Assembly (NCBI GenBank): GCA_947650365.1
Contig: OX393557.1
Coordinates: 30,249,783 to 30,313,782, forward strand
Direction of reading: 5' to 3'
Length of the DNA: 64,000 nt
From: Chamaelirium japonicum
Lineage: Eukaryota > Streptophyta > Magnoliopsida > Liliales > Melanthiaceae
The notes beneath the pieces were generated by a model, which ran no database searches, was not told the DNA's origin, and saw only the letters and a list, made by a program, of their open reading frames with translations. The position numbers and the translations under genes are program-made. Positions 1 through 64,000 of the stretch are shown here, one piece after another (the stretch's first letter is position 1; each line of letters starts with the position of its first letter).

Positions 1-469
1 TGTTTGGAAGGTTAATTAGTACTCTCTCTCTCTCTAACAAATGAATCACACCAAGAAGATAGCTACGGCCGCATTCGGCGGCGGCCGTCCAAGTGCCGAC
101 GGGCAGGCACATGCATTTACTAGTAACTAGTAAGATTAACAAGGTAAAACAAGTTTAGATTGGTCTAAGCAATAACGCATGCAAGTGAAAACACAAGTTC
201 AGATCATATATTAATAGTAATAAGCCTACAAACAACACAATTTAAGCATAAAACTATAAGCTCCTGATCTCACTTGGACTTTCCCACATCATGAAAGACA
301 AGATAAAGGTTTAATCGGATCAAGTTCTTCATCTGAGCATATCCCACGATATATATGCACGGACCTCTAAGAAATCATCGACCATATTCATTCGTCCAGT
401 CATGAGAATAGCGACAGTATATGCAATTGCATTATTACCTATGCGTAAACAGAACAATATTTGGGTTGT
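1..469. other. Intergenic sequence, no gene seen
   Basis: This stretch lies downstream of the RlmN-like gene. It has a short CT run near base 25 and a GC-rich patch around 65-110. A segment of about 75 bp (roughly 55-130) resembles one near 20470-20550, sharing a motif like GGCACATGCATT followed by ACTAGTAA. No reading frame or RNA gene is recognisable. Confidence 0.5.
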
Positions 470-477
470 GCAAACAC

Positions 478-916
478 TAGGGCTGGCAATTTCTGACCCG
501 ACACGAAGTTAGCAGGTCTGGGTCAGGGCTAAACGGGTTCGGGTTGTAAACGGGTCAACATGATAGACTTGTTTAATAAACGGGTCGGGCCCGGGTTTAG
601 GGTCTGGACACGGTAGACCCGGGAAGACCTCGTGTTGGTTCGGGTCGGGTCTACCCGCAATCCGGTACTGTAATATATAGTATCAGCGGGTCTATCGGGT
701 TAGGTCGGGTCGAGTCAGATTGGGTCGGGTCGAGTCAACTGAATAAACCCGTGTTGTAAACGGGTCTAACAGGTCTTATCGGGTCTACCCATTTATAAAT
801 GGGTCGGGTACAGGTTTAGGATCTACACACGTTAAATAGGTCGGATCCGGTTCTAGGGGTTTTGGACACGACCCGAAACTAGACACTGTCACGAACCTGA
901 CCTATTGCCACCCCTA
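478..916. mobile_element. hAT-type MITE with perfect 8-bp target duplication
   Basis: The 439-bp element begins TAGGGCTGGCAAT and ends ATTGCCACCCCTA, which are imperfect inverted repeats of each other. It is flanked by the identical 8-mer GCAAACAC at 470-477 and 917-924. An 8-bp duplication is the hallmark of hAT transposition. The interior consists of degenerate CGGGTCGGGT-like repeats and has no coding capacity, so it is non-autonomous. The same terminal type occurs at 7396-7848. Confidence 0.9.
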
Positions 917-924
917 GCAAACAC

Positions 925-1621
925 CACACGAGTATACATCCAGAGAAGCACGTGCAGCCACACAATAGAATAGTGTAGGTATGAGGTTGCATAATACATT
1001 GTGTGCCACACAGTTTCCCATGTTTGTGCAACCCAAATTATTTTTCTAATATACTGGTCAGGATCATAGCATAACCACCACCCAATAAGGAAGATATTCT
1101 TTATTTTCTGAATTTTAAAATCTTCTGTTTTTTTTTCTTAAATTTTTCTTTTTATTTTTAATAAAAAAACACAACATGGGTGTGAGATTGCACAACCGCA
1201 TATGCGATCAACTCAGTCTGAGTTGTGTGATCACACATTGCACTTAGCAACATTAGGCTCAATTACTTAAACCATCAGTAATCAAGATACCAGACATGTT
1301 CATACTGTAAGCCAATTCACGACTGTCGTGTTTAGTTCGTTTAGTCCTGATTTAGGGTTATCGAGACAGCCTTGAATTATGGTGATTACATGGGTCATTG
1401 TACCTTGGCTAAATCAGTGATGGTGATACCTGGTTTGCCTTTTGAAGTGGAGATGCAAGCTTTCAAGGAGGGTCTTCAGTGTGCTTAGGTCCACCTTGGT
1501 GAGTTTGGTCCCTCATTAGTGAATGTCGAGCCTTGATTAAAGACATCCCCAATCGCCGATGAGTACTTACAAAGATACTAGTCTCCATCTGAACTGAATG
1601 TACATGGTAGGTACAGTGACA
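925..1621. other. 3' flank of RlmN-like gene, no gene seen
   Basis: This AT-rich sequence lies downstream of the RlmN-like stop codon. It presumably contains that gene's 3' UTR and poly(A) site, but I cannot pick a single polyadenylation signal. No other feature was recognised. Confidence 0.4.
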
Positions 1622-4600
1622 TCAGAGATGAAGATCTTCGATATCGATCGAGAGATCTGCACCACCAACTGATCTCTGTTCTGAAAGGTTCACCACCAGC
1701 TGGCCACAAGCGCCGCTTATATCTTGACCCATTTGCTGGCGGACAGTCGTCCGGATATTGTAGACACCTCGAAGTACCTTCTGGAACCTCCAGATATTTT
1801 CTTCAGTACTAGCCCTGAAAGGACTTAGACTACCAATCGGGTTGAAAGGTATCAAGTTCACGACCTGTTGTCATCAAAGACGATTGCAGTGGCGTGTTCA
1901 AGAAGACAAGGTGGTTAGCGAAGTATATATGAAACGACATTTTAGAAGATGATAAATTGAGTTGGTAGCATCGAACATGGAATCACATGACTACAGCATC
2001 CAGAGTCACATTAATAATGTAGCTGATGGCTTGTTGTGTGTGTGCTGTGTGTCTAAATATATCAAGGTTTGAGAATTGAAGTTCAGGTTCAGAGTTAAGA
2101 CCACACAAAAAACCAGTCCGGAGAGACCATTTCGACCAAAATATTAAAAATTATAAAAAGAGCAGAATCCGGGTCTGATTCGATTGATTCAGGATTGATA
2201 CACATTTTGGTTTGGTGGGCTGTCTCAGTTCGATGGCTAATATCCGAACTGTTCGGATGGGCCAAGCTCCTAACCGATTCGTGTTCCACTGAACCCTCAA
2301 GCCAAGGTATATATGTTCACAAAATCATGCCAGAATAAATGCAGGATAAATAAATAGTTCCTAACTTAGTATTTATTGGTAGTGGCAGACTGGCAGCCAT
2401 ATAACACCCGATATATGAGATAGTATCGGCCACCGGCAATTGCTAACTTTGTTTCTTTCAAAACTAGATCAATGAATATTTAGGTCGATCTACAGAGATA
2501 AAAAAGTAGCAACTGATGGAAGCATTTGCGGTGATCACTCCAAACGGAAATGGAAGTACTTCAAAGACACCCAACCAAATCATCACATTAGGGAGCATAT
2601 GTAACCAAAGCATATAACCAATAGTTCACCACATGGATAGGTATGCAATGGTGGTATATAACACAGGACCAGAGCAAATAACAACAAAAAAATGAATATG
2701 TCACACGAGGATGAAGGAAGGAGCACGAAGCAAGATTACATCATTCATTGCATTACCCTATATGGCGATAATCTAGTGTTGTCAAGGCCACGCCTAGGCA
2801 CCGCCTAGGTGACCAGCCTAGGCCATTTTGGACCCTAACCGTCTAGGCAATGAGTCAGTGACTTGGCCGGCAGTGACTAAAAAGCACCCACATCCCCCCA
2901 CCCTTCCCTCCTCTCTTCCCCCTAAAAAAACCCAGCTCTATGTTTTCAAATAGAGAAAACAAAGCACAATTTGGAGGATAAGGTGCAACCATTGGCGGCC
3001 ACATGCGATCACCAACAAGCTCCGACAACAATTAAACTTTTTTAATGTTTCTTACTCTCTCAAAACTATATCTCACGTTCAACTGTGACATATTGTCTTA
3101 AGTTTCTTTTTTCATTTTTGCTCTATTATATTCCTTCGTTCTGATATGATCCTTCTTCGTACTATCTCTTCCAATCTTTCTCAATAGTAATATATTTCTG
3201 TTATTTAGTCACAAATTATCTCAAGTATCTGGTTAATTTCTTGCCATTTCTTTCTTTCCTTTTTATTTTCTCCAACCCTCTTAATAATTTTGTTGATTGA
3301 CCTTTCCTTTAATTAAATACAAATGCCACGTCATTGTATACAGGGTCGGTTCTCAAAAAAAATGGTTCTCAAAAAATTGTATATAGGGTCCCATATTTTT
3401 ATTTATTTATTTAAATTTGTATTAATATTGTTATTATATTTTTAAAGATGATATTTAGAGTAGGTGTTCGCTCTACATGCTTATTGATTTGTGAATTACA
3501 TCCAAAATCAAAACAATATTAAAAGAATAAATAATGCTGAAACTTCAAACTAATCAAGTATTGATATTTAATTTTTGTTTAGTAACACATAAATATTAAT
3601 GTATGTCTGATATATGATAACGTATGTAAGAAAATTATCGCCTAGGTTACGCCTTGTCTAGACAGACTCGGTCGCCAAGCCATCGTCTGGCCGTCTTGAG
3701 TTGACAACACTGCTATAATCTGGTAAAGACTATTAACATCATATATGTCGGGGACAAAGAATACAACACCCACTATTTAACTCCCTAAAACAGAAATTCA
3801 TCATGTTCTAAAAAAAAGGAAAGAAATTCCTTAGTGCTAATCTTCACAGGTTCACTATGGTGAGATTAATTTGTCAACACACAAATTCATAACAATATGA
3901 ATATAAAGATGATTTTGATTCAGATTATAAAGAAATTTGGAGGGTACCTAAATAGCTTGTAGTCTATGACTCTATCGGTCTAATTTTTTTTTCCTATTAT
4001 GTTAATTTTCAATATCTTGTAAGTCCAACAAATAACCTTGTGATGCATCTAAAGAAGACGGCAATGTTATTCGGGTCACACACCGACATGCCATGCATCC
4101 ACTAGCACTCAGTGTATTTTTCAATGCATCGAGCGCCATAGTCACCAAAATGCCATGATTTTTTGGAAAAAGTGTTTTAAAAACAAAATTTAACGTAACC
4201 CAAAAAATTGCAGATTTTGTTATGTGTAGAGTCTAAGCGCAAGGAGCCATAAAAAACCTAGATTGAAGTCTACAGCCCGAAGAAGAATGCAGAAAAGTTT
4301 TGTTCGACAAGTCAGAAAGTCTAACCGACCGATTGGTACAGGGTGCACGAAACAGGTCCTATTGAAGACCGATTGGATCTTGGCCAGATCAATCGAAATT
4401 ACTCGCGGCAATGTTATCCAAAGATCGTGTTAAACCGATCGATTGGAGGTCTCGTTCAACCGATCGGTTTGACTGTTTCAGCCTTTCAGGAATCATACCT
4501 TTTACGGGTTTAGGGCTTTAAGCAATTCTAATCCTATAGTATATAAAGGATTGTGAGAGATGTAAACAAAAGAGAGAAGTTATTATTCTCTAATGTTCTA

Positions 4601-7197
4601 AAAAGCGGCCCAGGTGGCACCTAGGCGCTAGGCAGCCCCCCACCACCCATCCTAACCCCTAGGCGCTTTAGAAAAGCGGCCAAGCTCCCAGACGTAGCTA
4701 GGCGGAGCAAGGCGGCAGCCTAGGCAAGTTGAGGCTAGAAAGGCGGACCTAGGCGGGCTGAGGCGGACCAAGCGGGCTCAGGTTGGCCAGGCAGGCTTGC
4801 GGGCTGGGCGGGCTCAGGCTGGCCAGGCGAGCTGGGGGTTGAGTCGGCCTACCTCAACGACACTCCCTCTCTTTAATTAATATCAAAATAATTAATAAAA
4901 AACCAAAACGCCTAAACGCTGCTTAGGCGCTAGGCAGCCCCCCATCGCCCAAATAGCGCCTTCGCTTTTTAGAACCTTGTTATTCTCTATATTAGGGTTT
5001 GGGAAGAACCTTAAGGGCATGAGAGGGAAAAGGGGATACTTTGTAATCGAGCATTTTGCTCCATTGTCTTGAAGAATAGTGGAATCGGGAGTGAAGAACG
5101 TAGGCATCATTCCCGAACCTCGTAAATCTGTATTTTTTTGGGGTGATTTGTGTTTGCATCTTGTTTCTTTCGTTGCGTATTGCTTGTGTGTGGATTGGAT
5201 TGTCTGGCAGTCGATTGCTCATTCTAGCTAAGCAACATTTCGTCGAGGAATACAATCGCCACGTATCAGTGGGATCACTAGATAGGATTTTCAACAAGTG
5301 GTACCAGAGCATCAATGTTTTGATTGAAAGCAATGAAAAAAGGAAATGTGAGAATCGAGAAGTTCAATGGAACAAACTTTGGATTCTGAAAGATGCAAAT
5401 AAACAACTACCTATTATCAGAAGGATCACTAGCTTCCACTTGGAGGAAAATCAATTAAATAGTAGAATATGAACATATACGAGTGGGAGATACTCGACAG
5501 GAAAGCACTGGACATGATTTGGTTGCCCCTATCCTCACAAGTGGCGTTCAATATCAAAAACGAGAAGATGGCGGCATAAATTGAAGGTCTATGAGAAACT
5601 CTCACCCTTGAATAAAGTTTTCTTGATGGAAAGGTTATTCAACATGAAGGTGTCAGATGGCGGAAGTGTGGCACATCACCTCAACGAGTTCAACACAATC
5701 ATGAATTATAACCACCAGAAGATCGTACATTTTCTGCAATATGCAATTTATTTATTTTCTGACTGTAAAGTAAAAATAGATCTTACCACTTGAAGCATCT
5801 CTAGTAGTTTGCCAAGCTGGTGTGCATGCTGCTCCTGGTCATTAACCTCATCAAGCATGATGTACTCAATAAATACTTTCTGTTGGCTGAAATCAAGGAT
5901 GATCACATAAGATACAAAGAAGACATTGATGAATTATATTATGTGGGGAGACATTTTCCCAGTTCTCACCTGTTCCTTTGATAGGTTTTTAACACATCCA
6001 TGAGCCTTCCTATAGGAAAAGCTCGTGCTGCTGGCATTATTTGACACCGAATATCTTGATCAGGAGCATGCAACGATACAGCTAAGTTCACTTTTGGAAG
6101 GTCGTCATGGAGCTTGTTAATCCTGTGAATGATTCCAACCTACACATTGCATAAGTTCACCATAAATAACTTGTTCTGGACTTTTGCCCCAATGAATTTA
6201 TGATTTATGGCATCCAGCTACAGTTAAATTAACACCCATAGGAAATCCAAAAGGCCACAGCATATAGGATATCCAGTGTATTGACACTAGGGAAAGAAAA
6301 ATCTATTCTCCATTTTCTTATTTGTTGGACAATAATCCTAGTATAAATGAAGAGATTTTATTGATCTGTCTACAACCAGGAAAGAAAGAACACAAAACAA
6401 GGCAAGCTACAAGATAGTTGAGATAGCAAATGCTTTACAAAACTACCTCCAGAAGACTAAAGTTCAAAAGTACATCGGTTCATTGTACCTACAGTTGATA
6501 CCGTAATTCTCTTAGGTGAGAGCTGAAAAGGGGATCCTGTCATGATATGGATAGCTTCCACTAAAGCAGTATAGTTGTTTAATGGCTCTCCCATTCCCTG
6601 TATTTCCACAATAAATTCACTTTAGTTAAAAAGCTTGAATCCAAGCCAAGAACAGTTTACGAATGCAAGTAACAACAGGATATGCCAATCAAGAATATAA
6701 ACCCTTAAAAGTGTCACTTTGGTACCTGGTAAGTTAGCTTTTCTTGGAATAGCATATGCATTGGGACAGATTTTTATGCATCTATGCACATGCCAAATAC
6801 ATTTTAGGATATATAACAAGGGATGACGGTTTTGTGCTGACTAGGACAAAACAGAACCAAAAAACTGACTAGACAAAAAGAAACGCTACTGACTAGACAA
6901 AACTCTCCTGTGCACGCGATCATAGCCGTTCGCTCTCTCTTCCCCCAATCTCTCTTTTCCAATCTTTCTCTTTCTCCGTCACTCTCTCTCTCTCTTCCCC
7001 GATCTCTCTGTCTCTCTTCCCTCGCTCTCTTTCTCTTCCCCCGATCTCTCTCTCCGTATCTCTCTTTCTCTTCGTCTCTCTCTTCCCCATGTATCTCTAT
7101 CTCTCTGTTCTCCCTCTCTCCGTCATCCTCTCTTCCCCCAACTCTCTCCCCGATTCTATCTCTCTTCCCTCGATCTCTCTCTTCGTCTCTCTCCGTA

Positions 7198-7248
<51 letters not shown>

Positions 7249-10200
7249 TTCTCTCTCTCTTCCCCACGATCTCTCTTTTCGTATCTCTCTCTCCGATCTC
7301 TCTCTCGCACTCTCCGTCTCTCACTCTCTCTCCCATCTTTCTCTCTCCCACGATCTCTCTCTCTCTCGGTCTCTCTCTTCCCCTGATATCTTTCTTAGGG
7401 CTGGCAATTTTGGACCCGACACGAAATTAGCGGGGTCCGGGTCTGGGTTAAATGGGTTCAGGTCGTCAACAGGTTGACACGAGTCACACGACTAACCCGT
7501 TTAGTAAACGGGTTGGGTCCATGTTTTGTCTCCAACCCGTTTAAGACCCATTTAAAAATCAATCGGTCGGGTCTACCCAGCATCCGATCACAGTGTGTGA
7601 TGGGTTCAACGGACAACTGTGATCAAGACACCCATGATGGTGAGTTGCAACGAAATATAAAATTTTAAAAAAATAAAGAATAAATATTTAAACAAGTCTT
7701 AGCGTGTCTACCCTTTTATAAACGGGTTGGGTACGGGGTTAGGGTCTAGAAACGATTAGTTAAACGGGTCGGCTCCGGGTATAGGGGTTTTGGACACGAC
7801 ACGAAACCGAACACAACACGAACACGACACGACCCATTGCCAGCCCTACTCTCTCTTCTCTCTCTTTCTCCGTCTCTCTCTCTTCCCCCGATTTCTTTCT
7901 CTCTTCCTCCAATCTCTCTCTCCGTATCTCTCTATTTCTCCATCTCTATCTCTTCCCCCGATCTCTCTCTCTCCGTCTATCTCTCTCTTACCCTGATCTC
8001 TCTCTCTCTCTCTTCGTCTCTGTCTTCGTCTCTCTCCACGGAAACTGAGTGGAATGCGCATGTTGTGGTGGCTAAAATCATGCAGCTATGATGCAATTGT
8101 AGTGATGCTGAATAGGTGCTCCAGCGTTTGATCTACCCGTGATACTAGTGATCTGGAATCACCGTTATACCATAGATTCTCTTGTTTTGCTCAAAAATAT
8201 AATATTAAAATAATAAAGCCATTAAACCATTATATCTTGGTCGACCATTAAATGATGGATTTAATAGTTAGCCATTGAACCATTCTGTGAAACAAGTTTT
8301 TTTTATCTTACCCCCTACTTAATTTGGGTAACTAATTAAATCATTCTATCATGGCTGACCATTAAAGTTTTTTTTATAGTTCAAATTATAATTTTTAATA
8401 TTTTTTATAATTCAAATAAAGTTTTTCAAATATAAATTTTGATAAATGAGGCTCTCGCTTTGACCGGTGGTTTTGCTAAGGTTGTCGGTCCATCGGGGCT
8501 ATTGGTTGTAGGCCGATGTTGCAGCCGAAAGTGTTTTGTAGCCGAATGCGATCAGGTGTGTTACCGCCGAATACGACGATGGGGGTGGGGGGTGGTGATG
8601 CCCGGGGGGTGTCTTGTCGTTGATTGCGGCCCACTGCAATCCCGACATGTGTGTTGCCGTCGAAGGCGGTTCGACTATGTTTTGCCGCCAAAGACGGCCC
8701 GCTGCTTTGTCGATAGGTGTGTTGCCGCCGAAGGCGGCCCGCTGCAGTGCCATCAGACACAAGCATGCACTAGTTTTAAGATATAGACTAAAGCAAGACA
8801 CAAATCCAACAACCCTCAGCATTTATATGTTATGTTATATGCCTATGTGTGAAATATACTCAAACAAATCAAACATGACTTCTTCCTAAATCAATAAGAC
8901 ATGTCTATTTGAAAAGGAGAAAAGCATTTACAGGTCCAACAGGACATGGAGTAAAAATTTGTGAGATAGTTCCAAGATGAACTGAAATCACATGGATCCA
9001 CACAAAAACTTGGTGACAATACTTCACGGCCAGTTTTTTACAACCATTACAAACAAGATTTGTTGGAAAATGTACACTAGAAATTAGTCTCATTAAAGTA
9101 ACATTGGTATGTCAGAAGGAACAATTCGGCAAGACCAGCATATAGTATACCATGAAAACAACATTTCGTATGTGGGAAAGGTGATATGCATGGACCAATT
9201 GTTCCACAATCTCTCCAGATGACAGATTGTTTTTAAACCCCATACTCCCAGTAGCGCAAAACTTGCAACCCATCTTGCATCCCACCTGAAACAGAATAAT
9301 AGAAATAAGAACCTACTATTCTGAAGGAAACCTAAGTAAAAAACCATTAGAACAACCTGAAAAGGCTAAATTATTGGAAACAGTTATCGCCTCAAAAACA
9401 TAAGCATTTATTTTATCTAGAGCATAGAGATAGATTATACCTGGGATGAGACACACAATGTTGATCTTGGACCCCCAGGACGAGGTTTTCCATCATACCT
9501 TCCCATACGAGTATCATACCTCATAATCACAGCTTCCACAAAAGTGCCATTCTGATTATAGAAATTATGAAAAATGATCCTTCTATTCCTTCTTCAGCAA
9601 CAAGATGAAAAAAAAAATCTTTCATAAAAGAGTATAAACCTTCGCTCTCATGTATGACTACGATGGACATTATGATTTACTGCATTATAAAATTATACAA
9701 CTTGACCCAAATAATTCATAATGTCATTAGTAAAAGTGCATGTGGGAACGGGGAAGCAAAGCTCTCAAAATTACCTAGGAAACATTGTATAAAATAGGGA
9801 AATGTATAAAAAAAAAATATTCAGTTGATATATTTCTAATAAAATATAACACGTAACATTGGTACTGCAAAATAGTTATAAATAAAGCACATAAAGAAAG
9901 CGAAAGTAGAGAAAATATGGGAGAGGTAGATGAATTGTTGCTTCCTTGAGATCCAATTAAAATCAGGATTCCCAATTCAGTTATGACATTTTAATCTCAG
10001 CATGCAACGCTTTTTGGACTTCCATGATGTACTCCCTAATTCACTCAATAAATATCCTAAAGATGACAAAAATTGACCAGGACCACTAACCTGCCCTACC
10101 AGCTTAAATGTTGATATGGGTAGCAAGGTAGGCCTCGGTGTGTTGCAGTTCTGATGTGTGGGTCGAGGGCCTTGGGGCAAAATGACCTAGAGCTAAAGGG

Positions 10201-13200
10201 GTTGGATGTGGGCAAGAACCTACGACTAGCTGAGTAGTTACTACAAATGAAACTATAAATGCAATAATAATTTACCAATGTTCTCTCGATGCACAAGGAA
10301 CAAAGAAAAGAATAATCTCATATAAGCATTGTATTTGATCAGGCATGTTTTGCTAGGCTATGTTAGGTGAGTCAACCCATCGTGGGCTTTAATGGTTGAC
10401 CAATGTCATCAAAATTAATGGTTATGAAGGTTGACCCAATGGCGGGTACAAGTCAGAAAATCCCAATATTTGGTGGTGTAAGTCAGGTTTGGGTCTCATG
10501 CCCATAGAATTAAATGTCGACAAATTTGCAACGAAATCACCGACATGCCTTTTTTTTATGATCGGCATAGAAATTGTCCAAAATTTTGATAGGTACCAAA
10601 TTTAGGTCAAACAAAGCAAAATGACCAATATTTGACCAAAATCCTACAATTCATCTTTTTTCCATACAATTTCACTGAAAAATTCATCTTTTCAATAAAA
10701 AAAATTACATGGATTTTAGTAAAAAATTCCATCCTTTCCTCCATTCCGAATTTTTTTACATAATAGAGCTATTTTATCGAAATCAATCGAAACTTGACTG
10801 AAATCCAACAAAATTCCACCAAAAACTTCCCTTAAAAAATACAAAATTTCCATTGAATTTAGACCGATATGCAACAAATGTCCTTTTTATTTACCGACTA
10901 AAATCGATATTGATATTAAAAACCATGTCCACGCCTTATGATCATGTAATATGAGGTTGAACCGACCTGAGCCCCAACGAACCCATTGCCACCCCTATAA
11001 GATCCTATGAATCTAGAGCCCCACCAAACCCATTGTACCCCTACAAGATCCTATGAATCTTGAACTACAATAACCGGAAAAAAAATAGAAATATCCTCAA
11101 GATACATATAACAGTATTCATGATTTTAAAACCCGACGGGTTGACCCGGAACCCGGCCGGGTTGACCCGGATCGGCTAGATTTCGGGTCAACTCGTCAAA
11201 AACCCGGTTTTTGATATGTCTGCCGAGTTATCCGAGTGACTCGGCCGGATCGGGTCGGGTTTCGTGACTCGGACAACCCGCGAGTCTTGATCCCTTCAGT
11301 CGGGTGAGGGTTTTAATTGCCCCTTCAGTCACGCGACTCACGCGAGGTTTTAATCCCCTTCAGTCGCGCAAGGGTTTTAAACCCTTCAGTCGCAGGGTTT
11401 CGTCGCCTCTTCAGCGGAAAAGAAACCCTAGCCTCAGCCTCTTCAGTCGCAGGGTTTCGCCGACCAGTGTTTCGCCGCCTCTTCAGTCGCAGGGTTTCGT
11501 CGCCTCTTCAGTCGCAGGGTTTCGCCGCCTCTGCGAAAGGTGCTCGACTCCTCTCATTCCCCTTCTCTCCCTCTCTTCTCAAGCCTCAGCGATCAGCGAA
11601 AGGTGCTCGACTCCTCGCATTCCCCTTCTATTTCCCGGTTTCCCCTTCTCTCCCTCTCCCCATGCTCGATTCCTATTTGTTGATGCTGTGTGAATCAACC
11701 AACCTGAAACCGAAATAAATCAGCTATCAGTTCCTTTTGATAACTATTCTAGCAAACAAAAATTCTTCAACTGAAAGAGCAAATATTGTCAATAGCAGAA
11801 GTTGTGGAATTCGACTGGGGCACCTGTTCAACTGCCTGAAGGCTCATTCCTCACTTGCGTCACAAATTTCCACAGGTATTTCTATTATTTTTTCCATGGA
11901 TTTGAATCTATCATTATTGCAATCTCTTATAGTTAATTTCTTTCTGCAGAAATGGATAGTCAGAATGTGGCTGCTACTACTAGTACAAATTCATCAGTCA
12001 ATGCACCTACGGACACAGTGATAGACGCTTCTTACTTATCTGATCCTGGTTGGCTTCATTGCTCATCACTCACTGCTGATAAGAAGAGAAACCGATGCAA
12101 CTATTGTGGGGATTAACAGATTTAAACACCATCTAGCTAGAATTCCTGGTGATGCAGCACCTTGTAAGAAGGTCACTGATGTAATTGCTAAATCAATGAA
12201 GGATCTTTTAAGTAAAAAGACAACGGAAACTAAGAAAAGAAAACAGTACAAAAGTGATTTGGGTGCATTTGGGAGTATACAAGAGCTTGATGAGGAAGAA
12301 TACGATGATTCTTTGAGGACAAAAAGGGGTAAAGTAGTAGTTAACTCTGGAAGAGTGCAGCAAAAAATAGAAACATGCATTGATAAGAACTCTAGGAAAC
12401 GTGTTTGCGAAGTAATTGCAAGGTGGTTTTATCATGCTGCCATTCCATTCAATGCCGCAGATTCTATTTATTTTCCAAAGGTATGTGAAGCCATTGGATT
12501 TTATGGGCAAGGCTTCAAGCCTCCAACACCATATGAGTTGTCTGGGCCACTTCTAAAAGAGGAGGTGGAAACTCTACAAGTTTATTTGAATGAGTTCAAG
12601 TCTTCATAGAGTGAAACTGGTTGTTCCATCATGTCGGATGGGTGGAGGGATCAAAAAGGAAGGACACTAATAAACTTTTTAGTGTCGTGTCCGCGGGGGA
12701 TTATGTTCATAAGATCCGTGGATGCATTTGATATAGTCAAGGATGCAAATAATATCTTTAAATTGCTTGATGAGATAGTTGAGGAGGTTGGGGAGGAGAA
12801 CATTATTCAAGTGGTAACGGACAATGCTGCAAATTATGTTGCCGCCGGCAAACTTCTTATGGCAAAGAGGAAGCATTTGTTTTGGAGTTCTTGTGCCGCT
12901 CATTGTCTTGACCTTATTCTTGAGAAAATTGGTAAGTTGAAACCGATTGAGTTTGTCATAGAGAAGTGCAAAAAGATTGTGAAGTTCATATACAACAAAA
13001 GTATGGTATTGCATATGATGCGGACTTTCACGGGCGAGAGAGAGATCCTTCGACCCGGGGCAACTCGTTTTGCAACAAACTTTATTCTTGTTGATAGTCT
13101 CATTGAGCAGGTAACTTCAAACTTTATGTTTGTCTTAGTTTCGATTTTCATGTCAACTCCTTTGTTCTATTTCTATTTGTCATATGTTGCATTGCATCTT

Positions 13201-14694
13201 TTTATTCTTTTCATTAGAGGGGTGCTTTAAAGAAGATGTTTCTCTCCGAAGAATGGGCCACTTCTAAATTTGCAAAGCTCGAGGAGGGAAAAGAATCCGA
13301 GAAGATTGTAACCAACACTTCCTTTTGGCGAAAGATGGAGCAAACACATAAGACAGTTCTTCCTATCATTTTGGTATTAAAGGCAGTGGATGGTGAAAAA
13401 CCGGTACTGGGTGAGATATATGATCTTATAGATAAAGCAAAGATGGAGATTGTTGTAGCTCACAACAACAATGAAAGGTCCTATAAGAAATATTGGGATA
13501 TCATTGATGAAAGGTGGGATTCCACTCTCCATTCTCCCCTTCATGCGGCAGGTTATTTTTTGAACCCGCATATTCACTATCGTCCAGATGTCTCGAAACA
13601 TCCCGAAATTCGACGTGGTTTGCAACAAGCAATTGCGATTCTTGAACCGGATATAGATGTTCAGATAGAAGCAATACAACAGTCAACAGGTATATGTTTC
13701 ACATAATTGTGAATTTGTGATAATCTCAATTGAAAGTCGTTTACAACTTGTCACGTTTTCATTTTGTTATTAGATTTCAAAATTTAACGATGCAACACAT
13801 TCATTTGCAACTGAACAAAGTATTCGTAGTAGAAGCAAGTTATCTCTGGATAACTTTTTTTTCCCAAATGCCCCCAAATCACCTTTGTATGCTTTTTCCA
13901 AATGCTCCCAAATTGCTTGAATTTGAATCATTACATGTTCACTATACCTGCAGTTGCTTGGTGGCAAGCTTTTGGGATAGATAATCCGGACCTCCAACGG
14001 ATTGCAATTCGTATCCTGAGTCAAAATTGCTCATCTTCGGGTTGCGAAAGAAATTGGAGTACATTTGACCAAATCTATACAAGGAAGAGGAATCGCTTGA
14101 AGCAAGAAAAGTTGAACAACTTGGTCTTTATTCACTACAATTTGAGGTTGCGGGAAAGACAACTAAGAAGGAATGTTTCGAGTTTTGATCCAGTCAATCT
14201 CGACAACATTTTACTTGAAAATGAGATTGACGAGTGGATTCATGAGAATGAAAGAGGTGACTTCGATGGGGATGATTTGAGATGGTTGGATAATGAGGAT
14301 GATGCCGATATTGCAACGATGAGCACACACCGCACTGAAGGGGAGGAATTTGATGTTGAGGAGACCAACAATGAAGATGATCTTTGAATTTTATTTGGAA
14401 TGTTGAAACTTGATGTTTTTTGAGTCTTTGACTATCATTTTGAACTGTATGTTTATCTTTGGGACTATGTAATTGAACTCTTGAACTTATCATTGGCTTA
14501 TTGAACTTGTCTTTTGAAGTTGGAACTTGGAACTAGCTTGTTGAACTTCTCTTGCTTTAGTTCATTTGAAATGATGATGTTATGTCTATGTTTCATGGCT
14601 TATGTCTATCTTTATTATTTAGTATATTTACTAATTGTGTTACTTTGCTTATCATTGGAAGTTGGAAATAGGTATTTGAACTTGTCTTACTTTA

Positions 14695-14735
<41 letters not shown>

Positions 14736-15609
14736 CACCGAGTCGAACCGAGTCGAGTTTTTTCCGAGTTGCCTGAGTTACCCGACTCGGTCAACTTTCG
14801 AGTCGAGTCGAGTTTCCGAGTTTTTGAACCATGACAGTATTAGTGCTGAAAAGGACCCTAATGATATTGGGACATAACAGTGTAGTTAAGGCGAGCCGAG
14901 GCGCCCGCCTGAGGCGAGAGGCGAGGCGAGGCAAGAGCGCCTCGCCTGGATTGAGGCGAGAGCAGGTATATAAGTCGACCTGAGGCGCCCACCTTACACC
15001 CTGAGGCGGTCGAGGCGTGAGGCGGTCGAGGCGCCCGCCTCATTTAATTGACAGTTTAGGTTGAAGCCAAACTGAATCACAACCGTCATTTCACATGACA
15101 TTTGGGACTGAGTGTGATTCACTAGTTGGGTTGGGTGTAACGGACAGTTGTGATTCAATTTTAGCTTTAATCTATTTGATCCTATGAATTTATAACCTCA
15201 GAGGATCCCTGTGGATTCAAATCTTCCACGCGATTGAGCGAGATAAAAAAGAACTCGTGGCGATTGGGCAGGTTATGGTTTAAACTTTGGGGCCACCTTC
15301 GGCGTCTGTCACGAAGTGAGTATAACGCTACCTATCAAAACTCTATTCTCTCAGTTTTTTAGTAAAGATTTTGATTAAGTTGTATTGTGTCATAATTCTT
15401 TATATGTTTACTTCACATCTTCAATTCATATTTTTTTTTCATCTTACCTACAGACATCAAGACCTAGATCCCAATCTATATTATTTAGATTTATAGTTTT
15501 AAAGATGAGGATGATATAAATTATAGAACTTGATGATGATGAGTTTTATTGATGTTTGATGGCACATGCTATATGATTATGCGAATTTGTTTCAACTAGT
15601 TATTTTATA

Positions 15610-15679
<70 letters not shown>

Positions 15680-17142
15680 TGCACGCCTTATTTCAATCAG
15701 GCGCTCGCCTCGCCTCTCGCCTCTCGCCTCAGGCGCTAGTAAGGTTGAGCGCCTTGAGTCCGCCTTAACGCCTTGACTACACTGGGACATAATTTGACAA
15801 GCAAGGAAAAGAGGTGCTTATGCAGGGTTAATATAGTTTGTAGTTATTCCATTATTCATTTGTCACAAGACTTCTATCCAAAACGAGCAAGGAAAAGAGG
15901 TGCCACGGTCTGCCACCCAAATTAAAGTTTGCATTCATCCAAATTTTAACACATCCCATTATTTTGGCACCCAGCTAATGGGGCATGTTTCCTCCCAAAC
16001 ACACATCCCATTGGTTTGCATTCATCCGAATTTTAACACATCCCATTATTTTGATACGATCTCCCATGAAAAAGATCATGAACATGACAATGAAATTAGA
16101 GTTCTATTACGAGCATGCAAACTTAGAAAAGATCATACGGATATTCAATCAAACCAAACACATATGAATAAAATTTAAAAAATAATTTTTGAGAAAACAT
16201 ATAAAGCAATACATTTCAAACCCATACAGTACAATAAAAGATATGAACAGGTTGAAATATAAAGTCAGCGTTCTTCCTTGCTCTTTAAATATATTTTGAT
16301 ATTGCAAACTACTAGGATGAACATCATTCAAAGTGATTATGCATTGGTGTCAAAAGATGAGAGGGCATTACACTAGTTAACTAGGGTAAGCCTTTCGGTG
16401 GAAATAGGATCTTTCTGGTATTGAAGAACAGATGAGATTGTCAAGTAAGCGGGGATAGGGAGGCTGAGTGTATTGTTTATTTTGTTGGAGTATCAAAGCC
16501 ATTGCTATAATATTATGATTTAGGGGCAAGTTTGGTGGAAATGGGGTACAAATGTAGACTATATCAAGGAAACAAGGTTATGGAGATTGGAGCACCACAA
16601 TATCTTGTTGCTCGGGAACGTGGGGTACAATTCAATTATGGACAAGCAAACAGACACTGATCCATGCCCTAGAAATAGACATGTGATCACAATTCCTAGG
16701 GATTTCCGATTCCGAATGTAGGATATAAATGTTTATGGACTGCATCCACTCTTAGTACTCAAAAAAGGCGAAAATGAGATCATAGTTCAGACATCTAATC
16801 ATGCAAATACATTGATTAAACTCAATCAACCTAAAGGACCCGAGAGCCAAACCAACAGGCCTCAGTCGCATGCAAGAAGCTAATAGATCAAGAGAGACAT
16901 CCGGTTCATGGAGACGAGGAGAGTGGATACCTGGAGGCGGATGAGAAGCTTGGTGGTGACGCCGTCCTTGGATTCCACGGCCGACGAGAGGGACGAGGTC
17001 ATGGATCGGAACTTGGAGCGGAGGAGCGCGTAGGCGGCGGACGGAAGCGACGGCACCTCCTCTAGCTCGCAGTTAGGGTTCTGGAGCACATGCCTGATCC
17101 GCCATTGTATCAAGGACAAACCCTAGGTTGGGGATTAGGATT

Positions 17143-17182
<40 letters not shown>

Positions 17183-17291
17183 GGGAATGGCGGCGGTACC
17201 TCCAAATGAGAGGGATGAACCGGGCGCTGACCTCGGCGTTCTCGAACTCGGTCCTGAGGGCTCCGGCGTCGAAGACGGACCGGAACGCCAT
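1622..17291 (-). CDS. RlmN-like radical SAM RNA methyltransferase, 8 exons
   Basis: Exons on the minus strand, by homology and GT-AG sites: 17200-17291, 16931-17093, 9441-9551, 9151-9285, 6493-6597, 5970-6139, 5787-5886 and 1622-1864. They total 1,119 nt (372 aa plus stop) and the phases join cleanly. Exon 4 carries the radical SAM cluster motif CKMGCKFC (C125, C129, C132), which holds the 4Fe-4S cluster. Exon 5 opens with GMGEP, the SAM-binding motif. C118 (TLCVSSQ) and C345 (SGACGQL) match the two catalytic cysteines of bacterial RlmN, which makes 2-methyladenosine in 23S rRNA and some tRNAs. The length matches bacterial and plant RlmN proteins (about 370 aa). I see no obvious transit peptide, so the compartment is unclear. 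The start is the ATG opening [10 protein letters not shown], as in plant relatives. Introns 2, 4 and 7 are 7.4, 2.6 and 3.9 kb and full of mobile DNA, yet every exon looks intact. Confidence 0.93.
2774..3712. mobile_element. hAT-type MITE (939 bp) in intron 7
   Basis: The ends are TAGTGTTGTCAAGGC at the left and, read from the right end, CAGTGTTGTCAACTC. The flanking 8-mers CGATAATC (2766-2773) and CTATAATC (3713-3720) match at 7 of 8 positions. Subterminal regions are rich in CGCCTAGG and the centre is very AT-rich and non-coding. The ends resemble those of 14878-15784, so the two belong to related groups. Confidence 0.8.
4218..5740 (+). mobile_element. Fossil Ty1/copia remnant (5' LTR plus gag piece)
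   Basis: A copia-type primer binding site, TGGTACCAGAGC, lies at 5299-5310. It follows a probable LTR of about 680 bp that ends in CA near 5296 and may begin with TGTTATG near 4218, although that left boundary is tentative. The LTR is interrupted by the hAT MITE at 4591-4979. Downstream to about 5740 are pieces resembling copia gag (for example [10 protein letters not shown]). There is no protease, integrase or reverse transcriptase. The element is old and broken, with several interruptions and most of it missing. It lies in intron 7 in the opposite orientation to the host gene. Confidence 0.65.
4591..4979. mobile_element. hAT-type MITE (389 bp) inside the copia LTR
   Basis: The left end reads TAATGTTCTAAAAAGCG and the right end, on the other strand, CAAGGTTCTAAAAAGCG. 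Perfect 8-bp duplications TTATTCTC lie at 4583-4590 and 4980-4987. The interior is GC-rich with CTAGGCGC motifs and non-coding. It inserted after the copia LTR was already in place. Confidence 0.88.
6930..7387. repeat. CT-rich minisatellite, left part
   Basis: Degenerate units such as TCTCTCTTCCCCCGATCTC and CGTATCTCTCTTTC recur, with a pure CT run around 7204-7245. The same units continue at 7857-8040 on the other side of a hAT MITE, so the two blocks were once one array. Confidence 0.8.
7396..7848. mobile_element. hAT-type MITE (453 bp) inside the CT minisatellite
   Basis: The left end is TAGGGCTGGCAATTTTGGAC and the right end, on the other strand, TAGGGCTGGCAATGGGTCG. Flanking 8-mers ATCTTTCT and CTCTCTCT match at 6 of 8, which is suggestive in a CT-rich target. 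It belongs to the same family as 478-916, sharing ends and ACGGGT-rich interior. Confidence 0.8.
7849..8045. repeat. CT-rich minisatellite, right part
   Basis: This continues the array at 6930-7387, with units such as CTTCCCCCGATCTC and CTCCGTATCTCTC. Confidence 0.75.
8439..8770. repeat. GC-rich degenerate repeat in intron 4
   Basis: Motifs like GTGTGTTGCCGCCGAAGGCG and GGCCCGCTGC recur three to four times at irregular spacing, in a GC-rich block bounded by AT-rich sequence. Apparent reading frames on both strands follow from the repeat. I do not recognise the origin. Confidence 0.55.
10350..10997. mobile_element. Possible truncated hAT-like MITE
   Basis: The right edge ATTGCCACCCCTA (10985-10997) matches the terminal repeats of the MITEs at 478-916 and 7396-7848. 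A clean left end and target duplication are not visible, so the extent is a guess. Confidence 0.35.
11280..11545. repeat. Short tandem repeat in the hAT 5' leader
   Basis: Units of about 25-35 bp containing CTTCAGTCGCAGGGTTTCG and TCGCCTCTTCAG recur five or more times with variation. They lie between the left end of the hAT element and its transposase gene. They could be untranslated leader or transposase-binding repeats. Confidence 0.65.
11952..14387 (+). pseudogene. hAT transposase gene (BED, DUF659, hATC), lightly decayed
   Basis: The first block opens with an ATG at 11952 and reaches a partial BED zinc finger (RNRCNYCG). The frame is lost near 12104, where a few codons seem to be missing, and resumes with [19 protein letters not shown]659-like block follows ([20 protein letters not shown]), preceded by an in-frame TAG at 12607-12609 where relatives usually have tryptophan. 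An intron at 13111-13217 has GT-AG ends. The next block runs to about 13689. A short coding block lies near 13780-13855, and the C-terminal block begins near 13955 (WWQAFG, then [12 protein letters not shown], the hATC dimerisation motif), ending with an acidic tail at 14387. In plants this enzyme cuts and pastes its own element. Two visible lesions suggest it is inactive, though one stop and one small frame loss imply fairly recent activity. Confidence 0.88.
14701..14733. repeat. (TA)n microsatellite
   Basis: About 16 TA units lie in the right subterminal part of the hAT element. Confidence 0.9.
14878..15784. mobile_element. hAT-type MITE (907 bp) in intron 2
   Basis: The ends are CAGTGTAGTTAAGGC and, read from the right, CAGTGTAGTCAAGGC. 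Perfect 8-bp duplications GGACATAA flank it at 14870-14877 and 15785-15792. Subterminal GAGGCG repeats are present on both sides. The interior contains a GT/TA microsatellite (15613-15680) and no coding sequence. It lies only 36 bp from the target duplication of the hAT element at 11119-14833. Confidence 0.92.
15613..15680. repeat. (GT)n(TA)n compound microsatellite
   Basis: A run of about 25 GT units is followed by about 9 TA units inside the hAT MITE. Confidence 0.95.
17094..17199 (-). other. Intron 1 of the RlmN-like gene with a (GA)n tract
   Basis: A 106-bp GT-AG intron (donor GTACCG, acceptor CAG). A GA run of about 34 bp at 17146-17179 reads as CT on the transcribed strand and supplies a long polypyrimidine stretch. 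Confidence 0.85.
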
Positions 17292-17480
17292 GAGAGAGGA
17301 GAGAAGGGGAGCTCTGCCTTCTGCTTCGAGTCCACAGTGTTTTGGTGCTACCAATGGATGCATCAACACGGTCCATAATTATTGCTTTGGGATCAGATGG
17401 ATGAGATAGGACCGTTCGTTGATGAATCAAAAAACATTTCATTTAATATATCTGGCCGTCCATTTATTATGGATTCAAAT

Positions 17481-17487
17481 AAAAAAA
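17481..17487 (-). terminator. Pol III terminator of tRNA-Ile
   Basis: Seven A on the plus strand give TTTTTTT on the minus strand, starting 7 nt beyond the tRNA 3' end. This is the normal Pol III stop. Confidence 0.8.
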
Positions 17488-17493
17488 CGTTAA

Positions 17494-17567
17494 TGGCCCA
17501 TGCAGGTTTCGAACCTGCGACCTTCGCGTTATTAGCACGACGCTCTAACCAACTGAGCTAATAGGCC
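17494..17567 (-). tRNA. tRNA-Ile (anticodon AAU)
   Basis: The 74-nt gene reads on the minus strand from GGCCTATTAGCTCAGTTGG (box A and D arm) to a 3' end TGGGCCA. The anticodon loop CTAATAA gives anticodon AAT. The T arm is GCAGGTTCGAAACCTGC, with a perfect box B. The acceptor stem GGCCTAT pairs with ATGGGCC with one G-U pair, and the discriminator base is A. No intron. The AAU anticodon (A34 normally becomes inosine) marks a cytosolic tRNA decoding AUU and AUC. It lies about 200 bp upstream of the RlmN-like start codon on the same strand. Confidence 0.97.
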
Positions 17568-18473
17568 ATTTGCTAGATAAGTCATTCGACAATACTTATA
17601 TGGTTAAGATTATCTACAGCCAAGTACCCTAGTAAGCCTAATTAAAATTTGGAAAAATACTCAACATGACCATCATCCATACTCTTATGCTAAGTGTAAC
17701 CAATGGCCACTGACTTTGTTTGCCTCTATCGCTGGCAACCCGGCCACCATCTCGTCTCCTTCCTCCTCCTTTTTTCTCTCCTTCTTCTTCCTCCTAATGT
17801 CGGTAATCGCGACACTTGGGCTTTCCAAACTCAATGCTGCAATTTTCAAGAGGAGAAAGAAGGAAAAGGCAATAAGGCTGAGGAAGGAGACGAGGAAGCG
17901 TTCGCAAGTTGCTAGCGGGCGGTGTCTGCACGTGCACAGCAGATGAAAAGGGAGGAGAGGGTGGGCTTTAGACTTGTGTTTCCTTTTCGGGGGGGGGGGA
18001 GTTGTTATAGTCTCACCCTATTTATACACATGTTCCTCCAAAATAGGGTTCCCTCAAGAATGGCAAAGATGACAACGCTTATCTAAATGTTTTTGAAAGA
18101 AGATTAGAAATGCTTTCATGCCATTTAGATTTTTGGCATAAGTATTTCATGGTTTAGGTCGTAAAGTTAAAGTTCGGTGCTAGTGATGATTCATTTTTCT
18201 GGTTTTTATCCTTTTTTTTGTTTTAAGAAAAAACAGAGGGGTGAGGGGTTGTAGCTTTTGAAAGTGGATTCAAGGCAATATAAGATTCAATAATGGATCT
18301 TTTAACATCAATATTGTATGATGATTAGCATATAAAGGGCCTTTGTTATTGTAGCAATACCTATTAGTCTGAAGTTATTGGATGAGCCCATCTTGGTATA
18401 AATGTTTATAAGCCAATATGGCTCTTGAAATCTAAATAACATAACTTTTGGTGCAAAGAGAAGAGGGTGATCA
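17568..18473. other. Intergenic sequence, no gene seen
   Basis: It contains a CT-rich patch (about 17755-17800) and a run of nine or more G near 17990. A 70-codon reading frame at 17716-17946 has a hydrophobic stretch, but codon use and context do not support a gene. Nothing else recognised. Confidence 0.4.
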
Positions 18474-18705
18474 TCTTTTCTTTTCTTTTATTTTTAGATC
18501 GGCGGGTGTTCCGAAACCTTTCGGGCAATGGGCCACCGCCCACTTTCGGCTCAGACAAATCCCTCCGGAAGCGAAACCCAACCCACTCAGAATTTTCCAC
18601 CACACTCCTAGGTAAATTGAGAGGGGGGGGAGGGAGGAATCGAACAGACAAACCATCTCACCCAAGCATCAGTTGCTTGCCAACTCTCCTATCCCCTAGT
18701 GGGTA
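18474..18705 (-). mobile_element. Probable tRNA-derived SINE
   Basis: Read on the minus strand, the element starts with a tRNA-like head. This has a box A-like GAGTTGGCAAGCAACTGATG and a box B-like GTTCGATTCC (about 18640-18650). A unique body of about 130 bp follows, then an A-rich tail (AAAAATAAAAGAAAAGAAAA). That order is the plan of plant SINEs. I did not find a convincing target duplication, and I cannot name the family. Confidence 0.5.
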
Positions 18706-18943
18706 GAGGACAAGTTACGTATATTTAAGGGATACTTTGGTGTGGAGAGGTTATGACATGTTTTGGATAATGGTTAAAGAAACTTAATTACTTGCAATAT
18801 ATCTCTTGATTAACACGATTCATGCAACGATTGGAAATGTAATAAGCCATAATCTATATAACATGCTACGATAGATCGTGTTAATAACAAGTTTGCCATC
18901 AATAAAAAGGAATGGGATATGTTTGGGCGTCGATTCATAATCT

Positions 18944-18945
<2 letters not shown>

Positions 18946-19002
<57 letters not shown>
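18946..19002. repeat. (GA)n microsatellite
   Basis: About 28 uninterrupted GA units. The complementary (TC)n lies 350 bp away at 19348-19410, so the two could pair as a long inverted repeat. Confidence 0.95.
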
Positions 19003-19007
<5 letters not shown>

Positions 19008-19344
19008 TCTAGAATTAAAAAGCTAGATTTTAAATTGTAGTGATTTTCCGGAGTTACGTGTCCCTCTTCCCCTAAAAATTCACTTCCCAACATCCTATGC
19101 AAACTATCCAAATTCAAAAAACAAATTCATACATTATCTTCCTCTTTAACACAAAAGCAAACTATCTAATAGTTTTCTCTCCATCGTGTCGATCCCCATC
19201 TGCCTACCTTCCATTATAATACCACATCATGCTCCAATCGTCTCCTTAATTATCCTTCCAGGTCCCTTCGTCCACCCCTCCAACAGCCTATCGGAGGACC
19301 AAGACGGGCGGGCACCTGTGTGGTTTTAACTTTTCACCCACGTG

Positions 19345-19412
<68 letters not shown>

Positions 19413-20783
19413 AATCAAAGTAGTTTTAAGGATGATCATCTCCCACGATTTTTGCACATAATAGATCATTTGTCAACCGTTTTGGATGATGTGTTTTTTT
19501 AAATACCAAAAATACATGTGGGATCCTCCTACATTAATTAACAGCATATGATATAGGGGCACATTTTTTTGTTTGACAAAAATAGAGGCACGAGTTGTTA
19601 CAGTGATTTTCACTGTGACTGCTAAAAAGGCTTTTCTATAGTGAAATCATTGTAACAATGATACTCGATTATATACAAATCATACTCAATTGAATTGAAT
19701 ATTATTTTATATATTTAGGTACCATTTAAAACCACTATAGTGATTTTGAGTATGAAGAGTAGGAGGAAAGGACGAGGAGGCGTGGTAGCGATAGGTGGAG
19801 AGGAGAGGAGAGGAGAGAGGGGGGGGCAAACCCTTCTATAGGGTGCATTATCAAAATGGGAGGAATAGTAAAAATTAAAATCGGATTGTCGTGTGTCCAT
19901 GATATTTGGGGTGTTAGTAATTTTGTGGTGCAAATACCAACTCCCCACCATTATCCACCCAATAAATCGTTGGCCCGAGATGCCCTCAACCTTTTATGCG
20001 GCGAACCCCACCCTCCATTAAAATCACGTCCCATAAATACTCCTTATCTTCGCACCCATAAATAATAGATAAATGATCCAAAAGGCATCTCGTAGGTAAG
20101 GTGGTGGGGCCTGATGCATCAAATCCATCCAATGGCCGGCAACCAGACATGTGAATGACACTCAGCACAGATCGATGGCTGTAGATGCATCAGTCTTGCC
20201 ACCTTACAGTCTGAAAAACCTTATGGAATCAGTCATAATGGTATCCCGTACCGTAAGACGCCGAGACTTGACACTCAAATCTATTATAAAAAGAATCTAG
20301 ACGTGCAGTCCAGATATATAACATAAGATAAAACATATATCCAGATTGTCTAACCAAATGCCCAAAACAAATGCTATTCATTGTAGCTACCTTTCACGTA
20401 TCGAGATATGAATGCATATATAGATGTAAAGTACAACAAATTAGCGATCGATTGTGTTTTGCAATCCCCTTAACATTGACGGCTGACTATGCTTCGTCTT
20501 CGAAGACGACCTCAGGAGTGCGGACAGGCACATGCATTACTAGTAATAAATAATATTAATGATTCCATAGAGGTGCCGTTTATCATAAGGTAGGGGGACT
20601 GATGCTCTCAAATAATAATAATTTCCGCAACCATCACCTAATAAACAATACAAAGTAATAAAAGGAAACCTCATCCGTTCTTATTCATTTCATGAGAGTG
20701 AGAGCAATAGAGAGAGACAAGGCCGGATCACGTGACCTCCACGTGGGCAGATAAACAGGTAGCACGATTCATGGAAAAAACTT
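19003..20783. other. Intergenic sequence between SINE and D14 region
   Basis: It contains the (TC)n at 19348-19410. A patch at about 19595-19745 has short dyads built from ACAGTGATTTTCACTGT, also seen at 49895-50315. A copy of the roughly 75-bp dispersed repeat lies near 20470-20550. No gene recognised. Confidence 0.4.
19348..19410. repeat. (TC)n microsatellite
   Basis: About 31 uninterrupted TC units, the complement of the GA tract at 18946-19002. Confidence 0.95.
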
Positions 20784-20922
20784 CAGTGGGGAGGCCCTAC
20801 CGCATAAATCCGTGAGGATATCTATCCCCCGCGCGCCATACTGAGGGCCTCGGGCCATTGCCTTGTGGGGGCCAGCCGTGATAAGCCTCCCAACGTTGCT
20901 ATGCGGTAAGGTCTCCCCGTTG
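20784..20922. repeat. Short element with 24-bp inverted ends near D14 3' end
   Basis: The ends CAGTGGGGAGGCCCTACCG and, read from the right, CAACGGGGAGACCTTACCG are inverted repeats of about 24 bp around a 90-bp interior. No matching flanking duplication was found. It may be a small MITE or a foldback sequence. It begins 117 bp beyond the D14 stop codon and could lie in its 3' UTR. Confidence 0.5.
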
Positions 20923-21038
20923 AAATTGCCCCCCACGATTTATAAAGACACACCACACCTTCATCTCCACGTGTCATCAGCCGGACCCAGCCCTTATTCC
21001 TTGGCCCGACGGGGGGTGGTGGTGGTGGCGGCCCCCGG

Positions 21039-21977
21039 TCACCGGGCGAGCGCCCGGCGGAGGACCTGGACGAGCACGGCGGGGGCGCTGAGGTGGGGGA
21101 GGTGGCCCTCCGTGCTGAGGATCTCGACGGAGCTCCGGCCGCCGAGCTGGGCCCTGAGGTAGGCGGCTACAGAGACGGGGACGGAGACGTCCTTGGCGCT
21201 CTGGATGACGCAGCAGGGCACCCGCACCAGGCCCAGCACCCCGCGCAGGTCGCTGTTGAACACCGTCCGCGACACGAACAGCGAGATGTCCGGCCGCATG
21301 TTGAACAGCGTCCGGCTGAACTCCCTCACCGCCGCCGGCACGTCCGCTCCCACCGCCAGCGGCGCGAACCCCCGCACCCACGCCTCGTAGTTCGCCTCCA
21401 TCGCCTCAAGCACCCTCTCGATCTCCACCCTCTCGAACCCTCCATGGTAGTCCTTGTCATTCAAGAACCTTCACCCAGAACAAAGAGGAAAAATTTTGCA
21501 ACGATTCAGATCGAGGCGGCGGCGGTGGTTAATTAAAGCCACCCTCAAGTACCTGGGCGATGCGTTGATGAGAACGAGCTTCTGGAAGAGTTCGGGGCGG
21601 CGGATGGCGGCGAGGATGGCGATCATGGCGGAGACGGAGTGGCCGACCAAGGAGCAGCGGGCGATGCGGAGGGCGTCGAGGATGGCGAGGAGGTCGTCGA
21701 CGTAGGCGTCGAGGGTGGTGTAGCGGCGGAAGTCGAAGTGGTCGGGGTCGACGCTGCCGGCGCAGACGAGGTCGTAGAGCACGATGCGGTAGTCGCGCTG
21801 GAAGTAGGGAACCACCCGGTTCCACGCCGACTGGTCGGTGCCGAACCCGTGCGACAGCACCAGCACCCGCTCCCCGCTCCCCACCACTCTCACGTTCAGG
21901 ATCTCGAGCAGCTTGCTTTGTTGACCATTAATGGTGCTGCCGCCCGTCGTGCTGTTGCCATTGCTGCTACCCCCCAT
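21039..21977 (-). CDS. D14: DWARF14 strigolactone receptor, 2 exons
   Basis: Exons are 21553-21977 and 21468 down to 21039, separated by an 84-bp intron (donor GTACTT, acceptor AAG), giving 284 aa. The protein is an alpha/beta hydrolase. Its catalytic triad is S114 (in GHSVSAM), D235 (in AKDVSVP) and H264 (in EGHLPHL), with spacings of 121 and 29 residues as in known D14. The oxyanion motif [10 protein letters not shown] and the blocks YDLVCAGSV and [14 protein letters not shown] separate D14 from its karrikin-receptor paralogue KAI2, which has YDNMGAG and a different following block. D14 binds and hydrolyses strigolactones, then recruits the F-box protein MAX2/D3 to degrade repressors and restrain shoot branching. 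It acts in the nucleus and cytosol. The N-terminus (about 20 residues, Gly/Ser/Thr-rich) is variable in the family. Exons are strongly GC-rich compared with flanks. Nothing looks broken. Confidence 0.95.
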
Positions 21978-21988
21978 CTCTCTCTCTT

Positions 21989-22021
<33 letters not shown>

Positions 22022-22022
22022 A
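21978..22022 (-). promoter_or_regulatory. GA-repeat 5' UTR of D14
   Basis: The sequence just upstream of the D14 ATG is a CT run on the plus strand, so the transcript leader is GA-rich. Such tracts are common in plant 5' UTRs and can bind GAGA-binding proteins; that role here is inference. Confidence 0.5.
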
Positions 22023-22084
22023 ATTTGAGATAAGGGATTGATATGTATGCGCGCTTCTCTGATGGGATTTGAGAATTGGGTGGG

Positions 22085-22092
22085 TATTTATA
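22085..22092 (-). promoter_or_regulatory. TATA box of D14
   Basis: TATAAATA on the minus strand, about 108 bp upstream of the start codon, is a good distance for a plant core promoter with a short leader. Confidence 0.7.
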
Positions 22093-22365
22093 CAGTCGGG
22101 GTGGAGAGAGGGATGTTAATTAACTGGGGACAGGGGGGGGCTTCCTCCCCACGCCTTTATTCCCCCTATATGCTACTGCTGTTCTCTACTTTTTTTTTTT
22201 TTTTTTTTTTCTTTTCAGGGTCCAATTATCCAAACAACAATATCTCCTTATCTTTGTCCTTTCTCTCTGCACCATAGATGTTAATCCTTATTTCCACTTA
22301 ATAATTTGTTCTTCTTTTTTTACTTTTTTTTATTTTTTAGAAGGGGGGGATAAGTTGACCTTTAA
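22093..22365. other. Upstream region of D14, no other gene
   Basis: It contains a long T run (about 22187-22210) and a G run near 22345. It presumably holds D14 promoter sequence, but no specific operator is recognisable. Confidence 0.4.
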
Positions 22366-23005
22366 GAGCATCAATGGGCTCCTAGTGCCACTTCCTATTC
22401 TAAGAAGTCCCCTAGGACCATTTTCAATAGAATATAGAGCCGCTCTAAGGAGCCTTCTCCGAGGGAGTCGCTCTTAGTGTCATTGTCGTGTGGTTTCGAG
22501 CGCTAACACGATGGGGCCACGTGTTGCGATCACCGTCGTTCGTTGTCTCTGAGCCGAGTGGGTGCCCACGCGGCTGTGATCACGGTCGTTTCCGCGACGA
22601 CCGTTGGATCGCACTCACCAGCCGCGTGTTGCGATCATCATCGATCACGGCGAGCGGGGACCCACGTGTTGCGTTCACTGCCAATACAGTGGTTTCCCAG
22701 TCGAGCGGGGGACCGGCCCACTTGTTGCGAACATTGCGTGTCGTGCGTCAGCCGAGGGCACAGTTGCCAAAGCTCACGTTGCTTGACCTTCAATGTTTAT
22801 TAAGCGTCACTTTCAAAGTCGCTTTCCTGGCTGACGGGGCGGGGGGGCCTACAGATAGCGAGAGAAGCTCACTCGGTGCATCTGACGAGCCCCCGTTGGA
22901 GCGAGCTACTCAGGTGAGTCTCTTCGAAAACCATTGGAGAGGATTTTTTAGGGTGGCCAGCTCAATAGCTAAGGAGCTACTGTAACGAGCCCATTGGAGA
23001 TCCTC
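22366..23005. mobile_element. MITE-like element (about 640 bp) upstream of D14
   Basis: The left end GAGCATCAATGGGCTCC and the right end, on the other strand, GAGGATCTCCAATGGGCTC are inverted repeats of the GAGCATCTCCAATG kind found in plant Mutator- or Harbinger-type MITEs. The interior has loosely repeated CACGTGTTGCGATCA motifs. I could not find a matching target duplication, so family and exact ends are uncertain. Confidence 0.45.
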
Positions 23006-23428
23006 ATCATCTCCAAGGGGCTTGTCGCTTCCACTCCTTCACCAGAAGTGGAAGCTACAAGGTCATAGCAGCTAGCGGTGCAACTCGAGGTCGGGTTGGT
23101 TCGGGTTTGAGCCAACCCGGAACAGAACCGTATTAGTTCGGATCTACCATATTGAAACCCGAACCAACTCAACTTGGTTATAGATCCCAAACCAACCCAA
23201 CCCAAACTGAGGTCGGGTTAGTTCGGGTCAGTTCTCGGGTTGGTAGTTGGTCTAAAGAAATAATAACCATCAGTCATTTACTAGCAAGCCGAAGGTCTAC
23301 ATTGGGCTTTAGGCTTGAGCCACCCTTGAGTTCTCTTAGTAGTTGGTTCAACGTTAGCAAACAACTAATGTTTACTCGGGTGCTAGTGTGATGTAGCCCA
23401 AAAGTCCAACCCCTGTCATATATATGTT

Positions 23429-24208
23429 GTGGGTGCAAATTTTGGCAAGAAGTCTGCAAACAGCGGGACCCACTGGCCCTGCCTGATGGGCCCACGAAGA
23501 CTGCAGCGGGACCCACCGGCCCTGCCTGGTGGACCCACGAAGACTACAGCGGGACCCACCGGCCCTGCCTGGTGGACCCACGAAGTCTACAGCGGGACCC
23601 CCCGGCTCTACTTGATGGGCCCACGAAGACTATCGCGGGACCCACCGACCCTGCCTAGTGGGCCCAATAGCCTGTGGAATCCCCCAGGAGATGGTAGCGG
23701 GGTCCACCAGTTTTACCTGGAGGATCTCCAGATCCGACAGCAGAAAACCGCCATTTACCACCAGAAAATCCTATAAATAGCAGAGCATTCGAATGTAAAA
23801 GGATCCGATTTCAAATCCAGAGAGAAAGATCAGTGCCATCATCATCTGATATCTGATTTCAAAAATTAGAGCTCTGGAAATTCTAACCCTCTCAATCTTC
23901 AACTCTTCTCGATCTTCTTCTTGTCCTCGAAGAGATTAGAGAGACTTCAGTGACACTCGGTCTGTCGAGGTCACTTTGATCAAAGTGTTAGTAAATTCGG
24001 GTTGCTCCCTATAGCACGGAGACGTAGGCTTCGGCTGAACTCCGAGATCACATCTCTCGCGTCAACTCTCTGATTGCATCTTCCTCTCTGTTAGCATATT
24101 GAAAGCAGCGACTTCAATCAACAGATCGAGCAACGATCTCTTCGACTCGAAACTTTAATTGACTGGTGAGGCGAGGTCTTCGGGTCGGCACGAAGATTTT
24201 CTCCCACA
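23429..24208 (+). repeat. 5' LTR of the Tat-like element
   Basis: It begins TGTGGG and ends CCCACA. A TATA box (TATAAATA) lies at 23772-23779. The first third contains repeated units of about 40 bp with GGGACCCACCGGCCCTGCC. Confidence 0.93.
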
Positions 24209-24228
24209 GTTTGGCGTCGTCTGTGGGA
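24209..24228 (+). other. Primer binding site of the Tat-like element
   Basis: GTTTGGCGTCGTCTGTGGGA follows the 5' LTR directly. The gag-only element at 50344-56781 has the same site with a single base difference. Confidence 0.8.
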
Positions 24229-24372
24229 TCGGACGAGAAGCTGTGTCCGTTCTACAACTACTATTAGATCAGTCAAATAGACAACTGATCGATAGTCAAA
24301 CTTCCTCGCCTTCTCGGTTAAGCAAACAACCGCTCGGACGTCGACATTCTCGTTGCACCCTTCGCTCTCTGA

Positions 24373-26680
24373 ATGGCGAAGACGAAGCACCAGGGTCAAC
24401 CAGAAGGAAGTAACACTCAACAACAAGCTCGTCCTGAGACTCGATCAATGAGTCAAAGGCTCAACTTCGGACAGCCCCTTGCTGTTCCTGAGATGGGGGG
24501 TTCGCTCAGGGAGTGGGAGATCTGTCGATCGACCGATCGCCCATCCCGCACGACAGTCGATTGGGCAAACTGCCCCCGCTCCTGCTGAAGACCCTCCATC
24601 GACCTATCAAATCTCTGCGATCGACTTCCAATTGCTTCAATTGGCAAAGCAGAATGCCACCCTCACTGCTGAGAGGGATGCTCTTAAGAAAGCGGCTTCC
24701 GAGGCTGGGATCGCTCTCCCTATCCCCTCTACAAGTGAGAGGGTCAATCTTCCGCGACATTCAACCCACTCCGAGCAACGGAGATCAATGGGCACTGCTG
24801 CCCTCGAAAGGATTCGTCGCGACCCTACTCCCTCTGCTGCCCCATGGAAGCAGAGTGTTTGGGATCGCCTTGACGATGAGTCCTCCCAATCATCTTCTGG
24901 TCGCAACTGCGATAGGAAGACACCTTCAAAGCTCGATATACCAAGGAAGCATCAAATAAAAGGCGCTCCTTCAAAAAGTAGAGTCTCCCCTTCCATTCCA
25001 CTTCAACGTGGACTTGGATCGGACCTTCGACACCGACTTCAACCGGCAAATACTTCCATGCCTGAGCAGGAGCTTGCGAACTTGCCTCTTGACCCACATC
25101 TAGGTCGAGGACACGGTCGTAGGGACGGGTATTCCTCCGCAGGACCTCTCCATCGAAGTCTCTTCGAGTCAACATTTCCAAGGGGATGGAGAACTCCTAT
25201 CCTCCCCAAATTCAACTGCGTCAAAGGAGATCCGACTCTCCATATACTTGCCTTCAAGCAAGCTTTGACACCGCACGAAGAAGAGAACAATGTGCTTTGT
25301 CACACTTTTGCCGGGAGTCTCGATGAGCCATCACTTGATTGGTATCATAATCTTCGAGCTGGGTCCATCACCCAGTTCGGTATCTTGGCTAACCTTTTCG
25401 TGCAGCATTATCAGCTCAATTTGAAGCCCGAAAAGAAGCTCGACTCCCTTTATCGGCTGAGGATGGGTGCTGATGAGACTCTCCGCAATTTCACCAGGAG
25501 ATTTCACAACGAGCATGCTGCTCTCTCTGGAAGACATCTGGATGATGAAGCCATCATGTTGGCTTTCCAGAACGCCCTCCGCTTCGATCTACACATCTAC
25601 AACGACTTCATTCGCAATCCCCCTCCTTCTCTGGGTTCAATGTTCGATCGAATCCAGAGAGAGATTGAGGTTGAAGATGATCAAGTCGCTCGAAAAGGGC
25701 GAGAGACGAAGCGAAGACCCGCGGAAAGATATGCTCCAAAGTATGTTGCCAAAGCTCACAACGCTGAGGCAGCAGCTCCCCCAGTCAACAAACGGCCAAA
25801 GAATGATGGACGTCGATCTCCTACGAAGACCACTTTCACCGAGTGGAGTCTGCCGGTCGAACAGATCCTCAATCGCATTCAACACGAAGAATTCCTTCGA
25901 AGGCCCAATCCGCTTCAGCCAAACTCAAAATTCATGGCTGACAAAACGGTCTACTGCGACTTCCATCGAAGTCATGGCCATTCCACCGATCGGTGCTATC
26001 GGCTGAAATTCCATCTTGAAGACTTATTGCGAGAAGGCCACCTTCAAGAGTTCGTCAAAGGCGGACAAGATCAACGTCGAGCCTCTGCAAAGGGGAAAGA
26101 AGCATGTTGGATCCATCAAATCTCCTCCAACCGGCAACCTATCTCTGTGAATGCCAACGTCTTTGGTATTCATGGAACATTGCACAATCAAACCTTGACC
26201 GGGAAGGAAGTGGATCGGCAGGTTCGACGCATCTTCCATGTTCGTTCTGCTGCGAACAAGGAGGATACCTGGATCGAGAAGCCTATCGAAGGTTTGACTT
26301 GGCCATCCATTGTTTTCAACGACTCCGATCTTCAAGGAGTCCATACTCCCCATCGAGATCCCCTGGTCTTGAAACTCCTCATCGATGGAAGCACCGTCAA
26401 TCGAATTCTCATCGACACCGGGAGCTCCATCGATATTATGTTCTCAGATTGTTTCAAACGTCTGGGACATAGATACTCTAGCCTCGACGTCGTTCCGACT
26501 GTGATCACTGGCTTCAACGGCGAACAAAGTATCACGGTGGGCGAATCGAGATTCACTCTCGACCTCAGCCGAGAAACTCGAGTCTCGGTGAGGTTTGCAA
26601 TTGTCGAAGGAGTGTCCAGCTACAACGCCATACTTGGGCGACCATTCCTCCACCAGATCAATGCCATCTCCTCTTCTTAG
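24373..26680 (+). other. gag-protease region of the Tat-like element (fossil)
   Basis: The Gag core (about 25150-25700; motifs FNCVKGDPTLHILAFKQAL and DSLYRLRMGADETL) matches plant gypsy retrotransposon gag. A CCHC-like zinc knuckle (CDFHRSHGHSTDRC, about 25960) follows. The aspartic protease motif LIDTGSSIDIM lies near 26410. Gag is closely related to that of the element at 50344-56781. This part belongs to a broken element. Confidence 0.88.
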
Positions 26681-26989
26681 CACCAACTACTCAAATTTGC
26701 AACGGGAGAGGGCATTGTCTGCATACGAGGTGATCAGCAAGCTGGGAGGTCTTGTGAGGCTGCCGCGGCTAAAACAGATCGAAAGATCAATATTGCTCCT
26801 CCAAAGCGGCCACGAGATGAAGCTGGTCCCTCTTCCAAATAGCAATTAAACGAGATTCCACTAACCGAGCCTCCACCAATCGAATGGGAAACCTCACCTT
26901 CAATCGAAGAAATCATCCCTATCAATATCGGAAGTGGAAAGCTATCTCGACAAACATTTATTGGTACCAGTCTTAGCGACGCAGAAGCG

Positions 26990-29900
26990 CAAGACATGGT
27001 ATCCTTTCTTCAATCCAATATTGACGTCTTCGCCTGGTGTTTTGAAGACATGCCTGGGATCAATCCAGATGACGCTTGTCACAGGCTCGCTATCAAAGAA
27101 GAAGTGAAACCAGTCAAGCAAAAGCCACGCACAATCCGACCAGAACTAAAAATTGCCGTTCAAGAAGAGATCAGCAAACTACTCGCAGCAGGCTTCATCC
27201 GTGAAGTAGAGTATCCTACTTGGATCTCTAATATTGTTGCTGTCCCAAAGAAGAACGGAAAGGTCAGAGTGTGCATCGACTTCACCAACCTCAACAAGGC
27301 TTGTCCCAAAGATCCATTCCCCATGCCAAGAATAGATAGACTCGTCGATGCCACTGCTGGCCACGAGCTATTGTCTTTTATGGATGGATACTCTGGGTAC
27401 AACCAAATTCCACTTCACGCTGATGATCAAGAGAAGACATGTTTTGTGACTAGCCGGGGTCTTTACTGCTATAATGTAATGCCATTCGGCCTCAAAAATG
27501 TTGGTTCCACTTATCAAAGGTTAGTCACAAAGATGTTCGAAGATCAGATCGGTCGCAATGTCGAAGTATACGTCGACGATCTCCTCACCAAGAGCTTCAT
27601 TCGAGGAAACCATCTATCCGACCTGGCGGAAACCTTTCAAATCCTTTGAAAGTACCGTATGAAGCTCAATCCGGCCAAGTGCGCTTTCGGAGTTCAATCT
27701 GGCAAATTCCTGGGTCATCTTGTGACCAGGAGGGGCATTGAAGCCAATCCCGACCAAATTCGAGCCATCCTCGACATGCCATCACCTACTAATCAGAAGG
27801 AAGTGCAACGTCTCACTGGTAGACTTGCCGCCCTCAATCGGTTCATCTCAAAGTCTTCCGATAAATGTAAGCCTGTTTTCGACAAACTATGAAAGGCGGA
27901 TACTTCAGGGTGGAGTTCAACTTGCGAAGAAGCTTTTCAAGGCATCAAGAAATATCTGGTGCAAGCTCCTATCCTGAAGGCTCGTCTTCCCAAAGAAGAT
28001 TTATGGCTCTATCTCGCCGTGACCGATCAAGCAATCAGTGCGGTCCTAGTCAGCAGAAGAGAAGGTATCGAGCATCCAGTCTACTACATCAGCCATACTC
28101 TTCTTCCGGCTGAGACTCGTTACTCAAAAACTGAGGTCATCCTGGCCTTGCTCACTGCATCACGTCGCCTCCAACCCTACTTCGTCTCTCATCAGATTAC
28201 TGTCATTTCAGAACACACACTCAAAGATATTGTTGACAAAGCTGGTCGAGCTGGTCGAATGACTAAATGAGTGATCGAAATGAGTGCTCTAGGGATTCAA
28301 TTCGAATCTCGCACTTCCATCAAAGGTCAAGTTATTGCTGATTTTCTAGCTGACTTTCCAGTCGAAGACCCCATCACTTGGGAAGAAGACGTCGATATGC
28401 GCCTAGAAGATGAAGCTGATCCTCCGTTCAGTCTTGCAACAAAAACCGATCCAAGCCTCGAAGCAATCGCCACAACTCCTCCATGGAAACTTTACACTGA
28501 TAGAGCTTCAAGTGCGATCGGTTCGGGAACTGGGATAGTCTTGGTATCCCCCGAACTTGATCATCTCCAGAAGGCCACTCTCCTCGGGTTCAATACCACC
28601 AACAACGAAGCCGAATACGAAGCACTCATTTCCGGACTCGAAATGGCTGAATCCCTGGGGGTAGATCGAATCATCGTCTACAGCGATTCCCAGCTGATCA
28701 TAAGGCAAATCAATGGAGAATACACAGCTCGAGAAGAAAGAATGCAACTCTACTTGACTTTAGTACGACGTCTTCAACAATGTTTTACTAATACTGAATT
28801 CGTTCAAATTCCAAGAGCAGAGAATCGTGAAGCAGATGCCTTAGCCAACGCTGCCTCAGTTCTTGGCGATTCGCTTGGAGGAAGACAAATACAAATTGAT
28901 TATCAAGAAGTGCCCAAGACCATCCCCGATCAACAAATCCTTACTACCACAAAAAGATCTGGGGGTGGAGATCAACTGACATTGAACCTCACTACTGCAA
29001 GTGAGTTTGAGGATTGGAGACTACCAATTCTTAACTTCTTCAAGCACGGTGAAGTACCAGAAGATCCCAATCAAGCCCGAAGACTTCAAAGGAAGCTTCA
29101 ATGCTATACCATTCAAGGAGAAGATCTATACTTCAAATCTCACAACGGGGTGATGCTCAAGTGTATTGGTCTCGAACAAGCAAAGGCAATCCTGATTGAT
29201 ATCCACTCTGGAGCTTGTGGAAATCATTCGGGAGGAAGATCTCTTGAAGCCAAGACGAAGCTACAAGGTTACTACTGGCCAACAATGGCAAGGGATGCTC
29301 AGCAAGTTATTCAAAGATGCGAGCCATGCCAACGACACGCTCGAGCTATCCATCTCCCTGCAGATGAGCTTCACCAATTGTCGAGTCCGTGGCCTTTCCA
29401 TCAATGGGGGTTGGATTTCTTGGGTCCCTTCCCACCAACTCCAAGCAAGAAGAAATATCTACTGCTGGCCACGGATTACTTCACCAAATGGGTTGAAGCT
29501 ATGCCACTCTTCCGAGAGACCGATGGTGAAGTGATCAAATTCATTCGGCACAACATCTTCTCAAGATTTGGTACACCTCAAGCTCTTGTTGCTGATAATG
29601 GAGCTCAATTCGACTCTGACAAATTCCGTGAGTTCTGTCTGAACAACGGAATCAAGCTCTTCTACTCAACTCTAAGATACCCTCAATGCAATGGTCAAGC
29701 TGAAGCCTCCAATAGAGCTATTCTCGGTATACTCAAGAAGAAGCTCAACGACAAGAAAGGATCATGGGAACAAGTCCTACCTGAAGTTCTTTGGGGATAT
29801 CGCATGACTCCAAGAAGATCCACAGGGTTCTCACCTTTCCGTTTGATGTACGGATCGGAAGCAGTACTCCCGACAGAGAATATATCGAATACTTTGAAGA

Positions 29901-30250
29901 CCAGGGCAGTTGAAGAAGGGATCAATAAAGAGCTTCGAGTCAATGATCTAGACTTCTCTGAAAAACTACGAGACCAAGCCTCCCTTCGTGTGGCCAAGTA
30001 TCAGCAGAAGATCAAACGAGCCTATGATGAGAAGGTCTACAAGAGACAGTTCCCAGTGGGCAGCCTAGTTCTCAGAGCAGTCTTCTACAATACGAAGGAA
30101 CACATCAGTGGGAAGCTTGCTCCCAACTGGGAAGGTCCATATATTGTCGAATCAGTGGGAGGTAAAGGCTCTTATCGATTGATCTCACCAGAAGGAGATA
30201 GATTGCCACGAGCTTGGAATTCTAGACACCTCAAACTGTTCTATCCATGA
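26990..30250 (+). other. pol region of the Tat-like element (fossil)
   Basis: Domains in order: reverse transcriptase (about 27000-27650, with VCIDFTNLNKACPKDPFP and the catalytic YVDD motif); its RNase H (about 27950-28270); a second, archaeal-type RNase H (about 28480-28830, NNEAEYEALISGLEMA), which is characteristic of Tat elements; and integrase (about 29190-30000), with an HHCC zinc finger (CEPCQRH) and the DDE core. The region is interrupted at a few places. Confidence 0.9.
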
Positions 30251-30859
30251 TGTAAATTCCATGATGAATAAAGATCTTTTTCAACTATTCAAATGTTCTA
30301 GTTCTGCAGCAATTCCAAATTATCCATATTCAAGTTACAAGGTCTTTTAACAAGTTTGGGTGCTTGAGTTGCGACTCAACCCCTTACGGGCAAATGTTAA
30401 AACGATTTCAGGTTGTCATTCAAAGCAACCTTCAAGTCACTAGTCGGTTTAACAGGTTGGGGAGTTTGTGTTGCGACACTACCCCTTACTTACAAATGTT
30501 AACTGACCTTCAATTTCAATATTCAATTTCAATCAATTTCGACATTGTCTAACAGGTTTGGGTGCTTGAGTTGCGACTCAACCCCTCACATACGAGTGTT
30601 ACACGAATTCAAATTCAATTTTTAAGTTACAACAAGTTTGGGTAATCGAGTTGCGACTCGACCCCTTACATTCAAGAGATTGTATCCATTCCACATTCCA
30701 ATGCTACCCAGAACATGATATTCAAAGACAATCAAGAGACATCCAATTCTCAAACACCAAAAAGATCTCTATTATTATCAAAAATTTGCCAAATACAAGA
30801 GTGAGCTTTTACATATCACGATTCTACAGGGGCAACAACAAAAAAGAAGATAGAAGATC
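30251..30859. other. Spacer after pol with short repeats
   Basis: A motif GGTTTGGGTGCTTGAGTTGC, followed by GACTCAACCCCT, recurs about four times at 60-110 bp intervals (about 30355-30665). It looks like a small repeat cluster between pol and the antisense region. No coding sequence. Confidence 0.6.
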
Positions 30860-33680
30860 TCAAGGCTTAGCCACACTAGGAGCGCGCGACTTCTCTCCTT
30901 CGGATCCACCTCGAGCTTTACTCGCCACGGAAGCCTTAGAAGATCGGACGCTGCTAGCGTGGACCCTGAGTGCCTCCACCGCCTTCTCAGCCGTCTCTCT
31001 ATAGCTCGCGCATTCACCTCGCATGTGCTCTAACTCTTTCTTGAGAGCCTCTTCTTTGGCAGCAAAGGCATTGCTCTGGGCAGCAAGCTGCTCCTTCAGC
31101 TCTTTATTTTCAGCTGCGCGATCACAGGACAAGGTCTCTACCCTGGAGAGCCGAGTCTTCAGAGACTCGAGCTCGTGACCCCGAGCCTCATAACCTTCCT
31201 GCCGCGTCTTGCTCTCCAGCTTCTCCTTACGAAGATCCTCGATCTTGGCCTTGAGAGACTCTTTCTTCGAATGCAGCACCTCCCTCAGCTTGTCTCTCTC
31301 CTCGTGGACAGCTTCCAATTCAGCCGTTAGGCGAGAGACTTCAGCTGAAGCCTCTCACTCCCCGTACTTCTTGAAAAGCTTCGTGCCGAATTTCAGAACT
31401 GCTGAGTTCTGCGAACAAACAAGAAATGATATAAGTATATCGGAGGATTCAATTCAAAAGACAGTTCAAGCTGGTGCACTTACCACCACTTCGAGCCTAT
31501 GAAAGGCTTCCTCGATCGGGGCCCCCGGAAGGTTGTAGAGCTTCCGGATCACGGGAGTTGGGTGGTTGATGTCAACCTCACCCAAATCTTTCAAAAATGA
31601 AGCCATGCCAGCAGGTGCACCTACAATCAAACAAAAGTTCAAAAAGAGTTAGAATATTTTCAAACTTCGAAGGCAGTATGATCAGAAGTAGAATCCAATG
31701 AGGATACCTGAGACATCGACCTGAGGAGCCTTTTCCTTCCCACGGTCAGAGCCCTTACCCTTGGAGGTAGATTTCTCCTTAGCGGGGGTTGGCTTCGGCT
31801 GAGATGGGGGAGTCCCATCCCCCACTCGGCTTCCTCTCTCCATGTGTGCGGGAGATGGAATACCCCTAGGAGGGGAGATTTCCCCTTCATCTTGTTGTCC
31901 AGGCGACTGCTGCATCCCGGCCACAATCGCCGCCATCTCATCTGCCAAAGATCGCGACGGAGGAGGTGGCTGTTCAACCTCCAGGCCTCCACTTGTGGTC
32001 ACGCCCTCGAGGCGGAGAGCGTCTGGAGGAATTTGGGCGAGAGGCGTGGGGTTGCTTCCAACCCCACCACTCCCAGAGAACTTAATCTTGAAGCGCACTG
32101 GACGCTTCTTTAAATCTTCAAAATGATAGGCGGGTTGCACCTTCTTACCGTCACCCTCTGCATCCATCACAACCTCCATTCGACGGGCCTTAACCTCGTC
32201 AATAGGGATAGGTTCTGAATCTTCCTCTCCTTCTTCACCACCAGTGGGGGTGGGAGGAATCTCTTCCTCACCACCCCCCTGTCCTTTGTCGCCATCAGTG
32301 GGGGTGGGAGGAATGTCATCCCCACCACCCCCATCTTCACCACCTTCATCTCCATTTCCTCCTTCGCTGCTGCCACTGCTGTCATCAGCATCATCATCTC
32401 CCTCATCCTCTTCACCTCCACCTTCTTCCTCTCTCTCTTCTTCCTCTTCTTCTTCTTTCCCCTTTTTCTCTTCTTCTTTCTACTTCTCCTCCTCGACAGA
32501 GACTTTCCTCTTCTTCTTTGTCTGGCCTTGGCGACGTATCACCAATTTCTCCTCTGTGGGCAAACTGCGCCTGGCTCCGTATGCCTTTTTCTCGGTCCGA
32601 ATGTTTCTAATGATCTTGCCCGACTGAGGATCCTCCTCATAGTCGGAATACAAGACATCGTTATCTTCATAACGAGTCTTCGATCAATAGAGGAGGTTGG
32701 CATTGCCATGTCGAACTGGGCAATTTGAGAATTGCTTCCATGATCGAGTCCCACATGTCAGCTCCAGGAAGAGATTGTCAATAGCCCCTACTCGCTCCGA
32801 AGACCATGAGAGAGCTCCTCCTGTGCAGTACATATCTATCTTTTTGTGCACCTTGAGCCGAGGAGTCTCAGGTACCGAGAGAGGAGTCCATGCACCGGAA
32901 ACCAATAACGGCCAGTCGGTGTAAAGCTTGTCAGAGCCAATGGTGTCGATGATCGGGCGAAGAGCGGATACACCAGTCAGATTGTAGAATGGGCTATCCT
33001 TCCTTGAAGCCCACTTATAGTGGTAGAAGAAATAGCCCAACTCTATCCTTGCAAACTCGCCCTCGGGAAGGCTGGAGTAACACTCCCTCAATTCATCTTG
33101 GAAGTCAGACTCCACGCGGCAGAAAGCGTATATGATTCTCCACGCATTTCCAGTAATCTGCCCAGGGCAAAGACCCGAGGTGTTCAGAAGCCTTGCGGCG
33201 AACGGCGGCAGTGGGAGGCGCAGTCCATAGTTCAACTGACCTATGGTAACTATCGTCCCCATCACCTGCTCCTTGCTCGTATACGTGATGAAGATTGTCC
33301 GCCTGTCGATGCCAAAAGCGGATAGAACTCCCGCAAGCGCTGGTCGGGATTTCCCCTCCGTAAAACAAGCTAGCAGCTTCTGCAATTTCTCTCTCTTCGA
33401 ATCAGTGAGTTGACCACCAGTATTGTACCCAAACTCCGGTTCCGCCGACAAAGGCAACTGCGGGCAGAGAACAGACCTCGCTTTGGGGATGTGCTCCGGA
33501 CGGGAGGGTGCAGAAGCAAACCCCACTCCCTGGTGCCTCTTGCCCAATTGACCAAGCTCGATCAACTCGGCCCTGCCTTTGCCACGGCCCTTCGAGACAG
33601 ATGAGACTTCAGCAATTTCCTTCCCTTTCCTCTTGGAAGGAACTGCACTCTTCTTCAAATTGCCGGAAGACGCCATTTGA
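30860..33680 (-). other. Antisense coding region of the Tat-like element (fossil)
   Basis: Minus-strand open stretches run opposite to gag-pol. The first (33680-32684) has a globular domain (GQITGNAWRIIYAFCRVESD) like the putative gypsy-type transposon proteins found antisense in plant Tat elements. Further along are an acidic Glu/Asp/Gly-rich stretch (about 32250-32500), a Pro/Ser/Lys-rich stretch (about 31690-32100) and a predicted coiled coil of about 150 residues (30860-31318). These are probably exons of one spliced antisense gene, as known in Tat relatives. Function unknown. Part of a broken element. Confidence 0.75.
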
Positions 33681-34050
33681 CCGATCGAAAGGAGGCAAAG
33701 AACAGAGAGCAAGGAAACGAGAGAAAAAATTCTGGACTTCGAAAAAATTCTGAAAGCGTGAGGCAAAAATAACAGCCAGGAAAAACTTATATACCCAGGG
33801 TAAACAGGCGCGCAGATCGAAGAGACACGTGGCATCACCTGGGCAAATCGCGTGTTTTTACCAGGGACACGTGGCGTCAATCCATTGCAAGCGCAAGACC
33901 AGGTGAACAGGCGGGGCCAGCCGAAATGTCGAACCGGCTGGACCATCGGTTCAAGCTAACCACCGGGTCAGAAGACTCACCGGTCCATCAGGCCCACCGG
34001 TTCGCAGCAGAATATTCCACTTCAAATTTTTGCACTAAGTATTGTCCAAT

Positions 34051-36260
34051 AACCTTGACCGGCTGAATTTAACCGATCGGTCAAATTCAACCGATCAGTC
34101 GATTTCCCACTGGATCGGTCAAAAAACTATGTATTTTTTGACCGATCACTCCAACCTTGACCGGCTGAATTTAACCGATCGGTCAAAATTGACCGATCGG
34201 TCAAATTCAACCGATCAGTCGATTTCCTACTGGATCGGTCAAAAAACTATGTTTTTTGACCGATCACTCCAACCTTGACCGGCTGAATTTAACCGATCGG
34301 TCAAAATTGACCGATCGGTCAAATTCAACCGATCAGTCGATTTCCCACTGGATCGGTCAAAAAACTATGTTTTTTGACCGATCACTCCAACCTTGACCGA
34401 CTGAATTTAACCGATCGGTCAAAATTGACCGATCGGTCAAATTCAACCGATCAGTCGATTTCCCACTAGATCGGTCAAAAAACTATGTTTTTTTTGACCG
34501 ATCACTCCAACCTTGACCGGCTGAATTTAACCGATCGATCAAAATTGACCGATCAGTAAAATTCAACCGATCAGTCGATTTTCTACTGGATCGGTCAAAA
34601 AACTATGTTTTTTGACCGATCACTCCAACCTTGACTGGCTGAATTTAACCGATCGGTCAAAATTGACCGATCGGTCAAATTCAACCGATCAGTCGATTTC
34701 CCACTGGATCGGTCAAAAAACTATGTTTTTTGACCGATCACTCCAACCTTGACCGGCTGAATTTAACCGATCAGTCGATTTCCCACTGGATCGGTCAAAA
34801 AACTATGTTTTTTGACCGATCACTCCAACCTTGACCGGCTGAATTTAACCGATCGGTCAAAATTGACCGATCGGTCAAATTCAACCGATCAGTCGATTTC
34901 CTACTGGATCGGTCAAAAAACTATGTTTTTTGACCGATCACTCCAACCTTGACCGGCTGAATTTAACCGATCGGTTAAAATTGACCGATCGGTCAAATTC
35001 AACCGATCAGTATATTTCCCACTGGATCGGTCAAAAAACTATGTTTTTTGACCGATCACTCCAACCTTGACCGGCTAAATTTAACCGATCGGTCAAAATT
35101 GACCGATCGGTCAAATTCAACCGATCAGTCGATTTTCCACTGGATTGGTCAAAAAACTATGTTTTTTGACCGATCACTCCAACCTTGACCGGCTGAATTT
35201 AACCGATCGGTCAAAATTGACCGATCGGTCAAATTCAACCGATCAGTCGATTTCCTACTGGATCGGTCAAAAAAACTATGTTTTTTGACCGATCACTCCA
35301 ACCTTGACCGGCTGAATTTAACAGATCGGTCAAAATTGACCGATCGGTCAAATTCAATCGATCAGTCGATTTCCCACAGGATCGATCAAAAAACACCGAT
35401 CACTCCAACCTTGACCGGCTGAATTTAACCGATCGGTCAAAATTGACCGATCAGTCAAATTTAACCGATCAGTCGATTTCCTATTGGATCGGTCAAAAAA
35501 CTATGTTTTTTGACCGATCACTCCAACCTTGATCGGTTGAATTTAACCGATCGGTCAAAATTGACCGATCGATCAAATTCAACCGATCAGTCGATTTCCT
35601 ACTGGATCGGTCAAAAAACTATGTTTTTTGATCGATCACTCCAACCTTGACCGGCTGAATTTAACCGATCGGTCAAAATTGATCGATCGGTCAAATTCAA
35701 CCGATCAGTCGATTTTCTGCTGGATCGGTCAAAAAACTATGTTTTTTGACCGATCACTCCAACCTTGACCGGCTGAATTTAACCGATCGGTCAAAATTGA
35801 CCGATCGGTCAAATTCAACCGATCAGTCGATTTCCTACTGGATCGGTCAAAAAACTATGTTTTTTGACCGATCACTCCAACCTTGACCGGCTGAATTTAA
35901 CCGATCGGTCAAATTCAACCGATCAGTCGATTTCCTACTGGATCGGTCAAAAAACTATGTTTTTTGACCGATCACTCCAACCTTGACCGGCTGAATTTAA
36001 CCGATCGGTCAAAATTGACCGATCGGTCAAATTCAATCGATCAGTCGATTTCCTACTGGATCGGTCAAAAAACTATGTTTTTTGACCGATCACTCCAATC
36101 TTGACTAGTTGAATTTAACCGATCGGTCAAAATTGACCGATCGGTCAAGTTTGACCGATCGGTCAATTTTGACCGATCGGTCAAGTTTTATCGATCGATC
36201 AAGTTTTACCGATCGGTCAATTTTGACCGATCGGTCAAGTTTGACCGATCAGTCTATTTT
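34051..36260 (+). repeat. 118-bp tandem array with palindromic subunits
   Basis: About 18 to 19 copies begin AACCTTGACCGGCTGAATTT. Most are exactly 118 bp long; shorter ones are 100 to 107 bp and one is 82 bp. The 100- and 82-bp variants differ by one and two copies of an 18-bp subunit built on the palindrome TTGACCGATCGGTCAA. The last 150 bp degenerate into runs of this subunit alone. The array sits between the antisense region and the polypurine tract of the Tat-like element. Confidence 0.95.
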
Positions 36261-36360
36261 TGACACTAACATTCGACAGAGCTCCTCTGCGTGTGTGGCA
36301 GGGGGTCGTTAGCTTTGCACCACGAATCCAAGCCAGCCAAGGTGGACTCTTAGCTAACTT

Positions 36361-36372
36361 GGAGGGGGTAAC
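36361..36372 (+). other. Polypurine tract of the Tat-like element
   Basis: GGAGGGGGTAAC directly precedes the 3' LTR. The same tract, on the other strand, is found in the gag-only element next to 50934. Confidence 0.8.
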
Positions 36373-37167
36373 TGTGGGTGCAAATTTTGGCAAGAAGTCT
36401 GCAAACAGCGGGACCCACTGGCCCTGCCTGGTGGGCCCACGAAGACTGCAGCGGGACCCACCGGCCCGGCCTGGTGGGCCCACAAAGACTACAGCGGGAC
36501 CCACCGGCCCTGCCTGGTGGACCCACGAAGACTACAGCGAGACCCCCCGACTCTACCTGATGGGCCCACGAAGACTATCGCGGGACCCACCGACCCTGCC
36601 TGGTGGGCCCAATAGTCTGTGGAATCCCCCAGGAAATGGTAGCGGGGTCCACCAGTTTTACCTGGAGGATCTCCAGATCCGACAGCAGAAAACCGCCATT
36701 TACCACCAGAAAATCCTATAAATAGCAAAGCATTCGAATGTAAAAGGATCCGATTTCAAATCCAGAGAGAAAAATCCAGAGAGAAAGATCAGTGCCATCA
36801 TCATCTGATATCTGATTTCAAAAATCAGAGCTCTGGAAATTCTAACCCTCTCAATCTTCAACTCTTCTCGATCTTCTTCTTGTCCTCGAAGAGATTAGAG
36901 AGACTTCAGTGACACTCGGTCTGTCGAGGTCACTTTGATCAAAGTGTTAGTGAATTCGGGTTGCTCCCTATAGCACGGAGACGTAGGCTTCGGCTGAACT
37001 CCGAGATCACATCTCTCGCGTCAACTCTCTGATTGCATCTTCCTCTCTGTTAGCATATTGAAAGCAGCGACTTCAATCAACAGATCGAGCAATGATCTCT
37101 TCGACTCGAAACTTCAATTGACTGGTGAGGCGAGGTCTTCGGGTCGGCACGAAGATTTTCTCCCACA
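36373..37167 (+). repeat. 3' LTR of the Tat-like element
   Basis: It starts TGTGGG and ends CCCACA, like the 5' LTR. It is 795 bp, longer than the 5' LTR by a short duplication near 36760. Confidence 0.93.
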
Positions 37168-38889
37168 TATGTGACCTAATATATATGAGTTCGGTTCTTT
37201 GGTTGGCTCGGGTCTACTCGAATCCCAACCCGAAACCGACCCATATGTAGTTGGGTCCACAAAACTTAGAATTGAACCAACCCATTTAGCCAAAATATCC
37301 GAACCAACCCAACCCAACCCATTTAGATCGGGTCGGGTCGGTTCTCGGTTTTACCCGACCGAAGTTGTACCCCTAATAGCAGCGATATGCCTTGTGCTCA
37401 GTGCTGATCCCCAAAAGTATGCATTTAGCTACCTGAGCTGACAGCCTCATGCGCTTGTGGGGAGGAATAGAACAAAACAGGTGCACCCAAATGTGTGAAG
37501 AGGGCTGTAGTCCGGAGTGGTAGAGAGGAGGCGCTCGTGAGGGGAAACAATATCTGGAAGAATCGACGAGGGAGTGATGTTAATAAGCTGAACATAGGTC
37601 AAAAAAGGGCCTCAGCCTAGAAGCGGCGGGGACCAGAACTGGAAAGAAGAAGCATACGAGTGGTCGCAAGAATATGACAATGCTTTCCCTCAACAACGCC
37701 AATTTGTTCATGGGTGTGAGAACACGAGTGCTAAAAAATGATTCCATGTGACTGAATAAGAGTGGACATAGCAGTAGAAAGATACTCTAAGGCACAGTCA
37801 GATCAAAAGATCTTGAAGTGTCAACTAAAATGTGAATATTGAAGGTAAAATCCTGATAGGCTTGGAGGATATCCGAGCAACGACGAAAAATATAGACTCA
37901 CGTTGAACGACTGAAATCATCCACAAAATAGACATAATATAAATACCCATTCATAGAAGGGAGAAGAGAAGACCCCCAAATATCAGAGTGAACGAGATAA
38001 AAGGGAGCAAAACTCTAATAAGTACTAGATAAAAAGGGAAGGGCTGCAACTTTAGCAAGCTTGCAGCCAGTATAAGTAGATAAAGATGAAAATGAACCAC
38101 GACCTAGAGCTCCAGACTGAAGCAATCTCTTAAGTCATGATTCCGACACATGAACCAGTCTCCTATGCCCCAAGTTGGTATTAGGAGAGACAACTCCGAA
38201 GAACCCAGAAGATGACGGACAAGGAGTGCAGAAACTCCACCTAGTATAACACGTCTGTCCTACGACCTGGTCCAATCAATCGACCAATATATAGATCTTG
38301 CACATAAAAGAAGTAAATATCACAGAACAGCCAGAGTCACATAAAGTGCTAATAGAAATAAGGTACTTGTGAAGTGTGGGAGCGTGAAACACAGAGGGTA
38401 GCGAGAGGCGGTTAGTGGAAGCAAAAGATATGGTAAATAGATCCAAACTGTGAGATGGTTAGATGAGACCCATCCACCATGTGGATCGATGGGATGTCCG
38501 TCGCAGGCTGGCAGACAGTAAGTCGTGAGGCTTTCAGAGTTATATAGTGCGAGGCTCCGAAATAAAGTATTTAAACAACATAACTACCAGGGGAGGTTGA
38601 GAGAGCTGAAGTACTGGAAGACCCAGTGAGAAAGGTAGATTGCTGAGAGAGGCAAAGCTAATTATCTCCTTGTAAAGGGCCTGTAGATCCCCAGTCTAAG
38701 CTGGGAGCATTTGTTGGATTTCCATCCATGGTCAGAAGTGCAGCTAAATATACGGTCGATCCCTTGGATCGATGTGGTGTGCGATTCACTTCAAAAAATT
38801 CATTCAGAAACCAAGATACATATGCACGTAAGATTAAACGGATATAAACAAAACCCCTAAATTCATCTACTGAATCTAACAACCTAGCA

Positions 38890-41050
38890 TAGATGCATGA
38901 ATGATGGCATAGTAGATCTACAAGTTTAGGGCTTTATACTTTCGTGCAGATTCTTTCACCATGAACAATTTCTTCTTCGTTGACGGGATCGGATTGCACA
39001 CAGCGCTATCGGTATAACGACCATAATTTCAGATCCATAGGGTGGATCGATCTAAAATTTTAACTCAAGTTAGACAACTTCAATATGAATCTTTTGGATC
39101 CAATTTGAAGTCAATTAGACTTCTAGATCTCCCGTGGTAATTGAAACATCATAGGTATGCCAGTCAAAATCTAGGCAGCAAGCGAGAGAGAGAGAGATAA
39201 AGCTCCTCAAGTACACCCAATCTTGCAAACGATGTGGATCCTTGCACCACAATCTATGATTGCCTCAGTATGCGAGCTTCCCATGCTTTGTGCTCACAAA
39301 AACTCAAAGAAAGAAGAGATGAGAGAGCAAGGATGGGGATGAGAGGTGCAGTTTTCTCCGAGAAGAAGAGCGAGAGTCCAATCTCTCTTCATCTCAAAAC
39401 TGTGAGGCCTGCTTATTCAGATCTGAGAAGCTACGCACTATTTCATATCTTAAAATTCCTACCATATCATCTCTAGGTTGTTCCCCTTCTTAGAAACCAC
39501 ATCCCCCCTTTCTTTTCTTGAAAACCGCACCCCCCCTCCACCTTCCATAACCAACACCTAAAATCGGGGGGGAGGGGTAGATTTGATTCCCCTCAAATCT
39601 CTCTCTCTCCCTGATTTTTGGGATGATGGCTATGTGTGCAAGGGGGATGGCTCACCTAGGTCATGCGAGGCACTTTGGTTGGACCAAAGTGCCCTCATGC
39701 ATCTAGTGGACGTCCACCTTATGTGGAGGGCACACATAACTGACCTCCATGCATATGGGTGGAACCCTAGCAACTAAGGTCCCCTTTGTGCACATTGGTC
39801 ATGCACTATGGGTGGTTAATAGTCGTTTAACTATTCATTGGGGTGCCCTCAGTAAAACATGGGGTGGCCCCTAGTAAAATCCATTAAAATCCTCCTACCA
39901 TGCTCTAGTGTGATTTGAACAAATAGAGCGGAGTCCACAAGGGTTGAAGGTGTGGTCGTATGTCTCTACACTACTTTGCCCCCTAGTTAACATACTTCGC
40001 TCAACACACCTACCATGCACTAGTGTGATATACTCATGGAGCGCAGGGCAATCGGATCTTCCTATCAATTATGTTGTCGAGATGAGGAGGAAGTTAAAAA
40101 GATCCTAATCGAATATGAATAAAGTGGAACCATCAGGAACTAGGGTTCATGGCTTCCAATAGAACTCGATCGACACACTACCCAAGTACCTCCATCAATC
40201 CTCTAAGTCTCGATTAACCTATGTGGTCACCTAGAGTGCAACACAGGCTACACTCCAATTATCGTAGACTTATTACGCTTTCTCGCATACCCCTACTCTC
40301 CGCTTAGTATTGGTAATACGATATCCCTCCACTTGGTGCCATGTATTAACTCGAGCAATAGAGAGCACCGTCAGACTCGAGTGACCATCTGACTAGGTTC
40401 CTTCCAGGTTGACTCATCACAACTCACCTCCGGTAGCTTTGGCCAAACAACCGAATCTAGTTAATAGCTCGACTGCTGACAACCAGGACTGAGTTTAGTG
40501 CGGTGTATGTCAGACGAAAAAACACACCTCTTGGCAGGGATGTGAATGGTTTACAGGAGTGGCGTACCAATGAAATGCCAGTATGGTAACCCAGTGCACC
40601 GTGGTATTGGGTCGTGGTTAGATCCCTTATACTTTGGTGTACCAAAGTTACACGCAACTGGTTAGTCCACCAATCATGGTTCCTCAGGGTTTAGGATCGA
40701 TTACCCTAAGCAGAAACACGGCTATATGTATCAGTGCCAGCTCATTGTTCTATACACCATGTTGGTTCCGTTCGGCCACAAAGATTGTGCCTAGTAATGA
40801 CCATAGTGGAGGCACCCATGCTCTGTCATTCTAATAGCTTATCCTAATAGAGCGATCAGCCCTAATTAGAGCTGCAAACGATTTAGGCTCATAGGACCGA
40901 TCCATTGAGCCTCCCCCTCAAATGGACTACTATGTAGCCATGACTTCTGGAGTTCTGGAAACAAAACATGTGTAGTAATATGTACATTAATGCAATTCTA
41001 ACTAAACTATCAACTATATATAGCCAAACCATGGTTTTTCAAGCTATAAA
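38890..41050. other. Unassigned 2.2-kb interval inside the copia relic
   Basis: It lies between gag-like and protease-like sequence, so it is probably an insertion, perhaps LTR-derived. A motif CTACCATGCNCTAGTGTGAT occurs twice (about 39896 and 40010). I found no coding region, inverted ends or target duplication. Confidence 0.35.
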
Positions 41051-42004
41051 CTACATCAAACCTAAGAGTAGCAACGACATAGTAGGAGTTGATCGACCAC
41101 GACCATGAGCTCGTCTTCGGTCACAGTCTCGATCTCTGTAAGTAGGATGCTTCTCATGATGAAGCGAGTAGCAGTAGTCCATGAAGTGACCCGACTTCTA
41201 CTAGTAGCTGCAGAATGGTCTACCATGTGATGCAGTGGCAGCGAGAGAAGGAACATAAGCAATTGGAGGACCTAAGATAGGTGGTGGAGCAGCAGCCAGT
41301 ACATCATGAAGACTGGGTAGAAGAGACGAGGCTTTGGAGGCAATCATGCACAGACGAGTCTCCTCGGCTATTAGCTCAGCGACAACCTTAATCGAGGCGA
41401 GAAGGTGTCCTAGTGAAGAAGCTGTCCTGCCAGAGCATTGAACTCGGGGTGAAGAGCAGCAAAGAGTTGGTAGATCTAAGATGCTCTCGATATACTCAAT
41501 ACTCTTGTGCACAAGACAAACCAAGGACAGGGGTGAGATATGTACGTAGGCCCCGCTAGTAGGACCGTATCTGACTATAAAACTATTGAATGGTAACTGA
41601 GCTTGGGTACGAAGCTGATACCCACGTGCTGTGAGATGCTCCCAGATAGTAACAGCAAGATGAGGCTCAGAATGTCCCGATGGAGAGAGCGATCTACAGA
41701 TGCAACAAGGTAGGCTTTGATGCACTGGTCACAAAGCTGCCATGGGCCATACTCAGAGGCAGAACAAGCATAGGCAATAAAGCCATCGAGGTGACCTCGA
41801 AAGTTGCGACGTTCAAGAGGAGATTCCACTATGGCTGACAATGCCCAATCAGAGGCCAATTTGAGGAGGAAGTCCGTCGGAAGAGAGAGGAAGTCCTGTG
41901 GCACCTCGTAAAGGGCTACAAGCGACAAGGTCACCACCTAAGTAGATGAAGACGAAGTCATTGTGAACCGGTGCGGTGGTGAGAAGGGACTGCAGGCACA
42001 AGGA

Positions 42005-42271
42005 TAGGGATGACAATGGTGCGATTTTGGACCAAATTGAAACCGCACCGCAACACCGAACCAGCACTCGAAACCGCACCATACCGCGACGATGTATCAA
42101 TATGTAAAACCAAAACCGCACCATGCGGTGTGGTGGTGCGGTGCACCATGGTTTACTATTATAATAGCCTAAATGGTGTGGTTTTATATGGTTTTGGGCA
42201 AAATCAAAATCACACCATGCAATGCAGTTTATCGCAATTTTTGGTTTTAAACCATACTGCTACCACCCCTA
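42005..42271. mobile_element. hAT-type MITE (267 bp)
   Basis: The ends are TAGGGATGACAATGG and, read from the right, TAGGGGTGGTAGCAG. Flanking 8-mers CACAAGGA (41997-42004) and CACGAGGA (42272-42279) match at 7 of 8. The interior is rich in CCGCACC and GTGCGGT inverted motifs. Confidence 0.82.
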
Positions 42272-42460
42272 CACGAGGATGGCCGGTGCGCGTGCAGTTG
42301 CTGGAGTCGGGGCTCAATGAGGGTGCGATGTGAGCACGTGGACGACCAACACGACGCGATGAGCGCATGGATCTAATGAGAGGAGGGAACCGGTGATGGT
42401 GTTGGCGACGATCAACCTCGATTTGATACCATGTGACAAACCCTAGAGAGGAGAGAGAGA

Positions 42461-42489
42461 GGGGGCGGGGGGGGGGGGGGGGGGGGGGG
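42461..42489. repeat. G-tract in the copia LTR
   Basis: An almost uninterrupted run of about 28 G (one C), read as C on the element's own strand. Confidence 0.9.
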
Positions 42490-42678
42490 ATGGGCTAGGG
42501 TTTGGGAATGAGAGCTTTGAGTGCTCTGTGGGCCAACATGCCATATATATAATGTGTAGCCTGAATAGGCAATACACGTTGTACACGTAAGGCCCGAATA
42601 GGCAATACAATGAATACTATAAGCTGTACAAGCTAGGTCTGAATAAGCAATATAATGAAAATCATATCTTAACAAACA

Positions 42679-43345
42679 ATATTAATTAATGCAGGGTTGC
42701 TATAAAGTGGAGAATTCTTGAAGCGCGCAACTCAGATCCTCAAGAAAATGCCTATTGGAAAGAAAGCATTCAAATATTTGAACTGTAGAAAAGATGGTGA
42801 ACATTGGAGCGAAGAGAAACCAACTGAAGTATGTGAGAGCGATAGGAAGCGTCGTATATGCAACGAGCTATTGTTGAGTTATGGCTCAATTGCTGGCAAT
42901 GGGTCCTTTTCTAAAACCGTGTAACCCTATATATGTATATAAAGGGTGTTTTAGGGGCTAAGTGTGCAGGGAGAGATTTCGATGAGTTTCTAAGAGGATT
43001 GGCGAAGAAACCCTAAGGCGAATAGGGTTTCTCATTGATGGAGGATTGCTTGAATCTTTTGTTGATCCTTGATTTCATAGGTGATTTTGATCATTGTCAC
43101 CTGTGATTTTTTTTCGATTTGGAATTTTCCTATAAATCGCTAACTCGTGCTTCTGTCCTGTTTTAATTTCCTTCGTTTTTACTTTCTATCATTCATTAAT
43201 ATGTGACTGCTCTACATTTGCAATTCATCCTTTTTTTGTTTGTGATCTTTCTTCGGCGGCGCAACAAGATATCGTATTTGGAGTAAGAAAAGCTCAACCG
43301 GCCACTAGAAAGAGTCACATGCTAACTCTTTCTATGGACCTCAAG
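42679..43345. other. Unassigned sequence left of the hAT element
   Basis: It contains a 68-codon plus-strand reading frame (42718-42924) that I do not recognise, a TATA-like TATATAAAG at about 42940, and a T-rich stretch. The part from about 42872 (TGTTGAG) to 43268 (GCAACA) has the look of an LTR, but no partner was found. Confidence 0.3.
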
Positions 43346-44059
43346 TAGGGCTGTCAAAGGACCAAGCCTACATATGCCTGGCTCGGCCCTTATATATATA
43401 GGCGGGCTCGATCTTGGGCCCTGGCCTTTATGGGTCTAAGAATAGCTAGCCCTAGCCCGGCCTTTTCAGGGTCCGGGCTGGGTCGGGCTGAGCTTAGAAT
43501 TTTTATTTTTTCTACCAAGTCTATTAGGCGCCGCCCACTAAGGTTAGTATACAAGTACTGAGTACTCACATCTCATTAAAAAGCCCTCCTCCTTTATCCG
43601 GGCTGGGGACCAACAGTACATTACATATGCACAGGCGAAGTTAAATTTTTTTTGGGCCAAAAACAGAACCCCACCCAAGCATGCAAACATACAATGACGC
43701 AAACAACCAAGTATACAAAACCAACAAACTACATAAGTTAACAAACAAACTATCAAATGATACAAGATATACCAGCAAACTATACAAAATAACAAACAAA
43801 CTAACAAGTAGCTCAACAAACATTAATAACTAACAAACTAAACCAACAATCTATACAAGATAACAAGCAAAACCAATAAAACCAGCAAGAATTAACAAAT
43901 AACAGCAAACTATGCAAGACAACAATTAAAAAGATAACTAACAAAGTATATAAGATAACAATTAACAAGGAAAGCAGCAAACCCAACAAACATCAAGCAT
44001 AAACAAAATATAATTTACTCCTTATCAAAAATATTAAGTTTAGAATCAAGTTAATCAAC

Positions 44060-46000
44060 CTCATTGGTTGATGAGGATCCCAAGGACAAGAAAGAGCGAA
44101 ACTAATCTTAGCAACAAACTAAAGCTTGAACGATCTTGGACTTTAAACAACTTCTAAATTGATCAAGTACCCTACCATGAGCACTAAATGATGACTCAGA
44201 TGCTATGATTGAAATGGAAATAATAAGAATATCTTGGACCATCATAAATAAAATAGGATATTTAGATGAGTTAAACTTTCACCAAGCCAAAATGTTAAAA
44301 ATTTTACTTTTGTCACAAGGTTCATCTAAATATATCTCTAGCTCCGACTTCGAGCCACCTATCATATTCTGAATCATAATGTCATCCTCAAATTAAAAAA
44401 AACCATCTTCATCACAATCAAATACTCTTGAACTAGAGCTACATACTTCTATAGGGGTTGAATCGGATTGGCTACTAAATTTAGTATTATATTTCTTGAA
44501 AGGGTTTCTAAATAATAATAATAGGGTATTCTTATGATTTTTTATTCACTATTTTTTCATCTCAGGATTAATCTCAACAATGTCACAAGGTACAAAAAGT
44601 TTAAGAAGAACATATTCTAAAAATATTTTTTTATTATGGATCTAATAATAAAACAATCTTAAAAATATGATTAATTTTATCTCAATATTTATCAAAATTT
44701 TATTTCATATAAAAAATAATATTTTATTAAAAATATCTCTACTAATTAATCTATCAACTAATTTATTATAGATTTTAAATACATTGAGAAGAAACAAATG
44801 TATAGTAGAAATATTAGAAGTAAATAAAATTTATTTGTAGCATCATATAAGTATTTTAAAAACTCATAAACTATAATTGCATTAGACCATTTATTATCAA
44901 AAGAAATAAATTTATAATTTAAATTAGTAATATCTAATTTAGTAAAAATATATCTAAAATCAATAGCAGATTGCAACATCATATAAGTAGAGATTTATCT
45001 TGTAGAAATATCAAGGGGTAGACTCTTAGATATGAACAAACCCAATTTTATATATATTTTATAACATTTAAATACATAAGAAGGATAATTTTTAATATAT
45101 CTAGTAATATCTCTAACTTAGATTGAATAGAATTGATATAATTCAATCCTTCATATACGATGAGATTAAGTATATAGTTAGAACAATGCATATAAAAAAA
45201 TTTTACCATCATATTAAAGAACTTTTTTTTTAATCAATTGTAATCTAATAGTTTTATACAATACATCATTAATACTACAATTATTGAAAGTTAAAGAAAA
45301 AAATATTATCATCATTTTTCTATATAATTAAGTTAGTTTTATTATACTTAGCTAATGCTAAACCAGTATAAGAAGGATCTTTATTAATAAAAATAATAAT
45401 GCGTTTATGAAGTGTTCAATTTGAAGAAATATAGTGAGTAGTAATAGAAATATAACCAATATAGTGTGAGACTAATTTTAGATGTATTATACTCAAATAA
45501 GTGCATAAGTTTTAAAATTTTCTTATCATAAATAGAAATATAATTAGATTTAATGGTATTAAAAGACGCCATTTTAAAAAGAGCCTGTAATTAATGTTTT
45601 GCTATAAATATGAAACAATGTTAAATGGGTACTCATGTAAGATGATCATTGTCGTAAGTACTTTACGATAGTTTGATTGCTCAAACTTATAAGCAATAAG
45701 TGAATCACCCATAGAAGATTGGGTTAAAATTGGCTGTTTTTTACGAAGACTGGGCCTAAATTTACATGTATCCTCATAATGTCTCTTAATATGGTTAATA
45801 CCACTCTTAGATTCATTAACAAGTTGGGTTTTAGAATATTACATTCAACATATCTTTTGGTCATTATTTGATCATCTTTCTCTCTTTTGGTTATATGCTT
45901 TTCAAAAAAATATTTTCATACATTACTGGATTGTTTAGTTTTTTTCTAAGTACAAACTTTATTTTCCTCTCCAATTACTGAATCTTGATAAAGCGGGGGG
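44060..46000 (-). pseudogene. Decayed hAT transposase (BED, RNase H-like, hATC)
   Basis: Reading leftward on the minus strand: a BED zinc-finger region (about 45850-45760; SGINHIKRHYED); the block TTMIILHEYPFNIV (about 45640); a block with GYISITTHYISSN followed by INKDPSYTG (about 45480-45370); a block MLQSAIDFRYIFTKLDITNL with KYLYDATNKF (44982-44800); and the hATC dimerisation block ASESSFSAHGRVLDQF (about 44230-44140). The order and wording match RICESLEEPER-like plant hAT transposases. Stops and frame changes occur throughout and AT content is very high, so it is long dead. It is a different family from the transposase at 11952-14387. Confidence 0.85.
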
Positions 46001-46689
46001 GAGGATCAGTATAATGCGACGGTCTGACAACTCTGGTTAGACTTGGCTGTCTAAAGAATGAATCATATCTACTTAACATGATCAAAGTCATGGGTACTAG
46101 GACTGGTACGCTGAGTGTTAGGGTTAGGAATGCGATTATGGCTAGCAGTGTTGTTAGGGATTTAAGAAGATGACATATGAGAAGTATCAAATGTAATAAG
46201 TACTAACTAATCAGATTATCAGAGCAATAAAATAATTTCTAACCAATGAGACAGTGGGTCCAAGATCTCTTCAAAGTTAAAATAGAAGTTTAAAGTTCAA
46301 ACAACAGTTATAGAACTAATTTAACTACTGACTAATCAGAACGATGAGATAGAACTATTTTAACTACTAACTAATGGCTCTCAGACTTATAGAAAGTGAA
46401 TCCGAGATCGTTTTAATCCCCTACTAGTAGCCACATCACCAATTAGCAACTCAGCCTCAGCACTAATTAACTAATCACCTATGGCACCTGGTGACCCTTG
46501 GCATAAAACAGTGGACTGCATACAGGCTACGCAGCGAGGCCGCCGAAGGAGATTGGAACACAACTGAAAAGCCCTATGGTTAGGGCACTCGAACAGGGGA
46601 GAACAATCAATGTCTAGTCAATGTAAGATTGCAATCACAGAGCAATAGATATAAGAAAATATATAATTAAGTTTGGATTCGACTATTCG

Positions 46690-47110
46690 AGTTTAGTTTC
46701 AAACTTAAGTTCATATTAGGGTTAACAACTGAGGTTTGGGTTCAGGATAGTTAACCAATTAGGGTTTGGGTTCAGAGTTAGGTTTAACCTAATAGGGTTT
46801 GGGTTCATGGTTAGGTTTAACCTATTAGGGTTTGAGTTTGGGTTTGGGTTCAGCTGCTTAGGGTAAAGGGGCCTAAGGTTAACCAAATTGGGTTCGGGTT
46901 TGGGTTCAAAGCTTCGGGATTAGGGTTAACCAAATAGGGTTTGGGTTCAGGGTTAAGGTTAAACAAATAGGGTTAGGGTTTACTGGTTTAGGAACCACTA
47001 ATCAGGAGTCACAACCTCATGTTAGGTTTTTAAAAATTAGGGACTAGGGTTTGGGTTTAGAGAATTAGGGTTTGGATTTCGGAGTCAGAGAATTAGGGTT
47101 GACACTTCGA
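46690..47110. repeat. Telomere-like degenerate repeat
   Basis: Units such as AGGGTTTGGGTTCAGGGTTA and GGTTAACC recur, resembling a drifted TTTAGGG plant telomere motif. It lies in the non-coding half of the hAT element, so it is not a chromosome end. Confidence 0.6.
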
Positions 47111-47753
47111 AGAATTAAGGTTCAAAAAATTGGGGTTCGAAGAATCTGTAAGAAAAAAAAAGAGATATAGCGTTCGGTGAAAAAAAAACAACACAAAGGA
47201 TCTAGGGTTTGATGAAAAAAAGTCAATATTAGGGTTTGGTAAAAAAAAAATAAAAAATCTAGTGTTTGGTAAAAAATAAAACCAGCAACAAAGAGATGAG
47301 TTTATCCTTACCCAAAAAATCCATACCACCTATGATTTTTATCTGAAAAAAAACCCAAAATTACAAACCAGGTAAAACAACTGAACAAGAGACAGAGATC
47401 ATAGATGAGAGAACCCTTTGGGTTGATAAATTGAGAGAGAGAGAGAGAGTAGATGATCTTTACCCAAAAAATCTACACCACTAGAAATTTTTACAAAAAA
47501 GAAAAGCGAAAACACAGTCACAGTTATAAGTTTTGATGAAAAAATGTCAAATTTTAGGGTTTGGTGAAAAAAAAAATCAAAGATCTAATGTTTGGTAAAA
47601 AAGAAAACCACCAATGTGAGATGATCCTTACCCAAAAATTTCACACTAGTAATGATTTTTATCCGAAAAAAAACTAAAACACAAACTAGGTAAAACAACT
47701 AAATAAGAGAGAGAGAGAAAGAGATAAGAGAAAAGAGAAAAGAGAAAAGGGCT

Positions 47754-47757
<4 letters not shown>

Positions 47758-47832
<75 letters not shown>
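47758..47832. repeat. (GA)n microsatellite
   Basis: About 36 uninterrupted GA units inside the hAT element. Confidence 0.95.
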
Positions 47833-47836
<4 letters not shown>

Positions 47837-48048
47837 AATTTTTACTAAAAAGAAAGAAAAACACAAACAAGTAAAACTACTGAACAAGAATGAGAGATCA
47901 GAGAACCAGTTGGAGCCGAGGAAGTGATGATCATATCTGAATTGAGAACGAGAGAGCACGGCTAGGGTTAGGGCTTGAGAAGAGAAGAGAATAAAAACAA
48001 TGATATGTTATATACTACTGCCACGGATTTCAAAACCCATTCATTGTG

Positions 48049-48196
<148 letters not shown>

Positions 48197-48455
48197 GTTC
48201 AATTCCAATCTGGGTCAATCGGGTCAAAGCCACCCTCCTGCCCCACATCCTCTCTATTATGATAATTAAAATAAAATGTATAATTAATATATAATAATAA
48301 TAATATACATTAAAACAGGTCGGGCTAGAAACTACTAAGCTCAGGCCCGACCCTTTGAATGGAAAGAGACGGGCTAGATCGGGTCAGGCTTTGGACGGTT
48401 GAAGTTAGACTGGGTGCCCTTCTGCGAGGGCCTAAGTGACCCACCTAACCTCAAG

Positions 48456-49545
48456 TTTAGTTTGTTCATAATTTCTCAATATCCTCATAAGTTCTTACAT
48501 GACAATTGCACACAATCTCTTGAACAAATTCAGACCAATTTATAGAGCATCTCATAGCATGCATGTGAATCATAGCAGCTAGCAGCAACATGAGACTATG
48601 GGTCACACCAAATGGAATGATGTTTCCCAAGAATCTGGTTCACTTCCCATCCTCTCTCTCTCTCTTATCTTTCTCTCTCCTCGGTTCCTCCCCATCTTGT
48701 TGCCGCATCCACCTAATTGAGGGCCCCAACAACACCTTCGAAAGTCTCTCTCTCTCTATCTCTCTCCACCCACCACCTCTCTTATCCGTTTCCTCCTCCA
48801 CATGGGTTGATGGGGATTGAATTTGACCTCATTTCCCACCCTACCATTCCTTTTCCCATGCTGTTTCTTTGGCCACATACGAAAGCTTTTACAGTGTGCA
48901 TGCTACGGCTCTGATTCCCCCCCTTCACGAGGACAGAAAAAAATTTCAGCACATCCTGAGCATGCTACAACCGTCCCCTAGAGCCTATAACCACACTCTA
49001 AGTGCTGGGGGCCACTACTCTTATGTGCTGGGACCTGCTCCTTATGCTTTGAATTGCAGTGGGACCCATGGTTGTAGCGTACGCAGGATGTTCTGACAAT
49101 TTTCCCCACGTGGACCACTGCATGATTTCATCTTATCTCCACCAACTTGCACTGATCCTTTATCTCCCACCCCCTTTGGACAGCAGCAGTACTACGGTCA
49201 TCGGAAGCATAGCAGACGGCGGTTTTCATGGGTTGGTAATTTGACACGTGGCCCATTCCCATTGTAGTAAGTGCATGGCTGTGGAGTTGTGAGATGAGGA
49301 TGCGTGGAGAGGGCTGTTGGCTACCTTCTATAGATCAGCTGCTTTCAGTTTGAGTGGTGGGCCACGGACGTGCTAAAATAGAAAGTTGAATTGTAACATA
49401 TTGATAAGGAATGCTTAGGTGGGGTTTGTGATCCGCAGCTGTCCGATGCATCGGCCGCGTGCATCACATATTGATAATGCATTGGAGGCTGACGTGGTAC
49501 ATCCGTCCCACTGAATATTTTGAATTATGGGCTATCATTTGGGGG

Positions 49546-49581
<36 letters not shown>

Positions 49582-49894
49582 GAGATCGCAATCATTTTTG
49601 CCTCATTTGTCGCACTATTGTTTTGTCTGCCTTCGATCCCGCAAAACATGTTGCAAGTCTTAAATAAGATGAGTGGTTCAGGAGTGAGCCACACACCAAA
49701 AATAAAAGAAGGGGTTATTATTTATTAACCTAAGCCCCGTCTAGCTAACTCCGCAGTTTGTAAACCCACCCCTTTAACTGTTTCGTAGTACGTTAGGTCC
49801 CTTTGTCACTTAATTTTTTTTAGAATGTTCATTTTGCCCCTCTAACTACCCCTCTAATTACTTTTGTAGAACTCGATTTATATTTTTTTTAAAT
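48456..49894. other. Intergenic sequence, no gene seen
   Basis: It contains CT-rich patches (48650-48785) and a 32-base G-tract at 49548-49579. Short open frames here do not resemble known proteins. Confidence 0.4.
49548..49579. repeat. 32-base G-tract
   Basis: Uninterrupted G run, able in principle to form G-quadruplexes; such runs are also error-prone in sequencing. Confidence 0.9.
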
Positions 49895-50315
49895 ACGTTG
49901 TATAGTGAAATCATTGTAGCTGCTACAGTGATTTTATTGTAGCACTCGAATTTATATTCTATATACAATTGAATTTATATTTCATAGCCGCTACAGTGAC
50001 TTCACTATAGCAATAATATTTTTCGGAGTATAAATTTGATCGCTAACAAAATCACTGTAGCGACCGGATTTATACTCTATATACAATCGAATTTATACTC
50101 CTTTATCCAGAATTGATATCACTGTAACTAAGGAACCTGGGATATAAATTCGGGATTAGTGGAGTATAAATTCGATTGTTACAGTGATGTCACTGTAGCG
50201 GCTACAATGATTTCACTATAGCAACCGAATTTATATACCAAAATATTACTGTTGCAGTGAAATCACTATAGCAACTATGGAGTATAAATTGAGTCTAGCG
50301 GAGTATAAAATCAGT
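49895..50315. repeat. Cluster of short dyads with CACTGTAGC motifs
   Basis: More than ten copies of motifs such as GCTACAGTGA and TCACTGTAGC, in both orientations, alternate with ACTCGAATTTATA and its relatives. A smaller relative lies at about 19595-19745. It could be an unusual MITE family or a foldback repeat. Borders are unclear. Confidence 0.55.
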
Positions 50316-50343
50316 TAATACATAGGGGTAATGGTAAGGGTAC

Positions 50344-50934
50344 TGTGGGGGAGGATTTCGGCCGTCGTACGTGACCCTCCTCCAACAGTCGATTGAAGGT
50401 TTGACCCTTCGGGATGTGGCGCGCTTCGAAGCGCTGAGTTGTGACTTGTTGGGCTGTCACACAAGCACTGTAGAGTAGTAAGGTAGAGAAAGATATGACA
50501 CAGGATGTGGTGACGAAGTTCGGCCGAAGCCTACGTCTCCGTGCGGTAAGACGCAACCTCTGAATCCACTATCTCTGAGTAAACAATATAGCTACTCTCG
50601 ACAGGCCGATGAGTGCTTCTTACAAGTAATCAGAGGGTGGAAAAGGAGTCTGAAAACCAGAAAACTCGAAGAGCTCTGGATTGCAGAAAGTGGGTTTCTG
50701 GTCTCGAATTTCGGATCTGGAATCATTTACAGGGTCTGCTATTTATAAAGGCTTAGTTTATCTGAGAAATATTCCAGGAATATTCCCAGGAATATCCGGG
50801 GTTTGGTAAATACCCGGGGGATTTACCAGACCCCAGATAGTGCAAGTGGGCCCCAGGCAGGGCTGCGGGTCCCACCATTGGACTCGTGGGCTGCGGGTCC
50901 CACCGTTGGGCGTTAGCCAGATTTTGCACCCACA
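50344..50934 (-). repeat. 3' LTR of the gag-only element
   Basis: Begins TGTGGGGG and ends CACCCACA as written on the plus strand. Almost identical to 56191-56781. Confidence 0.95.
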
Positions 50935-50947
50935 GTTACCCCCTCCC
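50935..50947 (-). other. Polypurine tract of the gag-only element
   Basis: GGGAGGGGGTAAC on the minus strand next to the 3' LTR, matching the tract of the Tat-like element at 36361-36372. A second, similar block lies at 51256-51296. Confidence 0.75.
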
Positions 50948-51107
50948 AGCTAGATAGGTGTTAACCTAGCTGGTTGGGATTTCCTGGTGCAAAGTCGGTC
51001 GCTCGTCTGTCGATCCTCTGTCCGGGGTTGGTCGTCATCTGTCTGTCGACCTGCTATGTGAGGCTGACCGTTGGGCCCACCGACTCCCTACCAGGGGTCG
51101 ACCGGGT

Positions 51108-51252
51108 GTGCGTCTGCCGACCCATTGCGCGGGACCGACCATCGTCTGTCTACTGACCCGTTGCGTGGGGCTAACTGTTGTCTGCCTGCCGACCCGTTGC
51201 GAGGGGCCGACCGTCGTCTGCCTGCCGACCCCCTGTCCGGGGTCGACTGCTG
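51108..51252. repeat. 36-bp tandem repeat
   Basis: Four units of 36 bp with GTCTGCCTGCCGACCCGTTG followed by a GGGGCCGACCGTC-like half. More degenerate units precede from about 51000. Confidence 0.8.
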
Positions 51253-51344
51253 GTGTGTTACCCCCTCCCAGTTGGGTAGGTGGTAACCTGGTTGACTGGG
51301 GTCACAAAAATAACTGCATGCAAGTCGGTTCAGGCTAAAAAACC

Positions 51345-51570
51345 TAAGGGGCGTTGGTCAAAAAATATTAGGGACAGGGAGTTTTGTGCAAAAAGTCAGG
51401 GGCAGGGGGTTTTGTGTAAAAAGTTAGGAGCAGGGGTGGTTCGTGCCAAAAAATCATGGGGCAGGCGGGTGCTGTGCAAAATGTCAGAGGTAGGAGGTTC
51501 TGTGCAAAAAGTTAGGGGCAGGGGGTGTTTTGTGCAAAAAATCTTAGGTAAGGGTTTATGTGTATAAATT
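51345..51570. repeat. About 31-bp tandem repeat
   Basis: Roughly seven degenerate units with GTGCAAAAAGTCAGGGGCAG and a following GGGGTTTT. Related phrases continue to about 51735. Confidence 0.75.
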
Positions 51571-52019
51571 TGGGTCAATTCTGTGCAAAAAATCAGGAGC
51601 AAGGGGGTTTGATTGGAGATTCTGGATGGTAGGGGTTTTTTTTTGTAAAAAATCATGGACTAGGTTTATTGTCAAAAAGTGAAAAAAAGGGGTTTTGGGC
51701 AGAAATTTTTAGGACTGGGGGTTTTTTTGCAAAAACCCAGGTTGGGTTTTGGGGGGTTGGTAGAAGTGTACAGGAAGACTCCCGGGGTAGACCCAAGAGC
51801 ACCCGAGGTGGTAGGTGGGGTTTTCTCCTAGTGGGGGTCGGTAGAAATGCTAACCATTCGATTATAATGCAATGAAATCAAAACCATACGATGGAGTCAT
51901 GGTGAGAATACTGTGCACCCAGTCCGAATCAAACGGTTGTGATCTGAGCCACCTCAGCCTTTGTCTTTAGTGGGTCGGTAGACAGGGTGATTTTTTTTTT
52001 TTTTTGTCGTGTAGGGGGT

Positions 52020-52224
52020 CGGGAGAAATGCAAGGGGGGTGGGGGGGGGGGGGGGAAAGGGGGAGCTCGGGGTCGGATGGTGGGGGTCTGATGGCTGCGG
52101 CGGCGGAGGGGCTCGCCGGCCAGGGAAGGGGACGGGCGGAGGTGGGGTGGCGCGGGGGTGGGGTCCTGTCGGAGATGGAGACGGGCGTGGACGCGGGCCG
52201 GGTAGTAGGCGGCGGCGCCGGGCG

Positions 52225-52257
<33 letters not shown>

Positions 52258-52300
52258 GTTTGTTTGGTGCAAGAGGGCAAAAAGTAGGGGTGGGGGGGGG
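52020..52300. repeat. G-rich block with long G-tracts
   Basis: G runs include about 30 bases at 52226-52255 and shorter ones near 52040 and 52295. Long apparent reading frames on both strands come from composition alone. Confidence 0.8.
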
Positions 52301-52512
52301 GGGGGCACAGAAGGTGGCTAGCGAGTGAGTGAGTGGGCCGGGCCGGGCCGAGCCGAGCCGAGAGGAGCTTTGGCCTATTTGTGCTTGTCTTGTTTATCAA
52401 GCGAGCCTAAACTCCGGCTTCGATCGTCGCACCTACCGATGTGTCGTCCGGCATCAGCCACCGCGCACGCACCGACCCCCTGCCAAGGGTCAGTCGGGGG
52501 TGCGTTTGCTGA

Positions 52513-52990
52513 GGCGTAGGCCGCCTCGGGCTTCGTCTTCGAATACCGAAGCAGGGCTTTTGGGCTTTGTTGAATACCGAGGCGAAGGCCGCCATGGGCT
52601 TCGTCTTCGAGTGCCGAAGCGAGGGCTTCGGACTTCGTCGAATACCGAGGCGAAGGCCGCCTTGGGTTTCGTCAGTGAGTGCCGAAGTGAGGGCTTCGGG
52701 CTTTGTTGAATACCGAGGCGAAGGCCTCCATGGGCTTCGTCTTCGAGTGCCGAAACGAGGGCTTCGGGCTTCGTCGAATACCGAGGCGAAGGCCGCCTTG
52801 GGTTTCGTCAGTGAGTGCCGAAGTGAGGGCTTCGGGCTTCGTCGAATATCGAGGCGAAGGCCGTCTTGGTTTTCATCTTCGAGTGCTGAAGCGGGGGCTT
52901 CGGGCTTTGTTGAATACCGAGGTGAAGGCAGCCTTGGGTTTTGTCGGCGAGCGCCGGAGCCGTCTCTCCGAACTCGTTAAGCGCCGAGGC
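52513..52990. repeat. 68-bp tandem repeat
   Basis: Seven units start GGCGAAGGCCGCC at 52581, 52649, 52717, 52785, 52853 and 52921 (exactly 68 bp apart), with a partial unit before. The unit is rich in CTTCG and CCGAGG. Degenerate relatives (GAGGCGGTGAAGCCTGCCTC) continue to about 53640. Since 68 is not a multiple of 3, the apparent reading frames are unlikely to be a protein. Confidence 0.9.
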
Positions 52991-53680
52991 GGCACAGAGC
53001 ACCTCGAACTTTGTCGGCGAGTGCCGAAGCTGTCTCTACAGACTCATTGAGCGCCGAGGCGGTGCGGAGCACCATGGACTTTGCATTCGAGTGCCACGAC
53101 TGTCTCCTTGGGCTGAGACAATATCGACTCAGACTTTGGAAGGTGTCGTGGCGGTGAAGCCTGCCTCGGACTTTGTCTTCGAATATCGAGGTTGTCACCT
53201 TGGGCCGAGACGATGTCACCGTCTCGGGCTTTGTCTGGTGCCAAGGCAGCGAAGTATGCCTCGGACTTTCTCTTTGAATGTTGAGGCAGAGTTTGCCTCG
53301 GGCCAAGATGTTACCGACGTCTCGGGCATCGTCAGGTGTCGAGGTGGCGAAGCTGGCCTCGGACTTTGTTTTCAAATACTGAGGCGAGGTCACCTCGGGC
53401 TGAGACGTTGTCGATGTCTAGGGCTTCGTCAGGTGCCGAGGCGGTGAAGCCTGCCTCGGACTTTGTCTTCGAATGCCGAGGCGAAGGTCGCCTCGGGCCG
53501 AGACGTTGTCGATGTCTCGGGCTTCGTCAGGTACCGAGGCGGTTAAGCCTGCCTCGGATTTTATTTTTGAATGCCAAGGCTGTCACCTTGGGCCGAGACG
53601 ATGTCGCCATCTCGGGCTTTGTCTTTGTATGCTGAGGGTGTGACCTTAGACTTACTGATTGACGGGGGTATGAATTCAGA

Positions 53681-54420
53681 GTACTCAGCGTAGTGCCTTT
53701 GTATCGGTTGGACTTAGGCGAAGCACTGTTTCAGTCGAACCTACGTATCGGAACACGTAGCTTTGTACTGTTGCAGGTTAGTCAGCCGTGTCGCAACGCG
53801 AACTGAACTAACTATGGCAGGGTACTAGTGCATGTGTCCTTACATAACAATGGGAGCACGTGCAATACCAATGATTTAGAGTACTCAGCGTAGCGCCCTT
53901 GTATCAGTTGGACTTAGGCGAAGCGCCGTTTCAGTCGAACCTACGTATCGGGACATGTAGCTTTGTACCGTTGCAGGTTAGTCGGCCGTGTCGCAACGCG
54001 AACCGAACTAACTGTGGCGAGGCACTAATGCATGTGTCCTTACATGACAACGGGAGCATGTGCAACACCAATGATTCAGAGTACTCAGCGTAGCGCCCTT
54101 GTATAGGTTGGATTTAGGCGAAGCGCCGTTTCAGTCGAACCTACGTATCGGGACACGTAGCTTTGTACCGTTGCAGGTTAGTCGGCCATGTCGCAACACG
54201 AACCGAACTAACTGTGGCGAGGCACTAATGCATGTGTCCTTACGTGACAACTGGAGCACGTGCAACGCCAATGATTCGGAGTACTCAGCGTAGCGCCCTT
54301 GTATCGGTTGGACTTAGGCGAAGCGCCGTTTCAGTCGAACCTACGTATCGGGACACGTAGCTTTGTACCATTGCAGGTTAGTCGGCCGTATCGCAACGCG
54401 AACCGAACTAACTGTGGCAT
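53681..54420. repeat. 200-bp tandem repeat
   Basis: Four units, each beginning GTACTCAGCGTAG, start at 53681, 53881, 54081 and 54281, exactly 200 bp apart. The last is cut at about 140 bp next to gag. The units are highly similar, so the array is recent. Confidence 0.95.
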
Positions 54421-54577
54421 TGAGTAAAAGTTGAGATAGAATTTGATAGTCTTCGATAGAACTTGAAGCAATTGTCATTTCATTGATAACTTGGAAGATG
54501 TTACATCATGGATTTCAGGTGAGGGATCTTCCGAGTTGTTGATAGTCTGCAGTCTTTCACTCTGATCGGTTGACGGG

Positions 54578-56071
54578 CTACTTTCCTTTGGTATTTGTGA
54601 TCTTCTGAGGCTCTGCGGGTCTATCGCCTGCACGTCTTGACCTCTTGGAGGTTCTATCTTCCTCAGCCTCTGCGTTGTGAGCTTGAGCTGTTGGTCTCGT
54701 TGGTTCCTTGTCAGAAAGACGCTTCTTGAGATCACATTTCTTGCGAGTGACTTGATCGTCCTCCACCTCGATCTCCTTTTGAATTCGATCGAATAGCACT
54801 CCGAGGGAGGCAGGAGGATTATGGACGAGGTCATTGTAGATGTGGAGGTCAAAACGTAAGGCATTCTGGAATGCAAGCATGATGGCTTCATCGTCGAGGT
54901 GGTGTCCGGAGAGCGCAGCATGCTCGTTTCGGAACCTTCGAGAGAACTCTCGGAGGGTTTCATCTGATCCCATCCTGAGCCGGTAGAGGGAGTCCAGCTT
55001 TTTCTCTGGCTTGAGGTTCAGCCGATAGTGTTGAACAAAGAGGTCTGCCAAATCCCTGAATTGACTTACGGAGGCCGTAGGGAGGTTGTGATACCAGTCC
55101 AGTGACATGTCGTCCAGGCTGCCAGCAAAGGTGCGGCATAGAACCTGGTTGTCTCTATCATGTGGCGTTAACGCTTGCCTGAAAGCGAGGATGTGTAGCG
55201 TCGGATCTCCAGTCAAGCAGTTGAACTTGGAAAGAGCGGGGGCTTTCCAGCTTCGAGGAAACAGGGCATGGAGAATATGCCGATGAAGTGGGCCTTCGGA
55301 GGCATGATCTTTCCGTCTATTGCCTTTCTGGTCGGAGAGGCGTCTTGGAGGAAGAGGAGGTAGAGAGGGCGTCGGAGTCCATCCTATCATCCGATGCCCA
55401 ACTGGGGTTCGATTGCCGTTGTAATGTTGCCGAATTTTGGAGCGGTGTCGATTATTCTGAACATCTCTCCTGGTGTAAGTATCGAAGGATGACCCGGAGC
55501 CCAGAGACTCGGGATGACGAGCAGACTCATTTAGACGCTCCCAGACAGTCGGCCTGGGAGGAACAGGTGAGGGTCCTCTCGAGAGGGATTTAAAAGAATG
55601 TCGAGGGATGTTGATGGTGGATCGTTTGGAAGGAGCGGAAGATTGGTCGACCGACCGGCGGACGTTTGCTCCGTCGTTGATGCCGGCGGTTGACTGCGGG
55701 GGATTGATTTTTGCATTGAAGGTGATTTGTCGGAGAGAGTCTCTCTCAACCATAAGAGCAGCATTCTGTTTCATGAGAGTGAGGAGCTGAAAGTCCTCTG
55801 CCGTGATTTGGTACGTCGCTTGAGCATCAGCACTAGGAGAGATGTGTGCTTTTCCCAAGCGCTGAGGAATTTGGTTGGCTAGTTGAGGCGACTGTCGAAG
55901 TTGAGCCTGGGCGGCGCGATCAATCGACGGACGACTCCTCAAATTGACAGCGAGTTGCTGTTCCGGATGTTGGCTCGTTGCAAACCGATGACTCATTGAT
56001 CGAGTCGTCGGATGTCGAGCGTCTGGGTGCATGCTGCTTTCCTCCGGCTGGTTCATCGGTGTCTTTGCCAT
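54578..56071 (-). other. gag region of the gag-only element
   Basis: One open frame of about 497 codons with the plant gypsy Gag core (FNCLTGDPTLHILAFRQAL, DSLYRLRMGSDETLREF) shared with the element at 23429. The opening MAKTP resembles the MAKTK of that gag. A nucleocapsid zinc knuckle is not evident. Gag would assemble the particle; enzymes would have to come from a related element. Confidence 0.88.
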
Positions 56072-56170
56072 TTAGGTGTAACGATGGAGATAGAAGGATT
56101 GCTCGGGCAACCGGTAGCAGCTACCAAAGGAGTTGGGAGGCTTAGAAGTTGTAAGTTGATAGGATCGTGA

Positions 56171-56190
56171 TCCCACAGACGGCGCCAAAC
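56171..56190 (-). other. Primer binding site of the gag-only element
   Basis: GTTTGGCGCCGTCTGTGGGA on the minus strand, directly inside the 5' LTR, one base different from that of the Tat-like element. Confidence 0.85.
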
Positions 56191-56781
56191 TGTGGGGGAG
56201 GATTTCGGCCGTCGTACGTGACCCTCCTCCAACAGTCGATTGAAGGTTTGACCCTTCGGGATGTGGCGCGCTTCGAAGCGCTGAGTTGTGACTTGCTGGG
56301 CTGTCACACAAGCACTGTAGAGTAGTAAGGTAGAGAAAGATATGACACAGGATGTGGTGACGAAGTTCGGCCGAAGCCTACGTCTCCGTGCGGTAAGACG
56401 CAACCTCTGAATCCACTATCTCTGAGTAAACAATATAGCTACTCTCGACAGGCCGATGAGTGCTTCTTACAAGTAATCAGAGGGTGGAAAAGGAGTCTGA
56501 AAACCAGAAAACTCGAAGAGCTCTGGATTGCAGAAAGTGGGTTTCTGGTCTCGAATTTCGGATCTGGAATCATTTACAGGGTCTGCTATTTATAAAGGCT
56601 TAGTTTATCTGGGAAATATTCCAGGAATATTCCCAGAAATATCCGGGGTTTGGTAAATACCCGGGGGATTTACCAGACCCCAGATAGTGCAAGTGGGCCC
56701 CAGGCAGGGCTGCGGGTCCCACCATTGGACTCGTGGGCTGCGGGTCCCACCGTTGGGCGTTAGCCAGATTTTGCACCCACA
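56191..56781 (-). repeat. 5' LTR of the gag-only element
   Basis: 591 bp, nearly identical to 50344-50934. Confidence 0.95.
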
Positions 56782-57446
56782 GGTATTTTAGTCATTTGAT
56801 GGGAGTTGATCAAGTCAATAGGGGTTTAACATGTGTCTTTTTGGGTTGGGTCATAGTTCAAACCAAACTATTGTTGGGGCTGGTACTTAAAAACATCTTC
56901 TATAAAGGCTTATCATCAACCCCCCCCCCCCAAAAAAAAAAAAAAATATCGGAGGCTACATACCCAACCCATACCCATTCGGGCATTGGAAGGTCCTTAC
57001 CCAACCATACCCATTTAGGTTTCGGGGTTTTCTTCGGATTTTGAATATGTGTCGGATTTAGTTTTGAATTTTTTTAAGATATTTTTTTCTAAATTATTTT
57101 ATAAGACTTTATTTTATATGTGGACTCTGCATCAATATTTTTCTCTCTACAATGTTCAAAAGATGCACAAATTCTTGAAATCGAGCCCAATTTATATATT
57201 GTATTAGGTATATTGGGCAATCATGTTTCGGATATGTATATTTAGGTAGCCATATGTACTCCCGAAAATTGATTGGGTACGATTAGTAACCCATAACCTA
57301 CCCAAATCACATATGTTTGGTAGATTTAATACTCATACCTAAATTACACATGTCCGTGAATGTAAAAATCACGATACCATACCTTTTATTGAGCCTTCCA
57401 ACTCAAGATATATATATATGAAATGTCGAACATGGGTTAGACAATA
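56782..57446. other. Intergenic sequence, no gene seen
   Basis: Contains a C-run/A-run (about 56920-56946) and repeated ACCCATACCCATT motifs (about 56960-57030) that resemble the interior of hAT-type MITEs, but no ends were found. Confidence 0.4.
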
Positions 57447-57491
57447 GTCCCACATCTGCTGATTATGAGGACGGTGAGATCCTTATAAAAA
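57447..57491 (+). promoter_or_regulatory. snRNA-type promoter module 1 (USE plus TATA)
   Basis: GTCCCACATCT at 57447-57457 nearly matches the plant snRNA upstream sequence element RTCCCACATCG. A TATA box (TATAAAA) follows about 26 bp later, the spacing used by Pol III-type snRNA genes. No known snRNA follows. It might instead be promoter sequence within a small LTR. Confidence 0.45.
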
Positions 57492-57675
57492 TGTGTTGGG
57501 ACCTCCACTCTTGATCCAGATTTTGTGCTTAGAGGAATTAATTTCCACATGATTTTAGGCCCAAGCTGTCACATCCACTTGCTGGGTGGGCCCACACTAT
57601 TTCACTAACGTGACAAGGACCGGAAAAATAAATCTGTCCTGCACTTGAGAGGTAGCTAGTACTGTCGAAAGAATA

Positions 57676-57720
57676 GTCCCACATCGACTGATTAGGAGGA
57701 TCGTGATATCCAGATAAAGA
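57676..57720 (+). promoter_or_regulatory. snRNA-type promoter module 2 (USE plus TATA-like)
   Basis: GTCCCACATCG at 57676-57686 matches the plant USE exactly. ATAAAGA lies about 27 bp downstream. The surrounding 120 bp are a direct repeat of module 1 (both start TGTCGAA and contain ATAGTCCCACATC, then CTGATTA). Confidence 0.5.
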
Positions 57721-57799
57721 AATTCCGAAACCTCAACCCTTGATTCGGGTTTTATGGTTAGAGGAATTTTCACGTAATCACTATGTAGTCTTCTAAGGG

Positions 57800-58126
57800 T
57801 ATCTTATTGAATCCACAGTTCCTACCGAAAAAAAAAAAAAAAAAAAAAAAATCCACAGTTCAAACATACCTAACTTATAAGATTTCTTTTAATTTTCTAA
57901 ATCGTTCACTACCTAACTAAAGATCGATTTTGCCTTTGTTATCCATTCGTGTTTGCTGTGCTGTCCATTTTCCTTTATGAATTGAACCAAATCTTAGTCT
58001 AAATCGATAATGTCAACTTTGCCTTCCATCCATATGCCTTACCAGCAACTCTTGAGATGGACAGATGCCTCAAAATCAAGAAAAACACATCCCCCCGGGT
58101 CCCACACCCTTGGACATTGCCATGAC

Positions 58127-58167
<41 letters not shown>

Positions 58168-59033
58168 TGGCTTGTTTTTTTTTTAGTTCAAATCTGCTCG
58201 AGTGGGTGTGCATCACAGCCATAGGCTGCTGTTGGAGTGCAATTCACTTTTGGATCACCAGTCATTGTGCGGTTATGATATATACCGAGCCCACCGACCA
58301 GGACGACTGACTGGAGGAGATCCAAACTCGATCTCTTCCAGTCAGTTGGCCCTAATCAATGGGCCCGGTGTGCATCACAGCCGCACGATGGCAAGCAATT
58401 CAAAAGTGAATGGTACTCCAGCCAATTGCATGCTGTCATGCACATTGGATCCACCAATCGGGGTGTCCGACTGGAGGAGATCTGATTTTTTTTTGTTTTT
58501 TTAAGAGAGAGAGAGAGATTTTTTCTTTGCAAGGTACAATACATTAGTCTTGGATGGTAAGATGAGTCACTGGCCTTATCTTCCACATTGGCTTGCTCAT
58601 CTCTTTTCTCTTTTTAACTTTGAAATGAAGCATCAAATAGATTCGATCGTTTCTATGTTGGGAATTGAGGCCAACCTTTATCTGATTAGCTGACTTGTGA
58701 GGGGAGCAACCTTTTACTCATCATCTCAGCCCACTTATTGGATCCCAACTTACCTCATAAAAGAGGCCCCAATATCCCTCTTGCTAGTCATGGGCATCAT
58801 GATTTCGTCAAAAAAATTTGACGACCGACCAGTGACATTGCGCCACATATGCAACCTTAAGGGTAAGGAGGTAATTTGAACCCATCTCCTCTAATGCCCA
58901 CCTGTGTGGACCCTGGCTATGGCTCGGCTAAGATTTCCAAGATACATGAGGCTTGTGGAATGTGGATAAGGCATTGACTTAGAGGATGAAAAGATGAAGT
59001 TAGTTGGTCTTCGCAGAGCTTGGTGGTAATCGG
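57800..59033. other. Intergenic sequence, no gene seen
   Basis: Contains an A-run (57828-57850), a GA microsatellite (58131-58164) and a repeated GACTGGAGGAGATC with an inverted GTGCATCACAGCC-type region (58200-58480). A box B-like GGGTTCAAATTACC on the minus strand near 58875 might mark another SINE. Confidence 0.35.
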
Positions 59034-61829
59034 TGTTGGGTTTATGGCTCGCAGAAGTCATGATCTGAGACAGACGTGCAACGAAATTTGCTTCAGGTTT
59101 TTCTTCATCGCGCTCACGACTGTCTATGACTTTCTAGATCGTGTGCACGATAAATTGGCAAGAAAGTCGGACGGGCATAATCCTGGAGATATCATGCGCA
59201 CGACCAACACGGGTGAGACGGGGCTGTTTTGGAAAACTAAAGCCATACATCTTCTTTACTATAAAAGGAGATGTGTTGGGAGCTTTAGGGTTTACATCGT
59301 GCATAGTTGCAGCCATCGTAAGAAGAGAGAGAACTTGAGAGAGAGAAGAGAGGGAGAGAAGAAGAAGAAAAAGAAGAGGAGGAAGGAAGGAAGAAGGTAC
59401 GGTGTGCGAACCATCTCCAGATTTCTCAACGGGTCTACTTCGGTCGGTGCTTCTACTCTCGGTGGTGTATAGTATTCTCTTGTGTATCTCCCACGAAGTT
59501 TTGTCTTTATCGTGTAATGGTTTTGAGATTGTTGAACGTAGAGATACGGTATGCGGGAGTCTGACAAACGGTGACCCACCGTTGGGCTTTTGTAAACTCT
59601 TGATAGTGAAATCATATTCCTTAATTCCCTGTATATCTATCTTGTTGTGGTTGTATTATCATCATCTTCTTTTGGTGGTTGTGATATCTGGGGAAAATCA
59701 TTGATCTCGATCTTTTGCGGAATTGCTTCCACGGAAGACCCGGTGGTCGGATCTAGATCATTGGAGACTTCGGATCCCAACAAGTTGTATCAGAGCCTTG
59801 GGTTCGATGCAAGCTTACGAGGCAGGGGGAGTGGAGACGGTTCGAGTAGATCATTCGTGAAGTTCAATATAGAGAAGTTTGATGAGAATATCAACTTTGG
59901 CTTGTGGTACAAGTGCAAGTTAGGGATACACTGATTCAAGCTGGGTTGCACAAGGCACTGATGGGCGTGAAGTCAACGAACATGAAGGATGTAGATTGTG
60001 AGGAATATGATTTAAAGCCGACTAGTGGAATTCGGCTATGTCTAGCAAAGAACGTCTTGTCACATGTGTCAAGCGAAAATTTGACGACAAAACATTGGGT
60101 AAAGCTAAAGGAAGTCTATATGATGAAGTAACTAACTAACCGTCTCTACTTCAATCAGAAGTTGTCCACGCTTCAGATGGAGGAAGGTATGGATATGAGA
60201 AAACATCTCAACACCTCTAATTAGATTATCCGGAACTGGTCATTGTGGTGAATATATAAAAGATGAAGACAAGGTGTTACTTCTTCTGGTTCGCTTCCCT
60301 CGTCGTTAGAGAATTTGTGGGTAACGTTGCTCTATGAAAATACCATCATCAACTTCTAGGATGTTGTGGGTGCATTTGTTTCAAATGAGTTGCAAACGAA
60401 GGGGACAAGTGCAAGTGATGAAAAATTCATAAAAGACGCGATAGTGGTGGGAGAGAGTGCTAGGAATAAAAAGTTTCAGTGTTTGAAGTGCGAGAAGTAC
60501 GTACACTTGAGTAATGAGTGCAAGTAGAAAGATAGAGTGAGTTCCGAAATAGCTCCAAGTCGGTTAAGGCCATGAAAATCACTAATCTAGTTACGGTGGT
60601 TGAGTTCGACGAAGAAGTAGTAATCTTGCCGGCCATTGAATATAGAAGTCAAGATTGGGTACTTGACAGTGGTGGTGCATATCACGTGCGCTCACACAGG
60701 GCGTGGTTCAGTAGCTATGCAAAATGTGATGGTGATGGTATAGCAATTGGCGATGGCTCTAAGGTTTTGGCTAGGGGTGTCGGTAAAATTCACTTTAGAC
60801 CGTTTAATGGTTTTGTTCGGACTCTTTGTGACGTTCGTCATGTTCCGGGTATGGGAATAAATCTATTTTTTTTTTGTCCAAATTAGGTTCTCTCAAGTAT
60901 AGGACCGTCGGTTTTGATGGAATCCTGAAGGTTATGGGCAATACCTCATTGATCTTGGGGGGAGCCTACAGTGGAGGCTTATATAGATTCTGGGTTGCTG
61001 CGATGGTAGTTTCAGAGATAGAGGTTTGTCTGCAAGTAGAGCATTCTCAGGCATCAGGAAGATGAAGAAGTGGATCCCGGTAAAATCCAAAGCTAAATTA
61101 GACTTAGTCAATCATCGGTTTAGATGGTCAGACATCCAGTTTGGGTACGGGCACCTAGTATGATGTGCAACAGTGGCGATAAGGATGACAAATGATTTTT
61201 ATTGGATCTCAGAATGGGTAGTGGCGATAGTGGAGTTGGCCTCTTCAAGTCAAGGTAGAGATTATTGAGTTTTTGGCTTGCAAAAGCCCATACTCGAGAT
61301 AGATGCGCAATAAAATTTGCTCCGTGTTTTTCTTGATCCTGCGCACGATGGTTTGCGATCGTGGGCACGATTTTCCAGATCGTGTGCACGATGAATCGAC
61401 AGGAAAGTCAAGCTAGTAAAATCCTGAAGACATTGTGTGCATGATGTGACCATCATGCGCACGACTGGCACGGGTCGGTTACAAGGCTGCTTTGGGAAAC
61501 TAAAGCCATACATTTTCTCTACTATAAAAGAAGATGTGTTAGGTCTTTTAGGGTTTACATGGTGCATAATTGCAGCTATTATGAGAAGAGATAAAATTTG
61601 TGAGAGAGAAGAAAGGAAGAGAACAAGAAGATGAAGGAAGAAAGTAGGTACGGTGTGCGGACCATCACCGGGTCTACTGCAATGACTTCTCTAGTGCTTC
61701 TATTCTCGATGGTGTTCGATATTCTCTTGTGTATCTCATGTCTAGTTTATCTTCATCGTGTGATTGTTCTGAGTTTGTTAAGGGTAGAGATTCAATGTGC
61801 GGGGGGTCCTATAAACGGTGATCCCAACA
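59034..61829 (+). mobile_element. Decayed Ty1/copia element with two LTRs
   Basis: The 5' LTR is about 59034-59782 and a diverged 3' LTR about 61263-61829; both end in CCCAACA. A copia-type primer site (TTGTATCAGAGCC) follows at about 59785. Gag-like sequence (IQAGLHKALMGVKSTNMKD, then a zinc knuckle CLKCEKYVH) and the protease region (WVLDSGGAYHV, about 60650) are present. Integrase, reverse transcriptase and RNase H are absent. LTR divergence is plainly high, so the element is old; roughly five or more breaks. Confidence 0.8.
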
Positions 61830-62206
61830 ATCAAGAGCATAACTATCACATTCTCCGAGTTATTAAAAATTTCTTGAACTGTTGAATTTTCACCATTCGA
61901 ATTATTATTAAAACAATTGTCTCTAATTTATATAGTTCATTAATTATGAATGAATTAATCACAAGGCATTTATAATTTCTTGTAAGAAATCATCATAAAT
62001 TTCTATGAATTCGAAATATACAACGTAAAGATCATATCAACAATAATAAGCAGAAGTAGGAGAAGAATATACCTCCAGCCATAATGTACCGGGGACAATG
62101 ATATGGAGATTTGCTTGATCCTTGCTCTATTTATCTCCCTTGAATATGGATGAAGATGCGGCCTTCACTTCTGCACCGTAATCTCGCCCCCGAAACCCTG
62201 TAGCTG

Positions 62207-62306
<100 letters not shown>

Positions 62307-62860
62307 CTAGTTTAGTTCTTGGCTAGCTGATTACATACCTCAATAGATGGTGGAGGTATTTTTTTATAACTAAACTAGGTCATCCCCCAAAAATTCTTAT
62401 TATCGAAATCAAATCCAACCAACCTTAGGATTAAATAAAGATTTAGGATTCATCACTTAACCACAAAACATATGGGCTTTGTTTCTCATTAAAGGCCAAT
62501 CCTTCAGGGTTTGTATTAGGCCATCCTTAAGCTCACACGCGGACAACGTATGGCCAAACCCAACACTCTCCTACTTAGCACAATATCTTTAATGAGAATA
62601 AGCAATAAAAAAACTTTATTATGTGCATACAAATTTAGAAAGCAAAACATGCATTACCATATTTTATGTGGTATCCTTAAGCTTAAACATGAGTTTTCAA
62701 TCACATGAATCATGACGGTTGTGTCCATATAGACATGCACTTCCTTCCATATGTTACAAAATAATAAATCATTTTTGACCAAACACTTTATATGACGAGT
62801 AGCTTTATGAGTCAATGCAAGCTTCACTCCATGTCAGAACCTTATGCCTCAATACTTTAA

Positions 62861-63211
62861 GGATCCGTTCTTTTAGTGAGACATAAATGGGATGAGAAAT
62901 TCATTTGCTTGAGACATTCATGGGCAAAGACAATGATGTCTTGAGAAATTAAATATCTCATGTTCTTTTCAGCTAGGCAAATCCATCTAAATTTTTGATA
63001 GATCAAATATTTCTTGGCAAATAATGTATAGCCCATGGTGGGCGATCAATGTATGACCAATTTTGGTGGGACTCTAATGTGCCACCAAAGTAGAGAAAAA
63101 AAAATTTGAAAACCATTTACCCGGGGCATTGGATAAAAGAATGTGGTATAAAGTGAGATAACCTAGATAAATCAATATCCAACCTATTTTACTCGTCAAA
63201 AGAACGGGCCC
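62861..63211. mobile_element. Tourist-like (PIF/Harbinger) MITE, 351 bp
   Basis: The ends are GGATCCGTTCTTTT and, read from the right, GGGCCCGTTCTTTT. A 3-bp TAA duplication flanks it (62858-62860 and 63212-63214), as expected for PIF/Harbinger. Non-coding, AT-rich. Confidence 0.8.
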
Positions 63212-64000
63212 TAAGTGTACATAGCTAACAAAATAAAACTTTATTCGCTGTTGAAAATAAGGTTTTTCCAAATGCATAATAAATAAGAGTACAATGAGAA
63301 TAAGTGATAGCTCCTTGGCATTGGATCGACAACCATAAGCTTCGTATCAATATATTCAACCAAAATTTTACTAGCTCTTTGATCGTCTCAAACAATAAAA
63401 TATTTATGTCGATGTGCTTGCTTCGAATCCCACTCTCGTTGTACTTAGAGAAGAACACATAGGGGACATTATCATAATAGATCTTCAGTGGTTTGGATAT
63501 GAAATCCACAATCCTAATTTCTTTTATAAAGCTTTTTAGCCAAGATGTCTCAAAGAGAGCAATGAACTTAAGATGCCTCAAAGAGAGCAACGAACTCTAC
63601 CTCCATAATTGACGAATACGTAAGGGTCTGTCTGATGCTTCTCCAAGAAATAACACCCATGCCAAAAGAAAAACATAACCCGATATCGACAATCTTGAGT
63701 CAACGCAACCTGCAAAGTCAGAATCTAAATATCTTACCAGATCATCAGAGTATCTATATGTAATCATATAGTCTTTAGTCCCCTTTAGATATCTTATAAA
63801 CCTTTTATTACTCTTCTAATGATCCAAACTTGGATATCACTTGTACCTTTCTAATATTTTTACTGTAAAAGTAATGTTAGTTTTTGTACAGGCCTCCAGA
63901 TGCATCAGACTATCAACAATTAATGCAGAGAAAATGTTAACTATAGGCTCTCTTTCAAGAGAGTTTCTCAAACATTGGGACAAACTGAATTTATCACACC

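Follow-up and report, generated by a model that had tools for sequence, protein, structure and literature searches.

Dependent gag-only elements are already known in plants. TR-GAG elements, reported from many plants, combine two LTRs with one gag ORF and lack pol, and one in Arabidopsis has been observed transposing (PMC8704663); their working definition is the Inpactor rule, by which paired LTRs enclose only GAG or GAG + AP (PMC6022998). In wheat, the gag-bearing RLG_Quinta, devoid of RT and INT, has the same primer site and LTR tips as RLG_Cereba and shares parts of its LTR with it; according to the proposal made for it, a pol-bearing partner drives its mobilisation while it contributes Gag (PMC11302176). 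Non-autonomous Athila lineages of Arabidopsis are described as gag-bearing and pol-less, with recombination between lineages and ORFs under purifying selection (PMC2410132). Retand elements have a long post-pol region with tandem arrays, and one published table includes clusters that lack GAG, AP, or RH and INT, a gag-only cluster being absent from that table (PMC11963269).

The element described here (6,438 bp, 50344..56781, minus strand) lies in a stretch of 64,000 nucleotides of Chamaelirium japonicum, referred to as the window. With two LTRs, a single gag ORF and only GAG found between the LTRs, it resembles TR-GAG elements and agrees with the Inpactor rule. We consider it probable, on comparison of copies within the genome, that it inserted recently and belongs to an inherited, replicating and trans-mobilised TR-GAG subfamily of a Tat/Retand-type Gypsy family, a case comparable to Quinta/Cereba. 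It differs from described TR-GAG elements in that a sibling donor, a common deletion junction and an exchange of LTR and gag can be read from the genome, and in that its gag ends before the zinc knuckle. Cereba is centromeric and carries a CR domain, and Quinta has a domain of unknown function after gag (PMC11302176), whereas the present family is of Tat/Retand type with tandem repeats after pol. Athila belongs to another Gypsy lineage, in which the branches of copies with potential activity showed selection (PMC2410132); here, neutrality is not rejected on recent branches. The long post-pol region with tandem repeats, a Retand/Tat feature, is present, and one sibling (L028) has an antisense ORF with a weak match to Transposase_28 (PF04195; E 1.9e-4); the Tat-like element of the window has one too (E 4e-4), and neither match reaches the curated cut-off. 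The three L024 ORFs tried and two antisense ORFs of the gag-only element gave no such match, and the Tat-like antisense proteins matched none of nine other gag-only copies.

The features of the element are collected in Table 1. As the earlier note had proposed, it is young, its LTRs differing at 3 of 591 positions (all transitions) and its gag being open, and it is gag-only and non-autonomous. Pfam analysis of the gag ORF returned Retrotrans_gag as the sole match (E 2.8e-9), and no pol domain was found, the four other ORFs of the element (two per strand) being without a Pfam match. A zinc knuckle of the kind present in 11/11 pol-bearing loci examined is absent from the gag ORF. A search for a solved structure with a profile of seven gags gave none at E up to 1. 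The primer-site pattern occurs in 8/10 gag-only and 7/8 pol-bearing copies and was missed in L012, L015 and L042; the primer site and LTR tips are common to the gag-only and pol-bearing partners, the pol-bearing tips being seen in one element. Among seven sequences inspected, the internal polypurine-like block was also present in L010, L014, L015, L016 and the pol-bearing L024 and was not found in L028.

Table 1. Positions of features of the gag-only element, numbered from the first letter of the window.
Feature	Positions	Strand	Remarks
5' LTR	56191..56781	-	591 bp, TGTGGG...CCCACA; TATAAA at LTR position 188
3' LTR	50344..50934	-	591 bp; 3 transitions vs 5' LTR
Target-site duplication, left copy (ggtac)	50339..50343	.	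One mismatch vs right copy
Target-site duplication, right copy (ggtat)	56782..56786	.	One mismatch vs left copy
Primer binding site TGGCGCCGTCTGTGGGATC	56169..56187	-	Core pattern matched in 15/18 copies
gag ORF	54578..56071	-	497 codons + stop, uninterrupted, without zinc knuckle
Retrotrans_gag (PF03732), capsid-type domain	54854..55129	-	Residues 315-406
Deletion junction	54514..54603	-	gag end fused to diverged remnant of the last ~25 integrase codons
Tandem array	53674..54418	-	200-bp unit, 3.7 copies; also in pol-bearing siblings
Tandem arrays	52511..53623	-	68/136-bp and 98/195-bp units
Non-coding 3' region	50935..52510	-	Contains G run of 30 bases, 52226-52255 (+ strand)
Internal second polypurine-like block GGGAGGGGGTAA	51258..51269	-	
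Polypurine tract GGGAGGGGGTAA	50936..50947	-	Adjoins 3' LTR

Comparison with the pol-bearing L017 revealed that about 4.4 kb is missing, comprising the zinc knuckle, PR, RT, RH and INT; gag is cut just before the zinc-knuckle (RNA-binding) region and joined to the last integrase codons. The same junction was present in 10/10 gag-only copies examined, and a junction pattern allowing up to 3 mismatches matched the genome 396 times, compared with 0 matches for a reversed control pattern, so that the deletion is inherited and the lineage replicates as a family rather than being a lone deletion. A single ancestral deletion fused gag to the integrase end, in a junction that now recurs at hundreds of sites. 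The earlier note had likened the element to a Tat-like one and had held that the absence of any other copy would speak against its proposal; the Tat-like character is supported, and the 396 matches show that the element has many relatives. It is extremely improbable that no gag-only lineage replicates and that many inserted pol-bearing copies each lost pol independently: nothing found speaks for this, the common junction refutes it, the gag-only copies form a separate side of the gag tree (100/100 support), and their target duplications lie at different sites.

These duplications are perfect over 5 bp in 8/10 gag-only copies checked; that of the window element is imperfect (4/5). With the substitution rate of 1.3e-8 used for LTR dating, ten gag-only copies gave ages of about 0.13-1.0 My. 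The pol-bearing side was dated from one element only, L048/L024, which has both LTRs, a perfect target duplication and an age of about 0.55 My, inside the gag-only span. A near-identical sister of the window element was not seen, the best place outside the element, among the 40 LTR places scored, having 98% identity.

The earlier note had named the Tat-like element of the window (23428-37167) as the partner providing the enzymes. The two are alike in their LTR tips (TGTGGGTGCAAA...CCCACA), in the polypurine core and, with one mismatch, in the primer site, and a self-comparison of the window matched them within gag only. The RT of the Tat-like element, with 80-86% protein identity to ten sibling loci (L029-L038), would also favour it or its family as donor. 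Against this, apart from the tips its LTR matches the gag-only family over about 40-55 bp only, its gag shares 47-48% protein identity with L010 and L015, two gag-only copies whose gag is open, and its pol is itself split, with the RT match ending at profile position 174/205 and the next large ORF beginning ~600 bp on. Moreover, the gag-only set has recombined with a sibling family whose LTRs are much closer. LTR, gag and these siblings rule out the Tat-like element as the closest donor, and it is highly unlikely that it or its family serves as donor at all; the earlier choice was probably wrong, the element being a cousin.

The siblings were sampled by scoring 40 of 8289 loose pol-bearing candidates. 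The 5' end was read in 11 of these 40 (L017 and ten others), and every one of the 11 carries LTRs of the window element's family, with 90-97% identity in the main aligned piece and down to 82% in some short pieces. Positions 301-591 of the window LTR are 97.6-99.0% identical to L017, L024, L026, L028, L040 and L048 (L024 and L048 being one element and L026 its duplicate) and 94.8% identical to L042; alignable gag segments are 72-85% identical. That constraint on R-U5 alone accounts for the LTR match is made less likely by the pol-bearing L042 and L045, which differ from the window LTR by up to 14% within the 50-bp interval 250-300 and by up to 10% beyond it. A pol-bearing family closer than the window Tat-like element thus exists and is the better donor candidate. 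In the LTR tree, 0/14 pol-bearing rows fell in a supported clade with the window LTR, L046 attaching at the same unresolved node, and none of the sampled pol-bearing copies clearly has the LTR subtype of the window element. The pol-bearing copies sharing its LTRs that the earlier note would have counted against its proposal are therefore present at the level of the family and not of a supported clade; they do not refute a non-autonomous element but point to a better donor.

In contrast to the clean split of the gag tree, the LTR tree intermixes gag-only and pol-bearing copies (AU p = 0.009). In addition, the gag of the gag-only L016 is a mosaic: codons 141-250 have a dS of 0.086 to the pol-bearing L040 and 1.40 to the window element, whereas codons 431-497 have a dS of 0.047 to the gag-only L014 and 1.68 to L040. 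Together, these patterns show that the two populations have recombined and that LTR and gag segments were exchanged between them. The recombination fits template switching between co-packaged RNAs. It is rather unlikely that the mosaics arose instead by gene conversion or unequal crossing-over of integrated copies, as might be suspected from L017, a rearranged locus with 3'-region sequence flanking both sides of an LTR, and from a pol-bearing copy in a near-identical duplication on C6. Perfect target duplications in L015 and L016 speak against unequal crossing-over; a conversion after insertion would leave them intact, so they do not exclude conversion for the L016 gag. Both LTRs of L014, L015, L016 and L019-20 are, however, of the type shared with pol-bearing copies, and a post-insertion conversion would therefore need to alter both.

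Under the trans-mobilised reading preferred here, the RNA of the element would be packaged in particles of the pol-bearing sibling family, and reverse transcription and integration would be carried out by the sibling enzymes, which would use the primer site, polypurine tract and LTR tips common to both. More tentatively, the shortened Gag may be translated, its capsid part joining mixed particles.

To assess gag itself, we compared dN/dS with neutral simulations. Deeper gag-only pairs gave 0.25-0.37, compared with 0.63-0.71 for simulated neutral evolution, and values as low arose in 0/300 simulations for window-L014 and window-L019, 1/300 for window-L013 and 3/300 for L010-L019, indicating purifying selection in these deeper comparisons, part of which may have been earned in pol-bearing ancestors. 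For recent pairs, neutrality was not rejected (56/300 for window-L010, 70/300 for window-L015 and 193/300 for L010-L015), and 1/9 trio N:S counts on recent gag-only branches reached P < 0.05. Shared and private changes in eight copies differed (Fisher p 0.025), but the contrast lost significance on exclusion of L012 (14:15 vs 91:66, Fisher p 0.42), a copy with frame-changing gaps in a gag that may be misaligned, and gave Fisher p 0.14 without L012 and L019. Without L012, private changes were below neutral (91:66, P 0.006), L019 contributing 32 N + 30 S, as were, in the C-terminal half, the shared ones (6 N, 11 S, P 0.006). Strong selection on the young gag-only gag is unsupported by the simulations, the trio counts and the shared/private contrast, and as to whether the element supplies a functional Gag the selection tests point both ways.

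The recent-branch counts and the loss of that contrast are compatible with a passive parasite, trans-mobilised but with gag an untranslated or useless leftover retained only for packaging signals in the surrounding RNA, as are stops in 62/86 scored gag copies; gag is open in only 3/10 gag-only copies. We nevertheless regard this as fairly doubtful given the deeper pairs and the C-terminal shared changes. Furthermore, of 38 gag copies with a protein identity of 78-81%, ten lack stops and three of these ten have the junction beside them, and the capsid region (residues 271-444) is 85-89% identical to four pol-bearing gags, whereas identity between the gag-only and pol-bearing gags falls to 49-54% in the linker and tail. 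It is possible, if still on the unlikely side, that the shortened Gag is a maintained protein with a sibling-compatible capsid that enters sibling particles without RNA binding by a knuckle of its own, where it would either benefit both families as bulk capsid or act as a brake on those particles. A truncated Gag of yeast Ty1 brakes particles in this manner (PMC7765848), and RTL8 acts likewise on PEG10 (PMC11684626); according to the triticale paper, no such example had yet been described in plants.

Preserved together in this genome are a dependent family and its pol-bearing siblings, along with the deletion that separates them and recombinants between them. It thus offers a natural setting well suited to the question of whether gag-only elements act on their donors as parasites, as helpers or as inhibitors; for telling these options apart, a capsid that has been retained while its RNA-binding part was lost is more informative than elements in which gag is complete.

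The LTRs of the gag-only element are 591 bp long and differ by three mismatches, all transitions, and its 497-codon gag frame is uninterrupted, confirming the earlier note, which had reported about 3 differences in 591 positions and an open gag. Retrotrans_gag was the sole protein family detected; two further ORFs per strand, searched for protein families, gave no match. The five bases flanking the element on either side are ggtac and ggtat. Besides the polypurine tract at the 3′ LTR, a further polypurine-like block lies 322 bp upstream of it; this block occurs also in the gag-only loci L010, L014, L015 and L016 and in pol-bearing L024, was not found in pol-bearing L028, and is possibly a second plus-strand start.

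Features of the window and of two rearranged or composite comparison loci
Feature	Position	Strand	Remark
ORF	12610-13227		strong DUF659 match, E 9.3e-53
tRNA-Ile gene	17493-17568	minus	anticodon aat
Tat-like element	23428-37167		LTRs ~96% identical; pol split; antisense ORFs, one matching Transposase_28 weakly
Long array of ~118-bp repeats	34050-36260		within Tat-like element
Gag-only element	50344-56781	minus	
Primer site		minus	downstream of the 5′ LTR, then 119-bp leader, then gag
Region after gag			short stretch, tandem array of 200-bp units, arrays of 68- and 98-bp units, non-coding region, polypurine tract
Second polypurine-like block	51258-51269		
Polypurine tract	50936-50947		adjoins 3′ LTR
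L017 (pol-bearing)	C1:101647000-101656900		rearranged: 3′-region sequence flanks an LTR on both sides; same-family LTRs in opposing orientations
L019/L020 (gag-only)	C9:5529466-5547900		18.4 kb; second, distant gag inside in opposite orientation, apparently a nested insertion

A search of the 1.52-Gb host genome with the LTR returned 4236 loose candidates. Among the 40 that were scored, the top match beyond the window element was 98% identical, and matches included pairs spaced 7–9 kb. Twenty genomic stretches fetched from these matches contained nine additional gag-only copies (L009–L016 and the element across L019/L020), and none of the copies examined was a very close sister of the one in the window. 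Using the grass-derived LTR clock of 1.3e-8 substitutions per site per year, the three LTR differences date the window element to ~0.2 My, and the ten gag-only copies, diverging from 2/592 (L010) up to 15/591 and 15/603, to ~0.13–1.0 My. Target duplications of 5 bp are perfect in eight of the ten, with four of five bases matching in the window copy and L012. Gag is uninterrupted in just three (window, L010, L015), which fits the decay expected following insertion.

Aligned to L017, the gag-only form is colinear through gag up to 4914 and picks up again at 9361, so that ~4.4 kb is absent. This segment covers the gag end, protease, reverse transcriptase, RNase H and integrase, of which about the last 25 codons are still recognisable as a diverged remnant. 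The joint is identical in all ten gag-only copies. A 32-base pattern spanning it, built from these copies and allowing up to three mismatches, matched 396 places genome-wide, and a reversed control matched none. The lost part of gag holds a C-X2-H-X4-H-X4-C knuckle in 11/11 pol-bearing loci examined (two of them, L029 and L030, a duplicate pair); neither the window gag ORF nor any of the six reading frames at the nine other gag-only loci contains the motif (for L019/L020, the L019 part only).

Searching the genome with the window gag protein gave 19,683 loose candidates; among 86 scored copies, 24 are stop-free, 21 of which retain a frame of 490–505 codons. By protein identity to the window gag, stop-free copies number 13/43 at ≥90%, 1/5 at 82–89% and 10/38 at 78–81%. 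The junction adjoins at least 49 of the 86 copies, at least 12 of them in the distant (78–81%) group, lower bounds based on 52 of the first junction places listed. Of the ten distant copies without a stop, at least three lie beside it, so open gag plus junction occurs in subfamilies ~20% apart in protein.

Closely related pol together with LTRs of the window element's family was found in four of the 20 fetched stretches (L017, L024, L026, L028), while L013, L023 and L025 have only distant pol matches (26–61%). L024/L026 and L023/L025 fall in two C6 stretches (~70.59 and ~70.68 Mb) ~89 kb apart and 99.0–99.7% identical, representing either a pol-bearing copy duplicated along with its surroundings or an assembly duplicate; L024 and L026 are therefore not independent. 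A genome query with pol gave 8289 candidates, 40 of which were scored (91–100% identity). Same-family LTRs were present at all ten 5′ ends fetched from these 40 and in L017, with 90–97% identity to the window LTR over the main aligned piece, and the pol frame is open for at least 1,100 codons in 5 of 11 loci checked (L017, L032–L035). The one datable pol-bearing element, comprising L048 (5′ LTR) and L024 (3′ LTR), has LTRs that differ at 8 of 564 aligned bases and by a single 40-base gap, corresponding to ~0.55 My, and is bordered by a perfect CTCCC duplication.

In the gag tree, one branch (support 100/100) divides 10 gag-only from 11 pol-bearing copies. In the LTR tree of 34 rows (20 gag-only, 14 pol-bearing), gag-only LTRs do not form a single group, and a constraint uniting them was rejected (p 0.009). 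Specifically, a 99/99 clade joins gag-only L014, L015, L016 and L019/L020 with seven pol-bearing rows (L017, L028, L040, L047, L048, L024 and L026, the last three being one element and its duplicate). The L015 gag is of window type (94–98.5% by segment), yet over the first 200 bases of its LTR, taken 50 bases at a time, identity to pol-bearing L047 is 98–100%. The L016 gag is internally mosaic, and L039 and L040, sisters in the gag tree (100/98), have LTRs in separate supported clades. Over its second half, the window LTR shows 97.6–99.0% identity to L017, L024, L026, L028, L040 and L048, but 94.8% to L042; alignable segments of the window gag are 72–85% identical to pol-bearing gags, codons 141–250 being mostly unalignable. 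Against four open pol-bearing gags, identity is 86–88% over residues 1–116, 49–51% in the linker (117–270), 85–89% in the capsid part (271–444) and 52–54% in the tail (445–497). Judged from these sequence comparisons, the LTR/gag discordance is consistent with template exchange among co-packaged RNAs, which would arise during reverse transcription. Conversion between integrated copies is another possible source of the mosaics; the authors describing wheat Wilma/Sabrina/WHAM likewise suggest LTR transfer through gene conversion or template switching (PMC9744471).

Selection on gag was assessed by Nei-Gojobori dN/dS against neutral simulations (300 runs each, mutation spectrum from LTR pairs), which averaged 0.63–0.71. 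Values were low for window–L014 (0.25, reached in 0/300 simulations), window–L013 (0.31, 1/300), window–L019 (0.33, 0/300) and L010–L019 (0.37, 3/300); no departure from neutral was seen for window–L010 (0.47, 56/300), window–L015 (0.52, 70/300) or L010–L015 (0.76, 193/300). Four pol-bearing pairs gave 0.14–0.26, each 0/300. Trio counts reached P < 0.05 in 1/9 gag-only branches (0.016; the window entered three times) and in 3/4 pol-bearing branches. Among eight window-type gags, shared changes were 15 N:20 S versus 130:74 private (Fisher 0.025). Without L012, this contrast is lost (14:15 versus 91:66, Fisher 0.42) because private changes too then lie under the neutral expectation (P 0.006), as the shared changes taken by themselves still do (P 0.023; C-terminal half 0.006). 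Overall, constraint on the older gag-only gag is likely, part of which may date from pol-bearing ancestors; recent constraint is no more than possible.

Judged by published precedents, the window element belongs to an already known kind of gag-only plant element. Such elements are named TR-GAG (PMC4608283, PMC5818461, PMC6022998, PMC9784723, PMC10025401), with transposition observed for one of them, in Arabidopsis (PMC8704663). Wheat Quinta/Cereba is the closest worked-out pair to the gag-only/pol-bearing set described here (PMC11302176), and Wilma/Sabrina/WHAM is a further comparable set. Non-autonomous Athila elements were described in 2008 with ORFs under selection and recombinant lineages (PMC2410132), and work on triticale has brought up gags that lack an RNA-binding motif, along with a possible role in interference (PMC7765848). 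The feature of interest here is that a long-lived lineage has lost the zinc knuckle.
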